Positions 1 through 64,000 of a DNA stretch of 64,000 nucleotides are shown piece after piece. Each line of letters opens with the position of its first letter. The first letter of the stretch is position 1. The translations under genes were made by a program, and so were the position numbers. The notes under the pieces were generated by a model, which saw nothing but the letters and a program-made list of their open reading frames with translations, was not told the origin of the DNA and searched no databases. Origin of the DNA: Prostheceraeus crozeri (lineage: Eukaryota; Platyhelminthes; Polycladida; Euryleptidae); NCBI GenBank assembly GCA_907163375.1, contig CAJQUW010007745.1, forward strand, positions 62,001 to 126,000. The letters run 5' to 3'.

Positions 1-424
1 CGATTCCCAGCCGGCAAGCCATTTTTCATGGTGGTGCCAAGAGCAAGGCGCATTGAAATATCTTTTCGACCTCGTGAAAGCCGGAGGCATTGAATCATAT
101 TAGGTCACTCTCTTGATGTCAACTTTCTCCGTCAAAGAAAAGTACAGAGACAGCAGTGCATGCAAAGCTTGTAATAGTTGAGGGAATGAACCGTGATAAT
201 GAAAAAATGATTGTCTTTTCATTCGGTGATTTAGTAGAGAAGACAAGCCTTCCTAGCCTCGATCATACCTACGCACCAAAGGTCACATCAGAGACAAAAA
301 TGAAGTACTACTTTGTTTGAGAACATTACCTCTTACCCTCACGTCAATCGTGTGTGATGGCTTCTCTAAAGCGCATATTAAAATCGAAAGTGTACTCATA
401 TTTTTTGAAGAAAGATGGGGATTT

Positions 425-541
425 GCCTGCCTGGTAGAGACTGGAGAAAAACCGTGTGAAGCACACATTAACAAGCTGGGAGGAGACGAGTCGTATGCAT
501 CCAACTTAAAGCGGCATTTGATAAACTTTCATCGGAAATGA
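425..541 (+). pseudogene. C2H2 zinc-finger-like remnant
   Basis: A short open frame ending at a stop at 539-541 contains TGEKP, the classic linker between C2H2 zinc fingers, followed by a cysteine and then SNLKRHLINFH, which matches the helix and first histidine of a C2H2 finger. Only one cysteine is present where two are needed, so the zinc site is incomplete. No second finger or start codon is visible. It may be a decayed last exon or a chance match; the linker and helix appearing in the right order favour decay. The rest of 1-1235 shows no coding signal. Confidence 0.35.
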
Positions 542-1235
542 TTGATAATTGATGCAGCCATGATCACGAAAAATAGGTTCAGGTAGGCCTATAATGATCT
601 ATGATGAAGGTTGCCAGTTTTTTTTAAAAAACCAGGCTATATATGCTTGCTACCCGGAGTCGGAGTCCCATCAAATTGATAGGACTCCGCATTCCTGATT
701 AACACTTCACCTTATCACCACCCACTTTATTTGTCAATAATTAGAAAAAAATGTTATCTGAAAATTGCGCGCTCTCAAGTATATGTGCTATCTAAATGTT
801 TCATTAGGACAGAGATCTGTAGGATTTTCTATCTATGTCTTAAATTTATTTATATGAGATACGCTGAATATATTGGGAGAAATAAAGATTTGTATGGTGC
901 TTAGACCTAAAATTAATTTTCTTTCGAGTTACAGCAGATTTTCGTAATTATGACAGCCATTTTGAATTTAACTTATTGGCATGAAGCTAATCTTAAATGA
1001 AGGAAAATGGCCGACTTTACATCTGTTCGCAATACATTATTGGGCATTAAAATCATTCATTTTCGAGATATAGCCCATTTTTATAATCATGGCGGCCATT
1101 TTGAAAGATGACGTCATAATTTGGTAAATAGCTCATAGGTGATTTTGGTGACTGACATACTTGGGTAAATCCAATTTATTCCACAACATTTCTGTCTTTT
1201 CAACTTTGGGTCTCAGATTTCCGTGAAAATTTGCA

Positions 1236-2661
1236 TATACACTCATTGAAAAAATTTTTGAAACATTTACTTCTTTAACTTCTTTCTTTTTGACTGGAAT
1301 ATATGCATGCATGTATGATACCTTGATAATTTAGTCACAATCTCCACCAAGTCGCTTGCATAGAAAAACAACGCATGTAGTAGATTCAACTTTAATAGCG
1401 CGTGTGCCCCCCTCTCTAGCTCCAATACATTCAGTAATCTGAGATGGCATGGATTCACAAAGTTTCTGAATGAAGGATGTTTCAAGGAGAAGCCACTGCT
1501 CTGTCAGTCTTTCAGAGAGAATCTTCAGGGACACTGGTGGAAGTGAATAGCGGTCTCTCACTCACCGCCCAAGCTCGTCCCATACTTGTTCAATGGATGA
1601 CAAGTCAGCTGAGCGTGCAGGCCAGTCAAGGGTTTGAATGTTCAATCTCTTAACAGTGGCAATGACAGACGAGGAGCGATGTGGTCTTGCGTTGTCGTCT
1701 TGGAAGACGAGATCCTCCAGCCTGACCACGGGCAACAATAGGAAGCACAATTTCATTGAGATACCTCTCTCCAGTCAACGTGTCTTTGATGATGACTGCT
1801 GTCGTTCGTCCGCCATGCCAAATGCCACCCCACAGCATAACACTTCCACCACCACATCTGTCGTGTTCTTTAATACAGCATGTGGCAAAGCGTTCACATG
1901 GAAGACGATGCACTCTGACACGACCGTCATTGAAATCTAGAGTGAATCTCGATTCATCGGTCCACAAGACTTTCTGCCAGTGATGGTCATTCCATGAGCG
2001 ATGGGCATCACACCAAGCAACTCGTCTTCTGCGGTGCTCAAAACTCAATGGAATTAGGACAGCTGGTCGTCGCGATTGAATTCCAGCTTCTTGCAATCTT
2101 TGGTAAGCCGTTCGAACGCTACAGTCTATATTTGAGGCACTCTTCCAGAGTACGACTAGCTTTGGGACTGACACAAATCAATTCCTCTTTGCAGCTAAAA
2201 CTAGACGTGCGTCTGTCCTTCCTGCAGACTTTCTTGGTCGACCAGATCCCTTCTTCTTTTTAACATCTCTTTCTGCTTTCCATCGATACCACCACCTCCA
2301 AACAACGACTCTCGATAATTGCAGCTTTTCGGCAACACTCGCACAACTTCTGCCACAACGAATCATTCCAATAGCCATACCTCTAGTAAACTGATCCTGT
2401 GCCATTTTGTTTTACAAAAGCTGGATTTCAGTTCACGTATATTTTCAATTTGTAAAAGCAATTGTGACAGTTGTACAGTTGTATCGATATCAAAATTTGA
2501 AATTTGAAATTTGACAACCATAGATCTTTCACCATTCTCTAATGTGTTGAATGGTAATACATAGAAAGCGAGATATTGCATCATACCTGAGAAAAAAATG
2601 AAACAAACGTCAATTCAAGCCAATGGTGGTTTGTTTCATTAATTATGTCAATGAGTATATA
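1236..2661 (-). mobile_element. Tc1-like DNA transposon with imperfect TIRs
   Basis: The transposase remnant is enclosed by inverted ends: TATACACTCATTG at 1236-1248 and, on the other strand, TATATACTCATTG at 2649-2661, with looser similarity continuing for about 30 bp to GAAACA. The 1.43-kb length is normal for Tc1/mariner elements, which insert at TA. The element is non-functional because its only gene is broken. Confidence 0.82.
1267..2405 (-). pseudogene. Tc1 (DD34E) transposase, broken
   Basis: Reading from ATG at 2405: an N-terminal helix-turn-helix region (SVAEKLQLSRVVVWRWW), a basic GRPRK hook, then the DDE catalytic core with WTDESRF, FQDDNARPH and WPARSADL...IEQVWDELGR. There are 34 residues between the second D and the E, the Tc1 DD34E signature. 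Breaks: an in-frame TGA at 2178-2180, a frameshift near 1735 between the first two catalytic blocks, an in-frame TGA at 1562-1564 (an easy CGA to TGA change), and a further frame switch towards the C-terminus. In the family this enzyme cuts and pastes the element at TA sites; this copy cannot make it. Confidence 0.9.
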
Positions 2662-2762
2662 CTCATTTTTTACGCTGAACACGAAGATCTTGGCGGCGAC
2701 CACACCAAATAAAAGCTTTCCATAGAAATCTAGCACTTTTAAAATGCCATTTTCTTCTACAT

Positions 2763-3377
2763 CTCGGTCAGAGGACAATGATCTCGGTCAGATAGATGTC
2801 GAACAGGAAACTCTTCGGTTTCTGCATTTGGGTTGTTGATGAGACTGGGAACTTAGGATGAATGCTTGCATGCGTAAAGCGAAGTGACCAAAATGTAATG
2901 TATTGCATATAATGTCCTTTGACCGTGACCCGCCTTGTCCTCTGACCGAGATCTTCATATTTCAACGTTGTCCTCTGACCGAGATTTTTTAGGGTCTCGG
3001 TCAGAGGACATTCTCGTGGTTTTTGGAGATTTTGAGAGGGTTAATTAATATAAATGAAAAATTTCTTTTGCGTAGACGTTAAGAGCATGGATCCCTCCTA
3101 TGCTGTGAAATTTCATCGATTCCTGACAAAATTTCTGGTTTCAGCATCCATATGCAATTTTTTGGAATATTCAAATTCTCTGGTCGAAAAAACGAATAAA
3201 AATATTTTTAAATCAATACTGCTCACTTGCAACGTCACCAAACTGAATTTTCTTTACGGATTTATAAACTAGCACACCAGAGGATTTGTTTGGTGCAAAA
3301 CGTTTGATGGAAAAATCAATATTCTTCGAGAAAAGGTACCTCGGTCATAGGACAGAAAACGTCTCGGTCAGAAGACA
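2763..3377. repeat. Cluster of a 16-bp inverted motif
   Basis: The motif TCTCGGTCAGAGGACA, or close variants, occurs at 2763-2777, 2780-2793 (partial), 2995-3010 and 3362-3377 on the plus strand, with a variant at 3340-3353, and as its reverse complement at 2936-2951 and 2969-2984. The pair at 2969-3010 forms a perfect 16-bp-arm hairpin with a 10-nt loop. The outer pair 2763 and 2950 could be the ends of a 188-bp miniature element. No protein is encoded. Confidence 0.7.
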
Positions 3378-3379
3378 TT

Positions 3380-5355
3380 CTTTTCATTGGACAATGGAAA
3401 CCCAGTGAAAATTCAATGATTGATATTAATAACAATATTTAAAATTAGACTGTCTTAAAGAGCTGATCTTCTTCTTTCAGATGATATAAATATTAGTGGG
3501 TGTATTTCAATGTATCTAATCAAAAATCCGTGTTGAAGTGAGAATACTGTAACTTTGGACATGCTTTTTTGGTCTTTTTTCGGCAAAAAACGGCAACTTG
3601 TGAAGAAGGTCTTGGCTTTGTGACTTATTTAAAAACCATGTCATAATAGATGAGATCCTGACGGTTCGATTGAAAAAAAAACTATTGAAATCGGTTCAGA
3701 AATATGGATTTTGCAAATCAAAGACACATTTTCGTCAAATGTTGTGGATTAAATTGGATTTACCGACATGATGTCTGTGACATGCATGCTTAAGGGCTCG
3801 CATGTTTTTCGTTTGATGGCCGCTCCCGACAGGTGTGTTCAGTACAGGCTTAAATTAACATTCAAAGGTTAAGACCACGTATTCAAAAGCCATTGTTTTG
3901 ATTTGTTTTAAAAAATCTCTCCTTACAAAGTAAACTGTTTTGACACATAAACGTCATCGAGAAGTAAATCAGTATTTTCATGTTGAAGCAAAAGCCACCT
4001 CATAAATGTAGAAAACCATTTGAGTAATTTATAGCTGTATTGTATGTTACAGAAGTCAATTATTCGCTCAAATTAGCGACAAAGCCAAAACATCTTTGTT
4101 TTGCGACACATTTACCTGTACGTCAAAAAGCGGAAAAATCAACAATCAAACTTCTATGAAACATGATTTATTGCAAACATTAATCAAACATTCAATCATT
4201 GAATGAAGCCGGTGATCGGAAAGAGGATGACATTTTCGTGTGGCATTCCTTCAGATGTCCATGACTTCGCCGGAATATCATCTTCTGTTTATACGATGAT
4301 CGATTCATGTAGCAGAAACAATTAGTGCATCTGTTTGGTATATCAAAAATAAAATACAAATAGATCAAGGCATCGTTTCAGTGGGACGTTGACACTTGGA
4401 GTCATTTCCGATCCGCCATCGTGTTAAAATTGATGTAATTCAAACTTTATATAGAAATAGCAACGCCAAGGTTTTCATTAAGTGGCCCGATATATTTCGC
4501 CGGCTCTTCTCAAGGTGAACACCGGAGTGAGAGACATGGAAGTTGACAGCAGAATTGCAAGCATGAACGCAGTTAACAGACGGAGTATTTCGTGACATAG
4601 ATAGCCGACACATTCACGTGGCTAATAAAACGTCTTCTACTGAAAGGTAGGGAGTATTTACAAACAGAAAAATTAATAAAGGCAAATAAAAAGCAAAAAA
4701 TAAAAATAAGGGCATGTAATTCAAACTGCCAATTTATTATCATTGAAACTCAACGATGATCTTACATCACTTGAAAAGAATATTATCAAATACAAGCGAT
4801 CACTTGCAATATCATTCGCTGTATGTTGCTGTTTTTCTATCGCATTCATTTGAATTAAATTATGCAGTTGTTCGATTGTTATAAAACTCATCAAATGGAA
4901 ATAGATAGATGTTGAGACAACCCATGTACACTGAAGTATGAAGGCACTAAAGGGGTAGTATATCAACGCAATATTTTCTATCAAATCTAAATGTCCGAGT
5001 CAATCTTGAAATTGGAAGAATTCCGTCAATAATTATCTAACTGACCCACCCTTCAATGGATTCAAGTGATACTGAAAGCTATCCACACCGCGCGCCGTTT
5101 GGATTCTCTCTTCATATCTTCGTATGAATCAACTTAGAAATGTGCCTTGGTTTCAGCCACTTCTTGTGATTTTTGAAAGAGATTTCCCTCACAGTTGTGT
5201 GATCAAGACAGATTTTGTCAAATAATGAATCAAAGTAAAGCTATTCAAATCATTCCAGCCCCTGAGTTTCATTTAAAATTGAGAGGAAAATAATCTTAGA
5301 GGAGCCTCCAGCACTATCAATAATCTCGAAAGCCGTTGACAAGTAGTCCAACAGC
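3380..5355. other. Non-coding stretch, nothing recognised
   Basis: About 2 kb of AT-rich DNA with only short chance open frames. I see no conserved protein, RNA gene, tandem repeat or transposon end here. Confidence 0.5.
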
Positions 5356-5359
5356 CAGA

Positions 5360-5785
5360 ATGATAAACACTTTATGAATCCGCGCCGAGTTCTATCCGGT
5401 TCCTCCTCTTGAGAAAACAAGAAAATCCAATGGGAAGCAGATTGAAGATTTCGGTGAAAATGAGATTGCCTGTTCTCCCTGCTGATTAAATGCTGTGTCT
5501 AGAGCCACCATTTTTACCATGGAATGTATTTGATTCATAAACTCATGACCCTCTGTCCGGTTTTGCTAATTTTAGCCACATATAACCACATTCTCGCATG
5601 TAATCTCAAGCATATGAATAACAGATGCACTTGTGCATGACAGCTTCTTAATCATAGAAAATCATATTTCCACTGAAGATTTCAATCTCATTTTCCTTGG
5701 ATTTACATGCGTTTTTTTGTTCCTGTCTGAGAAGAAGAGGAACCGGGTAGAACTCGGCAGACGCGCTGATTTATGCAGACTCTGG
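5360..5785. repeat. Solo, degraded foldback core (palindromic)
   Basis: The left side reads CCGAGTTCTATCCGGTTCCTC and the right side carries the complement GAGGAACCGGGTAGAACTCGG; further matching blocks (ATCCAATGG, CATGGAATGT, ACCACATTCTC) are shared with the cores at 31313-31891 and 43337-43852. The 76-bp monomer that flanks the other two cores is missing here. It lies just downstream (on the minus strand) of the DSL gene and could fall in its 3' untranslated region. Confidence 0.65.
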
Positions 5786-5840
5786 TGACCAAACTGATTT
5801 TTCAAAGTTAAATGGGTTGCTCTCATGATTTCACAGAGTT

Positions 5841-7442
5841 CTATAAGAAGGCGAATTGAACGTCATCTTGATCATCGTTACGTGTGGAAGGTGGGTTCTC
5901 TTCGGCTTCTAACTGTTCCAGTCTTGGGAGTGGAACAGTTATGTTCGAATTGGCATCCTCAGTACGCACCGAACTTTGCATGAGTTTATCTTGCGACACT
6001 TGCCAGTCTTTCCTCTTCCTTCGTTTGGTGATCATCACAACTGCAATGATCAGCGCAAATAAACAGCCACCGCTGATGCCCAGCACGACGATGACAGCTG
6101 TATTGAGAACTTGCCGACCTCCATGAAGCAGCTGATCGTCTCCCAAATGAAATTTTTCATCAGTTTTAGTCGATGCAGATAACTTAGTCGTTATATTTAA
6201 CTTGGTAGTACTTTGAATTTCACATTTCTCTCCTCTAAAGCTATTTGCACAGCGGCATTCGATCTCAAAATCCGACTTCTCCATACAAGTGCCACCATTG
6301 AAGCATTTATGATTCTTACAGGAGACATAGCGCTTTTCACACTGTTGACCAGTGTAAGATGATGGACAGTTGCACACAAATTCGGCTTTGCCATTTTTCA
6401 TCCGAGTTGTACATTTTCCTGAATTTCGGCATGGACTTGACCGACACAAGTCCGGTACTCGACATTGAGGTATCTCATAACCAGGTGGACAATCACATTG
6501 CCAAAGATACTCATTTCTAATACCTTGTTTGCATTTCCCACCATTTAAACAGGGATTTGACAAGCATGGGATATATCTATGACATAACGACCCATTGAAA
6601 TGTGTAGAACATTTGCAGGAATATCTTTGGCGACCGTCGGTCCACAAGCATGTGCCTCCGTTCATACAAGGCGAAGAGTTGCAAGGATTTTCGAATTCAC
6701 AGTGGAGGCCTTTATAGCCTGGGGGACACTGGCAGAATTTCCCATTGAGATTAATCTGACATTTGCCTCCGTTCTGGCAAGGATTGGAGACATAACAAGG
6801 TTGCTGAGAGCAGGTTTGTCCATACCACCCATTCTTACACCGCAGTTCCCCAGAGTGAGAACAATACTGGTTCACAGAAGTTGGCCGACATTCTTTATCG
6901 CACTGATTACCATAGAAATGTTTCTCACATGTTACATTGACTTGAATGGAGAGAGCATCAATATCCAGGTTGTCATCGGACATAAGATCTCTATGACTCG
7001 CTTTATTCACCGATGGTGGAAAAGAGTCTTTGAACGTCGCAATTAGCTGATGTCCGAGAGAGTTTCTCATGTCAATATCCTGAACTATAATTTTAATGAA
7101 GAAATATCTCGACAGTTTTCTTTGTTTTAAAATGAAGGTCGGTGCGGATGATGGATCATCTGCAAAGTAGAAATGTGAGGTGTCGCGCATTCGGGTATGC
7201 TTCACCTGAAGCAATCCGCAGTTATATCCATGACTTCCAATACACATTGTCATTTGAGGATCACATGAAGATTGTTTCTCACCAAACAAGTGGTCACATA
7301 AGTCGCCATTCACAAGATTATCTTCGCTGTGACCATATTTCAAAATTTTGATCTCCACAATTGCCCCAGCATTACTGAGAGGGAAAAATCCTGTCAGGAA
7401 TAGCATGAGGACCAGTGAAAGATGAATCAGGTGATTCCGCAT
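5841..7442 (-). CDS. Delta-like Notch ligand (DSL/EGF membrane protein), intronless
   Basis: A single open frame of 533 residues. The first in-frame ATG is at 7442 and a stop lies upstream at 7548-7550, so the start is well supported. Order: signal peptide (about 1-25, MRNHLIHLSLVLMLFLTGFF), an MNNL-like N-terminal region (26-165) with C49, C60, C67 and C75, a DSL domain (about 170-211) with six cysteines at 172, 181, 185, 194, 202 and 211 and the FYGNQC and GWYGQTC motifs, five EGF repeats (216-248, 254-287, 293-327, 333-368, 375-407), a membrane helix (about 448-472), a KRRKRK stop-transfer and a tail of about 60 residues. DSL ligands sit at the cell surface and activate Notch on neighbouring cells. 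There is no Jagged-type cysteine-rich/VWC region, so it is Delta-like. Five EGF repeats is at the low end for Delta proteins. The absence of introns is unusual and could reflect retroposition. A shortened paralogue rather than the main Delta is possible. Confidence 0.9.
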   Translation of the reverse strand: MRNHLIHLSLVLMLFLTGFFPLSNAGAIVEIKILKYGHSEDNLVNGDLCDHLFGEKQSSCDPQMTMCIGSHGYNCGLLQVKHTRMRDTSHFYFADDPSSAPTFILKQRKLSRYFFIKIIVQDIDMRNSLGHQLIATFKDSFPPSVNKASHRDLMSDDNLDIDALSIQVNVTCEKHFYGNQCDKECRPTSVNQYCSHSGELRCKNGWYGQTCSQQPCYVSNPCQNGGKCQINLNGKFCQCPPGYKGLHCEFENPCNSSPCMNGGTCLWTDGRQRYSCKCSTHFNGSLCHRYIPCLSNPCLNGGKCKQGIRNEYLWQCDCPPGYEIPQCRVPDLCRSSPCRNSGKCTTRMKNGKAEFVCNCPSSYTGQQCEKRYVSCKNHKCFNGGTCMEKSDFEIECRCANSFRGEKCEIQSTTKLNITTKLSASTKTDEKFHLGDDQLLHGGRQVLNTAVIVVLGISGGCLFALIIAVVMITKRRKRKDWQVSQDKLMQSSVRTEDANSNITVPLPRLEQLEAEENPPSTRNDDQDDVQFAFL

Positions 7443-7559
7443 GATGTGATGAAGATGCCAAAGTCGAGGAGAGTTCAGATTCGAATGGTTATCTGCGGCA
7501 GGTTCATAAGGCAGCCGCGAATTTTGGTGATATAACGAAAATTGCAACTAATTATCTGT

Positions 7560-8388
7560 GTCGCTGTGTGTGTGTGCGCGCTCACCCGGATATATCGATA
7601 AAAGGTTATAAGATGAGATGCAGGCACATTAACACATTGCGGAATTCAGATGATTGGTTCAAAAGTTTCTCATTTTGATATCTATTATCTGCAGCATATT
7701 AATTGGTTGTGTAAACATCAACAACCACAACGAAATCATTCCACAAGGCAAATTCTGTAATGACAAATTGTCACGCTTAAGTAGTTCATCTTTCTTGTTT
7801 AGTTATATTAACAGATCAGGTCACGAGAATTGGTTCTGTAAACAGGATTTTGACCAACAAGACCTGTTAATCGAGAGATAATGATCATCATTTCACATGT
7901 GCAAGATCTGTGAAAACTTGTGTAATTTTCATCCTTGAGATTAGGTTATGACTATGACATTGAGTGATGCGCAGGCAGCTGTTCTTAATGGGAATGGAGT
8001 GGGATTGGGGTGAGAACCGGCAGTGCAAAGATATTGGAAGACGTAAAACTCGAGTAAATTTCAGAAACTAAAGATATCTATGGCAACTCCTGTCTTCAAG
8101 TTAGGGTTGCAAAGAAGGATTTTTTATCTATCATGTTTTAAATTGATTTCATGTGTTTTTTGTTTCTTTGTATAATTCATGATAATTGCGGCAATATTCA
8201 AGGCTAATCAAATTACCATCTTTCATAAAATACTTTGATCATAATATAAAATGATCCTAAAAGACTTCTTTAATTTGGGAAAGGCTTTAGTTACAATGCG
8301 CAATAATGACATTTCAAGTTTGATTATCACTGAAATTGGCATTTAGTAATTTATTTCGGAATGCCTGTAATTTCATTTTCAATTCATT
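7560..8388. other. Upstream region of the DSL gene, no gene seen
   Basis: A short (TG)n/CG tract at 7566-7580 lies just 5' of the DSL gene, and CTTATAACC (minus strand, about 7603-7611) could be a TATA element, but neither is firm. The rest is AT-rich DNA with no recognised feature up to the piggyBac end at 8393. Confidence 0.35.
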
Positions 8389-8392
8389 TTAA

Positions 8393-11008
8393 CACTAGAA
8401 CCGCCAAGAATTTTACATACCTTTAACCGCCAAATGCAGTCAAAATGACTGCAACATAAAAGATAATGAATAGAACCCTGTAATTACCTGACATCCTAAA
8501 ATTTCTACCGGTTATTATTGGCTCATCATTTATCATGGTAATTGGACATATTATTGCTATACTTACTTTCATAAACAAAGTGGTTTATATGAGTAAACAT
8601 ATATACTGTGTTATGCACTATATTTTCATTTATGCATTAAAACTAATTATTTAGAATTTGCTGCGAAAAAAATATCACTGTTTATTGGATAGTTGACTTT
8701 TTGCAAGTAAGTTATTTAATTTTGTCTAATAGCATTTATTTTACTTTTGGAATGATAAATTCATTTATTATTATTTATATTTCCTAAAGAATTGAAAATT
8801 ATAATAAAAGGCAGCAAAAAAACAAAGTTCTAATTTGTACTGTAATTGGTTTTTACAGTAACTGCAAAACTGTCATGGTTTCCAAAAATCATTTGGCACA
8901 GTTTATACATGTAACAATGATTGGATTTTGTTTGCAGAACATGGACTCACAGCACCATTTTTTGCATGTACTGCAAACATTCCCACCTTTGTTCTTATGT
9001 TTGCTTATTTGGCACTCCTTTTCGCTTTAGTGCTGTTCTAGCTGGAGATTCTGAAACGGATGCAGGCAAATTGACCTCAAAAGGTTTGAAAATTTGACAC
9101 ATTCTCTCTCCCAAGAAAAGAAGATAATCTCGCCTTGAGATTGATTTTTGGCAAGCAATTTTATATATAATCCATGAATTTAGGGCAACGATGTCCAACA
9201 AATTGTAAAATACGTGCATTGGCCATCTGCGTGAGCCCGCCTTCGTGGAATACATACGTGTCCATGCTATCGAACATGTCAACCGCCATGTTTCGTTTTG
9301 TTGTAAAAATTGACCGTTTCGGAAGATTTTTCGGTCCCGGCCGCCAAAAGTACAAGATTCATGCATCGACGATTAGAAACGCAGACTGATTTTTCTGATT
9401 TTGATTTATACACCGTCAAAGAACATTTCTTGTTAGAGTTCAAGAAGAATCTTGATTCGTAACGCATCATATCCTTTTCCATTTGAGGTAACTTTTCCGG
9501 TAATTCGCGGCGATTCTTCCTGATGGTACCAACCATGGTAATCTTTTGTTCTTCCAATGCAGAGGCAAGACTCAAGGACGTAAAGTAATTGTCACATGTG
9601 ATGTTATATCCCAATTTCTTGTACGGTTTCACCAATTCACAAACGACAGTATTCAGACAAAGTAACATTGCTTGGACGACTTTCCTTTTCCGCTTTCCCA
9701 AATACGGTAAGGCTGTTCAGACATATTTTTGTTTCGGTATCACACAGAACCCAGAACTTTATGCCGAATTTATCCGGTTTGTTCGGCATATATTGGGTAA
9801 ATGGGCATCTGCATTTCGATGGCAAGAGCTGTTCATCAATCGTGAGGAATTCTTTAGGGGTGTACATGTCCTGGCTATTGTCAATCATAACGTTTCCCAA
9901 ATATCACGTATCAAGCAGAACTTGTCGGATAAAACTCTACTTCGCCGAGAAGTTTTCTCATCAAATCTGAGAAATCTATAATCTCACGAAAGCGGTTGCG
10001 AGACATAGTATTCTGTACTATTGGAATACCCCATTTATCACTCCATAATGCTTCAAGATCAAACTTTGAGGCTGACGTCGCACCACGAATATACATAATT
10101 CCAATTACAGCGAGCAGCTCTTCTTTGGAGAAGGACCATTCCGAATCAGGTTTTTGTCGATTGGCTTCAGTTATTGTACATGCATGAATGTGATTCACAA
10201 TATAGTTATCGAATAGAAGATGAAAGGCGGAAAATACATCGTCTGAGGAGATAGATCGTTTGCAGCGATAAGAAAGTCCGGGTTTAGCTGTGAAGATATT
10301 CTTCGAAGAGATCGGTCCTCGTCGCTTCACGATTTGTTTCTTGCCACAAAGTACTTTTATCTTTACCAGATATGGTGGTAATTCGGTTTCTTGTCGGTCT
10401 CCGTTATTGTGCCCAGTCGGTCTGATTATTGATTCGTCGTCAATCTCAACATCTTCATTGTCACTAATGGATGAATTTTCACTCTCGATTATAAATTCGT
10501 CCATGGTCACCTCTTCGTCATCCGATACTTCTCCATTCAATTGCGTTATCATCTGTAAAGCAGTTTGCGCAGATATTCGTCGACGTCGTGCTGCCATCGT
10601 AAGGACTTCTACTGTCCTTTTCTGATAGTCAACTTTCTTCTAAAGTGAGCGTATGATGAGAAACTAAACACTTGATCGATATGGTATATCCATGACTTGA
10701 TCCTGTTCATGTTGATGAATGATGACTCACTGTTTTGTTAGCGTTAAAAATGAGATATCTAAGCTTGAAAGTTGAAGACTAATACTTTACTGATTTGCAG
10801 TCAAAATGACTGCAATTGGCGCTTAAAGATATATTGTCGTGTATTTTCAACCATAGATATATTTACTCATGAATTCTAACTTAATTTCATTCCTTGGATA
10901 TGTGCAATAAATGTCATAGCTTCTGATTATCACAACTAATTCAGTTAAGGCTCTGGCTGTATTCAAAAATTGATTGCAGTCAATTTGACTGCAATGGCGG
11001 TTCTAGTG
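8393..11008 (-). mobile_element. Complete-length piggyBac transposon, TTAA duplication
   Basis: The element begins CACTAGAACCGCC at 8393 and ends with its exact complement GGCGGTTCTAGTG at 11008. It is flanked on both sides by TTAA (8389-8392 and 11009-11012), the piggyBac target site. Subterminal palindromes TGCAGTCAAAATGACTGCA lie at 8435-8453 and 10796-10814, with a variant (TGCAGTCAATTTGACTGCA) at 10975-10993; they are probably transposase-binding repeats. The 2.6-kb length is usual for an autonomous element, but the enzyme gene is broken. Confidence 0.93.
8886..10597 (-). pseudogene. piggyBac transposase, several frameshifts
   Basis: Starts at ATG 10597 (MAARRRRISAQ), followed by an acidic N-terminus and the DDE_Tnp_1_7 fold. 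The family's three catalytic aspartates are recognisable in TIDEQLLPSKC, ITCDNYFTS and AVDMFDSMD. Typical blocks KPDKFGIKFW and GTIRKNRRELP are present. After the frame ending at 8995 a one-base shift restores a C-terminal cysteine-rich zinc domain (NVCSTCKKWCCE, then CINC). At least four frame changes separate the blocks (9911-10597, 9637-9900, 9279-9701, 9161-9355, 8995-9366), so no active transposase is made. In the family the enzyme excises the element cleanly from TTAA sites. Confidence 0.92.
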
Positions 11009-11012
11009 TTAA

Positions 11013-11640
11013 TAGGTATGAATTGAAAAAGAAATGACAGGACCATTCACCGTGAAAGGAATAGATACCTGCAAAAAAAGCTTATTAATAGAAAATAAAG
11101 TGAAAAGAAATATAGGATGCATTATTACAGATAATATATGTAATAATATAATAATATCTAATATAAATATGCCGGCATGCCGGAAAAGAAAACAAAGGTT
11201 GAAAAAAGACAGCCATAATGGTTGAATATAAATCACAATAAAGACAGTTCTTGATGATCAAGGGTATTCTACTCACTAAAGATCACTGAAAAACACTCAA
11301 CACCATTGGAACCATTGGAATCAAATAGGAGGTATTCATACAAGAAGTCTTCTTGAAGCCTGTTGTTACACGCAATCTTCATGAGTTTAGTAACCTTGCT
11401 ATAGTGATGCTGTTGATAACCAGCCATAGCAGCGCAATTCCACATAAATTGCACGGCAGATTCAATTATCATTGCCTGCAGTATATAGAGCAAGGTGTAC
11501 TTTTTTGAAGCATCAGGCTCATTACTTTCACAATTCTTGCCGGACCGAAGACTTCTAGGCCACTCTGTATACTGAGTCCGTTCATGATGCATCCCACGTC
11601 AGTACCACGTGCATGTTCAGTAAATACTGCATTGCTACAG
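11013..11640. other. Non-coding stretch with one unidentified open frame
   Basis: A 107-codon minus-strand frame at 11269-11592 has no motif I recognise and no splice-site support. The rest is AT-rich and featureless. Confidence 0.3.
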
Positions 11641-11649
11641 AACTTTGTT

Positions 11650-12444
11650 TAGGTGTTGCATTCGGATGCGGATGGCAATAACAGAAACCGCTAGCAAGTT
11701 CAAATTCAACTTAAAACTAAAATTTTTGATCCAATTTTCATTGGCTGTATTTCTTGTTATCAACTATAAGAGTTTCAACAAATCACAGGTAGCGTATCCC
11801 ATCTGCAAATGCTATTGAATGTCTTTTCTCCATTATAAACATTTGAGGGGAATATTTCCTTACTAATTGCTTACTAAGAGCTGATTTGAATGAAGATATC
11901 GATACGGAGTTGCGTAAAAGATTGAATAAAATGCTGAGTGAAGTAAAAAATGATACATTCATTTGTTCCATGCCCCGAAACCCACCAGCAATGCTAGATC
12001 TTTATCTGACGATCTATGAATTCACAGAGTTCTTTGTCATGACTCTTGTACCGGCAATATTAGTTGGAGCATTCAACATTATTATCGTCATTAAGTGGCG
12101 CAGCCAAATTGCTTGGAGAATATCAATGGCCGGTGGAAACGAAAATGTCGATAAAATGACAAACGAGCAAAGAAAGCAACTTCCATTGATAATTATAACA
12201 GGAGTGGTTTTCTTTGTCATTCATATCAATCACCTTATAATGGACGTTGTTTTACAATTCTGATGTGATGAAAGATCTCATCTTGTGCATTCGATTAGAA
12301 ATCGGATTTCTGTTGTCAACCATTCCACAAATTTTATATTTTACATCTTTTTCGCGTGTTTATCGCGAGAAATTTGTCAGTAAGATAAAGTCAATGTGCT
12401 GCTGCAGCATCTCAGGAGCGGTTGGACCAAGTGACTCAGCTTGA
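11650..12444 (+). pseudogene. Rhodopsin-family GPCR fragment, frameshifted
   Basis: The second half of a seven-helix receptor. A hydrophobic stretch near 11720-11765 may be helix 4. A clear helix 5 follows (FVMTLVPAILVGAFNIIIVI), a charged third loop, and helix 6 (PLIIITGVVFFVIHINHL). A one-base frame change near 12247-12262 then leads to helix 7 (LLSTIPQILYFTSFSRVYRE) and a short tail with CCC, ending at a stop at 12442-12444. STIPQILYF stands where NPxxY is expected. A TGA at 11844 also interrupts the upstream frame. Helices 1-3 are not found nearby. It resembles peptide receptors of the FMRFamide type, but the ligand cannot be named. A processed or decayed copy is likely; a sequencing error at one position cannot be excluded. 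Confidence 0.7.
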
Positions 12445-13720
12445 ACAGCAAATATACTTCGTTTATTTAAAATAGACAGAACTGCACTGCATGTTGAAGA
12501 TCCTTGCAGGAATATCAACACTTTCCTTTCACTATAGATGTGTACAAAGTAATTGTCGTTCATTTATTTATTACCACGCTTGCTAGTTGAAGTGGGAATT
12601 CCGCGTGAATTTGAACGGAATAGGACAATGATGTGCTTATGTCAATAAAGGGTTAGGATATGTGCTTGTTTTAAACACTTTTTGTCTTAAAAACGTGATT
12701 TCTTTCTCATTGTATTTTTGTCAAATAAAGAATGACCTGCAATATCAGAATTGTTTATCTAAGCAGAAAACTTTTATGTCTCATTAGTCTTCATTTGTTT
12801 CTTTTGATAGTAGCTAGCTGAATATTGTGTACTAAATTCCACCCGATTCTTAGTATGCCACTTACAAAATGTGCAAAGATTGAAATAATGTAAATAAAAT
12901 ACGAAATAATGATAATATAGTGAACTGAGATGAATGTGCGATAAATGAAGACTTCATGTTGGTGGTTTGTATTTTCATGAATGTCAACATTGCTTTCTTT
13001 TCCTGACGACTAGAATATTGTTCTCTAAAATTATTATCAAAAAATATAATTGGAATACTGAAGTTGTGTACAATCACTAAAATCATAAAATGACAATCAT
13101 GAGATATAATCAGAAATCGTCTACAACCTTGAAATCGTCGATGGTATCTGCTATTTGCAGGTTTGAACAGCATATCAACTGACCTGTCGGTCATAAAATG
13201 GCAAAATAAATGAATTACAACGCACAGTTAGAAGGTAGAGAAGTCTGACATCAAAAGAATTGACATTTATTGAAATCAAATGGATATCTAAGCCTGTGTA
13301 TGAAGTTAACCCTTTCCGAAGGATGGCTTCAGCCCACCCGAGACAGATTTTGTACCCGTCTCTATATCTCTATCCCTCAGGTGAGATATTGCGTCCTTTA
13401 AAAGTCTCCTTTACCACATTTTCTTCATTCTCATGGTTTATAAACCGGTATTAGAGTCATACTTCCTCCATACTCACATCTGACATAGCCATGGCCCCTG
13501 AAACTACAAAGTAAAACTTCTACACGAATTAATGAATTGCTCCCTTTTTCATTACATTTTTGCGACTGCATTCAGTCGCAGTCGGTTTTGGAACTGATTT
13601 CATTGCTTCCATCTCTCAGCGTCTCCATGCTAGAGGCTGTCAAAAATGAATCGTAATTAATTGGTCGAAATTTTTTGATGGGGACCAACGTAGTTTGTGG
13701 AATCACTATTTTCCATGCAT
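12445..13720. other. Non-coding stretch
   Basis: AT-rich DNA with only short unsupported frames. TTAACCCTTTCCGAAGG near 13307 resembles the outer end of a piggyBac-type element, but no matching partner was found. Confidence 0.3.
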
Positions 13721-13724
13721 GTTA

Positions 13725-14530
13725 GCTGCAGAGGACCCCGGAGCCACATTTTCCTGTTTCACTTTTCGTGCTGAGGATATATGAAACTCTCATGCCCATG
13801 TAAAACCACCACTTCTGAGAGTGAATCTACATGTGTTATTTCATTTTAATTGAATAAGTGGGAGTATGGCAGATAGGCCAAGGGGTCCACTGGACCCCCA
13901 GGTCTCAGAGGATGTAGAAATTCAAATCACAAAGTGTTTACTGTGAGATGAAGAATGATTTATGTGTATGTCCACGGTGGTGCATAAAGAGTGAAATTCA
14001 TTTATTCAATGTTGACGCCATGCTCGTACATGTGTGTTATGTTACAAGATCTCAAAATGTGCATATTTAGCTAACGCACATGATCGTTGTTGACTGGTTG
14101 GCCTATATGAACAACTCGACATAAATTTGTGTAAAAAATGAAAGCTGTCATTATATTCACAGTTCAACACTAAAGACAGACTGTTGGCAAAGTCATAGCA
14201 GTCTGTTGCGTTGTCCCCAGAAGTCCCTCTTGTCTCAAGCAAGTATATTTTGCAACTGAATACAAATACAAATTTAAACTCTCTACATCGTTCAAGATGA
14301 AAATCATGTAGCCATTTAAGTGCATATACATAGAGATGAGCTACTGCTCAACTCCACAAAAACATACATAGAATGTGCCATAGCCACTTGCCCATACATG
14401 CACATAGCTATGTTGAAGCAATTGAAGCAATTGTGGCTCAGTTTAGGCATATTTCCGATTGGTATGGATAAATTTGAAAAAATGGACAAATGGACAATCG
14501 GCTGCATGGAATGAATCAATTTCTTTAAAA
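13725..14530 (+). repeat. Dispersed repeat, copy 1 (with GGGGTCCACTGGACCCC)
   Basis: Shares long collinear blocks with 18570-19190: GAGGATATATGAAACT-like, TTGAATAAGTGGGAGTATGG, the palindrome GGGGTCCACTGGACCCC (about 13891), GGTCTCAGAGG, GTCCACGGTGGTGCATAA, and a shared 3' part with GGCTCAGTTTAGG. The encoded frames are not conserved, so it is a non-coding interspersed repeat, probably a non-autonomous transposon. Confidence 0.7.
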
Positions 14531-17500
14531 CAACTATCTGAGGTTACATGGCGACAGCAAACATCGTAAAACCGCGTCTTAGTACATCTGATACTGTGCT
14601 GAATGTCGCTGAATTATAAAGACACCATGTTTTCGCATGAGTTGATGAGAAGACTAAAAGACACTCAAAGGATTAGTTATATCGACCTGCTACACTCAAA
14701 CATCATTGTCTTACTTAAAATCAACCTTCTTAATGTTTTGACATCAATTTAAGCAGGTACAAAGCTAGGGATTTGGAAAAGGGGTCCACTGGACCCTCAC
14801 CCTCTCAGGTCTCAGCAGGTCTTAACAGAATTAGCACTCTACGAGTGAGGTGCATGCCACACCACGAACTGCTAGCTTCCTGGATTCCTATTCGAAATTC
14901 AAAACTTATTGAAAGCAAAATTCACCTTGAATATCTAAACCTTTTATTGACTTAGTTGTCATTCTCCTTAGATAATCAATGAACCACGACAGACCTTTGT
15001 TGTAAAAATTCACCTTATCCCTGCCTCCACTAATACTGACTGATGACGGCGCATGTGTTCAAATTTTTAGAATCCGTTTCTCAGTAGTGTTCCAGTGACT
15101 TCAAGGAGACTTCACAGACATGCAAATGTGCGCAATAATTGAAAAGCGGATATCTTCACATTGAAGACTAAAGTGATGCACGCTTTGATATCACTGGCGC
15201 GGCTGCCAAAGCCCTCGAATCTCAAATATTCAAAATTAAAGGAACTGCGCATAATCCGCAAACCATTACTAATTTCGTACATTAAATTACCTTGAAGTTT
15301 CAACATCTAGAAATGTGTACCGGCATTCACTTGCTGTACTCGCAGTAGACAGCGGTGATTACAAATAGCAGCACAAATAACATGTTATTCAGAACATTAA
15401 TTCGAAAATTAGACTTGGCCAGACTCGATCCAAATGTCGACCGAGTCCAAAGCTCCTCTCGTCAACTTCAGATACAAATGATGACGTCACTGCTAAAATC
15501 CGATAAAATCAAATGAACACCGTTGGGTTTAAAAGTTCCGGTGGGTTGACAATGCCGTCAATATTCAGCATCTCGTCTACATGAAAGAGGTGGAACTTCG
15601 AGTGTACAGGAGGCAATCCTGCATGTCCAACATGTTTTAAAAGTTTAAGTGAAAGAGAGAAATTCAGATTTCTATGTAGAACCAAGCTGTCATATTGCAA
15701 TACACCAGGAAATCTGTAGTTGACCAAGGAAAGTGTCTTCGCACTCAACAAAACTGTTCTCGATTCCATTAATTCACATAACTCGATGGTTCCGTTTAGA
15801 TATTTTCCAAGTCCTCATTTTATTGGGTAGTCTATAAATTTACAGATAGTCAGTCAAACGCTTTCAGCTGGCTTCTATCAGGCATGATGATGGCAAATTT
15901 TGAGAGAGGCAAGGACACCTGACATCAAATTTTTCTACAGCAATCACCGACTACTACATAATCTATGTTTCAGGACAAACCAACATCGAATCAGTGCAAA
16001 CCTTTTTGTAGGTTGACTTTTCCACTATAGATGTTGCAAATATCATTTCTAATGTTGATTCAGTTGAACTTAGGAATTCAAGTTGACATAGGATGAAGTT
16101 GCATCCGATTTTCCTGTAAAAATATTCATGGCAGAAAGTTGAGACTAGGCTTCCTGGAGAGATAGCTTCGAAATACCGCAAAGAAAACTCTGAATCTTAA
16201 AATCCAACTGACTTCTATAAAGCATCTGGATTATACTTTTCGAAGTCATATTTAAGACGAAGATAATTGGTAAGAAAGTCGTCGTGGATGGAAAGATGCT
16301 TCCAATGAATTTGGCAATTCAAGCAACAGCTTTACAAATGATGTGCGTGTCAGCAGAAATAATTATAGAAGAGAAGAATGAGAATTTATTGAAACTTCAA
16401 TTTGGAGCAACTACACCATTTGAGACGGAATTACTCAGTAATGGATCAAGAGACGGAATGTTTCACAGAGACCGCCCGCCCCGCAGTTTGAAAACGACTG
16501 CATCAATTATAAGCTTCATCGTAGTGATATACAACGTATAATTATAAAATAAAAAATAACTCCCCTCGAATATTAGGCTTAAAAACGACAAGCAGGCAAA
16601 TTCTTGCACAAATAGATTGAGATAAGCATTCTTTCCAATTGCGGTATGATCAAGCATTGTAGTTTGCTTACGTAACTGAAACTGTCATCACTTTGCGGTT
16701 CTCATACTATTTACATTCTACCGCATTTGTGAATCACAATACTGAATGTACTTTAATGTACGACGTTATCTCAAAATTTGCGATCAAGAGTCAAAATGCT
16801 TATTCGATCAGTTCACTATGCCTTTCTGCTGTATTTGAGAATATTCATTCAGAAATCCTACTGCAAATAATTAAAAGTACATAGCATGAGATGTTTCGTA
16901 TCAGAATAATGATTCATTCGAATTCAAGGTAAAATGCACAATAATTATCATCTTACGCATAAAGGCACATAAAGTTAATATTGTGGTCCGTTAGCTTGGG
17001 ATTTCTGATAAATGATTTACTCCTTGTATGAAGTCTTTTAAAGTTCAACTAGACATGGAAATGATATTTCGTTATGGGTAGTTGGTGACGGTATAGTCGT
17101 ATTGCACGTTCAAGTTATTATATCATCAAATTTGCCATTGACCGCTGATTGGCTTGAACATAGCAAGGTGGAGTTAAATTCATCCAAAACTAATTGTATA
17201 GAGTTAGGAAGGTTCTCAGCAGGGTTGGAACCGCCGGCCGGTCGGACGGTCGACCGTTGATCATCACTGACAACTCAAAAGATATGAATGTTAACTGTAG
17301 TAGAGTTCTCAATTGACGTCGCAAATCACCGGAATTCACTGAGTTCAGCTCGGAACTTTCATCGATAGAAGAACTTTTAATATATTGGAACTTGTTGATC
17401 GCTCAAAGCTTGTGGAGGCCAAATAATGTTTGACGATCAAGGCCTTAGCCAACCGGCATACAGTGACGCTATCACCGTCCCATCCCTGACTGGCTGGTTT

Positions 17501-18290
17501 TGAATACGCCGGCCCCAGCCGACTTCTCTGTACGTCGTATTCAAATAATCATTAGTGACAGGTGTAAAAGTCATCTAAAACACTCAGTGGTAGAAAATTA
17601 CACTAGAGATTGGTGGAAACATATGTTCTCTTTCACTTCGATTCCGAACAGTTATGAAACGTACACCATGCACTGAAGGATTTCAAACATTGGTTCAAGA
17701 CTCTAATTATTGTGTTGGATGCATCCTGTCTCCATGGACATTGGTGTCAGACAGATCGTTTCATGATATCTGTTGGAAATTCAATAAATCAAAGTCGAGA
17801 CCTTCTTTTCCAGATGGGACAATTAGATAGGCCTAATAATCTACATAATGATGTGTTTCTGTGTTTCTACAGCGTATGGAACCGTGCCATCCAGCATCAA
17901 AGCTTTCCTGTGACCTTTTAGCGGCGATCAATCAGTTCATCAGATAGTTGAACAAAATCAGCTGATAAAAGAATGCCACTGAAATCGAGTAGATCTGTCC
18001 TGAACAGCATTGAAATTGTATAGTCCTTGATTTATGTTGTAGAGTATCGGCTACAAACTCTCAATTTTCCCGGCTAGTCCTTCATGGGATACATTGCAAG
18101 TTCTTCTCGTTGTTTAGGGTGAGATTGGACTTGTGAAACACAGTACATGTAGGACACATGAAGTCTATAGGTCCATTCACACGGTGATGCGCAGCCTCAC
18201 GCTTTCAGAATTTTCGTTCACATTTTCGGCGCGGTTTAGGAAGCGGAAGAGGCGCGGTTCTGGTCGTCTCTGTGTGAACAGTCCCACATG
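14531..18290. other. Non-coding stretch, weakly structured
   Basis: A partial copy of the palindrome repeat lies at about 14776-14815 (GGGGTCCACTGGACCCTC). Open frames such as 15509-15769 and 16284-16541 carry no recognised motif and no splice support. A GC-rich patch with CCGGCCGGTCGG lies at about 17232-17243. No gene is called. Confidence 0.35.
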
Positions 18291-18296
18291 TTTATT

Positions 18297-19190
18297 AACC
18301 CTCAGATACCCGAGCGCATAGAAATTGTTTATCTGAAGTTCGCTAGAATGGAAATTGACTCAAGGTCGCGGCACATCCGGGGGAACTAAGTTGGGGCATG
18401 AAGAACCAATGAAAAGTTTAGAATTGCGCATGTGACTGATTATAATCCAATGATGCAGCCGTTGACAAGTGTCTCTAAGTGAGAATGCATGCGATTTTTG
18501 TGCCACTATTGTGTATTGCATGAAACTTTACTTCCATTCTAGAGGTTTTATTGTTATCAATTTCTATGCCTGAGGGGGTCCAGTGGACCCCGGAGCCGTA
18601 TTTTTCTATTTCACTTTTTCTGTTGAGGATATATCAACTGCTTATGCCTATGTAAAGTCATCATTTTTGACAGTGATTCTGCACGTATTATTTCAATTCA
18701 ATTGAATAAGTGGGAGTATGGTAGATAGATCAAGGGGTCCACTGGACCCTCCAGGTCTCAGAGGGTGTACAAATGATTTTGCGCATGTCCACGGTGGTGC
18801 ATAATGAATGAAATTCATTTATTCAATGTTTGCATCACGCTCGTGCATGTGCGCTACGTTATAAGATCGCAAAATGTGAATATTTTATTTTCGCACATGA
18901 TCGTGCATGACTGGTTGGCCTACATAAACAAATCAGCATAAATCTATTTTCAAAATGAAAGCTATCATTATATTCATAATTCAACACTAAAAACAGACTG
19001 TTGGTAAAGTTTTCACAGCAGTAATTGATGAGTTTGAGATCTCCACAGCTGCTTTGAGGGTCTTAAATGCAGCAATTATGGCTCAGTTTAGGCCTATTTC
19101 CGATTACTATGGAAAATGTTTCAAAACATGGCCGAAATTAAGGGTTATGCTGCATGGTATAAATATATTTCATGTAAATAAACAATTTTT
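18297..19190 (+). repeat. Dispersed repeat, copy 2
   Basis: Matches copy 1 at 13725-14530 from about 18570 and carries the palindromic motif twice (about 18574 and 18735). Upstream, TTAACCCTCAGATACCCGAG at 18296 and an inverted GCATAGAAATTG / CAATTTCTATGC pair (about 18315 and 18557) suggest a piggyBac-type end, but a clean right end with TTAA was not found. Confidence 0.65.
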
Positions 19191-19317
19191 TGGCAGATGA
19201 AAATGGGAACTTGTATTCATATTCAAACCTCCATGCTTAGCGAAGGTTTTTGACGAAAAGTATTTGAGATCCGACATCATTTAAGCTTGCAGACATTATC
19301 ATTTAATCAGCAATTTC

Positions 19318-19354
19318 ATGTGACGCGTGATTCACATTGAATCACGCGTCACAT
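19318..19354. repeat. Perfect short cruciform (17-bp arms, 3-nt loop)
   Basis: ATGTGACGCGTGATTCA is followed by CAT and then by its exact reverse complement. Each arm contains an ACGCGT (MluI) site. Nothing else in the surroundings explains it. Confidence 0.95.
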
Positions 19355-20039
19355 TAGCAGACGATAGTACTTTGCATTCCTCATATCACAAGATGGACTT
19401 TGACGTTTCTGATATGAATTTTGCACTGTATTGAGTTGAAGCCATCAATTTACATAGAACTTTAATTGCACGTGACAAATCGTGTAAATTGTACTCATCG
19501 CTTATCTCCCATTGCATGTTTTCAAATGAGTCTTACACGTGACAAAATCGCCAGAAATTCACTAGGGACTACTTGCAGACTTCTTTCAATTCATTGTCGT
19601 ATACAGTTCGAATACTTATAATAACTGAATATACTCGTAAAATCGGCGACTTTGAAGAGAATATGGCCGGGTTATCACACCGGTGATGACAATCATTCCA
19701 GCTGGCATTTATAATAGAATAAGGTATTTCTTAGCAATGTGGATAATTAATTGAAGCAGTTCTGATGCGGTCCTACAATCATAATGCTGTTATAACCATC
19801 GGATCATAAGCAGCTAGTAACGATCATAGAAACTTATTGAAATTAATCATCTTTGGCCAAAAAGTCTGGGAAAGATGGAGATCTTGGGCTCTCCAAGATG
19901 GGACCCAAGAGTGGCTATTTCTCTAATGAAGTAGAACAACAATTTCCAGAAATTGTTTGGAATTATTATTGAGATTTAAAAAGATATTAGGATTTATTGA
20001 GATATTTTGAATCATACCATATATTATAATATATGTAAT

Positions 20040-20640
20040 ATATGAAAGATAAAAAACACTGGTTCCGGACTAGTTTCGATTCATCTATTGAATCATCCTG
20101 AGCGGTCACAAAGTTATAAAATTGCATAAAATTCACATTATATACAAATTTACATCTGTTCACGAGTCAAGGTCATCAAGCATGGTTCCACTCTACGTCA
20201 TCGATAATGTTCAGAAGAAGAACATGTGATCCATTCCGTTCATTTGATAATAGATTATTGTTTTCCTTTATCATTATGGATTCAAGAATTAGTGGCTGTC
20301 TGAAACGACCAACAATAGTGAAATTCTCAGCCTTAGGGCTATGATCGTGCATAGATATCTCTGTAGCGGTGGGATATCCACGCAAATGCTCACTGATACG
20401 AGTATTGAAATGTCTCTTGGTGGCCCCGACGTACCGCATGGAACAGCGGTCGCAACTCTATTGATAAGTAATATTCGATTTAACGCCACAAGGGACAGGA
20501 TCTTTGTTATGAAAGAAATCCTTTAATTTAGAAGTTTTATATGCAACTTTTATTTCAGAATTTTGAAGACAACGGTTCAATTTCTCAATTTTAGACTGCA
20601 GCTCTTTTGAGCCTTCTTGAATGAATGGAATGGGAACCAA
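20040..20640 (-). pseudogene. Penelope-like element 3' end, GIY-YIG region (left arm)
   Basis: One minus-strand frame runs 20640 to 20176 with a single in-frame TAG at 20458-20460. It contains KVAYKTSKLKDFF, DPVPCGVKSN, CDRCSMRYVGATKRHFNTR and ISEHLRG. The C..C...YVG.T pattern and following R..EH are the GIY-YIG endonuclease of Penelope-like retroelements, which have this domain after the reverse transcriptase. The reverse transcriptase is absent: a 5'-truncated copy. The 3' untranslated tail runs to about 20040. Confidence 0.85.
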
Positions 20641-20749
20641 TAACTTTAGTAGATTACTTCAATAATTCGCACTTAACGGACGATCTGAATTTGATCGATC
20701 AAGAAGATCGTTCAATCCTCTTTTTCAGATTTCGGGTGTTCGAAATGCA

Positions 20750-21248
20750 TGCAGTTGCGACCGCTGTTTTCCATCGCGGTAAACGTCGGGGCCACCAAGA
20801 GACATTTCAATACTCGTATCAGTGAGCATTTGCGTGGATATCCCACCGCTACAGAGATATCTATGCACGATCATAGCCCTAAGGCCGAGAATTTCACTAT
20901 TGTTGGTCGTTTCAGACAGCCACTAATTCTTGAATCCATAATGAAAAAGGAAAAAACTATTCTATTCTATGAACGGAATGGATCACATTCCTTCTTCAGA
21001 ACATTATCGATGACGTAGAGTGGAAACCATGCCTTGCTGACCTTGACTCGTGAACCGATGTAAATTCTGTATATAAATGTGAATATCGTTAGAGTGGAAC
21101 CATGCTTGATGACCTTGACTCGTGAACAGATGTAAATTTGTATATAATGTGAATTTTATGCAATTTTATAACTTTGTGACCGCTGAGGATGATTCAATAG
21201 ATGAATCGAAACTAGTCCGGAACCAGTGTTTTTTATCTTTCACATATC
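20750..21248 (+). pseudogene. Penelope-like element 3' end (right arm, inverted copy)
   Basis: This plus-strand copy mirrors 20040-20440: VGATKRHFNTRISEHLRG and HDHSPKAENFTIVGRFRQP recur in the frame at 20749-21018, followed by the same tail up to about 21248. It is truncated further 5' than the left copy and has small indels in the zinc-knuckle-like start. A tandem duplication of about 70 bp (21006-21154) repeats the sequence around GACCTTGACTCGTGAAC. The two copies form an inverted repeat of roughly 0.5-kb arms around a spacer of about 100 bp. Confidence 0.85.
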
Positions 21249-21275
21249 AATGAAGAGACTGGGTACACTTTGCTG

Positions 21276-21323
21276 CAATATGTAATATAATATATAAACA
21301 TAATATATAATATATATAATATT
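21276..21323. repeat. AT microsatellite-like tract
   Basis: An irregular TAATATATAA run just beyond the right end of the inverted Penelope pair; a similar shorter tract (ATATTATAATATATG) abuts the left end near 20025, suggesting the pair inserted into an AT-rich tract. Confidence 0.6.
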
Positions 21324-21591
21324 GGATACATATTGCTATGCAATTAATAGGTTCATATTAATTACTATTTATTACATGAATTTGTTCTTGCGGAATTGAA
21401 GCCATATTGGTATTCAGCTAAAAGTTTTAATTATCGGCATAGGCTATCTCTGGTATATCACCAACCCTGTTTGCGGCTACAGCCTAATAATTTCCTAATT
21501 AGAACAGCCTGCATGACTAAGCTACATTCCCTACAACATATCTGATCAAGAAACGAAACACACATAACATAGGCCTCGTATAAGATGAAAA

Positions 21592-21720
21592 GATCACAAA
21601 TGTAGATATAACGATATTTTACTATTTTTATTTACTATTATAACGATATCTAGCGAAATTTTATATATAACGATATTAATAACGATCACAAATGTAGATA
21701 TAACGATATTTTCACTAATC
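21592..21720 (+). repeat. Local duplication around GTAGATATAACGATATTTT
   Basis: ATCACAAATGTAGATATAACG followed by ATATTTTAC/ATATTTTCAC occurs twice, about 93 bp apart, with further ATAACGATAT units between. The surrounding 21324-22640 holds no gene; 22309-22375 has an inverted pair CACTCTTGGG / CCCAAGAGTG. Confidence 0.6.
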
Positions 21721-22640
21721 GTAAGAAGCAATCATCAAAGAATGTAACTGCATTAAATGATGCCGATATCTTTCTTTTTCTAATACATGCAGCCTAATAG
21801 TAGAATAAACAACTTAGGCCGAAGTTTCTAACTTTCAGGGCTTTCATATAGGCTATATGAAGCAAGTCATCTACGAATTGTTGTAGGCTACCAATTTAAC
21901 AGCATCAGCGTTATGATGGTATTGGTTTAATGCATTGCTTTTTTTCATGTATCATTTGTTTTATTTCACACAAAATGACATAGACAAAATTCTGTCTAAC
22001 ACAATATGCATTACATCTAGCTTAATGGATTAAATTCACAAGGAAGTCATAGGTAATCAAAGCATAGTTTAAAAAAGCCAATTAAACAAACTATCAAATG
22101 GACATTTACGGTAGGTCTAAATCAAAGTTGATGATAGCACAGTTTATCATAGAAAGACCAATCGTGTGGTTGAAGACATGTATACATACTTGTAAGCTTG
22201 CATGTTGATGACTTGCTATGACATGATGTGGTCATATACTTTGGTAGAATTTTTCCAAGAAAACCGCAAATGATCATTCATGGTCAATTTCTTTACTCTT
22301 GGGTTCTCACTCTTGGGGGGAGAGTACCCAAGCTCTTGGATCCGCACCCCAAGACTACCCAAAACCCAAGAGTGGACCCCAGACCCTCGACTATTGCTGC
22401 AACACTACTGGCAATCATTCCACAGAAGGTTGACTGCACTTTCAGCACGGACACCTGTTTGCACTTTCTAGTGAAAAAGACAATTCACCAGAGTTAAGGG
22501 AAACAACCTGAAGCCGATGGATGAAATGGAAAAATGGATCATGGAGCTGCTAAATAGAAATACAATGACACTTTTACTGTTTCTATTACTTGAGAAATTT
22601 ATTTTTCTTCATTTAAATCTTGACGCAGATTTCAGACTAT

Positions 22641-23147
22641 CACTGTTAATCGCTCAATACCAATCACATACGAAGGATGCATACCAAAGTATTTTTTTGG
22701 TATATTTCTGCATCTATTTGTATGCTTTTCATATGTTATTTCAAATGTGGTCTGCTTTACATACTAAAGCCACACCAGCACAATGCTAAAGGAAAGCATC
22801 AATGATTTCTAATATATGTTGATTTCAGGCCTTTTGTCAATAAAGATTACACTAATGTTGCCACTGTTTTGTGAGTAGTAAGATAATGACATTATATAGT
22901 CAAGCTTACAATACTGAAATCGATTTTAATGCACGTAAGTCTAAGGCATTTCATAAATAATGAAAATAAGTATTCAACCATCAACAACTATACCTTATGT
23001 AATTTTGAAATTAAGGATGTCATTAATCCAAAATAAAAACACATTATAATTCATGAACGCAAAAATAGTTATGTTTGAGATATGTAAGTCAACATGGTTG
23101 CACGAAAGATATCGTTTGACTGAATTGATGTCAATCAACTTGGTTCA
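22641..23147 (+). mobile_element. 1-kb MITE family, copy 1 (one half)
   Basis: Starts CACTGTTAATCGCTCAATACC and matches, in reverse complement, the right half of the complete copy at 23821-24811. It ends abruptly at TTAA (23148-23151), followed by CCCGTTAAACGCC, a plausible outer end of the neighbouring piggyBac. The second half of this MITE copy was not found. Confidence 0.75.
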
Positions 23148-23151
23148 TTAA

Positions 23152-25870
23152 CCCGTTAAACGCCGAAGGTACCTTTACCAACGAATTTTTTGCTTGGGCT
23201 ATCTAGGGGTCAAGAATCATCATGTACTATACACGTCTATTGATCGTGAGTATAACTTGAAAATCTAGTGTTCGTATTTACGAACATTGGCGTAATAATA
23301 TTTTTGAAAATATAAGGATAAGTTCACATTATGAAAGTAATCACTAATATTGCAAACACTATGAATGCAAACACTAACACCAAAACAATCAAGTGTTTTA
23401 ACGAACACCTATTTTAGGCATTCATAATATGATGACAAAGTTTATAATATCAGTATGAAAACAGCTTTATAGCTATTGCAAAATTGAAAGAAAAATGCTT
23501 GACATTAGTGGTTTTCGTGGAATATAAAAAAGTACTTTTGATGTAGCTGTAATGATGTAATGTGTTGATGTTCTGCATTCTCTGCAACGGTCTTCCCGAG
23601 GTGCTTTGTTGCACACATCCTCAGCACCATCAAAACGAACATCAGCTATAACATCACCCTGTGGTCCACGTCTTGTTGGTGCGAGTTCCTATTTCAAAAG
23701 AGAAGGACAAATGTGTCTCATAAAATCCAGCTGGGTAGGTTTTCCACCAAATTCTCTATGAATACGCCAGCTAGCAATCACAAAAGTGCTCAGCAGACAA
23801 TGTGCAAAGAATGGAAAGTACACTGTAAATCGCTGGATACCAAAATTACATACAATTTGAAACTAACATCTGATACGAGATTCTGGTATGTCTACAGAGA
23901 TCTGGTATGTTTTTCATACCACATGTCACTTACTTTAGTATGTGATTGGTATGTAGCGATGCGAACTATTCCATCTGTGATTGGCTGTTTTTGGCTGTTT
24001 TACACTGAAATACGATTTGCTGGTATGTTTTATATACGATACCCGATGGAAATTCATCCTTATTCGTATGCATCTGGTATCCATTTGGTATGTGCAGCTT
24101 TAAGTTACATAGCACGAAATGTATGTATTACATACTACTGTCAAAAAACTTTTTTCGATAATACAAGTGGTGAATATTTTTTGTTTGATAGAGTGATATT
24201 TGAGTACATTAGATGTATTGTGAATTTTATGCTCCACGAGACTGTCGTCGATGCTACTTGGTTGGCTAGTAACATTGACAGGACGTTTATTTAACTCTAC
24301 TTTATGACCCAAGTTGATAAACATCATTTCATTCAAACGCTATCTTTAGTGAAATCATGTTGACTTATATATCTCAAACATGACTATTTTTGCGTTCATG
24401 AATTACAATGTGTTTTTATTTCGGATTGATAATATGCTTAATTTCAAAATTACATAAGGTATAGTTGTTGATGGTTGAATACTTATTTTCATTATTTATG
24501 AAATGCCTTAGACTTACGTGCATTAAAATCGATTTCAGTATTGTAAGCTTGACTATTGAATGTCATTATCTCACTACTCACAAAACAGTGACAACATTAG
24601 TGTAATCCTTATTGACAAAAGGCCTGAAATCAACATTCTTTGGACATGATTTATGCTTTCTTTTAACATTGTACTAGTATGGCTTTAGTATGTAAAGCAT
24701 GCCACATTTGAAATAACATACGAAAATATACCAAGAGAATACAGAAATATACCAAAAAAATATTTTGGTATGCATCCTTCGTATGTGATTGGTATTGAGC
24801 GATTTACAGTATACCATTTCTTGCCACGAATGACTGGTCGATAGTTGCTCAAAGCTCTGTCAACGAGGTCAACACCTACCTCCTATGTATTTGCTATAAT
24901 TGAAGGCAACATTAGGTTGGCCCAAAACAACTTGTTTTTTCTTGGCCTGTGAAAACCGTCGGCAGTTATGAAGTGGATTCACGGAGTCATAGTTAGTGGC
25001 TACGGTGACCGGCTTGTTGTGATTCCATTTTATAAGGAGGATATCTTCATTGGAAACTCTATAATCAAATATGTACCCCTCCCTTATTTCTTTATTTCAG
25101 AACTTTCCATCAAGGGACACTTGGCTGTGCGATTCTCACGAATAGTTCCCGTTGCTCGAATTCCGTGTTCTTCTAGGGACTTGAGAAACAGTTATGATGT
25201 CAAGAAGTTATCAAATGCTACGTCATGTTTGGACACATCCTGAATATTGCCAAGTAATTTCAGCACAACGCACTCCCCGAGAGTTGCCTCTGATGGAAAA
25301 GTTTTCTTCCCAGTGTAAACATCAGTGCAATATGGATGACAACTGCTTGATGCAAGTGACGATAATTTATACCCAAATTTCACTGGTTTATTGTGCATAC
25401 ATGTAGATTGTTTTGCTGAGTGCTTTCCTGTAAACCGCAATATCTACTCTTCGATCGACAGATTGTTTTGTGAATATACCAAACTGTTTAAGTCTCGAGA
25501 TTGTAGCATGGTCTGATTTTAGCAATGCTCTGATTTTAGCCATTTTGTCATCCATGCAAAATGAATGAATTTTTTTGATCTCTCGAAATCTTTTGCGGCT
25601 CATACTGTTTGCCACTAAATCTACCCGAAGATATCGTCTTGTGACCAGCACATTTCTTATTGGGATAAGGTGTGGTATCCAGAAAGCAATATGATACCAG
25701 TTAGTTTCAGCACATCATTTGAAGTAAAAAGAAATTGTAATTTATTTCTTTGTTGCGCATACAACTTGCTCTGTGGAACAATCAAATCTAAGAGCTCATC
25801 ATCCAAATAATACCGAAAATTTCAAATGGACTAAAGTCTCCTACTACAGTCTCCTAAGATAGCAGGGTCA
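23152..25870 (-). pseudogene. Second piggyBac transposase, decayed, split by a MITE
   Basis: Minus-strand blocks in order: SPFEIFRYYLDDELLDL (about 25840), FTSNDVLKLTG and LLSGY, MSRKRFREIKK (25590), FTGKHSAKQ...KPVKFGYK, VVLKLLG...VAFDNFLTS (25200), then GIRATGTIRENRTAKCPL. After a 991-bp insertion the C-terminal part resumes (about 23820 down to 23570) with FPFFAHCLLSTFVIASWR and a closing C..RC..C zinc-binding end. Multiple stops and frame changes show it is dead. The TTAA and CCCGTTAAACGCC at 23148-23164 may be its 3' end; the opposite end was not located. It is divergent from the piggyBac at 8393-11008 and represents a separate family. Confidence 0.85.
23821..24811 (+). mobile_element. 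1-kb MITE, complete copy nested in piggyBac
   Basis: Ends are inverted (CACTGTAAATCGCT on the left, AGCGATTTACAGT on the right, allowing one terminal mismatch) and TA is duplicated on both sides (23819-23820 and 24812-24813). Removing it and one TA rejoins the piggyBac reading frame across a KKWYFP-type block, which proves the boundaries. TA targeting suggests mobilisation by a Tc1/mariner-type enzyme. Both ends are packed with GGTATGT/ACATACC motifs. A long frame across it (23713-24294) has no domain I recognise. Confidence 0.9.
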
Positions 25871-25899
25871 ATAGCCATTAAAAAATATTGTACACAAAG

Positions 25900-28895
25900 C
25901 TAGTTAGAAAACAACATTTTATTTAAGTATGCCTCAAAATGATGCTACACATACTTTGTCCATACAAGAAAATCCAACTATCAATTTAAGTGAAGCATTG
26001 TGCATTACGCCAATGTTAGTAAAAACCAGCAACTATGAATATCAGTAAAAATACATCTCAAACGCAAAGTTATCTTTCTATAATTACATGTATGACAAAT
26101 ATTTTGCCTATGAACAGTATATAAATAACGAAAAGCAACTCACTTTTGTAATTGAAATGCAGATAGCAACGGATTGAAAAAGTGTATTCAAGAACAAGTA
26201 AAATGGATTTATATTATTTTAAATGGATGCGAATAAAAAACAGACGAATAATTGTAATCTTGCAATTATAAGAAGCGTTTAGTAATCCAACTAGTACATC
26301 TGCAGGCAAAATATCTGTTCATTATATTTCGCTATTAGCTATTCAGCTGACACTCTGCGGCTGTGCATCATTTAGGTCTTTATTAGGTTGAGCAGTTGAT
26401 GTAATTTTTACACAAGACTTTTGGAGCGAGAACAAAAGAATTGTTGTCCAGCAGAAATTTTGAAACGAATTTGTGATGCAAAATATAATGCAACTCTAGA
26501 GCATTGTGTCATTGAATAGTTGAGGTTTTGCTGTGCTATAATGATTTTATAAGACATTGATGCATGAATAACACGCGGGAGAGAATATTCGTGCCACTAA
26601 AGGCCTATCTGACAGACAGAGATCACGTCACTTCAAATTATTGAAATGTTTATCAGATCTGTAAGCATTTCTTAGCAAGAAAGCATTCATTTACTAATAC
26701 TTGAAGCTTTTGTGGCGATCGATGATCCCTGCTGTTTGATCGTAAATAAATTCAAATATCAGGAAAGAATGAGTCATCAGATGGTTATGAGAGCATTCTG
26801 TGGCGCATGTTTTGTCAATATGAAGCAATCACATTTCTCCATTTGCGCCTGTGAAACATTCCTTTTTCACAAAGCTATCTTTACTGAATGAATTGCGTCA
26901 CGTGGACACTTACAACTTGCCACACGGATACAGGTGTGTCACAGTCCACATAAATAACTGTAATCCATTGAGTTATTGTGGCAATATCAACTGCCTATTG
27001 TCAGTCTTATTTTCCGGCAGCTGTAGCTAATCAATGCAGTAAGAGATGGTATACATTTTTGCAACTCTTTATGTTGTTTGTATTCATGCACAGTAAAACA
27101 AGTGCTTTGTTTTGTTTGTAATAGATCTGCTAATGTAATAGTATAGCTATGTAATTAATCTAAGATGATGGAGCAAAGATCCCAAAACAGGGTGAGACAA
27201 TGAGAGGCCAATACATTGTTGAGACACCAGTGTGCCTGGCTGCTAATGGTTTAACCCCCTTTATTTTACTAAATTGCTAGACTTTCTTCAAATGCACCCC
27301 ATTTCGTGTCTGGACGTCGTGTCGAGTTTTCTACGATGGAGGATAAATATTTCACCCATTTGTGAACTCCTGCATGAAATCATTCTCAAGAAAAAGGTTT
27401 CTCATTTATAGGTTTGGTTGTTCTTCAACTCGTCGAATTCCTCCTTGTGGCAAAATGTTCGTATTTGTCTGCATCATGTTATTGCCATGTTTCCTCAGGC
27501 TTGCAGAGGTCCTCCTAATCGTTCAATCAATTGGTCGCCCTGCTGGCCCCGCTATGTGATTGGGGTTGGAGGTAAGGTGCCAAACTTTGCTGTATGCAGC
27601 CACATGGTTCCTCCCTGATGTTTCCTTGTATAGTTATAAAAAACTTAAGTTTCTTCAATTATGTGTACTTCTTCATACAATTTCTGCTCAACATTTCTTC
27701 ATACTTTTGCCGCGTCCTCGTCATTTGTTTAAAATCTCAAAAGTAAAGTAAAGACAAAAAAACAATTTTTCAAAACACCTGTCTTCTAAAGATTTTAAAT
27801 AGGCTAGCTTTTATACTATCATGTATCTAACATGATAGTATAAAGGACGGGCCTATAAATCTCTGTTATAAGCAGCATCAATATTCAACGCATTTATTCG
27901 CACTGAAGTTTTGATGATCTAATTTCTTCGAGGATTTTCCATCAGGACATTAGTTTAAGCCTGCACACCCCTTTTCTAAAAGTTTCGCAATTTCTGGGCG
28001 TGCCGTCTTTTAATGTTGTCCGGGTTTACCGTGTTTGGCCGGGATCACTGACAATAACTTTGTTTCACAATTTCATGCATTGTCCAGTGTCTGTAGATAT
28101 ATAAATAATTAAATCTACTTGCTGATCATCATTTAATGTTAGATCAAATGATCAGAGTCTTCCACAAATCTACATGAGAAAGTGGAATCAAATGCATATA
28201 CTTTCCTGCAATATATTACAATTGCAGAGAATTCGGCTTTTTGATTCAGTCGTTGTTTTTTTCATCAACTTCAAGAACATTGACAGACCAACATTCAGAA
28301 ACTGCTATCAATACGTTGCCAACTAGTCGTACTTTATAGAATAAGAATGATCAAATTGCGATTATTATGAGGATCAGTTCACATCACTGATATCGACATA
28401 ATCATAAACTAAGTCAAGGCTGTACACCTTCACATTCCATATCCATCTTAGAAATCGGATGTTTATTTTCTTGGAAGCTGCAAATATTTAGAATTTGGAA
28501 AGTTCAACAGATTCCGTGAACATTACACAGTTATTTCACGATTTTAGCCATTGGGTCACCGTAAATATAGCAAAGAAATAGTTCAGAATTAAATAGAATT
28601 AGTACAGTCCGCCTCTCTGTGGTCATCCAACTTGAAAAGTGATGACCTGCGTGTCCTTCGCCATCCAGATATTGGCTTTGGGAACTGCCCTTAAGAGCTA
28701 GAACTTGGTCTCTGACATTGTGTGTTTGGCACACGAATGTACAACCATATTTTGAAGCATGAACCATTTATTGTCCTCTGACGTTAAGGTTGCATAAAAT
28801 TAATGTACATGAGATAAAATGTCTTCTTTCAGGAATAGCCGCATGGTTCAACAATGCACATGAAGTTAAATTTATTTTATAGTTTTAATTATCTC
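25900..28895. other. Non-coding stretch
   Basis: About 3 kb without a supported gene. ATTACGCCAATGTT at about 26006 mirrors AACATTGGCGTAAT at about 23283 and may be a subterminal piggyBac repeat, so the element may extend to at least 26020. A 15-bp-arm hairpin lies at 27810-27844. Frames near 27362-27751 and 28531-28767 are unrecognised. Confidence 0.35.
27810..27844. repeat. Short perfect hairpin (15-bp arms)
   Basis: TTTATACTATCATGT, a 5-nt loop and the exact complement ACATGATAGTATAAA. Confidence 0.9.
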
Positions 28896-28899
28896 TCTC

Positions 28900-29910
28900 C
28901 ACTGTAAATCGCTCAATACCAATCACACACGAAGGATGATTACCAAAGTATTTCTTTGGTATATTTCTGCATCTATTTGTATGCTTTTCGTGTATTATTT
29001 CAAGTGTGGCATGCTTTACATACGAAAGTCATACCAGCACAATGTTAAGGGAAAGCATCAACGATGTCTAGAAAATGTTGATTTAATGCCCTTTGTCAAT
29101 AAAGATCACTGTAATGTTGCATAGCATTTACTTCTGTTTTGTAAGTAGTGTGATAACATTCAAGAGTCAAACTTACAACAATTAATTCGATTTTAATGCA
29201 TGTAAGTCTAATAATCAATAAGTATTCAACCATCAACAATTATGCATTATGCAATTTTGAAATGAAGCATATTATAAAACCGAAATAAAAACATGTTATG
29301 ATCCATGAACGCAAAAATAGTTATGCTTGAGATATGTAAGTCAACATGGTTGCACGAAAGATATCGTTTGAATGAATTGACGTTAATCAACTTGTAAACC
29401 TGTATTTTTGGTGTCAATCAACTTGCTTCGTAAAGTAGAGCTAACCAAGCGTCCTGTAAATGTTACTAGGGAAGTTGCAACGACGACATATTCGTACAAC
29501 AAAAAATTCACAAGAAGTCTAATCTAGTTTAATACCACACCATCAAAAAGAACTATTCACGGTATCATTGAAGAAAGTAGTATGTATTTGACAGTAGTAT
29601 GTAATTTATGTAATTTTTTGATATATGACTTAAAGCTACATGCGCGAGACGTCGAATGAAGACGAATTTGCATCGGATGTCGTATATAAAACATACCAAC
29701 AACTCGGATTTCAGTGTAAAACAGCCAATGACAGATAGAATAGTCCGAATCGCTACATACCAATCACATACGAAAGTATGTGAGATTTCGTATGAAAAAC
29801 ATACCAAATCTCTGTAAACATACGAGAATCTCGCATCAGATGTTAGTTTCAAATTGTATGTGAATTTGGTATATGTTTGTATGCAATTTTGTATCCAGTC
29901 ATTTACAGTG
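28900..29910 (-). mobile_element. 1-kb MITE family, complete copy 3
   Basis: Starts CACTGTAAATCGCTCAATACC and ends CATTTACAGTG. It is collinear throughout with the reverse complement of 23821-24811, including the ATATGTAAGTCAACATG middle and the TTGAAACTAACATCTGAT end. A TA duplication is not evident here. Several small indels distinguish it from copy 2. Confidence 0.85.
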
Positions 29911-30313
29911 TACTGTCTATATTGAGATGCATTTATAATACTCTTAGTTGACGTCATGACTGAATGTATGAAATCGCTAATCAGGAAGAGGTCAGGGATA
30001 TATTCAACTTTCCTCTATTTCGCAAAATATTTCGCCTATCAATGCTTAGAGCAGAAGAATGTCTATTCCGATATTTTTTTTTTTTTTGAAAAATCAGCAG
30101 GGGATTCACCAATCTCGGTGCGCATTATTACCAACTGCTCCAAGCGGAATGGCAAATTGTTTGTTTGGAAGAGGCCCTGACTCGCCATTTTTAGAATTAT
30201 AGTTGGAAGGAGTCAGGAGTATTTTATGATGTTACATTAATTAGTTTTAAATGCTTGTACAAAATTTTTCGACTGCTATCCGGCAATCATCTTCAGGTAC
30301 AAAAGAATCTATT

Positions 30314-30412
30314 CCCGGTGAAAAAAACTGTCGGGATCAGTCGGTCAATTGTCGGTAAATTGCCGGCCCGACAATTTACCGACAGATCCCGACAGCTTTT
30401 TTTTTCACCGGG
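30314..30412. repeat. 99-bp hairpin repeat
   Basis: CCCGGTGAAAAAAACTGTCGG on the left is mirrored by CCGACAGC(T)nCACCGGG on the right, and the inner parts (GTCGGTAAATTG / CAATTTACCGAC) also pair, giving arms of about 45 bp. It is a small foldback insertion in the Penelope tail. Confidence 0.85.
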
Positions 30413-30471
30413 TTGATGTTAATAGGAGCTTCGATGATTCATTTGAAAATGATATTTTCAATGAGGACATA

Positions 30472-30690
30472 CACTGTAAACTGTCACCTCCTAAAATCGA
30501 AGAAATCTGCATCCTAAAGCGCGACACACTAGAATTTTAGGAGGTTGCGTGAAATAGAATGCTGACATACTAAAGAGAACAATAACACTAGTGCGCTAGC
30601 CTCCTAAAACGCTTTGCTTTAGGATTTTTTTATTAGTTACGAATAGTGTCTCGCTTCAGTGTGTGATTTAGGAGGTGCTGGTTTAGAGTG
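30472..30690. mobile_element. 219-bp MITE with TA duplication
   Basis: Inverted ends CACTGTAAACTGTCACCTCC (left) and, on the other strand, CACTCTAAACCAGCACCTCC (right), flanked by TA at 30470-30471 and 30691-30692. Internally CCTCCTAAA and its complement recur. No protein. It is probably a Tc1/mariner-type miniature element. Confidence 0.8.
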
Positions 30691-30760
30691 TATGGTATAA
30701 TACAATGTAATGTAGATATGAACAGGTTGTATTGGATTACATATCATTACTAGTAGCAAA

Positions 30761-30825
30761 AGTGTACATCATTCTGTGACAGTCTCATTTTCGGCCTCGT
30801 TCCCTGCAGAAACTCGTTTTGACTG
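30761..30825 (+). repeat. Stray 76-bp-satellite monomer (65 bp)
   Basis: Appears identical over 65 bp to 31892-31956, the first right-arm monomer of the foldback element, including the private variants CTGTGACAGTC and CTCGTTTTGACTG. It sits alone in the Penelope tail about 415 bp from the element's left end. Confidence 0.85.
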
Positions 30826-31312
30826 AGAATTGACCTGACATGAAAGATGATGAATGATGAACTATGTTAGTAGAGCAGGCTAGAAAAGGTGGTTAGTAAA
30901 AGAGAAATTCACGATAACTGTCAAGTTCAGTTCTATTATTGATGGAAGGATTAAATCGATGTATGAAGAATGCCTCACGTAGTCGCAAATTAATGTTGTC
31001 ATCGTCGTGGGCTAGAACTAGCGATGCTGGTGTGTTCCACTTGACAATTTCGAACATGCTTGAAAATAGATGAAGTTGGAGTTGAGAAGTGCTCTTTAAA
31101 GCGGACATAGTGGTCTTATAGTACTGCCTATATAAAATTGGTTACATTTCTTGCAGCCTATTTTATATACAACATTTTTTCGATTACATTGCTTCATTCT
31201 TTTTTAGTTGTTGACGAAGAGTTTTGTTGCGTCTAGTTATAGTCCGGCAGCCAGCACGAGTTTCTGCAGGGAACGAGGCCGAAAATGAGACTTTCACAGA
31301 ATGATGTACACC

Positions 31313-31891
31313 CTATGCCTACTACGAATCGGCACGTCTGCCGAGTTCTAGTGAGTTCCTCTTCTTGTCAGACAGGATCAAAGAAAAACACGTGTAAATC
31401 CAATGGAACGCAGATTTTTTTTGACAAAAATGAAATTTTCTATGTTTTCTCTGATTAAACGAAAAGTACCAAGCCCAGAGTCATAATTTTTGGCATGGAA
31501 TGTCTTCAGGTCATTTCCTATGATGTGCGTGTGCTATTATCAATCTTCTGATTGACAATGCATGTGAGAATGTGGTTGAATGCGGATAAAGTTGCTCAAA
31601 ATGTTTGTGTTTGCCGACATTAAGAGGCTCGCCAAATCTAAATGTGGTTAGCTTTATAGACAGGGATGCATGAAAATGAAAGGAAATGACCTGAAGATAT
31701 TTTATGCCAAAAATTATGACTTTGCGCTTATTACTTTTCGTTTAATCAGAGAAAACATGCAAAATTTCATTTTAGCCAAAAAACTGCAATCTGCGTCCCA
31801 TTGGATTTACATGTGTTTTTCTTTGATCTTGTCTGACAAGAAGAGGAACTCACTAGAGCTCGGCAGACGTGCCGATTCGCAGTAGGCATAG
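31313..31891. repeat. Palindromic core of foldback copy 1
   Basis: Left CTATGCCTACTACGAATCGG and right CCGATTCGCAGTAGGCATAG are complementary with one mismatch; pairing continues for about 200 bp per arm (for example GAGTTCCTCTTCTTGTC / GACAAGAAGAGGAACTC). The short middle (about 31520-31660) is unpaired. There is no conserved open frame. Confidence 0.9.
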
Positions 31892-32724
31892 AGTGTACAT
31901 CATTCTGTGACAGTCTCATTTTCGGCCTCGTTCCCTGCAGAAACTCGTTTTGACTGCCGGACTATGAGGTGTACATCATTCTGTGAAAGTCTCACTTTCG
32001 GCCTCGTTCCCTGCAGAAACTCGTTTTGACTGCCGGACTATGAGGTGTACATCATTATGTGAAAGTCTCATTGTCGGCCTCGCTCCCTGCAGAAACTCGT
32101 TTTGACTGCCGGACTATGAGGTGTACATCATTCTGTGAAAGTCTCATTGTCGGCCTCGCTCCCTGCAGAAACTCGTGCTGGCTGCCGGACTATGAGGTGT
32201 ACATCATTCTGTGAAAGTCTCATTGTCGGCCTCGTTCCCTGCAGAAACTCGTGCTGGCTGCCGGACTATGAGGTGTACATGATTCTGTGAAAGTCTCACT
32301 TTCGGCCTCGTTCCCTGCAGAAACTCGTTCTGGCTGCCGGACTATGAGGTGTACATCATTGTGTGAAAGTCTCATTGTCGGCCTCGTTTCCTGCAGAAAC
32401 TCGTGCTGGCTGCCGGACTATGAGGTGTACATCATTGTGTGAAAGTCTCATTGTCGGCCTCGTTTCCTGCAGAAACTCGTGCTGGCTGCCGGACTATGAG
32501 GTGCACATCATTCTGTGAAAGTATCATTGTCGGCCTCGTTCCCTGCAGAAACTCGTTCTGGCTGCCGGACTATGAGGTGCACATCATTCTGTGAAAGTAT
32601 CATTGTCGGCCTCGTTCCCTGCAGAAACTCGTTCTGGCTGCCGGACTATGAGGTGTACATCATTGTGTGAAAGTCTCATTGTCGGCCTCGTTCCCTGCAG
32701 AAACTCGTTCTGGCTGCCGGACTA
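31892..32724 (+). repeat. Satellite arm, 11 x 76 bp
   Basis: Tandem monomers with the shared core GGTGTACATCATTCTGTGAAA, then CGGCCTCGTTCCCTGCAG, then GGCTGCCGGACTATG. Monomers near the core carry CTCGTTTTGACTGCC; those further out carry CTCGTTCTGGCTGCC, so variants are spatially ordered. Confidence 0.95.
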
Positions 32725-32740
32725 TTAATCGAACGTTGAG

Positions 32741-33750
32741 TTAATGTTTATGAAAAATCTGTTTTATTCGAGAATCAGTATTGTCCGTAATGTATGGAAA
32801 AGGGAAATGCAAAACATCCTTATTGACCCATTGATTGCTTTGTTTTCTCGTTTTCTTTCGTCGTTGGAGTTTCATGTTCGAAGATCTTATGACTTGCTCG
32901 TTATATCCGTTCATGCGTAATAAGTTGTCAAATTCTTCTTTGTGCTTTTTGAAAGTAAAACTTTCTGAGCATCGTTCAGAAATTCTTTTCGTCTCATTCA
33001 GTATGAAATTCATTTTCGTCTTTGTTGTATATGTGATTTTTAGAATGTACAAAAATGTTCTTATTTGCAGCTTTCTTATAGAATTCAAACTGAAAGTCAT
33101 TATATGAATTTATAGTGATTGTGAAGTCGAGAAGACTCAGAGTTTTATTATCATTATTAGGATGCTCAACTTCAAATTTTATGTCTAGATGTTGAGCATA
33201 TAGAGATTGTAAAAGATCCAGAGCCTGTTGTTCATTGTTTGCTAAGGCAAAACAATCATCTACGTATCACTTGAATAAGGACAGATGGTTGATATTTTGA
33301 AGAGCATTATTTTCGATTGTATCAATGAAAATTGAAGCCAGTAATCCAGAAAGGGAGTTACCAATCGGTAGGCCTTTGATTTGTTGGTAAATTGTACCTT
33401 GATAATGAAAAAATGTAAAAGGTCTTGTATGTTGTTCAACGATAAACCTTTGATATAGAGAATATTATTGTCTTCAAGCTTGGTAATTACGGCCGATATA
33501 GCGTCATCAATTGGAATCGAAGTATACATTGATGCGATGTCATAACTGCAGGGATAAAGTTGCTCACTTGTGGTGGTTTTATCGAATTGATTAGCTGAGG
33601 ACTTGATTCAATGTGTGATGGAATATTTTTGAGCATATGCGATGGTAAGTTTGTCAATAACCATGATAATTTCTCGGTTGCTCCTTTTATGTTTGAGACA
33701 ATGGGTCGGATTTTCAATTGGTCAGTTATCGTGAATTTCTCTTTTACTAA
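32741..33750 (-). pseudogene. Penelope-like element A, reverse transcriptase
   Basis: Minus-strand frames carry KIRPIVSNIKGATEKLSW, MYTSIPIDDAI, KGLPIGNSLSG (frame-shifted) and, at about 33250-33270, the catalytic YVDDCFA preceded by a TGA where TGG is expected. The C-terminal thumb and linker follow (frame 32741-33100: FDNLLRMNGY, then FPYITDNTDSRIKQIF) up to the foldback insertion. These elements copy themselves by target-primed reverse transcription using the GIY-YIG nuclease. Stops and frame changes show this copy is dead. The 5' part is missing; a MITE fragment abuts it at 33757. Confidence 0.88.
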
Positions 33751-33756
33751 CTTTTA

Positions 33757-33882
33757 CTATCTTTTATGCCTTCTTTTAACATTGTGCTGGTATGGCTTTA
33801 GTATGTAAAGCATACCACACTTGAAATAACATACGAAAAGCATACAAATATATACAAAGAGAATACAGAAATATACCAAAAA
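33757..33882 (+). mobile_element. 1-kb MITE family, fragment (copy 4)
   Basis: Matches 24650-24775 in the same orientation (GGCTTTAGTATGTAAAGCAT and GAATACAGAAATATACC), truncated on both sides. Confidence 0.75.
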
Positions 33883-33889
33883 AAAACTA

Positions 33890-34920
33890 GATTTAGATTG
33901 TACAAATTCCGAAAAGGGGAGTCTTTGACTTTTTCAGGTCTTCGACAAAGTATTGGGCAAAGTAGTAATTGTTCAAAGAAATCGAAGACGGAACGCGTGA
34001 ATTTGTGAATGGAGGCTATACACAGGAAGTATTGACTAAAGGTAATTCATACAAAGTATACTTTGGCTAATAACGCGTGTTCGAATCCTATTTGTATGCA
34101 TCAACGGTATGCATGCAATATTGTAACATGCGCGAATGAAACGCAAATCCTGGTCGAGTTCCTGCTGATGAGCTCATTACTAACAAGTTTAATCATATTA
34201 AGTATCACATTTTTCATCATTCTTAGACACGTCTTGCTGAACTTTTGAATGATTCTTAACACCTGTAGAGAACGAACCATGCTTCCTTGTCAGCATCTCA
34301 TAACTTTATCTTCATCTTAATCTCAAACACTTCTATCTTCTTACTCAATCACAGCAGGGATCCTTAGTCGGCAGTACAGGTCTGTGTTGTGTCAATTTTC
34401 AAATGACCAATCATCCGTCATCGTTAGAACAAAGTTGACCAACTTGATAAAGTATCACCCACACGTTGTAGTAAGTATACCAGTAGAATTCGTAGTCGAG
34501 GAACGTTCAAGTGAACAATTTTTCATAATTCGTATAAGTGATTCCAATTAAGTTAAGTCCTTACTATATCGCATGTACTTGCATTAGTCCCTTGCCTACT
34601 GAAGCCTTATAAGACTGTGGATAGGAGTTTACATTAATAGAGTTACATGTAGATTTCTTTGTGCCTAATTAATTGACATGATAGAATTCTTGGATGATAA
34701 ATTTTGATTTAATTACTGGCACCAGTCATTTTTAGTTTAGTATATTGCTTTTACCTTATTGATTGATTGTACTAAAATGCGGTGTGAACATGTGATAACA
34801 TATCCTTCAGGATATCCAAAAGGCGTATTGATTTGTTTTATTGAGTGAAAGATAATTCTGCATGAATCATCGAAAACAGGGCTCGGTGCAAATTGTATTT
34901 TTATCTCAAGTAATGAATAC
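33890..34920. other. Non-coding stretch
   Basis: AT-rich sequence with no recognised gene or repeat. The last part before 35354 may belong to the 5' untranslated region of the LINE that follows. Confidence 0.3.
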
Positions 34921-35353
34921 TTGACTGCGGTAGCGTGCGGTTGTGTCGTCTCTCACGTCTGATAAGTTTCATTTGTGGTGCGGATACCATCTGATGCAGA
35001 GTTCATTCATATTGGAAATTTATATATTCGTGATCCTTGTCTTGCAGTGAATCGATTGGTGTATTTAATTTCATCGTGGAATTGTTCTTCGCAGTGCTAT
35101 CCTTGGATTTGTGTTGTGTTGATATTCGTGTCAGTGTGCGCATGCGCAGATCTTGGTGAACTCTTGTCCACGGTCCCTCATTCATTTGCTTTCTTTTGTG
35201 TCTATCGTGATATTGGTGTACAACCCAGTCGTTTGTCATCTGTTCCAGTGGTCAAGTAGTCTAAAGGTTCCACGATTTTTGCATTGAGTTACAACTACCC
35301 TGGTTCAAATCTGCCTAGTGCTTGTAGTTAATTTTTGGTATTTTGCATCCAAT

Positions 35354-36088
35354 ATGCCGTCTACTCCTGTGAATACTAGGTCAAAAGGTGTGACATCTGC
35401 AGCTTTGACTTTGCAAGATGTTAAAGCCCTTCTCGACAATAGCAAGAATGAGATTGTTAGCCTGTTGAAACCTGAATTGGACCGTATTGCATCTTCACTT
35501 GAGGCTGTTCACAAACGTATCGACTGCATTGAGAATTCTGTCTCTGAAATGAAATCGATTGTCTCAAAACATGAAGAGCAAATCAAGGCTGTTGGTGTGC
35601 TTCTTAATTCGACTCTATCGCAAGAAAGTATCCATAATTATATGTCTGTGGAGATTGATGAACGCCTTTATTGGCTCAATAATGTCATTATATCGGGAAT
35701 CCAAGAGTCTGCTGGTTCTATCGATGAACGAATTGCTGAAGATGAAAAGAAAATTGTTCACATGTTGAATGAGCTTGGTAAGCCTATTGAAGTTGGTTCC
35801 ATAGTCAAGATGCAGCGTATTGGTCCTGCTGGTTCTCATGCTAGACTACTGCGGTTAACCCTTGATGGTTTGCATTCAAGAAATTCTCTCTTGTCGAAAG
35901 CCAAAAATTTACGGAAATCAGATTCTTTTCGGAACGTTTTTGTGAACTCGGATAGAACAAAGGCTCAAAGGTTAGAATTGAAAAGGCTGAGAGATGAATT
36001 AAGGGATAGAAAATCAAAAGGTGAAAATGTGACTATATATAATTGTCAGGTTGTTGATCGTAATGACGTGTCTGGAAATTTTCATTGA
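35354..36088 (+). CDS. LINE A ORF1 (coiled-coil RNA-binding-type protein)
   Basis: Intact frame from ATG at 35354 (MPSTPVNTRSKG) to TGA at 36086-36088, 244 residues. A predicted coiled coil (about residues 20-90: LLDNSKNEIVSLLKPELDRI and IENSVSEMKSIVSKHEEQI) is followed by a region with NNVIISGI, then IVKMQRIGP and LRDELRDRKSKGE, the pattern of LINE ORF1 proteins with a degenerate RRM and C-terminal nucleic-acid-binding domain. In the family ORF1 packages element RNA. The stop overlaps the next frame (start region 36085), so ORF2 would need reinitiation or frameshifting. Confidence 0.82.
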   Translation: MPSTPVNTRSKGVTSAALTLQDVKALLDNSKNEIVSLLKPELDRIASSLEAVHKRIDCIENSVSEMKSIVSKHEEQIKAVGVLLNSTLSQESIHNYMSVEIDERLYWLNNVIISGIQESAGSIDERIAEDEKKIVHMLNELGKPIEVGSIVKMQRIGPAGSHARLLRLTLDGLHSRNSLLSKAKNLRKSDSFRNVFVNSDRTKAQRLELKRLRDELRDRKSKGENVTIYNCQVVDRNDVSGNFH

Positions 36089-37832
36089 GGGATTTTACAT
36101 ACACAGAGAACAAAGTGTTTCCTACTATGCTCCTAATGAACGCTAGATCCCTTTTGCCTAAGTTTGATGAACTTTGTGCTGTTTTGTCATGTTTGCATCT
36201 TGGTATTGTAATGATAACGGAATCATGGTTACGTTCTAATATTTCGGATGATATTATTAGTATTCATGGTTATAATTTGTTTCGTTGTGACCGTATAAAT
36301 CGAATCGGAGGGGGTGTTTGTGCTTACATATCATCTAATTTCCCGTGTTTTCCTGCTGCATACTCTTCTTTTCCGTCTGAAATAGAAGTTTTATCACTGC
36401 GTATACCTTCTTTGCATATGTTTGTGGTCTGTACGTATATTCCTCCTGGTTTAAAAGTCAATGTGCTCAATAGAATGTGCTCGGTGGTTCATCGACATCT
36501 CGTCGCATTAAAGCTGAAACAGGCTACCGGTTACGACGGTATTTGTGCATTTCTGTTGCGAGAAAGTGCTGATTTTATATGTGATCCCCTAGCAGACATT
36601 TACACAGCTTCAGTGAATTCACGAACCTTTCCGACTTACTGGAAAAATGCCTATGTAAAACCTATCCCTAAAGTAAGAAATCCATCCATTTCAGACTTTC
36701 GCCCGATTTCATTGCTGCCGATAATTTCAAAGCTATTTGAACGAATTGTGTTGCTATCCATGAAGCCTACATTTGTTCAATCATTTGGTAGTGAACAGCA
36801 TGCCTTTCGGCCTCTCGGCTCAACGAGTAGTGCCCTTATAGATATACTTGACTGCATTACGGCCTATATGGAAGATCAGGAAAATCTTTATGTCAGGCTT
36901 GCATCTCTCGACTTTTCCAAGGCCTTCGATAAAATCCACTATAATAGAATGATCAAAACTATAACAAGGGCTTCATTTTGTGGCTTTCTTCATTTTTGTC
37001 AAATCGATGCCAACCATTATGCACAAATGGCAGTATCGGTCCTTTGTCTTATGTAAAGTCCGGTGTGCCTCAGGGTTCTACTTTCGGGCCATATCTTTTT
37101 TCCATCTTTATCGGGACTCTGACAATAAAATCTCAGAGTGGAAAGCTTGTCAAGTATGCTGATGACCTCACTCTTATTGAATCCTGTACGAAACATCAGC
37201 CGAATCCAGATCATATGTCAATTGTATCATCGTGGTCGCATGTGAACAAACTATTTTTGAACTCAAGGAAGTGCAAACAGATGTTTTTTCGTCGCAAAAA
37301 GGATGCTCCCACATTTGCTTACACAGATGTTGAGCTTGCTAGCACAATTTCTATTCTTGGTGTAACATTCACAGATGACTTAAAGTGGAACAAGCATTTT
37401 GATAACATTTTACTGTCTGCAACTCGTCGTTTGTATGTGATACGCACTCTAAAACCATATGTTTCCAAAGAAAAGTTGCTAGAAGTATTCCACAGTTGTA
37501 TCGTTTCACTTTTGATGTATGCAACTCCTTTATTTTGTGATATGTCAACTGAAATATGTCACAGAATCAAGAAATTTCGAAAACGCGCCCATCGTTTAAT
37601 TTGTAGCCAAGAGTGTAAATGCTCAATCATCCCTGATTTCGATAACATGCATAAAAGTTTGTCGTGTAAATTTCTTACAAAGTGTAAATCTCCAGATCAT
37701 CCTTTACATGAACATGTGCCTCCAAAAATGCCTTGTACTGGACATTTTTGTTTACCTCATTTTTCAACGTTTAGACGTCAGAATTCATTTTTTATCTGGT
37801 GTTGCATGATTGATAACGCTGCTGAAATCTGA
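36085..37832 (+). pseudogene. LINE A ORF2 (endonuclease / reverse transcriptase), deleted and frameshifted
   Basis: The first ATG in frame is at 36127. An AP-endonuclease N-terminus (MNARSLLPKFDEL, ITESWL, GGGVCAYIS) is fused after VVCTYIPPGLKV directly to the reverse transcriptase (LKQATGYDGI, FRPISLLPIISKLFE, HAFRPLGSTSSAL, LDFSKAFD). The endonuclease end with GDFN and SDHN, and the domain linker, are missing, roughly 300 residues by comparison with LINE B. A frame change near 36980-37050 leads to SGVPQGSTFGP, the catalytic KYADDLT, and a C-terminus ending at 37832. It has lost nicking activity and would not be autonomous. Confidence 0.88.
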
Positions 37833-37993
37833 CCTCTCCATTACTGTTGTATAATGTATATTTGTCAAAGCCTGCATGTTACAGAAAGTGATCATTTTAT
37901 ATGTAAGTTCGTGCTGATTTGCTATTTCTGTGTTTGTATATTTGATTTCTATTTACTTTCAATAAACGCATTACTTACTTACTTACTTACTTA

Positions 37994-40399
37994 GAACTAC
38001 TGCATTTTTTGTTGATATGCTGGATACTGAGTTGTTACGGTATCCCAGTTCACATTTTGTTATTTGTGGGGATTTCAACCAGTTTGACACATCTATATTT
38101 TCTCAGCAATTTTCTATGCGTAACTATGTGACAGTACCTACTCGTGTAAATTCTTTGTTGGATCAGATTTGGTTATCCCATGCCCTTACTGACTGCTATT
38201 TGGAAGATGCTAGGGTGGGCCCTCCGATCAGTTCATCAGATCATAATATTGTTATTTTGGATGGAAGGCATAAAGCAAGTACAGTTAAGCAGATAACGAA
38301 AGTATGGGATTTTAGAAGATCAAATGTCGATATGTTTTTGTATCTTTTGTCAATTGGATTACAAGACTTTGCCACTAGAATGGAAGGTTCATCTGTCGAT
38401 GATATGTGCCATGACTTTTATTGTATTTTTCATGCTGCATTATCATTTATCCCATTTACCTACGTGGCCTTTTCTAAGAACGACAAGCCATGGATCACTC
38501 CGATTTTGAAAGATTTAATCAACAAGCGTTTGGAGTGCATATAGACTCAGAAATTGGCCACTATATTTTCATTATAAAGATCGTGTTAAAAATGAATTGA
38601 TAAAAGCAAAACGTATATGGACTAAAAAGCACATCAATTCTTCTAAAAATATTTGGAAAGTTGTTAATGAGACCAGAGGTAAAAGTAATGCATGTGTTTT
38701 CGGTTCGCTTATCAATACTTATGGTGGTATTGATTGCTTTCTTCATTGTGTTTCTTCATTGTGCAAGTACTTGTGGGCAACTTTAATTATGAAGATGATG
38801 ATGATTCTTGTGATATTCAGGATGTGACTTGAGATATTGAATTCTGTCCTTTTGTTATTGCCAATGCATTGAAATCCATCAAGTTATCAACTGCTGTTGG
38901 TAGTGATGGTATACCAAATCGCCTCATACGTGATGCTGCAGTGCTGTTGTCAGATCCAATCTATCATATTTTCAAAAGGTCTTTAGCAGACAGAATTTTT
39001 CCTGCATGTTGGAAATCAGCAGATGTTATTTTGGCTCCGAAATGTAGAAACCCGAAAATTACAGACTTTCGCCCAATTTCGCTCACCCCCGTGCTCAGTA
39101 AAATTTTTGAAAGACTTGTGCTCAACCATATGATGTCAAGCATTAATGAATTGTATGGTTCTCATCAATTTGCCTTCAGGAAGCATGGGTCCACTGATGC
39201 TGCACTTGTTCGTATGCATGACTATATAACAGAGTGCCTGGATAAATCTGATGTCAAAACTGTTCGAATGACATGCTTAGATCTATTGAAAGCTTTTGAC
39301 AAAGTTTTGCCAAGTCTGATGATCCATCGCCTTAAAAGTGCTGGATTGAATGGTGGTTTTATCCTTTGGATAAAGAGTTACTTAACTTCTCGTTCTCAAA
39401 GAATAAAGTTGAATGGCGTTTACACTTCTCCTGTTGTTGTGCCATCTGGTCTGCCCCAGGGTTCGGTGCTTGGACCAGTATTATTTGCTTCGTTCATGGG
39501 CTCCTTGAATGTTAACTCAGAGGCAGTTGTAGTGATATATGCTGATGATATGACTTTAATAGAGCCGATATTCAAGGATAGTGATTTGCCTAATAATCTG
39601 CACTACATTGAAAGTTGGATGGATATGAACAAGATGTCTTTGAATCTGAAGAAGTCTCAGCAGCTGATTTTCAAGAAAGGTAACTGTTCTTCGGCTGAGC
39701 TTGCCTACGATAATATTAGTCTAACCAAAGCAATAAAGATCCTTGGTGTTAAGTGGAACGACGGCTTGGATTGGTCTTCGCATATAGAGAGAATTCTGAA
39801 GCTTGCGTCACAAAAGCTCTATGTTATTCGTGTCTTGAAACCATACCTCTCTTGTGATAATTTACGTATGGTTTATAATTCCATCATTTTATCAATTTTG
39901 TTGTATGCTGCTCCTGTTTTTGTAGGGCTTCCCAAGACTTTAGAGCAGAAACTTGAATTATTTCACAAAAGAGCACATAGAATAATTTGTAGCAAGTATT
40001 GTGGATGTTGTTTCTTTCCATCTGTTTTGTCCTTGCGTGAAAAACGTGCATATAATCTCCTTAGTAGATGTGAGACATATGTATTCCATCCTTTACACGA
40101 ATTTTTGCCTGTGCGTATGCCAAGAACTAATAAGCTATGTTTACCACCGATCAGCACTTCAAGAAGACTTCACTCATTTTTCCCTTGGTCCTGTGTTTTA
40201 ATGAATTCTTCGACATCATTATGATATTCGTGTTTAGTGTTGACAACAAATCGTACATGTAAAGTTGATAAATTTGTAATTTTGCATGGTTTTGAATGAA
40301 TTATTTTGTACACTATTATTTGTCTTATTGTTCTCATGATTGTAACTCTCGATTTTCATTATTTCAAATATAAACACTTTACTTCTACTTCTACTTCTA
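37994..40399 (+). mobile_element. LINE B, 5'-truncated, directly after LINE A tail
   Basis: Begins within the endonuclease immediately after the (TTAC)n tail of LINE A and ends with a (TACTTC)n tail at 40380-40399. Related to LINE A but clearly a different subfamily judging by the protein and tail sequences. The abrupt 5' start is typical truncation during reverse transcription. Confidence 0.85.
38017..40224 (+). pseudogene. LINE B ORF2, endonuclease C-terminus plus reverse transcriptase
   Basis: The frame 38017-38544 has endonuclease motifs ICGDFNQFD and SSDHNIVI. A stop and frame changes between about 38544 and 38869 break the linker (RVKNELIKAKRIW lies in another frame). The reverse transcriptase 38869-40224 is then open for 451 residues: GSDGIPNRLIRDA, FRPISLTPVLSKIFERLV, FAFRKHGSTDAAL, GLPQGSVLGPVLF, the catalytic IYADDMTLIE, and a long thumb/C-terminal part with ILGVKWNDGLDWSSHI. 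The polymerase block is nearly intact, which suggests a fairly recent insertion. Confidence 0.9.
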
Positions 40400-40436
40400 A
40401 TATGGAAGAATACTTCCATTCTTGCAAAACCCTTAA

Positions 40437-41094
40437 CCCTTGACCACCGAAAAGGGGTCTTCTGCTCCCCCAGCCATGTTTGAATGCTTCTGTATCGAAG
40501 ACAATATACGTTACGCAGTTGTAACTTCAGATGTTTAAGTTTTTGAATATTGATTTTAGTTTCATTTAGTAAACGTTGAAACGGTACGATTCTCTATGAA
40601 ATAAAATTAAACATTCTCAAATTAACCTGCAAGTTTCCTTTCATCGACGGAAAGGGGTCTTTTTGGCACCCAGCAATGTACACACAGAGACACACACAGT
40701 CAGCAGAGAATGAATACATTGTTGGCATGAGATGATATTCAATCGCTCATCGCAGTCGTATGTGCATTTCCGAGTTGAATAGAATGATTGATGTTAGCGT
40801 TTGCAAGTGAACACGCGCGCAGGAGGTTTCACACAACAAATGGAATCGCTGCAGTGATTGTTGCAAATGAACATTGACTTTTCTATGTGATATTAAGTAA
40901 AAAGGCCATGTGCCTGCTGATTTTCCTAAGATATAATGACACAGTTGCTTATTAATGCAATTTCCGTGTTTTTGATATAAAAAATAGCTGCGTAATTAAG
41001 TTAATTGCTAAAAGGGTGTATTAAAAAATACATGGGGGTCCATTTGTCCTCTTTTCGTTGATAGTGATTGAAACATGTTTTCGGTGGTTAAGGG
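40437..41094. mobile_element. 658-bp piggyBac-type MITE, TTAA duplication
   Basis: Inverted ends CCCTTGACCACCGAAAA and, on the other strand, CCCTTAACCACCGAAAA, flanked by TTAA at 40433-40436 and 41095-41098. Subterminal repeats of the GAAAAGGGGTC type recur at about 40450, 40650 and, inverted, near 41050. It encodes nothing. It is not related at its ends to the piggyBac at 8393. Confidence 0.9.
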
Positions 41095-41175
41095 TTAAAA
41101 TTGGTTATTTGTCCTATCTGTTAATCTGAAGGTGAACTTTGCATCATAATAATTCGGCTATTGCGTGACAAACTC

Positions 41176-41181
41176 TTTATT
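41176..41181 (-). terminator. Polyadenylation signal AATAAA of the coiled-coil gene
   Basis: TTTATT on the plus strand reads AATAAA on the minus strand, 16 nt after the stop codon. This implies a very short 3' untranslated region, ending before the MITE at 41094. Confidence 0.5.
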
Positions 41182-41197
41182 TTGTGAACTCTCACAG

Positions 41198-42157
41198 TTA
41201 CATGAAATTGACTGCTCTCATAGACAACAATTTAGCATTTGGTGGTTTCGGGTCAGGCCTTGGCTTTGCTTCACGTGGAACACGTCTTGAATGATATGAG
41301 AACGGAATATTGACCGGTTGACTTGATCGACGAGGTTCCTTCTTCCCGGTACTCGGCACTAACGGAGGAACTGGTCGAGCGTGTGAATACGAAGCAGTTT
41401 CTTGTGGAGGAAGAGGATTTTCTACAGTTGGTGCTGCTTGAATAACAATTCTCTGTTGTTTTTCCGCTTTGACTTTCTGTAACTCGACTTCTAGTGCACG
41501 AATTTTAGCGTTGAGAGTGTCACGTTCTTCACCGGGAAGTGGAATGCCTTTCAAATCTTCAGGCACTTCATCAGGTGTCAGTAATCCCTTTATAAATCGC
41601 CGTAGAAGTTCTGTTTCTGCTTTCTGAAGCTCCATTTGCTCATCGTGTCGCAATACAAGACTGGAAAAGGCGTGGCGGAGAGTCTGACTATATTCCGCTC
41701 CATCGGGGTGCTCAGAGGAAACTGATGATTTCATCTGAGACAGCAAGAAGTTCACAGTTTCGAGAAGAAGTTCGTACTGGCGTTTCACGTCCCTGAGATG
41801 CTCCAGCTCATGCAGCATGTGTCCTACCATCTGTTGAAGATGTTGTATCCGACGTCCAGTGTCAAATTCCTTCTGAAGGTTGTCGAGAGAGGTTTCCTCC
41901 CGGATTAGAGGCTGTTTCTTTCGTCGAGCGACTGCTGCGGGATCGAATTCACCGAGTCGATTCTCTAGGTGTCCTGCAAACGCTGTGTAGAGATTAACGG
42001 ACTCTTGCAGTCTTCGAAGAGCACTGTCGTTCGCCATGTTGAACTTCGCGGCCACTTGAACGTTGCTGGAAAGTTTCTCGATGTCTCGTTGCAGATTCAT
42101 GCGAGTATTTGAGGCGTCATGCTCTTTCTCCACGAGAAGTTTCTCCAGTTCTATTAC
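41198..42157 (-). CDS. Coiled-coil protein gene, terminal exon
   Basis: A 319-residue terminal exon. It opens at a strong acceptor (TTGTTCTTCTTCAG then GTAATAGAACTG, phase 0, exon border 42157) and ends with TAA at 41198-41200. The protein starts VIELEKLLVEKEHDASN and is mostly charged heptad helix (LQRDIEKLSSNV, LRDVKRQYELLLETVNFLL, LEVELQKVKAEKQQ). It then turns into a proline- and basic-rich disordered tail (PVPPLVPSTGKKEPRR to PRPDPKPPNAK). No enzyme motif is present. Centrosomal, ciliary or cytoskeletal scaffold proteins often look like this, but I cannot name the family. A methionine ten codons upstream lies in the intron and is not the start. Confidence 0.85.
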   Translation of the reverse strand, partial: VIELEKLLVEKEHDASNTRMNLQRDIEKLSSNVQVAAKFNMANDSALRRLQESVNLYTAFAGHLENRLGEFDPAAVARRKKQPLIREETSLDNLQKEFDTGRRIQHLQQMVGHMLHELEHLRDVKRQYELLLETVNFLLSQMKSSVSSEHPDGAEYSQTLRHAFSSLVLRHDEQMELQKAETELLRRFIKGLLTPDEVPEDLKGIPLPGEERDTLNAKIRALEVELQKVKAEKQQRIVIQAAPTVENPLPPQETASYSHARPVPPLVPSTGKKEPRRSSQPVNIPFSYHSRRVPREAKPRPDPKPPNAKLLSMRAVNFM

Positions 42158-42580
42158 CTGAAGAAGAACAACGTTATTAGAGAGCAATTTGATGAAAATT
42201 TAAATTCAAATCTGAAGGCATGAGACTTATAGGTGCGTAGCATTGTCAAAAATTTATAAATGAGAAGAAATGAGACGAACTTCCAGCAAGAACTTGACAC
42301 GATCGATTTGCAAGATCACCTGCAGACAATTACCTCATTAAAGAGCTCATGTGAAAGCCATAACCAATGTAATGCACAGAGACGAAATACTGAAATATGC
42401 TAACAATGAATTCAATAATTATTATGACTGAAGATGATAGAGAAGACGCTTCTCTAAAGGAAAACTATGGATATGTGCATACTATTGTATTCATATTTTA
42501 TTGCAGCTAATTACATGTACATGTATAGTCAGTTAATTTTCCAGTTGATGGCTATGTAAACGGACTACTATAGTCCTGCA

Positions 42581-43336
42581 TAGTCCTGCAACCAGCATGA
42601 GTTTCTGCAGGGAACGAGGCCGACAGTGAGACTTTCACAGAATAATGTACACCTCACAGTCCGGCAGCCAGCACGAGTTTCTGCAGGGAACGAGGCCGAC
42701 AATGAGACTTTCACAGAATGATGTACACCTCACAGTCCGGCAGCCTGCACGAGTTTGTGCAGGGAACGAGGCCGACAATGAGACTTTCACAGAATGATGT
42801 ACACCTCATAGTCCGGCAGCCAGAGCGAGTTTCTGCAGGGAACGAGGCCGACAATGAGACTTTCACAGAATGATGTGCACCTCATAGTCCGGCAGCCAGC
42901 ACGAGTTTCTGCAGGGAACGAGGCCGACAATGAGACTTTCACAGAATGATGTACACCTCATAGTTCGACAGCCAGCACGAGTTTCTGCAGGGAACGAGGC
43001 CGACAATGAGACTTTCACAGAATGATGTACACCTCATAGTGCGGCAACCAGCATGAGTTTCTGCAGGGAACGAGGCCGACAATGAGACTTTCACAGAATG
43101 ATGTACACCTCATAGTCCGGCAGCCAGCACGAGTTTCTGCAGGGAACGAGGCCGACAATGAGACTTTCACAGAATGATGTACACCTCACAGTCCGGCAGC
43201 CAGCACGAGTTTCTGCAGGGAACGAGGCCGACAATGAGACTTTCACAGAATGATGTACACCTCACAGTCCGGCAGCCAGCACGAGTTTTTGCAGGGAACG
43301 AGGCCAAAAATGAGACTTCCACAGAATGATGCGCAC
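42581..43336 (-). repeat. Left satellite arm, about 10 x 76 bp
   Basis: Inverted orientation relative to the long right arm. Monomers carry CACAGTCCGG or CATAGTCCGG at the junction and are otherwise close to the consensus. Confidence 0.93.
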
Positions 43337-43852
43337 CTATGCTTACTGCGAATTGGCGAGTCTGCCGACTTCAATCAAGTTTCTCTTCTTGTCAGACTCG
43401 ATCAAAGAAAACACATGTTAGTCAGGAAACACATGGAGATTGACATTCGATTAAGACGCAAATTGTCGATGTTTCCTTTGATTAAGCGAAAGGTGCTAAA
43501 CCTAGAGGCATATTTTTGACATGGAATGTCTTCAAGGCACTTTCTATTATGTACAATTGGCAAGCTGCCTTGTCGGCAAACAAGCACTTTGAGCAATTGT
43601 ATCTACATTTAACCACATTCTCGTAGACATTGCCGATCAGAAGCATGACAATCACACTTGCACATCAAAGAAGACATTCAACATCAAACAATACGGCTCA
43701 AAATTGATTAACTTTACCGCAATGAGCGAAACTTTAGAAAATTTCTTTTTAGCAAAAATCTGCATCCCATTGAATTAATTGGTTCCTTCTTAGACCCCAC
43801 CTGACAAGAAGATAGAGCTCGGCAGACGCGTAGATTCGTCGTAGGCATGTAG
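43337..43852. repeat. Palindromic core of foldback copy 2
   Basis: Left CTATGCTTACTGCGAATTGG pairs imperfectly with the right end GATTCGTCGTAGGCATGTAG; internal blocks shared with copy 1 include TTGTCAGACTCGATCAAAGAAA, ATGGAATGTCTTCA and ACCACATTCTCG. It is more diverged between its arms than copy 1. Confidence 0.85.
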
Positions 43853-46800
43853 AGTGCACATCATTCTGTGGAAGTCTCATTGTCGGCCTCGTTCCCTGCA
43901 GAAACTCGTGCTGGCTGCCGGACTATGAGGTGTACATCATTCTGTGAAAGTCTCACTGTCGGCCTCGTTCCCTGCACAAACTCGTGCTGGCTGCCGGACT
44001 ATGAGGTGTACATCATTCTGTGAAAGTCTCATTTTCGGCCTTGTTCCCTGCAGAAACTCGTGCTGGCTGCCGGACTATGAGGTGTACATCATTCTGTGAA
44101 AGTCTCACCGTCGGCCTCGTTCCCTGCACAAACTCGTGCTGGCTGCCGGACTATGAGGTGTACATCATTCTGTGAAAGTCTCATTGTCGGCCTCGTTCCC
44201 TGCAGAAACTCGTGCTGGCTGCCGGACTATGAGGTGTACATCATTCTGTGAAAGTCTCACTGTCGGCCTCGTTCCCTGCACAAACTCGTGCTGGCTGCCG
44301 GACTATGAGGTGTACATCATTCTGTGAAAGTCTCATTTTCGGCCTTGTTCCCTGCAGAAACTCGTGCTGGCTGCCGGACTATGAGGTGTACATCATTCTG
44401 TGGAGTCTCACTGTCGGCCTCGTTCCCTGCACAAACTCGTGCTGGCTGCCGGACTATGAGGTGTACATCATTCTGTGAAAGTCTCATTGTCGGCCTCGTT
44501 CCCTGCAGAAACTCGTGCTGGCTGCCGGACTATGAGGTGTGCATCATTCTGTGAAAGTCTCATTTTCGGCCTCGTTTCCTGCAGAAACTCGTGCTGGCTG
44601 CCGGACTATGAGGTGTACATCATTCTGTGAAAGTCTCATTGTCGGCCTCGTTCCCTGCAGAAACTCGTGCTGGCTGCCGGACTATGAGGTGTACATCATT
44701 CTGTGAAAGTCTCACTGTCGGCCTTGTTCCCTGCACAAACTCATGCTGGCTGCCGGACTATGAGGTGTACATCATTCTGTGAAAGTCTCATTTTCGGCCT
44801 TGTTCCCTGCAGAAACTCGTGCTGGCTGCCGGACTATGAGGTGTACATCATCCTGTGAAAGTCTCACTGTCGGCCTCGTTCCCTGCACAAACTCGTGCTG
44901 GCTGCCGCACTATGATGTGTGCATCATTCTGTGAAAGTCTCATTTTCGGCCTTGTTCCCTGCAGAAACTCGTGCTGGCTGCCGGACTATGAGGTGTACAT
45001 CATTCTGTGAAAGTCTCATTGTCGGCCTCGTTCCCTGCAGAAACTCGTGCTGGCTGCCGGACTATGAGGTGTGCATCATTCTGTGAAAGTCTCATTGTCG
45101 GCCTCGTTCCCTGCAGAAACTCGTGCTGGCTGCCGGACTATGAGGTGTACATCATTCTGTGAAAGTCTCATTGTCGGCCTCGTTCCCTGCAGAAACTCGT
45201 GCTGGCTGCCGGACTATGAGGTGTGCATCATTCTGTGAAAGTCTCATTGTCGGCCTCGTTCCCTGCAGAAACTCGTGCTGGCTGCCGGACTATGAGGTGT
45301 ACATCATTCTGTGAAAGTCTCATTGTCGGCCTCGTTCCCTGCAGAAACTCGTGCTGGCTGCCGGACTATGAGGTGTACATCATTCTGTGAAAGTCTCACT
45401 GTCGGCCTCGTTCCCTGCACAAACTCATACTGGCTGCCGGACTATGAGGTGTACATCATTCTGTGAAAGTCTCATTCTCGGCCTTGTTCCCTGCAGAAAC
45501 TCGTGCTGGCTGCCGCACTATGATGTGTGCATCATTCTGTGAAAGTCTCATTGTCGGCCTCCTTCCCTGCAGAAACTCGCTCTGGCTGCCGGACTGTGAG
45601 GTGTGCATCATTCTGTGAAAGTCTCATTGTCGGCCTTGTTCCCTGCACAAACTCGTGCTGGCTGCCGGACTATGAGGTGTACATCATTCTGTGAAAGTCT
45701 CATTTTCGGCCTTGTTCCCTGCAGAAACTCGTGCTGGCTGCCGGACTATGAGGTGTACATCATTCTGTGAAAGTCTCATTGTCGGCCTCGTTCCCTGCAG
45801 AAACTCGTGCTGGCTGCCGGACTATGATGTGTACATCATTCTGTGAAAGTCTCATTGTCGGCCTCGTTACCTGCAGAAACTCGTGCTGGCTGCCGGACTA
45901 TGAGGTGTACATCTTTCTGTGAAAGTCTCATTGTCGGCCTCCTTCCCTGCAGAAACCCGTGCTGGCTGCCGGACTATGAGGTGTACATCATTCTGTGAAA
46001 GTCTCATTGTCGGCCTCGTTCCCTGCAGAAACTCGTGCTGGTTGCCGGACTGTGAGGTGTGCATCATTCTGTGAGAGTCTCATTGTCGGCCTCGTTCCCT
46101 GCAGAAACTCGTGCTGGCTGCCGGACTATGAGGTGTACATCATTCTGTGAAAGTCTCACTGTCGGCCTCGTTCCCTGCACAAACTCATGCTGGCTGCCGG
46201 ACTATGAGGTGTACATCATTCTGTGAAAGTCTCATTGTCGGCCTCGTTCCCTGCAGAAACTCGTGCTGGCTGCCGGACTATGAGGTGTACATCATTCTGT
46301 GAAAGTCTCATTTTCGGCCTTGTTCCCTGCAGAAACTCGTGCTGGCTGCCGCACTATGATGTGTGCATCATTCTGTGAAAGTCTCATTGTCGGCCTCGTT
46401 CCCTGCAGAAACTCGCTCTGGCTGCCGGACTGTGAGGTGTGCATCATTCTGTAAAAGTCTCATTGTCGGCCTTGTTCCCTGCAGAAACTCGTGCTGGCTG
46501 CCGGACTATGAGGTGTACATCATTCTGTGAAAGTCTCACTGTCGGCCTCGTTCCCTGCAGAAACTCGTGATGGCTGCCGGACTATGAGGTGTACATCATT
46601 CTGTGAAAGTCTCATTGTCGGCCTCGTTCCCTGCAGAAACTCGTGCTGGCTGCCGGACTATGAGGTGTACATCATTCTGTGAAAGTCTCATTGTCGGCCT
46701 CGTTCCCTGCAGAAACTCGCTCTGGCTGCCGGACTATGAGGTGTACATCATTCTGTGAAAGTCTCACTGTCGGCCTCGTTCCCTGCACAAACTCGTGCTG

Positions 46801-49800
46801 GCTGCCGGACTATGAGGTGTATATCATTCTGTGAAAGTCTCATTGTCGGCCTCGTTCCCTGCAGAAACTCGTGCTGGCTGCCGCACTATGATGTGTGCAT
46901 CATTCTGTGAAAGTCTCATTGTCGGCCTCCTTCCCTGCAGAAACTCGCTCTGGCTGCCGGACTGTGAGGTGTGCATCATTCTGTGAAAGTCTCATTGTCG
47001 GCCTCCTTCCCTGCAGAAACTCGCTCTGGCTGCCGGACTATGAGGTGTACATCATTCTGTGAAAGTCTCACTGTCGGCCTCGTTCCCTGCAGAAACTCGT
47101 GCTGGCTGCCGGACTATGAGGTGTACATCATTCTGTGAAAGTCTCATTTTCGGCCTTGTTCCCTGCACAAACTCATGCTGGCTGCCGGACTATGAGGTGT
47201 ACATCATTCTGTGAAAGTCTCATTGTCGGCCTCGTTCCCTGCAGAAACTCGTGCTGGCTGCCGGACTATGATGTGTACATCATTCTGTGAAAGTCTCATT
47301 GTCGGCCACGTTCCCTGCAGAAACTCGTGCTGGCTGCCGGACTATGAGGTGTACATCATTCTGTGAAAGTCTCATTGTCGGCCTCCTTCCCTGCAGAAAC
47401 CCGTGCTGGCTGCCGGACTATGAGGTGTACATCATTCTGTGAAAGTCTCATTGTCGGCCTCGTTCCCTGCAGAAACTCGTGCTGGTTGCCGGACTGTGAG
47501 GTGTGCATCATTCTGTGAAAGTCTCATTGTCGGCCTCGTTCCCTGCAGAAACTCGTGCTGGCTGCCGGACTATGAGGTGTACATCATTCTGTGAAAGTCT
47601 CACTGTCGGCCTCGTTCCCTGCACAAACTCGTGCTGGCTGCCGGACTATGAGGTGTACATCATTCTGTGAAAGTCTCACTGTCGGCCTCGTTCCCTGCAC
47701 AAACTCATGCTGGCTGCCGGACTATGAGGTGTACATCATTCTTTGAAAGTCTCATTTTCGGCCTTGTTCCCTGCAGAAACTCGTGCTGGCTGCCGGACTA
47801 TGAGGTGTACATCATTCTGTGAAAGTCTCATTGTCGGCCTCGTTCCCTGCAGAAACTCGTGCTGGCTGCCGGACTATGAGGTGTACATCATTCTGTGAAA
47901 GTCTCATTGTCGGCCTCGTTCCCTGCAGAAACTCGTGCTGGCTGCCGGACTATGAGGTGTACATCATTCTGTGAAAGTCTCACTGTCGGCCTCGTTCCCT
48001 GCACAAACTCATGCTGGCTGCCGGACTATGAGGTGTACATCATTCTGTGAAAGTCTCACTGTCGGCCTTGTTCCCTGCAGAAACTCGTGCTGGCTGCCGG
48101 ACTATGAGGTGTACATCATTCTGTGAAAGTCTCATTGTCGGCCTCGTTCCCTGCAGAAACTCGTGCTGGCTGCCGGACTATGAGGTGTACATCATTCTGT
48201 GAATGTCTCATTGTCGGCCTCGTTCCCTGCAGAAACTCGTGCTGGCTGCCGGACTATGAGGTGTACATCATTCTGTGAAAGTCTCACTGTCGGCCTCGTT
48301 CCCTGCACAAACTCGTGCTGGCTGCCGGACTATGAGGTGTACATCATTCTGTGAAAGTCTCATTTTCGGCCTTGTTCCCTGCAGAAACTCGTGCTGGCTG
48401 CCGCACTATGATGTGTGCATCATTCTGTGAAAGTCTCATTGTCGGCCTCGTTCCCTGCAGAAACTCGCCCTGGCTGCCGGACTGTGAGGTGTGCATCATT
48501 CTGTAAAAGTCTCATTGTCGGCCTTGTTCCCTGCAGAAACTCGTGCTGGCTGCCGGACTATGAGGTGTACATCATTCTGTGAAAGTCTCACTGTCGGCCT
48601 CGTTCCCTGCAGAAACTCGTGCTGGCTGCCGGACTATGAGGTGTACATCATTCTGTGAAAGTCTCATTGTCGGCCTCGTTCCCTGCAGAAACTCGTGCTG
48701 GCTGCCGGACTATGAGGTGTACATCATTCTGTGAAAGTCTCATTGTCGGCCTCGTTCCCTGCAGAAACTCGCTCTGGCTGCCGGACTATGAGGTGTACAT
48801 CATTCTGTGAAAGTCTCATTGTCGGCCTCGTTCCCTGCAGAAACTCGTGCTGGCTGCCGCACTATGATGTGTGCATCATTCTGTGAAAGTCTCATTGTCG
48901 GCCTCGTTCCCTGCAGAAACTCGCTCTGGCTGCCGGACTGTGAGGTGTGCATCATTCTGTGAAAGTCTCATTGTCGGCCTTGTTCCCTGAAGAAACTCGT
49001 GCTGGCTGCCGGACTATGAGATGTACATCATTCTGTGAAAGTCCCACTGTCGGCCTCGTTCCCTGCACAAACTCGTGCTGGCTGCCGGACTATGAGGTGT
49101 ACATCATTCTCTGAAAGTCTCATTGTCGGCCTCGTTCCCTGCAGAAACTCGTGCTGGCTGCCGGACTATGTGGTGTACATCATTCTGTGAAAGTCTCATT
49201 GTCGGCCTCGTTCCCTGCAGAAACTCGTGCTGGCTGCCGGACTATGAGGTGTGCATCATTCTGTGAAAGTCTCATTGTCGGCCTCGTTCCCTGCAGAAAC
49301 TCGTGCTGGCTGCCGGACTATGAGGTGTACATCATTCTGTGAAAGTCTCATTGTCGGCCTCGTTCCCTGCAGAAACTCGTGCTGGCTGCCGGACTATGAG
49401 GTGTACATCATTCTGTGAAAGTCTCACTGTCGGCCTCGTTCCCTGCACAAACTCATGCTGGCTGCCGGACTATGAGGTGTACATCATTCTGTGAAAGTCT
49501 CATTTTCGGCCTTGTTCCCTGCAGAAACTCGTGCTGGCTGCAGCACTATGATGTGTGCATCATTCTGTGAAAGTCTCATTGTCGGCCTCGTTCCCTGCAG
49601 AAACTCGCTCTGGCTGCCGGACTGTGAGGTGTGCATCATTCTGTGAAAGTCTCATTGTCGGCCTTGTTCTCTGCAGAAACTCGTGCTGGCTGCCGGACTA
49701 TGAGGTGTACATCATTCTGTGAAAGTCTCACTGTCGGCCTCGTTCCCTGCACAAACTCGTGCTGGCTGCCGGACTATGAGGTGTACATCATTCTGTGAAA

Positions 49801-52800
49801 GTCTCATTTTCGGCCTTGTTCACTGCAGAAACTCGTGCTGGCTGCCGGACTATGAGGTGTACATCATTCTGTGAAAGTCTCACTGTCGGCCTCGTTCCCT
49901 GCAGAAACTCGTGCTGGCTGCCGGACTATGATGTGTACATCATTCTCTGAAAGTCTCATTGTCGGCCTCGTTCCCTGCAGAAACTCGTGCTGGCTGCCGG
50001 ACTGTGAGGTGTACATCATTCTGTGAAAGTCTCATTGTCGGCTTCCTTCCATGCAGAAACTCGTGCTGGCTGCCGGACTATGAGGTGTACATCATTCTGT
50101 GAAAGTCTCATTGTCGGCCTCGTTCCCTGCAGAAACTCGTGCTGGTTGCCGGACTGTGAGGTGTGCATCATTCTGTGAGAGTCTCATTGTCGGCCTCGTT
50201 CCCTGCAGAAACTCGTGCTGGCTGCCGGGCTATGAGGTGTACATCATTCTGTGAAAGTCTCACTGTCGGCCTCGTTCCCTGCACAAACTCATGCTGGCTG
50301 CCGGACTATGAGGTGTACATCATTCTGTGAAAGTCTCATTTTCGGCCTTGTTCCCTGCAGAAACTCGTGCTGGCTGCCGGACTATGAGGTGTACATCATT
50401 CTGTGAAAGTCTCACTGTCGGCCTCGTTCCCTGCACAAACTCATGCTGGCTGCCGGACTATGATTTGTACATCATTCTGTGAAAGTCTCATTTTCGGCCT
50501 TGTTCCCTGCAGAAACTCGTGCTGGCTGCCGCACTATGATGTGTGCATCATTCTGTGAAAGTCTCATTGTCGGCCTCCTTCCCTGCAGAAACTCGCTCTG
50601 GCTGCCGGACTGTGAGGTGTGCATCATTCTGTGAAAGTCTCATTGTCGGCCTTGTTCCCTGCAGAAACTCGTGCTGGCTGCCAGACTATGAGGTGTACAT
50701 CATTCTGTGAAAGTCTCACTGTCGGCCTCGTTCCCTGCACAAACTCGTGCTGGCTGCCGGACTATGAGGTGTACATCATTCTGTGAAAGTCTCATTTTCG
50801 GCCTTGTTCCCTGCAGAAACTCGTGCTGGCTGCCGGACTATGAGGTGTACATCATTATGTGAAAGTCTCATTGTCGGCCTCGTTCCCTGCAGAAACTCGT
50901 GCTGGCTGCCGGACTATGATGTGTACATCATTCTGTGAAAGTCTCATTGTCGGCCTCGTTCCCTGCAGAAACTCGTGCTGGCTGCCGGACTATGAGGTGC
51001 ACATCATTCTGTGAAAGTCTCATTTTCGGCCTCCTTCCCTGCAGAAACTCGTGCTGGCTGCCAGACTATGAGGTGCACGTCATTCTGTGAAAGTCTCATT
51101 GTGGGCCTCGTTCTCTGCAGAAACTCGTGCTGGCTGCTGCCAGACCATGAGGTATGCATCATTCTGTGAAAGTCTCATTGTCGGCCTCGTTCCCTGCACA
51201 AACTCGTGCTGGCTGCCGGACTATGAGGTGTACATCATTCTGTGAAAGTCTCATTGTCGGCCTCGTTCCCTGCAGAAACTCATGCTGGCTGCCGGACTAT
51301 GAGGTGTACATCATTCTGTGAAAGTCTCATTTTCGGCCTTGTTCCCTGCAGAAACTCGTGCTGGCTGCCGGACTATGAGGTGTACATCATTCTGTGAAAG
51401 TCTCATTGTCGGCCTCGTTCCCTGCAGAAACTCGTGCTGGCTGCCGGACTATGAGGTGTACGTCATTCTGTGAAAGTCTCATTGTCGGCCTCGTTCCCTG
51501 CAGAAACTCGTGCTGGCTGCCGGACTATGAGGTGTACATCATTCTGTGAAAGTCTCACTGTCGGCCTCGTTCCCTGCAGAAACTCGTGCTGGCTGCCGGA
51601 CTATGAGGTGTACATCATTCTGTGAAAGTCTCATTTTTGGCCTTGTTCCCTGCAGAAACTCGTGCTGGCTGCCGGACTATGAGGTGTACATCATTCTGTG
51701 AAAGTCTCATTGTCGGCCTCGTTCCATGCAGAAACTCGTGCTGGCTGCCGGACTATGAGGTGTACATCATTCTGTGAAAGTCTCATTGTCGGCCTCGTTC
51801 CCTGCAGAAACTCGTGCTGGCTGCCGGACTATGAGGTGTACATCATTCTGTGAAAGTCTCATTGTCGGCCTCGTTCCCTGCACAAACTCGTGCTGGCTGC
51901 CGGACTATGAGGTGTACATCATTCTGTGAAAGTCTCAGTGTCGGCCTCGTTCCCTGCAGAAACTCGTGCTGGCTGCCGGACTATGAGGTGTACATCATTC
52001 TGTGAAAGTCTCATTGTCGGCCTCGTTCCCTGCAGAAACTCGTGCTGGCTGCCGGACTATGAGGTGTACATCATTCTGTGAAAGTCTCACTGTCGGCCTC
52101 GTTCCCTGCAGAAACTCGTGCTGGCTGCCGGACTATGAGGTGTACATCATTCTGTGAAAGTCTCACTTTCGGCCTCGTTCCCTGCAGAAACTCGTGCTGG
52201 CTGCCGGACTATGAGGTGTACATCATTCTGTGAAAGTCTCATTGTCGGCCTCGTTCCATGCAGAAACTCGTGCTGGCTGCCGGACTATGAGGTGTACATC
52301 ATTCTGTGAATGTCTCATTGTCGGCCTCGTTCCCTGCAGAAACTCGTGCTGGCTGCCGGACTATGAGGTGTACATCATTCTGTGAAAGTCTCACTGTCGG
52401 CCTCGTTCCCTGCACAAACTCGTGCTGGCTGCCGGACTATGAGGTGTACATCATTCTGTGAAAGTCTCATTTTCGGCCTCTCTCCCTGCAGAAACTCGTG
52501 CTGGCTGCCGCACTATGAGGTGTACATCATTCTGTGAAAGTCTCATTGTCGGCCTCGTTCCCTGCAGAAACTCGCACTGGCTCCCGGACTGTGAGGTGTG
52601 GCATCATTCTGTAAAGTCTCATAGTCGGCCTCGTTCCCTGCAGAAACTCGTGCTGGCTGCCGGACTATGAGGTGTACATCATTCTGTGAAAGTCTCACTG
52701 TCGGCCTCGTTCCCTGCAGAAACTCGTGCTGGCTGCCGGACTATGAGGTGTACATCATTCTGTGAAAGTCTCATTTTCGGCCTCGTTCCCTGCAGAAACT

Positions 52801-55800
52801 CGTGCTGGCTGCCGGACTATGAGGTGTACATCATTCTGTGAAAGTCTCATTGTCGGCCTCGTTCCCTGCAGAAACTCGCTCTGGCTGCCGGACTATGAGG
52901 TGTACATCATTCTGTAAAAGTCTCATTTGCGGCCTCCTTCCCTGCAGAAACTCGTGCTGGCTGCCGCACTATGATGTGTACATCATTCTGTGAAAGTTTC
53001 ATTGTCGGTCTCGTTCCCTGCAGAAACTCGTGCTGGCTGCCGGACTATGAGGTGTACATCATTCTGTGAAAGTCTCACTCTCGGCAATGTTCCCTGCAGA
53101 AACTCGTGCTGGCTGCCGGACTATGAGGTGTACATCATTCTGTGAAAGTCTCATTGTCGGCCTCGTTCCCTGCACAAACTCGTGCTGGCTGCCGGACTAT
53201 GAGGTGTACATCATTCTCTGAAAGTCTCATTTTCGGCCTTGTTCCCTGCAGAAACTCGTGCTGGCTGCTGGACTATGAGGTGTACATCATTCTGTGAAAG
53301 TCTCACTGTCGGCCTCGTTCCCTGCACAAACTCATGCTGGCTGCCGGACTATGAGGTGTACATCATTCTGTGAAAGTCTCATTTTCGGCCTTGTTCCCTG
53401 CTGAAACTCGTGCTGGCTGCCGCACTATGATGTGTGCATCATTCTGTGAAAGTCTCATTGTCGGCCTCGTTCCCTGCAGAAACTCGTGCTGGCTGCCGGA
53501 CTATGAGGTGTACATCATTCTGTGAAAGTCTCACTGTCGGCCTCGTTCCCTGCACAAACTCATGCTGGCTGCCGGACTATGAGGTGTACATCATTCTGTG
53601 AAAGTCTCATTTTTGGCCTTGTTCCCTGCAGAAACTCGTGCTGGCTGCCGGACTATGAGGTGTACATCATTCTGTGAAAGTCTCATTGTCGGCCTCGTTC
53701 CATGCAGAAACTCGTGCTGGCTGCCGGACTATGAGGTGTACATCATTCTGTGAATGTCTCATTGTCGGCCTCGTTCCCTGCAGAAACTCGTGCTGGCTGC
53801 CGGACTATGAGGTGTACATCATTCTGTGAATGACTCACTGTCGGCCTCGCTCCCTGCTCACACTCGTGCTGGCTGCCGGACTATGAGGTGTACATCATTC
53901 TGTGAAAGTCTCATTTTCGGCCTCGTTCCCTGCAGAAACTCGTGCTGGCTGCCGGACTATGAGGTGTGCATCATTCTGTGAAAGTCTCATTGTCGGCCTC
54001 GTTCCCTGCAGAAACTCGTGCTGGCTGCCGGACTGTGAGGTGTACATCATTCTGTGAAAGTCTCATTGTCGGCCTTGTTCCCTGCAGAAACTCGTGTTGG
54101 CTGCCGGACTGTGAAGTGTACATCATTCTGTGAAAGTCTCATTGTCGGCCTCGTTCTCTGCAGAAACTCGTGCTGGCTGCCGGACTGTGAGGTGTACATC
54201 ATTCTGTGAAAGTCTCATTGTCGGCCTCGTTCCCTGCAGAAACTCGTGCTGGCTGCCGGACTATGAGGTGTATATCATTCTGTGAAAGTCTCATTGTCGG
54301 CCTCGTTCCCTGCAGAAACTCGTGCTGGCTGCCGGACTATGAGGTGTACATCATTCTGTGAAAGTCTCATTGTCGGCCTCGTTCCCTGCAGAAACTCGTG
54401 CTGGCTGCCGCACTATGATGTGTGCATCATTCTGTGAAAGTCTCATTGTCGGCCTCGTTCCCTGCAGAAACTCGCTCTGGCTGCCGGACTATGAGGTGTG
54501 CATCATTCTGTGAAAGTCTCATTGTCGGCCTTGTTCCCTGCAGAAACTCGTGCTGGCTGCCGGACTATGAGATGTACATCATTCTGTGAAAGTCTCACTG
54601 TCGGCCTCGTTCCCTGCACAAACTCGTGCTGGCTGCCGGACTATGAGGTGTACATCATTCTCTGAAAGTCTCATTTTCGGCCTTGTTCCCTGCAGAAACT
54701 CGTGCTGGCTGCCGGACTATGAGGTGTACATCATTCTGTGAAAGTCTCATTGTCGGCCTCGTTCCCTGCACAAACTCGTGCTGGCTGCCGACTATGAGGT
54801 GTGCATCATTCTGTGAAAGTCTCATTGTCGGCCTCGTTCCCTGCAGAAACTCGTGCTGGCTGCCGGACTATGAGGTGTACATCATTCTGTGAAAGTCTCA
54901 TTGTCGGCCTCGTTCCCTGCAGAAACTCGTGCTGGCTGCCGGACTATGAGGTGTACATCATTCTGTGAAAGTCTCACTGTCGGCCTCGTTCCCTGCACAA
55001 ACTCATGCTGGCTGCCGGACTATGAGGTGTACATCATTCTGTGAAAGTCTCATTGTCGGCCTCCTTCCCTGCAGAAACCCGTGCTGGCTGCCGCACTATG
55101 ATGTGTGCATCATTCTGTGAAAGTCTCATTGTCGGCCTCGTTCCCTGCAGAAACTCGCTCTGGCTGCCGGACTGTGAGGTGTGCATCATTCTGTGAAAGT
55201 CTCATTGTCGGCCTTGTTCTCTGCAGAAACTCGTGCTGGCTGCCGGACTATGAGGTGTACATCATTCTGTGAAAGTCTCACTGTCGGCCTCGTTCCCTGC
55301 ACAAACTCGTGCTGGCTGCCGGACTATGAGGTGTACATCATTCTGTGAAAGTCTCATTGTCGGCCTCGTTACCTGCAGAAACTCGTGCTGGCTGCCGGAC
55401 TATGAGGTGTACATCATTCTGTGAAAGTCTCATTGTCGGCCTCGTTCCCTGCAGAAACTCGTGCTGGCTGCCGGACTATGATGTGTACATCATTCTCTGA
55501 AAGTCTCATTGTCGGCCTCGTTCCCTGCAGAAACTCGTGCTGGCTGCCGGACTATGAGGTGTACATCATTCTGTGAAAGTCTCATTGTCGGCCTCCTTCC
55601 ATGCAGAAACTCGTGCTGGCTGCCGGACTATGAGGTGTACATCATTCTGTGAAAGTCTCATTGTCGGCCTCGTTCCCTGCAGAAACTCGTGCTGGCTGCC
55701 GGACTGTGAGGTGTGCATCATTCTGTGAGAGTCTCATTGTCGGCCTCGTTCCCTGCAGAAACTCGTGCTGGCTGCCGGATTATGAGGTGTACATCATTCT

Positions 55801-58586
55801 GTAAAAGTCTCACTGTCGGCCTCGTTCCCTGCACAAACTCATGCTGGCTGCCGGACTATGAGGTGTACATCATTCTGTGAAAGTCTCATTTTCGGCCTTG
55901 TTCCCTGCAGAAACTCGTGCTGGTTGCCGGAATATGCCATGCACATCATTCTGTGAAAGTCTCATTTTCGGCCTCGTTCCCTGCAGAAACTCGTGCTGGC
56001 TGCCGCACTATGATGTGTGCATCATTCTGTGAAAGTCTCATTGTCGGCCTCGTTCCCTGCAGAAACTCGTGCTGGCTGCCGGACTATGAGGTGTACATCA
56101 TTCTGTGAAAGTCTCATTTTCGGCCTCGTTCCCTGCAGAAACTCGTGCTGGCTGCCGGACTGTGAGGTGTACATCATTCTGTGAAAGTCTCATTGTCGGC
56201 CTCGTTCCATGCAGAAACTCGTGCTGGCTGCCGCACTATGATGTGTGCATCATTCTGTGAAAGTCTCATTGTCGGCCTCGTTCCCTGCAGAAGCTCGTGC
56301 TGGCTGCCGGACTATGTGGTGTACATCATTCTGTGAAAGTCTCATTGTCGGCCTCGTTCCCTGCAGAAACTCGTGCTGGCTGCCGGACTATGAGGTGTAC
56401 ATCATTCTGTGAAAGTCTCATTGTCGGCCTCGTTCCCTGCAGAAATTCGTGCTGGTTGCCGGACTGTGAGGTGTGCATCATTCTGTGAAAGTCTCATTGT
56501 CGGCCTTGTTCCCTGCAGAAACTCGTGCTGGCTGCCGGACTATGAGGTGTACATCATTCTGTGAAAGTCTCACTGTCGGCCTCGTTCCCTGCACAAACTC
56601 ATGCTGGCTGCCGGACTATGAGGTGTACATCATTCTGTGAAAGTCTCATTTTCGGCCTTGTTCCTGCAGAAACTCGTGCTGGCTGCCGGACTATGAGGTG
56701 TACATCATTCTGTGAAAGTCTCATTGTCGGCCTCCTTTCCTGCAGAAACTCGTGCTGGCTGCCGGACTATGAGGTGTACATCATTCTGTGAAAGTCTCAT
56801 TGTCGGCCTCGTTCCCTGCAGAAACTCGTGCTGGTTGCCGGACTGTGAGGTGTGCATCATTCTGTGAGAGTCTCATTGTCGGCCTCGTTCCCTGCAGAAA
56901 CTCGTGCTGGCTGCCGGACTATGAGGTGTACATCATTCTGTGAAAGTCTCACTGTCGGCCTCGTTCCCTGCACAAACTCATGCTGGCTACCGGACTATGA
57001 GGTGTACATCATTCTGTGAAAGTCTCACTGTCGGCCTCGTTCCCTGCAGAAACTCGTGCTGGCTGCCGGACTATGAGGTGTACATCATTCTGTGAAAGTC
57101 TCATTGTCGGCCTCGTTCCCTGCATAAACTCGTGCTGGCTGCCGGACTATGAGGTGTACATCATTCTGTGAAGGTCTCATTGTCGGCCTCGTTCCCTGCA
57201 GAAACTCGTGCTGGCTGCCGGACTATGAGGTGTACATCTTTCTGTGAAAGTCTCATTGTCGGCCTCGTTCCCTGCACAAACTCGTGCTGGCTGCCGGACT
57301 GTGAGGTGTACATCATTCTGTGAAAGTCTCATTGTCGGCCTCGTTCCATGCAGAAACTCGTGCTGGCTGCCGCACTATGATGTGTGCATCATTCTGTGAA
57401 AGTCTCATTGTCGGCCTCGTTCCCTGCAGAAGCTCGTGCTGGCTGCCGGACTATGAGGTGTACATCATTCTGTGAAAGTCTCATTGTCGGCCTCGTTCCC
57501 TGCAGAAACTCGTGCTGGCTGCCGGACTATGAGGTGTACATCATTCTGTGAAAGTCTCATTGTCGGCCTCGTTCCCTGCAGAAACTCGTGCTGGTTGCCG
57601 GACTGTGAGGTGTGCATCATTCTGTGAAAGTCTCATTGTCGGCCTCGTTCCCTGCAGAAACTCGTGCTGGCTGCCGGACTATGAGGTGTACATCATTCTG
57701 TGAAAGTCTCACTGTCGGCCTCGTTCCCTGCACAAACTCATGCTGGCTGCCGGACTATGAGGTGTACATCATTCTGTGAAAGTCTCATTTTCGGCCTTGT
57801 TCCTGCAGAAACTCGTGCTGGCTGCCGGACTATAAGGTGAACATCATTCTGTGAAAGTCTCATTGTCGGCCTCGTTCCCTGCAGAAACTCGTGCTGGCTG
57901 CCGGACTGTGAGGTGTACATCATTCTGTGAAAGTCTCATTGTCGGCCTCGTTCCCTGCAGAAACTGGTGCTGGCTGCCGGACTATGAGGTGTACATCATT
58001 CTGTGAAAGTCTCATTTTCGGACTTATTCCTGCAGAAACTCGTGCTGGTTGCCGGAATATGCCATGCACATCATTCTGTGAAAGTCTCATTTTCGGCCTC
58101 GTTCCCTGCAGAAACTCGTGCTGGCTGCCGGACTATGAGGTGTACATCATTCTGTGAAAGTCTCATTGTCGGCCTCGTTCCCTGCAGAAACTCGTGCTGG
58201 CTGCCGGACTATGAGGTGTACATCATTCTGTGAGAGTCTCATTGTCGGCCTCGTTCCCTGCAGAAACTCGTGCTGGCTGCCGGACTGTGAGGTGTACATC
58301 ATTCTGTGAAGGTCTCATTGTCGGTCTCGTTCCCTGCAGAAACTCGTGCTGGCTGCCGGACTATGAGGTGTACATCATTCTGTGAAAGTCTCATTGTCGG
58401 CCTCGTTCCCTGCAGAAACTCGTGCTGGTTGCCGGGATATGCCATGCACATCATTCTGTGAAAGTCTCATTTTCGGCCTCGTTCCCTGCAGAAACTCGTG
58501 CTGGCTGCCGGACTATGAGGTGTACATCATTCTGTGAAAGTCTCATTGTCGGCCTCGTTCCCTGCACAAACTCGTGCTGACTGCCG
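43853..58586 (+). repeat. 76-bp satellite array, about 194 copies (14.7 kb)
   Basis: Consensus blocks in order: GGACTATGAGGTGTACATCA, TTCTGTGAAAGTCTCATTGT, CGGCCTCGTTCCCTGCAG, AAACTCGTGCTGGCTGCC, 76 bp in total. The length divided by 76 gives about 194 units with very few indels (75-bp units near 56655 and 57795). Most units have CTGCAG (PstI); variants with TGCACAAACTC lack it. Since 76 is not a multiple of three, any frame rotates and meets TGA within three units, so the 76-codon frames here are artefacts. Unit identity looks high throughout. Confidence 0.97.
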
Positions 58587-58589
58587 AGA

Positions 58590-58895
58590 TCTCCTCATTC
58601 ATTGTATTTGAATATCTTCATTATTTCATTGCAGACAGATAAATGGCTCAATAAAACGTCTTCAACCGCTTCAAAAGTTTCGAAGATACTGAGGGATGAG
58701 TACATACTTCAATTAGATATAAGGTTCCATGCTGGTTTGGATCTGCATTTGAGAATTTGGTATGAGTATTGTACGAGTATTCATGCCGTGTTCTTCGCGA
58801 CAATGACCCGTAGTCTTGAAATAAAAACTTTTGACTTTTGTCCATCATAGAGCAGACATATAATTGATAATCACACTCTAGCTTCTTCAACTCAC
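58590..58895. other. Intron remainder between array and exon
   Basis: Unique intronic sequence. A plus-strand 82-codon frame (58602-58850) has no recognised motif and overlaps the intron of the minus-strand gene; not called as a gene. Confidence 0.4.
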
Positions 58896-59048
58896 TCGTT
58901 TTTGTAGAGTTGTAAGAACGCCTTCTTTCTCCCTAATTTCTTTTTGAAATTTCCATGATTGCTGCACTTGTTTCAACCGCATGTCCACTTCTTTCTCACG
59001 ATCTTCCTGTATTTCGCCCATGTTGAACCGCATCACCTCCTCTTTAAT
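58896..59048 (-). CDS. Coiled-coil protein gene, internal exon (51 codons)
   Basis: Acceptor TTTTGATTTTAG/ATTAAAGAG at 59048 and donor AAACGA/GTGAGT at 58896 enclose exactly 153 bp, phase 0 on both sides. It encodes a highly charged helix: IKEEVMRFNMGEIQEDREKE, then VDMRLKQVQQSWKFQKEIRE, KEGVLTTLQKR. It joins in phase to VIELEKLL of the terminal exon and continues the same coiled coil. The phase match, helix continuity and consensus borders together make it convincing although it is too short to stand out alone. Confidence 0.82.
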
Positions 59049-60920
59049 CTAAAATCAAAATGATTCATTATCTGGTGATTGCGAGGATATTAATTATCTC
59101 ATCTTCAGAGCAAGCACAAAGTGATGCAAAAAAGATGTCGATTAGTGTCCAGTATTCGGGAATTTGAAAGAACGGTGCTCCGGCAATTTGGGAATAGAGA
59201 CAAGTTTTCACGAATTTGATATTTCTCATACGATGATGACATCCCAGCAGCCATTTATAATTGAATATAATGCTTACTAATTTAAATTATTAATTGAAGC
59301 AGTCCTGATGAGGACTGATGGCGTTCTCCAATCCGCAAGTGTACAAAGGTAATGCTACTGATTAATCAGTTCTGGATTAATCATTCTTAAAAGGACTCAA
59401 TGGAGCTTTCTCGTGGCAACGAATTGTAATTGATCAGCTTTGGCCCAATATCTGAAAATCTTAAGACTTGTAACACTACTCATTCTTACTGTTAATATGC
59501 TAATACCACAGATTCCAAACACTGCCGTATACATGTTCAGAACAGACGTCTAATATACCTTACCGATTGCAAATGCCGATAGTGGAAATACAATAGGACA
59601 ATGGTCACCATAGGTTAAGGAAATTAAAAATGGAGATTATAAAACTACAGGATACCGATGGATAAAAATTGGAAACGTGGAGGTTTAGTATACAATCTAT
59701 TGATATAGTATTTGATATGCAATCTGCGCTTTGTACTGAAATCGTGCATTATACATGTATATCAAATTTTTCCCACTTTAAACCAGAAAAATAACGTAAT
59801 TTAACAATAGATTAAGTGTTCGACAATGAATGGATCTCCGAAGCTACTTAGCTGGAAAATTTCAGTACAATGTGCATAAAATATGCCATATCGGTCATTC
59901 TGATTTCTCCAAGCCAGTTTCTTTCCTGTTATAGCCAATTCAGAGCAATTATTACTCATCTTACAACTTTGCATCAAAGATTATATTGTGATTTACTCGA
60001 AATTAATTCTGAGAATGAAATAAATGTTCTGAGAACCTTCAGTTTGGAGTTCCATTGGAAAACGTAAGAATACAAAAGGAAAGACAAAAGGAAAGCCCAT
60101 TGATTTCCAACATCTAAATTATTTACCTCGAATTGTTGACAGTTGACAAACATCATAGAACACAACTGCATGTTTCCACAACTTCATTTCTATTCGAATT
60201 CACGCAGAATTACATTCGATTATTGTATGTTAGTATGTTGCCGTTGTGCATATTGAACTTGTCAATCACATTGAACGTGTTGGAATTTCATTTCGAACAT
60301 CACATCAGATAACAAAAGTTGAAGATTTATAGCAGTGATGAGCAACGACGCCAGATTTGCATTTTGTGTAATTGAAAAATAACAAAACAAAATGCCATTG
60401 TTTTACGATCATTGAATCATCAAATAAGATTTTCAAGTCATTTTATTTCTTTTTCAACAATTGAGACAGCTATTTTTTATGATTTCTGGATGACTGGACC
60501 CGCTATCGCTTCATGCTGTAATTTTGACAGTTGCAAAGATAACTACAAACCAATTGAAAACATCAGATGTGCATTTTACAGTGCAGACAAAAGTGTCTGG
60601 AGTTCATTCTGTACATTTATATTAATATTCTTAACTCAAGTACGTCTGTGAAGAATTAATATGTACAAATGTCCAAACCAACTTAGCAAAATGAGCAGAG
60701 GCTCATACATATAATAAAACTCATGTCAATTTACATCGAGAAGGAATAGAGCCCAAACTTCTACAAAAGACTAAGGTGTTTGTTAATAAGATAGAAAAAA
60801 ATAAAATAAATAGATTTTAGATCACGTTTGCAACAGCCATCATTTTTGAAGGACTTACGGGAAAAGAAAAAAGAATTGCGGCGAATGAAGAGTCTCTTCA
60901 TGGCTCGCAGACAAGTGAAC
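59049..60920 (-). other. Intron of the coiled-coil gene, no other feature
   Basis: AT-rich DNA without a recognised gene or repeat. A possible donor (TTCGAG/GTAAAT, about 60127) follows an open frame reading MQLCSMMFVNCQQFE, but no acceptor or phase support was found. Confidence 0.4.
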
Positions 60921-60929
60921 GCCATCCTG

Positions 60930-61860
60930 AAGATTATCTAATAGTGCGCTCTCAAAGCTTGTCGGAACGGGAGGTTCATGTTCAAGCTGGTTACAACGAT
61001 AAAATTTACCTGCAAGTGAAGGGTTGTCCTATGGGGACACACTTCTCTCCCCTATTTGCTGTGATGAAATCGATAGAAGAACAAGCCCTAAGTAAGTTAA
61101 CTTATAAGCACAACTTACTGCCTAAAATATATAAACGATGACTGTATAGATGATGTAATTATGGGTCCGTTCCCCAAAGATGATAGAATTTTTTCAAATA
61201 GATTAGAAACTTTTAATTCGATAAATAAAGACATTCAATTCACATTGGACCTTCCGAAAGATAACTTTTTGGACTTAAGCATCAAAATAGCCATAAGCAT
61301 TGTCTCTCAAACTCAAAGTGCTTAAATAGGATCAAACTATTCAACATCAGCTAATGGCAACTAGTCACTCCTAATCACACAGGTTCTAGCTCTGCTCCAC
61401 TCATACACATTCGCATTCTTATATGCACATTATGAACAACTCTGATACTTTAAAAGTCCGTTGTGTCAATGTTAACTTTAAGGAAGTATATAGACCCTAA
61501 AAAGCTGTAATAAAACATTGTAAAAACAGAATTAAAAGATGGCATCAATACGTCAAATATCCAGACCTGTTATTGTCATACCTCTAAGTGTATACAAAGA
61601 ACCCTACTTATTTACAACATTGTAATTCGGCCAAAACACACACGAGAAAAGTACCAAAAATCAACTCAGACAGTACATCAAACTCAGACAAGTGGGAAAT
61701 AAATCATTCTTGCCGATATTAATGTACAGAGTCGAAAAGTCAACCATTTCAGGCGACAAAATTCTATTATTTGCCACCTCAAAAAACTCAGAGAAAGACT
61801 TTATAGGCTACTCCAAGAATGCTGACGACCAAAATTCTTCTGGATAGAATACAATAAATG
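60930..61860 (+). pseudogene. Penelope-type reverse transcriptase fragment
   Basis: Plus-strand blocks NDKIYLQVKGCPMGTHFSPL, then YKR, a frame change, IDDVIMGPFPKDD and FNSINKDIQFTLDLPKDNF are the palm region of a Penelope-type (GIY-YIG retroelement) reverse transcriptase, including the IDD part of the catalytic box. Stops and frame changes are frequent and decay increases towards 61860. It lies in an intron of the coiled-coil gene in the opposite orientation and differs from element A. Confidence 0.7.
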
Positions 61861-61927
61861 TCAATACTCATAACATTTGTCTCGAAGAACTGATAAGCCA
61901 TTACTTAATATGACAGATAGACTCTGC

Positions 61928-62455
61928 GCTGTTAAACGCTCAATACCAATCACATAGGAAGGATGCATACCAAAATATTTTTGGTATATTTTTGTATCCA
62001 TTTTGTATGCATTTCAAATGTGATATGCTTTACATACTAAAGCCATACCAGCACAGTACTAGAGGAAAGTATCAATGATGTCTAAAAAATGTTGACTGAA
62101 GGTCTTTAGTCAATAAAGATCACATTAATGTTACTACTGTTCTGTAAGTAGTAAGATAATAACATTCAAGAGGCAAACGTGCAATAATTAATTCGATTTT
62201 AATGCATGTAAGTCTAATTCACAATAAGTCACGAAATTCACAATTAATCTAATCTAGTTAAATATCACACTATCAAAAAGAAATATTTACGACTGGTTGT
62301 ACTGAAAAAAGATATTTGACTGTAGTACGTACATTTTTTTGCTATATAACTTAAAGCTCTAGATGCGAGAGACGTCTAATAAGGATGAATTTGTATCAGG
62401 TGTCGTGTATAAAACATCATGCCAACAACTCGTATTTCATTGTAAAACAGCAATT
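61928..62455 (+). mobile_element. 1-kb MITE family, internally shortened copy 5
   Basis: Starts CGCTGTTAAACGCTCAATACC and shares GGATGCATACCAAAATATTTT and ATGCTTTACATACTAAAGCC with the other copies. It ends near 62455 (TTTCATTGTAAAACAGC), with about half of the family length deleted. Confidence 0.75.
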
Positions 62456-62566
62456 CAGATAGAATAGCATAGGCATGTCACCTAGTGCCTTCCTACAAAT
62501 AATCGCAAAGTTTTCAGACGCTGCATGTGAATGTATATCAATGCCATCAGTGACACGGTGACTCAC

Positions 62567-62679
62567 TTTAGCAGTAATATACGTCTCCAGTTTTTCCTTT
62601 TCCCACTTATGTAGATGTTTTGTCAAGGATGGATGCTGCTCCCATAAATCTTCGAAATTAAAAGTCCGTGAGGCAAGTC
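62567..62679 (-). CDS. Coiled-coil protein gene, upstream exon
   Basis: Acceptor GTCGGTTTCTCTTTCAG/GACTTGCC at 62679 and donor GCTAAA/GTGAGT at 62567 enclose 113 bp. Read with two leading bases finishing a codon it gives LASRTFNFEDLWEQHPSLTK and HLHKWEKEKLETYITAK and ends in phase 0, matching the phase-0 start of the next exon (IKEEVMRF). Further 5' exons, including the start codon, were not found and probably lie beyond the window. Confidence 0.68.
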
Positions 62680-62879
62680 CTGAAAGAGAAACCGACAACT
62701 TCGCAACAAAAGCAGATTTGATGACATCTGTCCACCACGATGAATCTCTGTACAGGTGATGGTTTCCAAAAAAATTTGTTGAGCTAAATCATTTCTATTT
62801 ACAAACATATAGCAGAATGTCAACTTTCAGAAAATAAAGGACCAGCCATTAATTTACAAGATGAGAGAAGTCCTTGCTT

Positions 62880-63560
62880 TGATGGTTTTTCTGTATTGTA
62901 GCAACATGTGCGAGGCCTTTCAGCCGCTACAGGCGACCATCGTCAGGCACGTGAGTGAAGAAAAGATTGCTGTAGATGAGGTCAAGTCCACTTTTTATTG
63001 AACTCGGAACATAGCATTGACTGTCCAAAATAAAATACAATACGATAAGCAAAAATACATAAAACCAAATACTGCTACTACTAAAATTGACAGTAGAAGT
63101 AGAAAGAAAAAAGCTAGAAAGATACAAGAGAAAAGTAAACGTCAAAAATTCCAGCAACTGTTTAGAGAAAACTTCACTCGATTGGCCGATGTATATCTCT
63201 CAGTCCAAAATGCTTCTTTTATCAATCTTCTCCTCCATACCGGTTCTCTGTCCACCACCTCCATCCTCTCAAAGGCTCTCTCTGATCGCTTTCAAATACA
63301 TGTCGGGCGTCCGACCGTTCAACGTCGACATCTTTGACTGCTTTGCTCTTTTCTTCTCTCATGTAATGAGCGGACTGACTCTCCAACATACGACCAACCA
63401 CATTGAGGATCTGCACAAGGGAGACGATACACCACGCGAAAATGCTTCGCCGGAGTAGGACGCTTTCTCATGAGAACACTCCTCAGAGTGTTAATGGGTT
63501 TCATACCGACGTTTACATCAACTTGCTTGAGGACATCACGGATCCGCTCTATAACACCCT
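62880..63560 (-). pseudogene. Third Penelope-type element, GIY-YIG remnant
   Basis: Minus-strand frame 63319-63504 reads FRVVYRLPCADPQCGWSYVG then ESVRSLHERRKE, the GIY-YIG start; a frame change leads to KAVKDVDVERSDARHVFE (63222-63416). Towards 62900 the sequence CCTGACGATGGTCGCCTGTAG resembles the 3' tail of such elements. It is a decayed, 5'-truncated copy. Confidence 0.7.
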
Positions 63561-64000
63561 GGACGAAGGTATTGAGCCTCTGAAATCCAACTTCTCCTCA
63601 CCGGTGAGAATTTCAGGATGTCAAATGTTCCACTCACAGCTTTAATTTTATCACAAGAAAGGCAATAGGCCTCCCCCTTTCTTCCCCTTCTTCCCTAAAT
63701 TCGTGTAAGAGCTTCTTATTATAATAATTTGCATAATAATAATAATATTTGTATAATATATAATCGTCACTCAGCATCAGTAAAACGACAATGTGCAAGC
63801 TATGCTTCCAGTCGTCTAGCAAGTCAGCAAGTTACTGAGTTTCAAGCATCACAAAATTCCCTCTTATGTTTATGCAGATCTATGTACTTCTGAGTTTGGC
63901 AAGTGATTTCAAAATGCACTATGTAGATCGCGGTTTGCCAGGAGAGGCGGTTTTACTTTGAAAATTTTCCACTCTCAACGGTCTCTGATGTATTTTTGTA
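63561..64000. other. Non-coding end of window
   Basis: AT-rich with a TAATAATAAT-type run near 63720-63760. No gene is recognised. Confidence 0.35.

Follow-up and report, generated by a model that had tools for sequence, protein, structure and literature searches.

A foldback-type element of the flatworm Prostheceraeus crozeri with its terminal inverted repeat multiplied into 76-bp tandem arrays

A 14.7-kb array of 76-bp units in the Prostheceraeus crozeri genome forms one arm of a dispersed foldback element whose own terminal inverted repeat (TIR, 73 bp), together with 3 bp, makes up the repeated unit. The array lies in a 64,000-nucleotide stretch of the contig labelled C6438 (hereafter the window), which contains two copies of the element, denoted E1 and E2. 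Taken as a whole, our results make it probable that a non-autonomous foldback element had its terminus duplicated outward, that its arms recombined, and that the array of E2 grew in place by blocks of units.

The coordinates of both copies are given in Table 1. TRF reported arrays of period 76 at 31893-32725 in E1 (11.0 copies) and at 42579-43338 (10.0 copies) and 43854-58586 (193.9 copies, 94% matches, 0% indels) in E2, the array at 42579-43338 being opposite in orientation to the other two. A unit-by-unit walk along the right arm of E2 recovered 194 units, of which 187 were exactly 76 bp long and differed from the consensus by a mean of 2.28 mismatches; the last unit ends in CTGCCG and lacks the terminal GACTA. 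A preliminary description of the window had joined the 14.7-kb array to a core and about 10 inverted units, and had read 31240-32724 as inverted unit, core and direct units with 1 and 11 units; the TRF arrays, the unit walk and the orientations bear out the former, and the latter holds as well. The 727-nt segment of E1 comprising unit, core and unit was predicted to fold at -299 kcal/mol, compared with -81 ± 5 kcal/mol for 20 shuffles (z-score -47). The palindrome of the E2 core is much weaker than that of E1, its two arms sharing 73% (0.726) identity, and the arms are 0.826 and 0.815 identical to the arm consensus of 28 single-unit copies (gaps excluded in all three values). The E2 core is not supported as a separate subfamily: its own counterpart L032 aside, the best matches of its arms are to the common family; the core arms of another copy, L061, are likewise closest to the common family. 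A segment at 5693-5771 of the window shows 84% similarity to part of the E1 core and may be what remains of an old copy of this family.

Table 1 Positions and structure of E1 and E2 in the window
Feature	Position	Strand	Description
TSD left of E1	31237..31239	.	TTA, 3 bp
E1 left arm	31240..31312	-	one terminal unit
E1 core	31313..31893	.	palindrome: arms ~210 bp, spacer ~150 bp
E1 right arm	31894..32724	+	11 direct units
TSD right of E1	32725..32727	.	TTA, 3 bp
E2 left arm	42571..43338	-	10 inverted 76-bp units; outer tip with duplicated TAGTCCTGCA
E2 core	43339..43853	.	515 bp; decayed copy of the element's palindromic centre
E2 right arm	43854..58586	+	194 direct 76-bp units (run-away array)

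Several other features were found in the window. A 568-aa open frame at 5841-7547 (minus strand) carries a DSL domain and EGF repeats and is Delta-like; its best 120 listed proteins are mostly from animals, at 26-42% identity. A coiled-coil open reading frame gave no match in a protein search, and Rfam at gathering thresholds and ARAGORN found nothing across the window. Remnants at 1650-2177 and 9911-10639 (both minus strand) match the Pfam families HTH_Tnp_Tc3_2 and DDE_Tnp_1_7, the latter of which we take to be of the piggyBac type. Inverted copies of another dispersed repeat family, with 76-91% identity, occur at 22638-24813, 28901-29872, and 61929-62451. Inverted repeats of 93-99% identity at 20038-21247, with a 72-bp tandem repeat within, perhaps represent another foldback-type element.

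Searched with the E1 core, the genome (2.05 Gb, 14165 contigs) yielded 6440 candidates at first look, and the best 40, which were scored and include the window's own copy, are nearly full length with 91-100% identity. For 30 of these 40 copies, flanks of up to 1.5 kb were read on the two sides. The innermost unit pair was readable at both ends in 29 (L009, whose right end is missing, was dropped), and in 26 of the 29 identical 3-bp sequences stand directly outside TAGTCCGGCAGCC...GGCTGCCGGACTA. The three exceptions are E1 itself (L001), which was measured at its innermost right unit and has outer flanks TTA/TTA, L002 (TAT/CTT), and L005 (TTA/TAA). The duplicated target sequences (target site duplications, TSDs) vary and include TAA, TCA, TTT, AAA, GTG, ACG, and GAA, among others. 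The usual length of the measured copies is 727 bp, made up of one unit, the palindromic core, and one unit. Because of the identical flanks, the ordinary element is ~727 bp long with one unit per end, and the repeated unit is its terminus, as the preliminary description had proposed in calling the monomer a multiplied TIR. The apparent youth of the single-unit copies is partly a matter of choice, since the sample consists of those 40 among the 6440 candidates that most resemble the E1 core. Genome-wide, a core-junction pattern had 1157 + 1156 exact matches. By eye, one copy (L018) apparently interrupts an older unit of the same family. Two others sit midway between the arms of longer inverted repeats measuring 611 bp (99%; L010, contig C13878) and 272 bp (97%; L005, contig C12856), and L091 (C1923:536600-537900) is a deletion derivative with ~60 bp of core left between two terminal units.

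With hairpin-folding TIRs (seen in E1), inverted and direct arms of units around a core, and 3-bp TSDs, the element has the properties of the foldback class. It also resembles MITEs in being short (~727 bp), present in many copies, and bounded by TIRs and TSDs of fixed length, with no transposase gene found. Units followed by neither the usual core nor a unit start gave 312 + 287 matches. Fifteen stretches, chosen for unusual junction letters among the first 100 listed, included no transposase-bearing copy; all 15 were the element, its derivatives or unit arrays, and their frames longer than 110 aa were few and short, the longest being 155 aa. The element would thus be a non-autonomous, MITE-like foldback DNA transposon of the cut-and-paste type, presumably mobilised in trans by a transposase. 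Members of the PIF/Harbinger superfamily have 3-bp TSDs of the form TWA, from which the TSDs here depart in including TCA, TTT, AAA, GTG, ACG, and GAA. The Zator superfamily has an ISAzo13-related transposase, and AcademX has an Academ transposase. The available text of PMC10045372 gives a TSD of 3 bp for Zator and of 3-4 bp for AcademX. By TSD length an affiliation with Zator or AcademX is possible; for Zator the length agrees, and a profile search with PF07592 gave no match, as did its 14 controls.

Tandem units of the element recur throughout the genome. One exact unit-unit junction pattern had 4757 + 4543 = 9300 matches, of which 118 fall inside the window, and the reversed control had none. 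A direct genome search with the 76-bp unit gave no match, which does not speak against its presence because such a search passes over very common words. The first 100 listed junction places formed 13 clusters, all of which were fetched and read; one array (C14) runs to its contig end and hence stands outside the 12 that could be assessed. A core or part of one adjoins eight of these 12, with the units pointing outward. Given as inverted units/core/direct units, they are 12/core/11 (C157a; outer flanks CTA/TAT, by eye), 14/core with the right side beyond the fetched stretch (C46), 1/core/2 with matching outer flanks TTT (C22), 1/core/2 with matching outer flanks ATA (C267b), 2/core/4 with matching outer flanks TAG (C275a), 17/~75 bp of core/0 (C157b), 0/~140 bp of core/10 (C267a), and 3/part of core/0 (C267c). 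No core was seen at the remaining four: C15, of which only the edges were read and where 6.7 kb separate the first and last junction matches, C275b (7 units), C275c (3 units), and C304 (9 units, ~190 bp, 1 unit opposite). The expectation in the preliminary description that arrays and cores co-occur, with most arrays having a core, therefore held in this small sample. Both outer ends could be read in five multi-unit copies with a core, and four of these (E1, C22, C267b, and C275a) had matching 3-bp flanks by eye, the exception being C157a.

The four core-less arrays could also be read as parts of a pre-existing satellite that an unrelated palindromic core invaded, the association of the two being incidental. 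However, every copy read that has both arms carries its units in opposite orientation on the two sides of the core, and the TSDs of single-unit copies lie outside the unit, not outside the core; we consider such an invasion extremely improbable.

An origin of the arrays from multiplied termini would also show in the linker between units. If the terminal 73 bp and 3 adjoining bp were duplicated outward, the linker CTA-TGA-GGTG would result. The linker is mainly TGAG at all 16 distinct loci counted, 13 of which were found through a pattern that itself contains TGAG. The other three, E1, E2, and the counterpart contig C7773 described below, were found independently of it, and TGAG was seen in L080 and L083 as well; other junction letters occur at L079 and L086. 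We suggest that the tandem state had one origin and that three linker bases are a relic of the target duplication, although the pattern-based choice of 13 of the 16 loci and the other junction letters elsewhere mean that a single origin is not proven.

The E2 insertion has a counterpart with short arms. Both E2 flanks recur on C7773 (19.9 kb). The right flank (701 bp) gave 425 candidates, 40 of which were scored, and matched in full length only at the window and on C7773 (91%); the remaining 38 scored matches covered only a dispersed repeat at the flank's end. C7773 is collinear with the window from a point inside E1 as far as 61.3 kb, interrupted by insertions in one sequence or the other. 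Mismatches amount to 2.4-5.3% of aligned columns in six flanking blocks and to 37/502 in the core. About 5.5 kb of the window (34919-40399) is missing from the corresponding part of C7773 and is probably a non-LTR retrotransposon insertion, since it contains reverse-transcriptase frames. The E1 counterpart on C7773 has about three direct units, after which comes the right flank of E1; the E2 counterpart has ~5 units in its inverted arm, the innermost of them partly deleted, and ~5 in its direct arm. The unit counts of C7773 may be low through collapse, because the contig shows numerous gaps of 1-2 bp and may not have been polished. C7773 may be the other haplotype or a duplicate. The same insertion is thus present with short and long arms on two contigs.

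The preliminary description had one arm grown about 18-fold relative to a sister copy at 31240. The arithmetic (194/11) is right, but the copy at 31240 is a separate insertion and no sister; against the ~5 direct units of its true counterpart, the long arm of E2 stands at a ratio of ~39. E2 and its counterpart end on the right in the same truncated unit (CTGCCG|AGATCTCC), so that the normal right end of E2 appears to have been lost before the two copies parted, and the arm length to have changed later. E2 has likely lost its mobility, although the loss of its outer right end is no proof of this because every internal unit still carries a terminus.

The counterpart with only ~5 + 5 units, together with the fact that the array is known from assembled contigs alone, might mean that the 14.7-kb array, or the point where it joins the core, is an assembly artefact. 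We regard an artefact as very unlikely, given that the units vary in sequence and yet keep a regular length (76 bp in 187 of 194), that core-array junctions recur at other loci, and that a second long array exists at C15.

The order of variant units within E2 points to copying of blocks. A 14-unit block recurs at a distance of 73 units, and blocks of 6-7 units reappear 15 and 27 units apart. The best block-segment score was 12, whereas 200 shuffles of the unit order reached 9 at most, and none of 1000 shuffles had a best lag that equalled the variant sharing at lag 73. Adjacent units had fewer derived variants in common (0.030) than random pairs (0.057 ± 0.010), all 1000 shuffles being equal or higher. 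With neighbours less alike than random pairs, unit-by-unit slippage was not supported as the main mode of growth; the better fit is growth by blocks, whether through unequal exchange, gene conversion or break-induced copying. After the outward duplication of the terminus, arms would gain and lose units through recombination between units, and E2 was most likely an old copy, its normal right terminus already gone, when the 194-unit arm grew in place through the copying of blocks of several units.

Growth in place is also suggested by the contrast between core and units. In E2 the core arms have a mean identity to consensus of 0.733, compared with 0.973 for the units (gaps counted), and the corresponding core and unit values are 0.753/0.969 in L061, 0.740/0.972 in L069, and 0.790/0.964 in L063. 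E1 is without that contrast (core 0.949, units 0.970). In single-unit copies the units are likewise less diverged than the cores (slope 0.21); all seven multi-unit copies fall below the single-unit line, with residuals from -0.002 to -0.050, the older ones further. This comparison skipped L064, L065, L066, L068, L073, L074, and L075, in which an arm or unit was not measurable, and left out L001, L031, and L062 as repeats of other entries; the 3-unit copies L018, L047, L067, and L071 belong to neither group, and the 56 'single' rows include some loci twice (some of L045-L060 overlap others). Since E2 is an old copy without a normal right terminus, with a decayed core and fresh units, its array probably grew where it stands.

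Fresh units in an old copy might also come from other loci. Units could be exchanged among dispersed arrays, by interlocus gene conversion or by reinsertion of excised circles, which would make the long array one member of a genome-wide pool rather than the product of local growth alone. E2, L061, L068, L069, and L075 have the same unit consensus letter for letter; right-arm units of E2 differ by 5.0% among themselves and by 3.7-8.3% from other multi-unit groups; some non-consensus units are common to several loci, such as a G48C unit in 5 loci; and the core arms are 14-29% off consensus, compared with 3-5% for the units, in six of seven multi-unit copies (not in E1). On the other hand, G5 and T37 reach 18-19% in E2 and 0-10% at other multi-unit loci, and T67 stands at 62% in C7773 and is absent from E2, which argues for local amplification. 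Part of the contrast between core and units must have another cause, because single-unit copies show it too. We hold exchange between loci to be a possible but doubtful main explanation; it could act jointly with growth in place. The unit sequences fit local amplification that drew on a shared pool of fairly recent units.

Foldback elements with tandem sub-repeats include FB of Drosophila and TU of the sea urchin, which we liken to the present element by description, not by sequence. PMC4079207 refers to foldbacks of Drosophila melanogaster and the sea urchin, and its available text describes the closest parallel, Tetris of Drosophila virilis. Tetris is a non-autonomous foldback with tandem repeats inside its TIRs, to which satellite-like arrays of up to 66 copies of ~220 bp (TIR-220) are attributed, and in which adjacent repeats are no more alike than distant ones (PMC4079207). 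Compared by description only, Tetris has a separate flanking domain outermost and the repeats inside, whereas here the 76-bp unit carries the tip, and its TSD is 8-10 bp long, compared with 3 bp here (PMC4079207). Galileo, of the P superfamily in Drosophila, also has long TIRs with internal tandem repeats in numbers unequal between arms, but these are two or three ~210-bp repeats inside the TIR, a transposase-coding form is known, and no kb-scale array was seen in the available text (PMC3573991). Tm1, a Mutator/foldback element of root-knot nematodes, likewise has TIRs of variable tandem-repeat number, unequal between arms, but its ~14-bp repeats lie inside 7-bp terminal motifs, its TSD is 9 bp, and some copies encode a putative transposase (PMC3169594). 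As far as these descriptions go, the 3-bp TSD thus sets our element apart from Mutator-type foldbacks, with TSDs of 8-10 bp in Tetris and 9 bp in Tm1.

The preliminary description took both the family and its run-away arm to be undescribed. As an event, the runaway of an arm has a precedent in Tetris, going by the available text of PMC4079207; an element recognisable as the E1/E2 family was not found in the literature searched, in which subscription papers were mostly outside coverage. A text search with the 13-base terminus on either strand, for which most subscription papers also lay outside coverage, matched no paper, and a 36-base unit pattern had no exact match in viral contigs. What seems new is that the repeat itself carries the transposon tip, with a 3-bp TSD. 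In the text available to us, routes from transposon to satellite are reviewed in PMC12628747, and PMC10783647 reports, for the D. virilis group, dispersed tandem arrays that can insert at new sites.

Every repeat of the array is a complete transposon end, and for this reason transposase may cut internally. If it cut at internal ends, repair from other units or loci could lengthen arrays and keep units fresh, giving a satellite driven by transposase and not by ordinary unequal exchange; we think this unlikely, but if it were true, copies no longer able to jump would keep growing and exchanging ends. In one genome, P. crozeri presents the stages side by side: single-end copies with intact TSDs, copies with 2-12 ends per arm, one-sided copies, a 194-unit arm, and core-less arrays. 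The passage from transposon to satellite thereby becomes accessible to dating and testing, and with it the question of whether satellite growth is driven by transposase cutting at multiplied ends.
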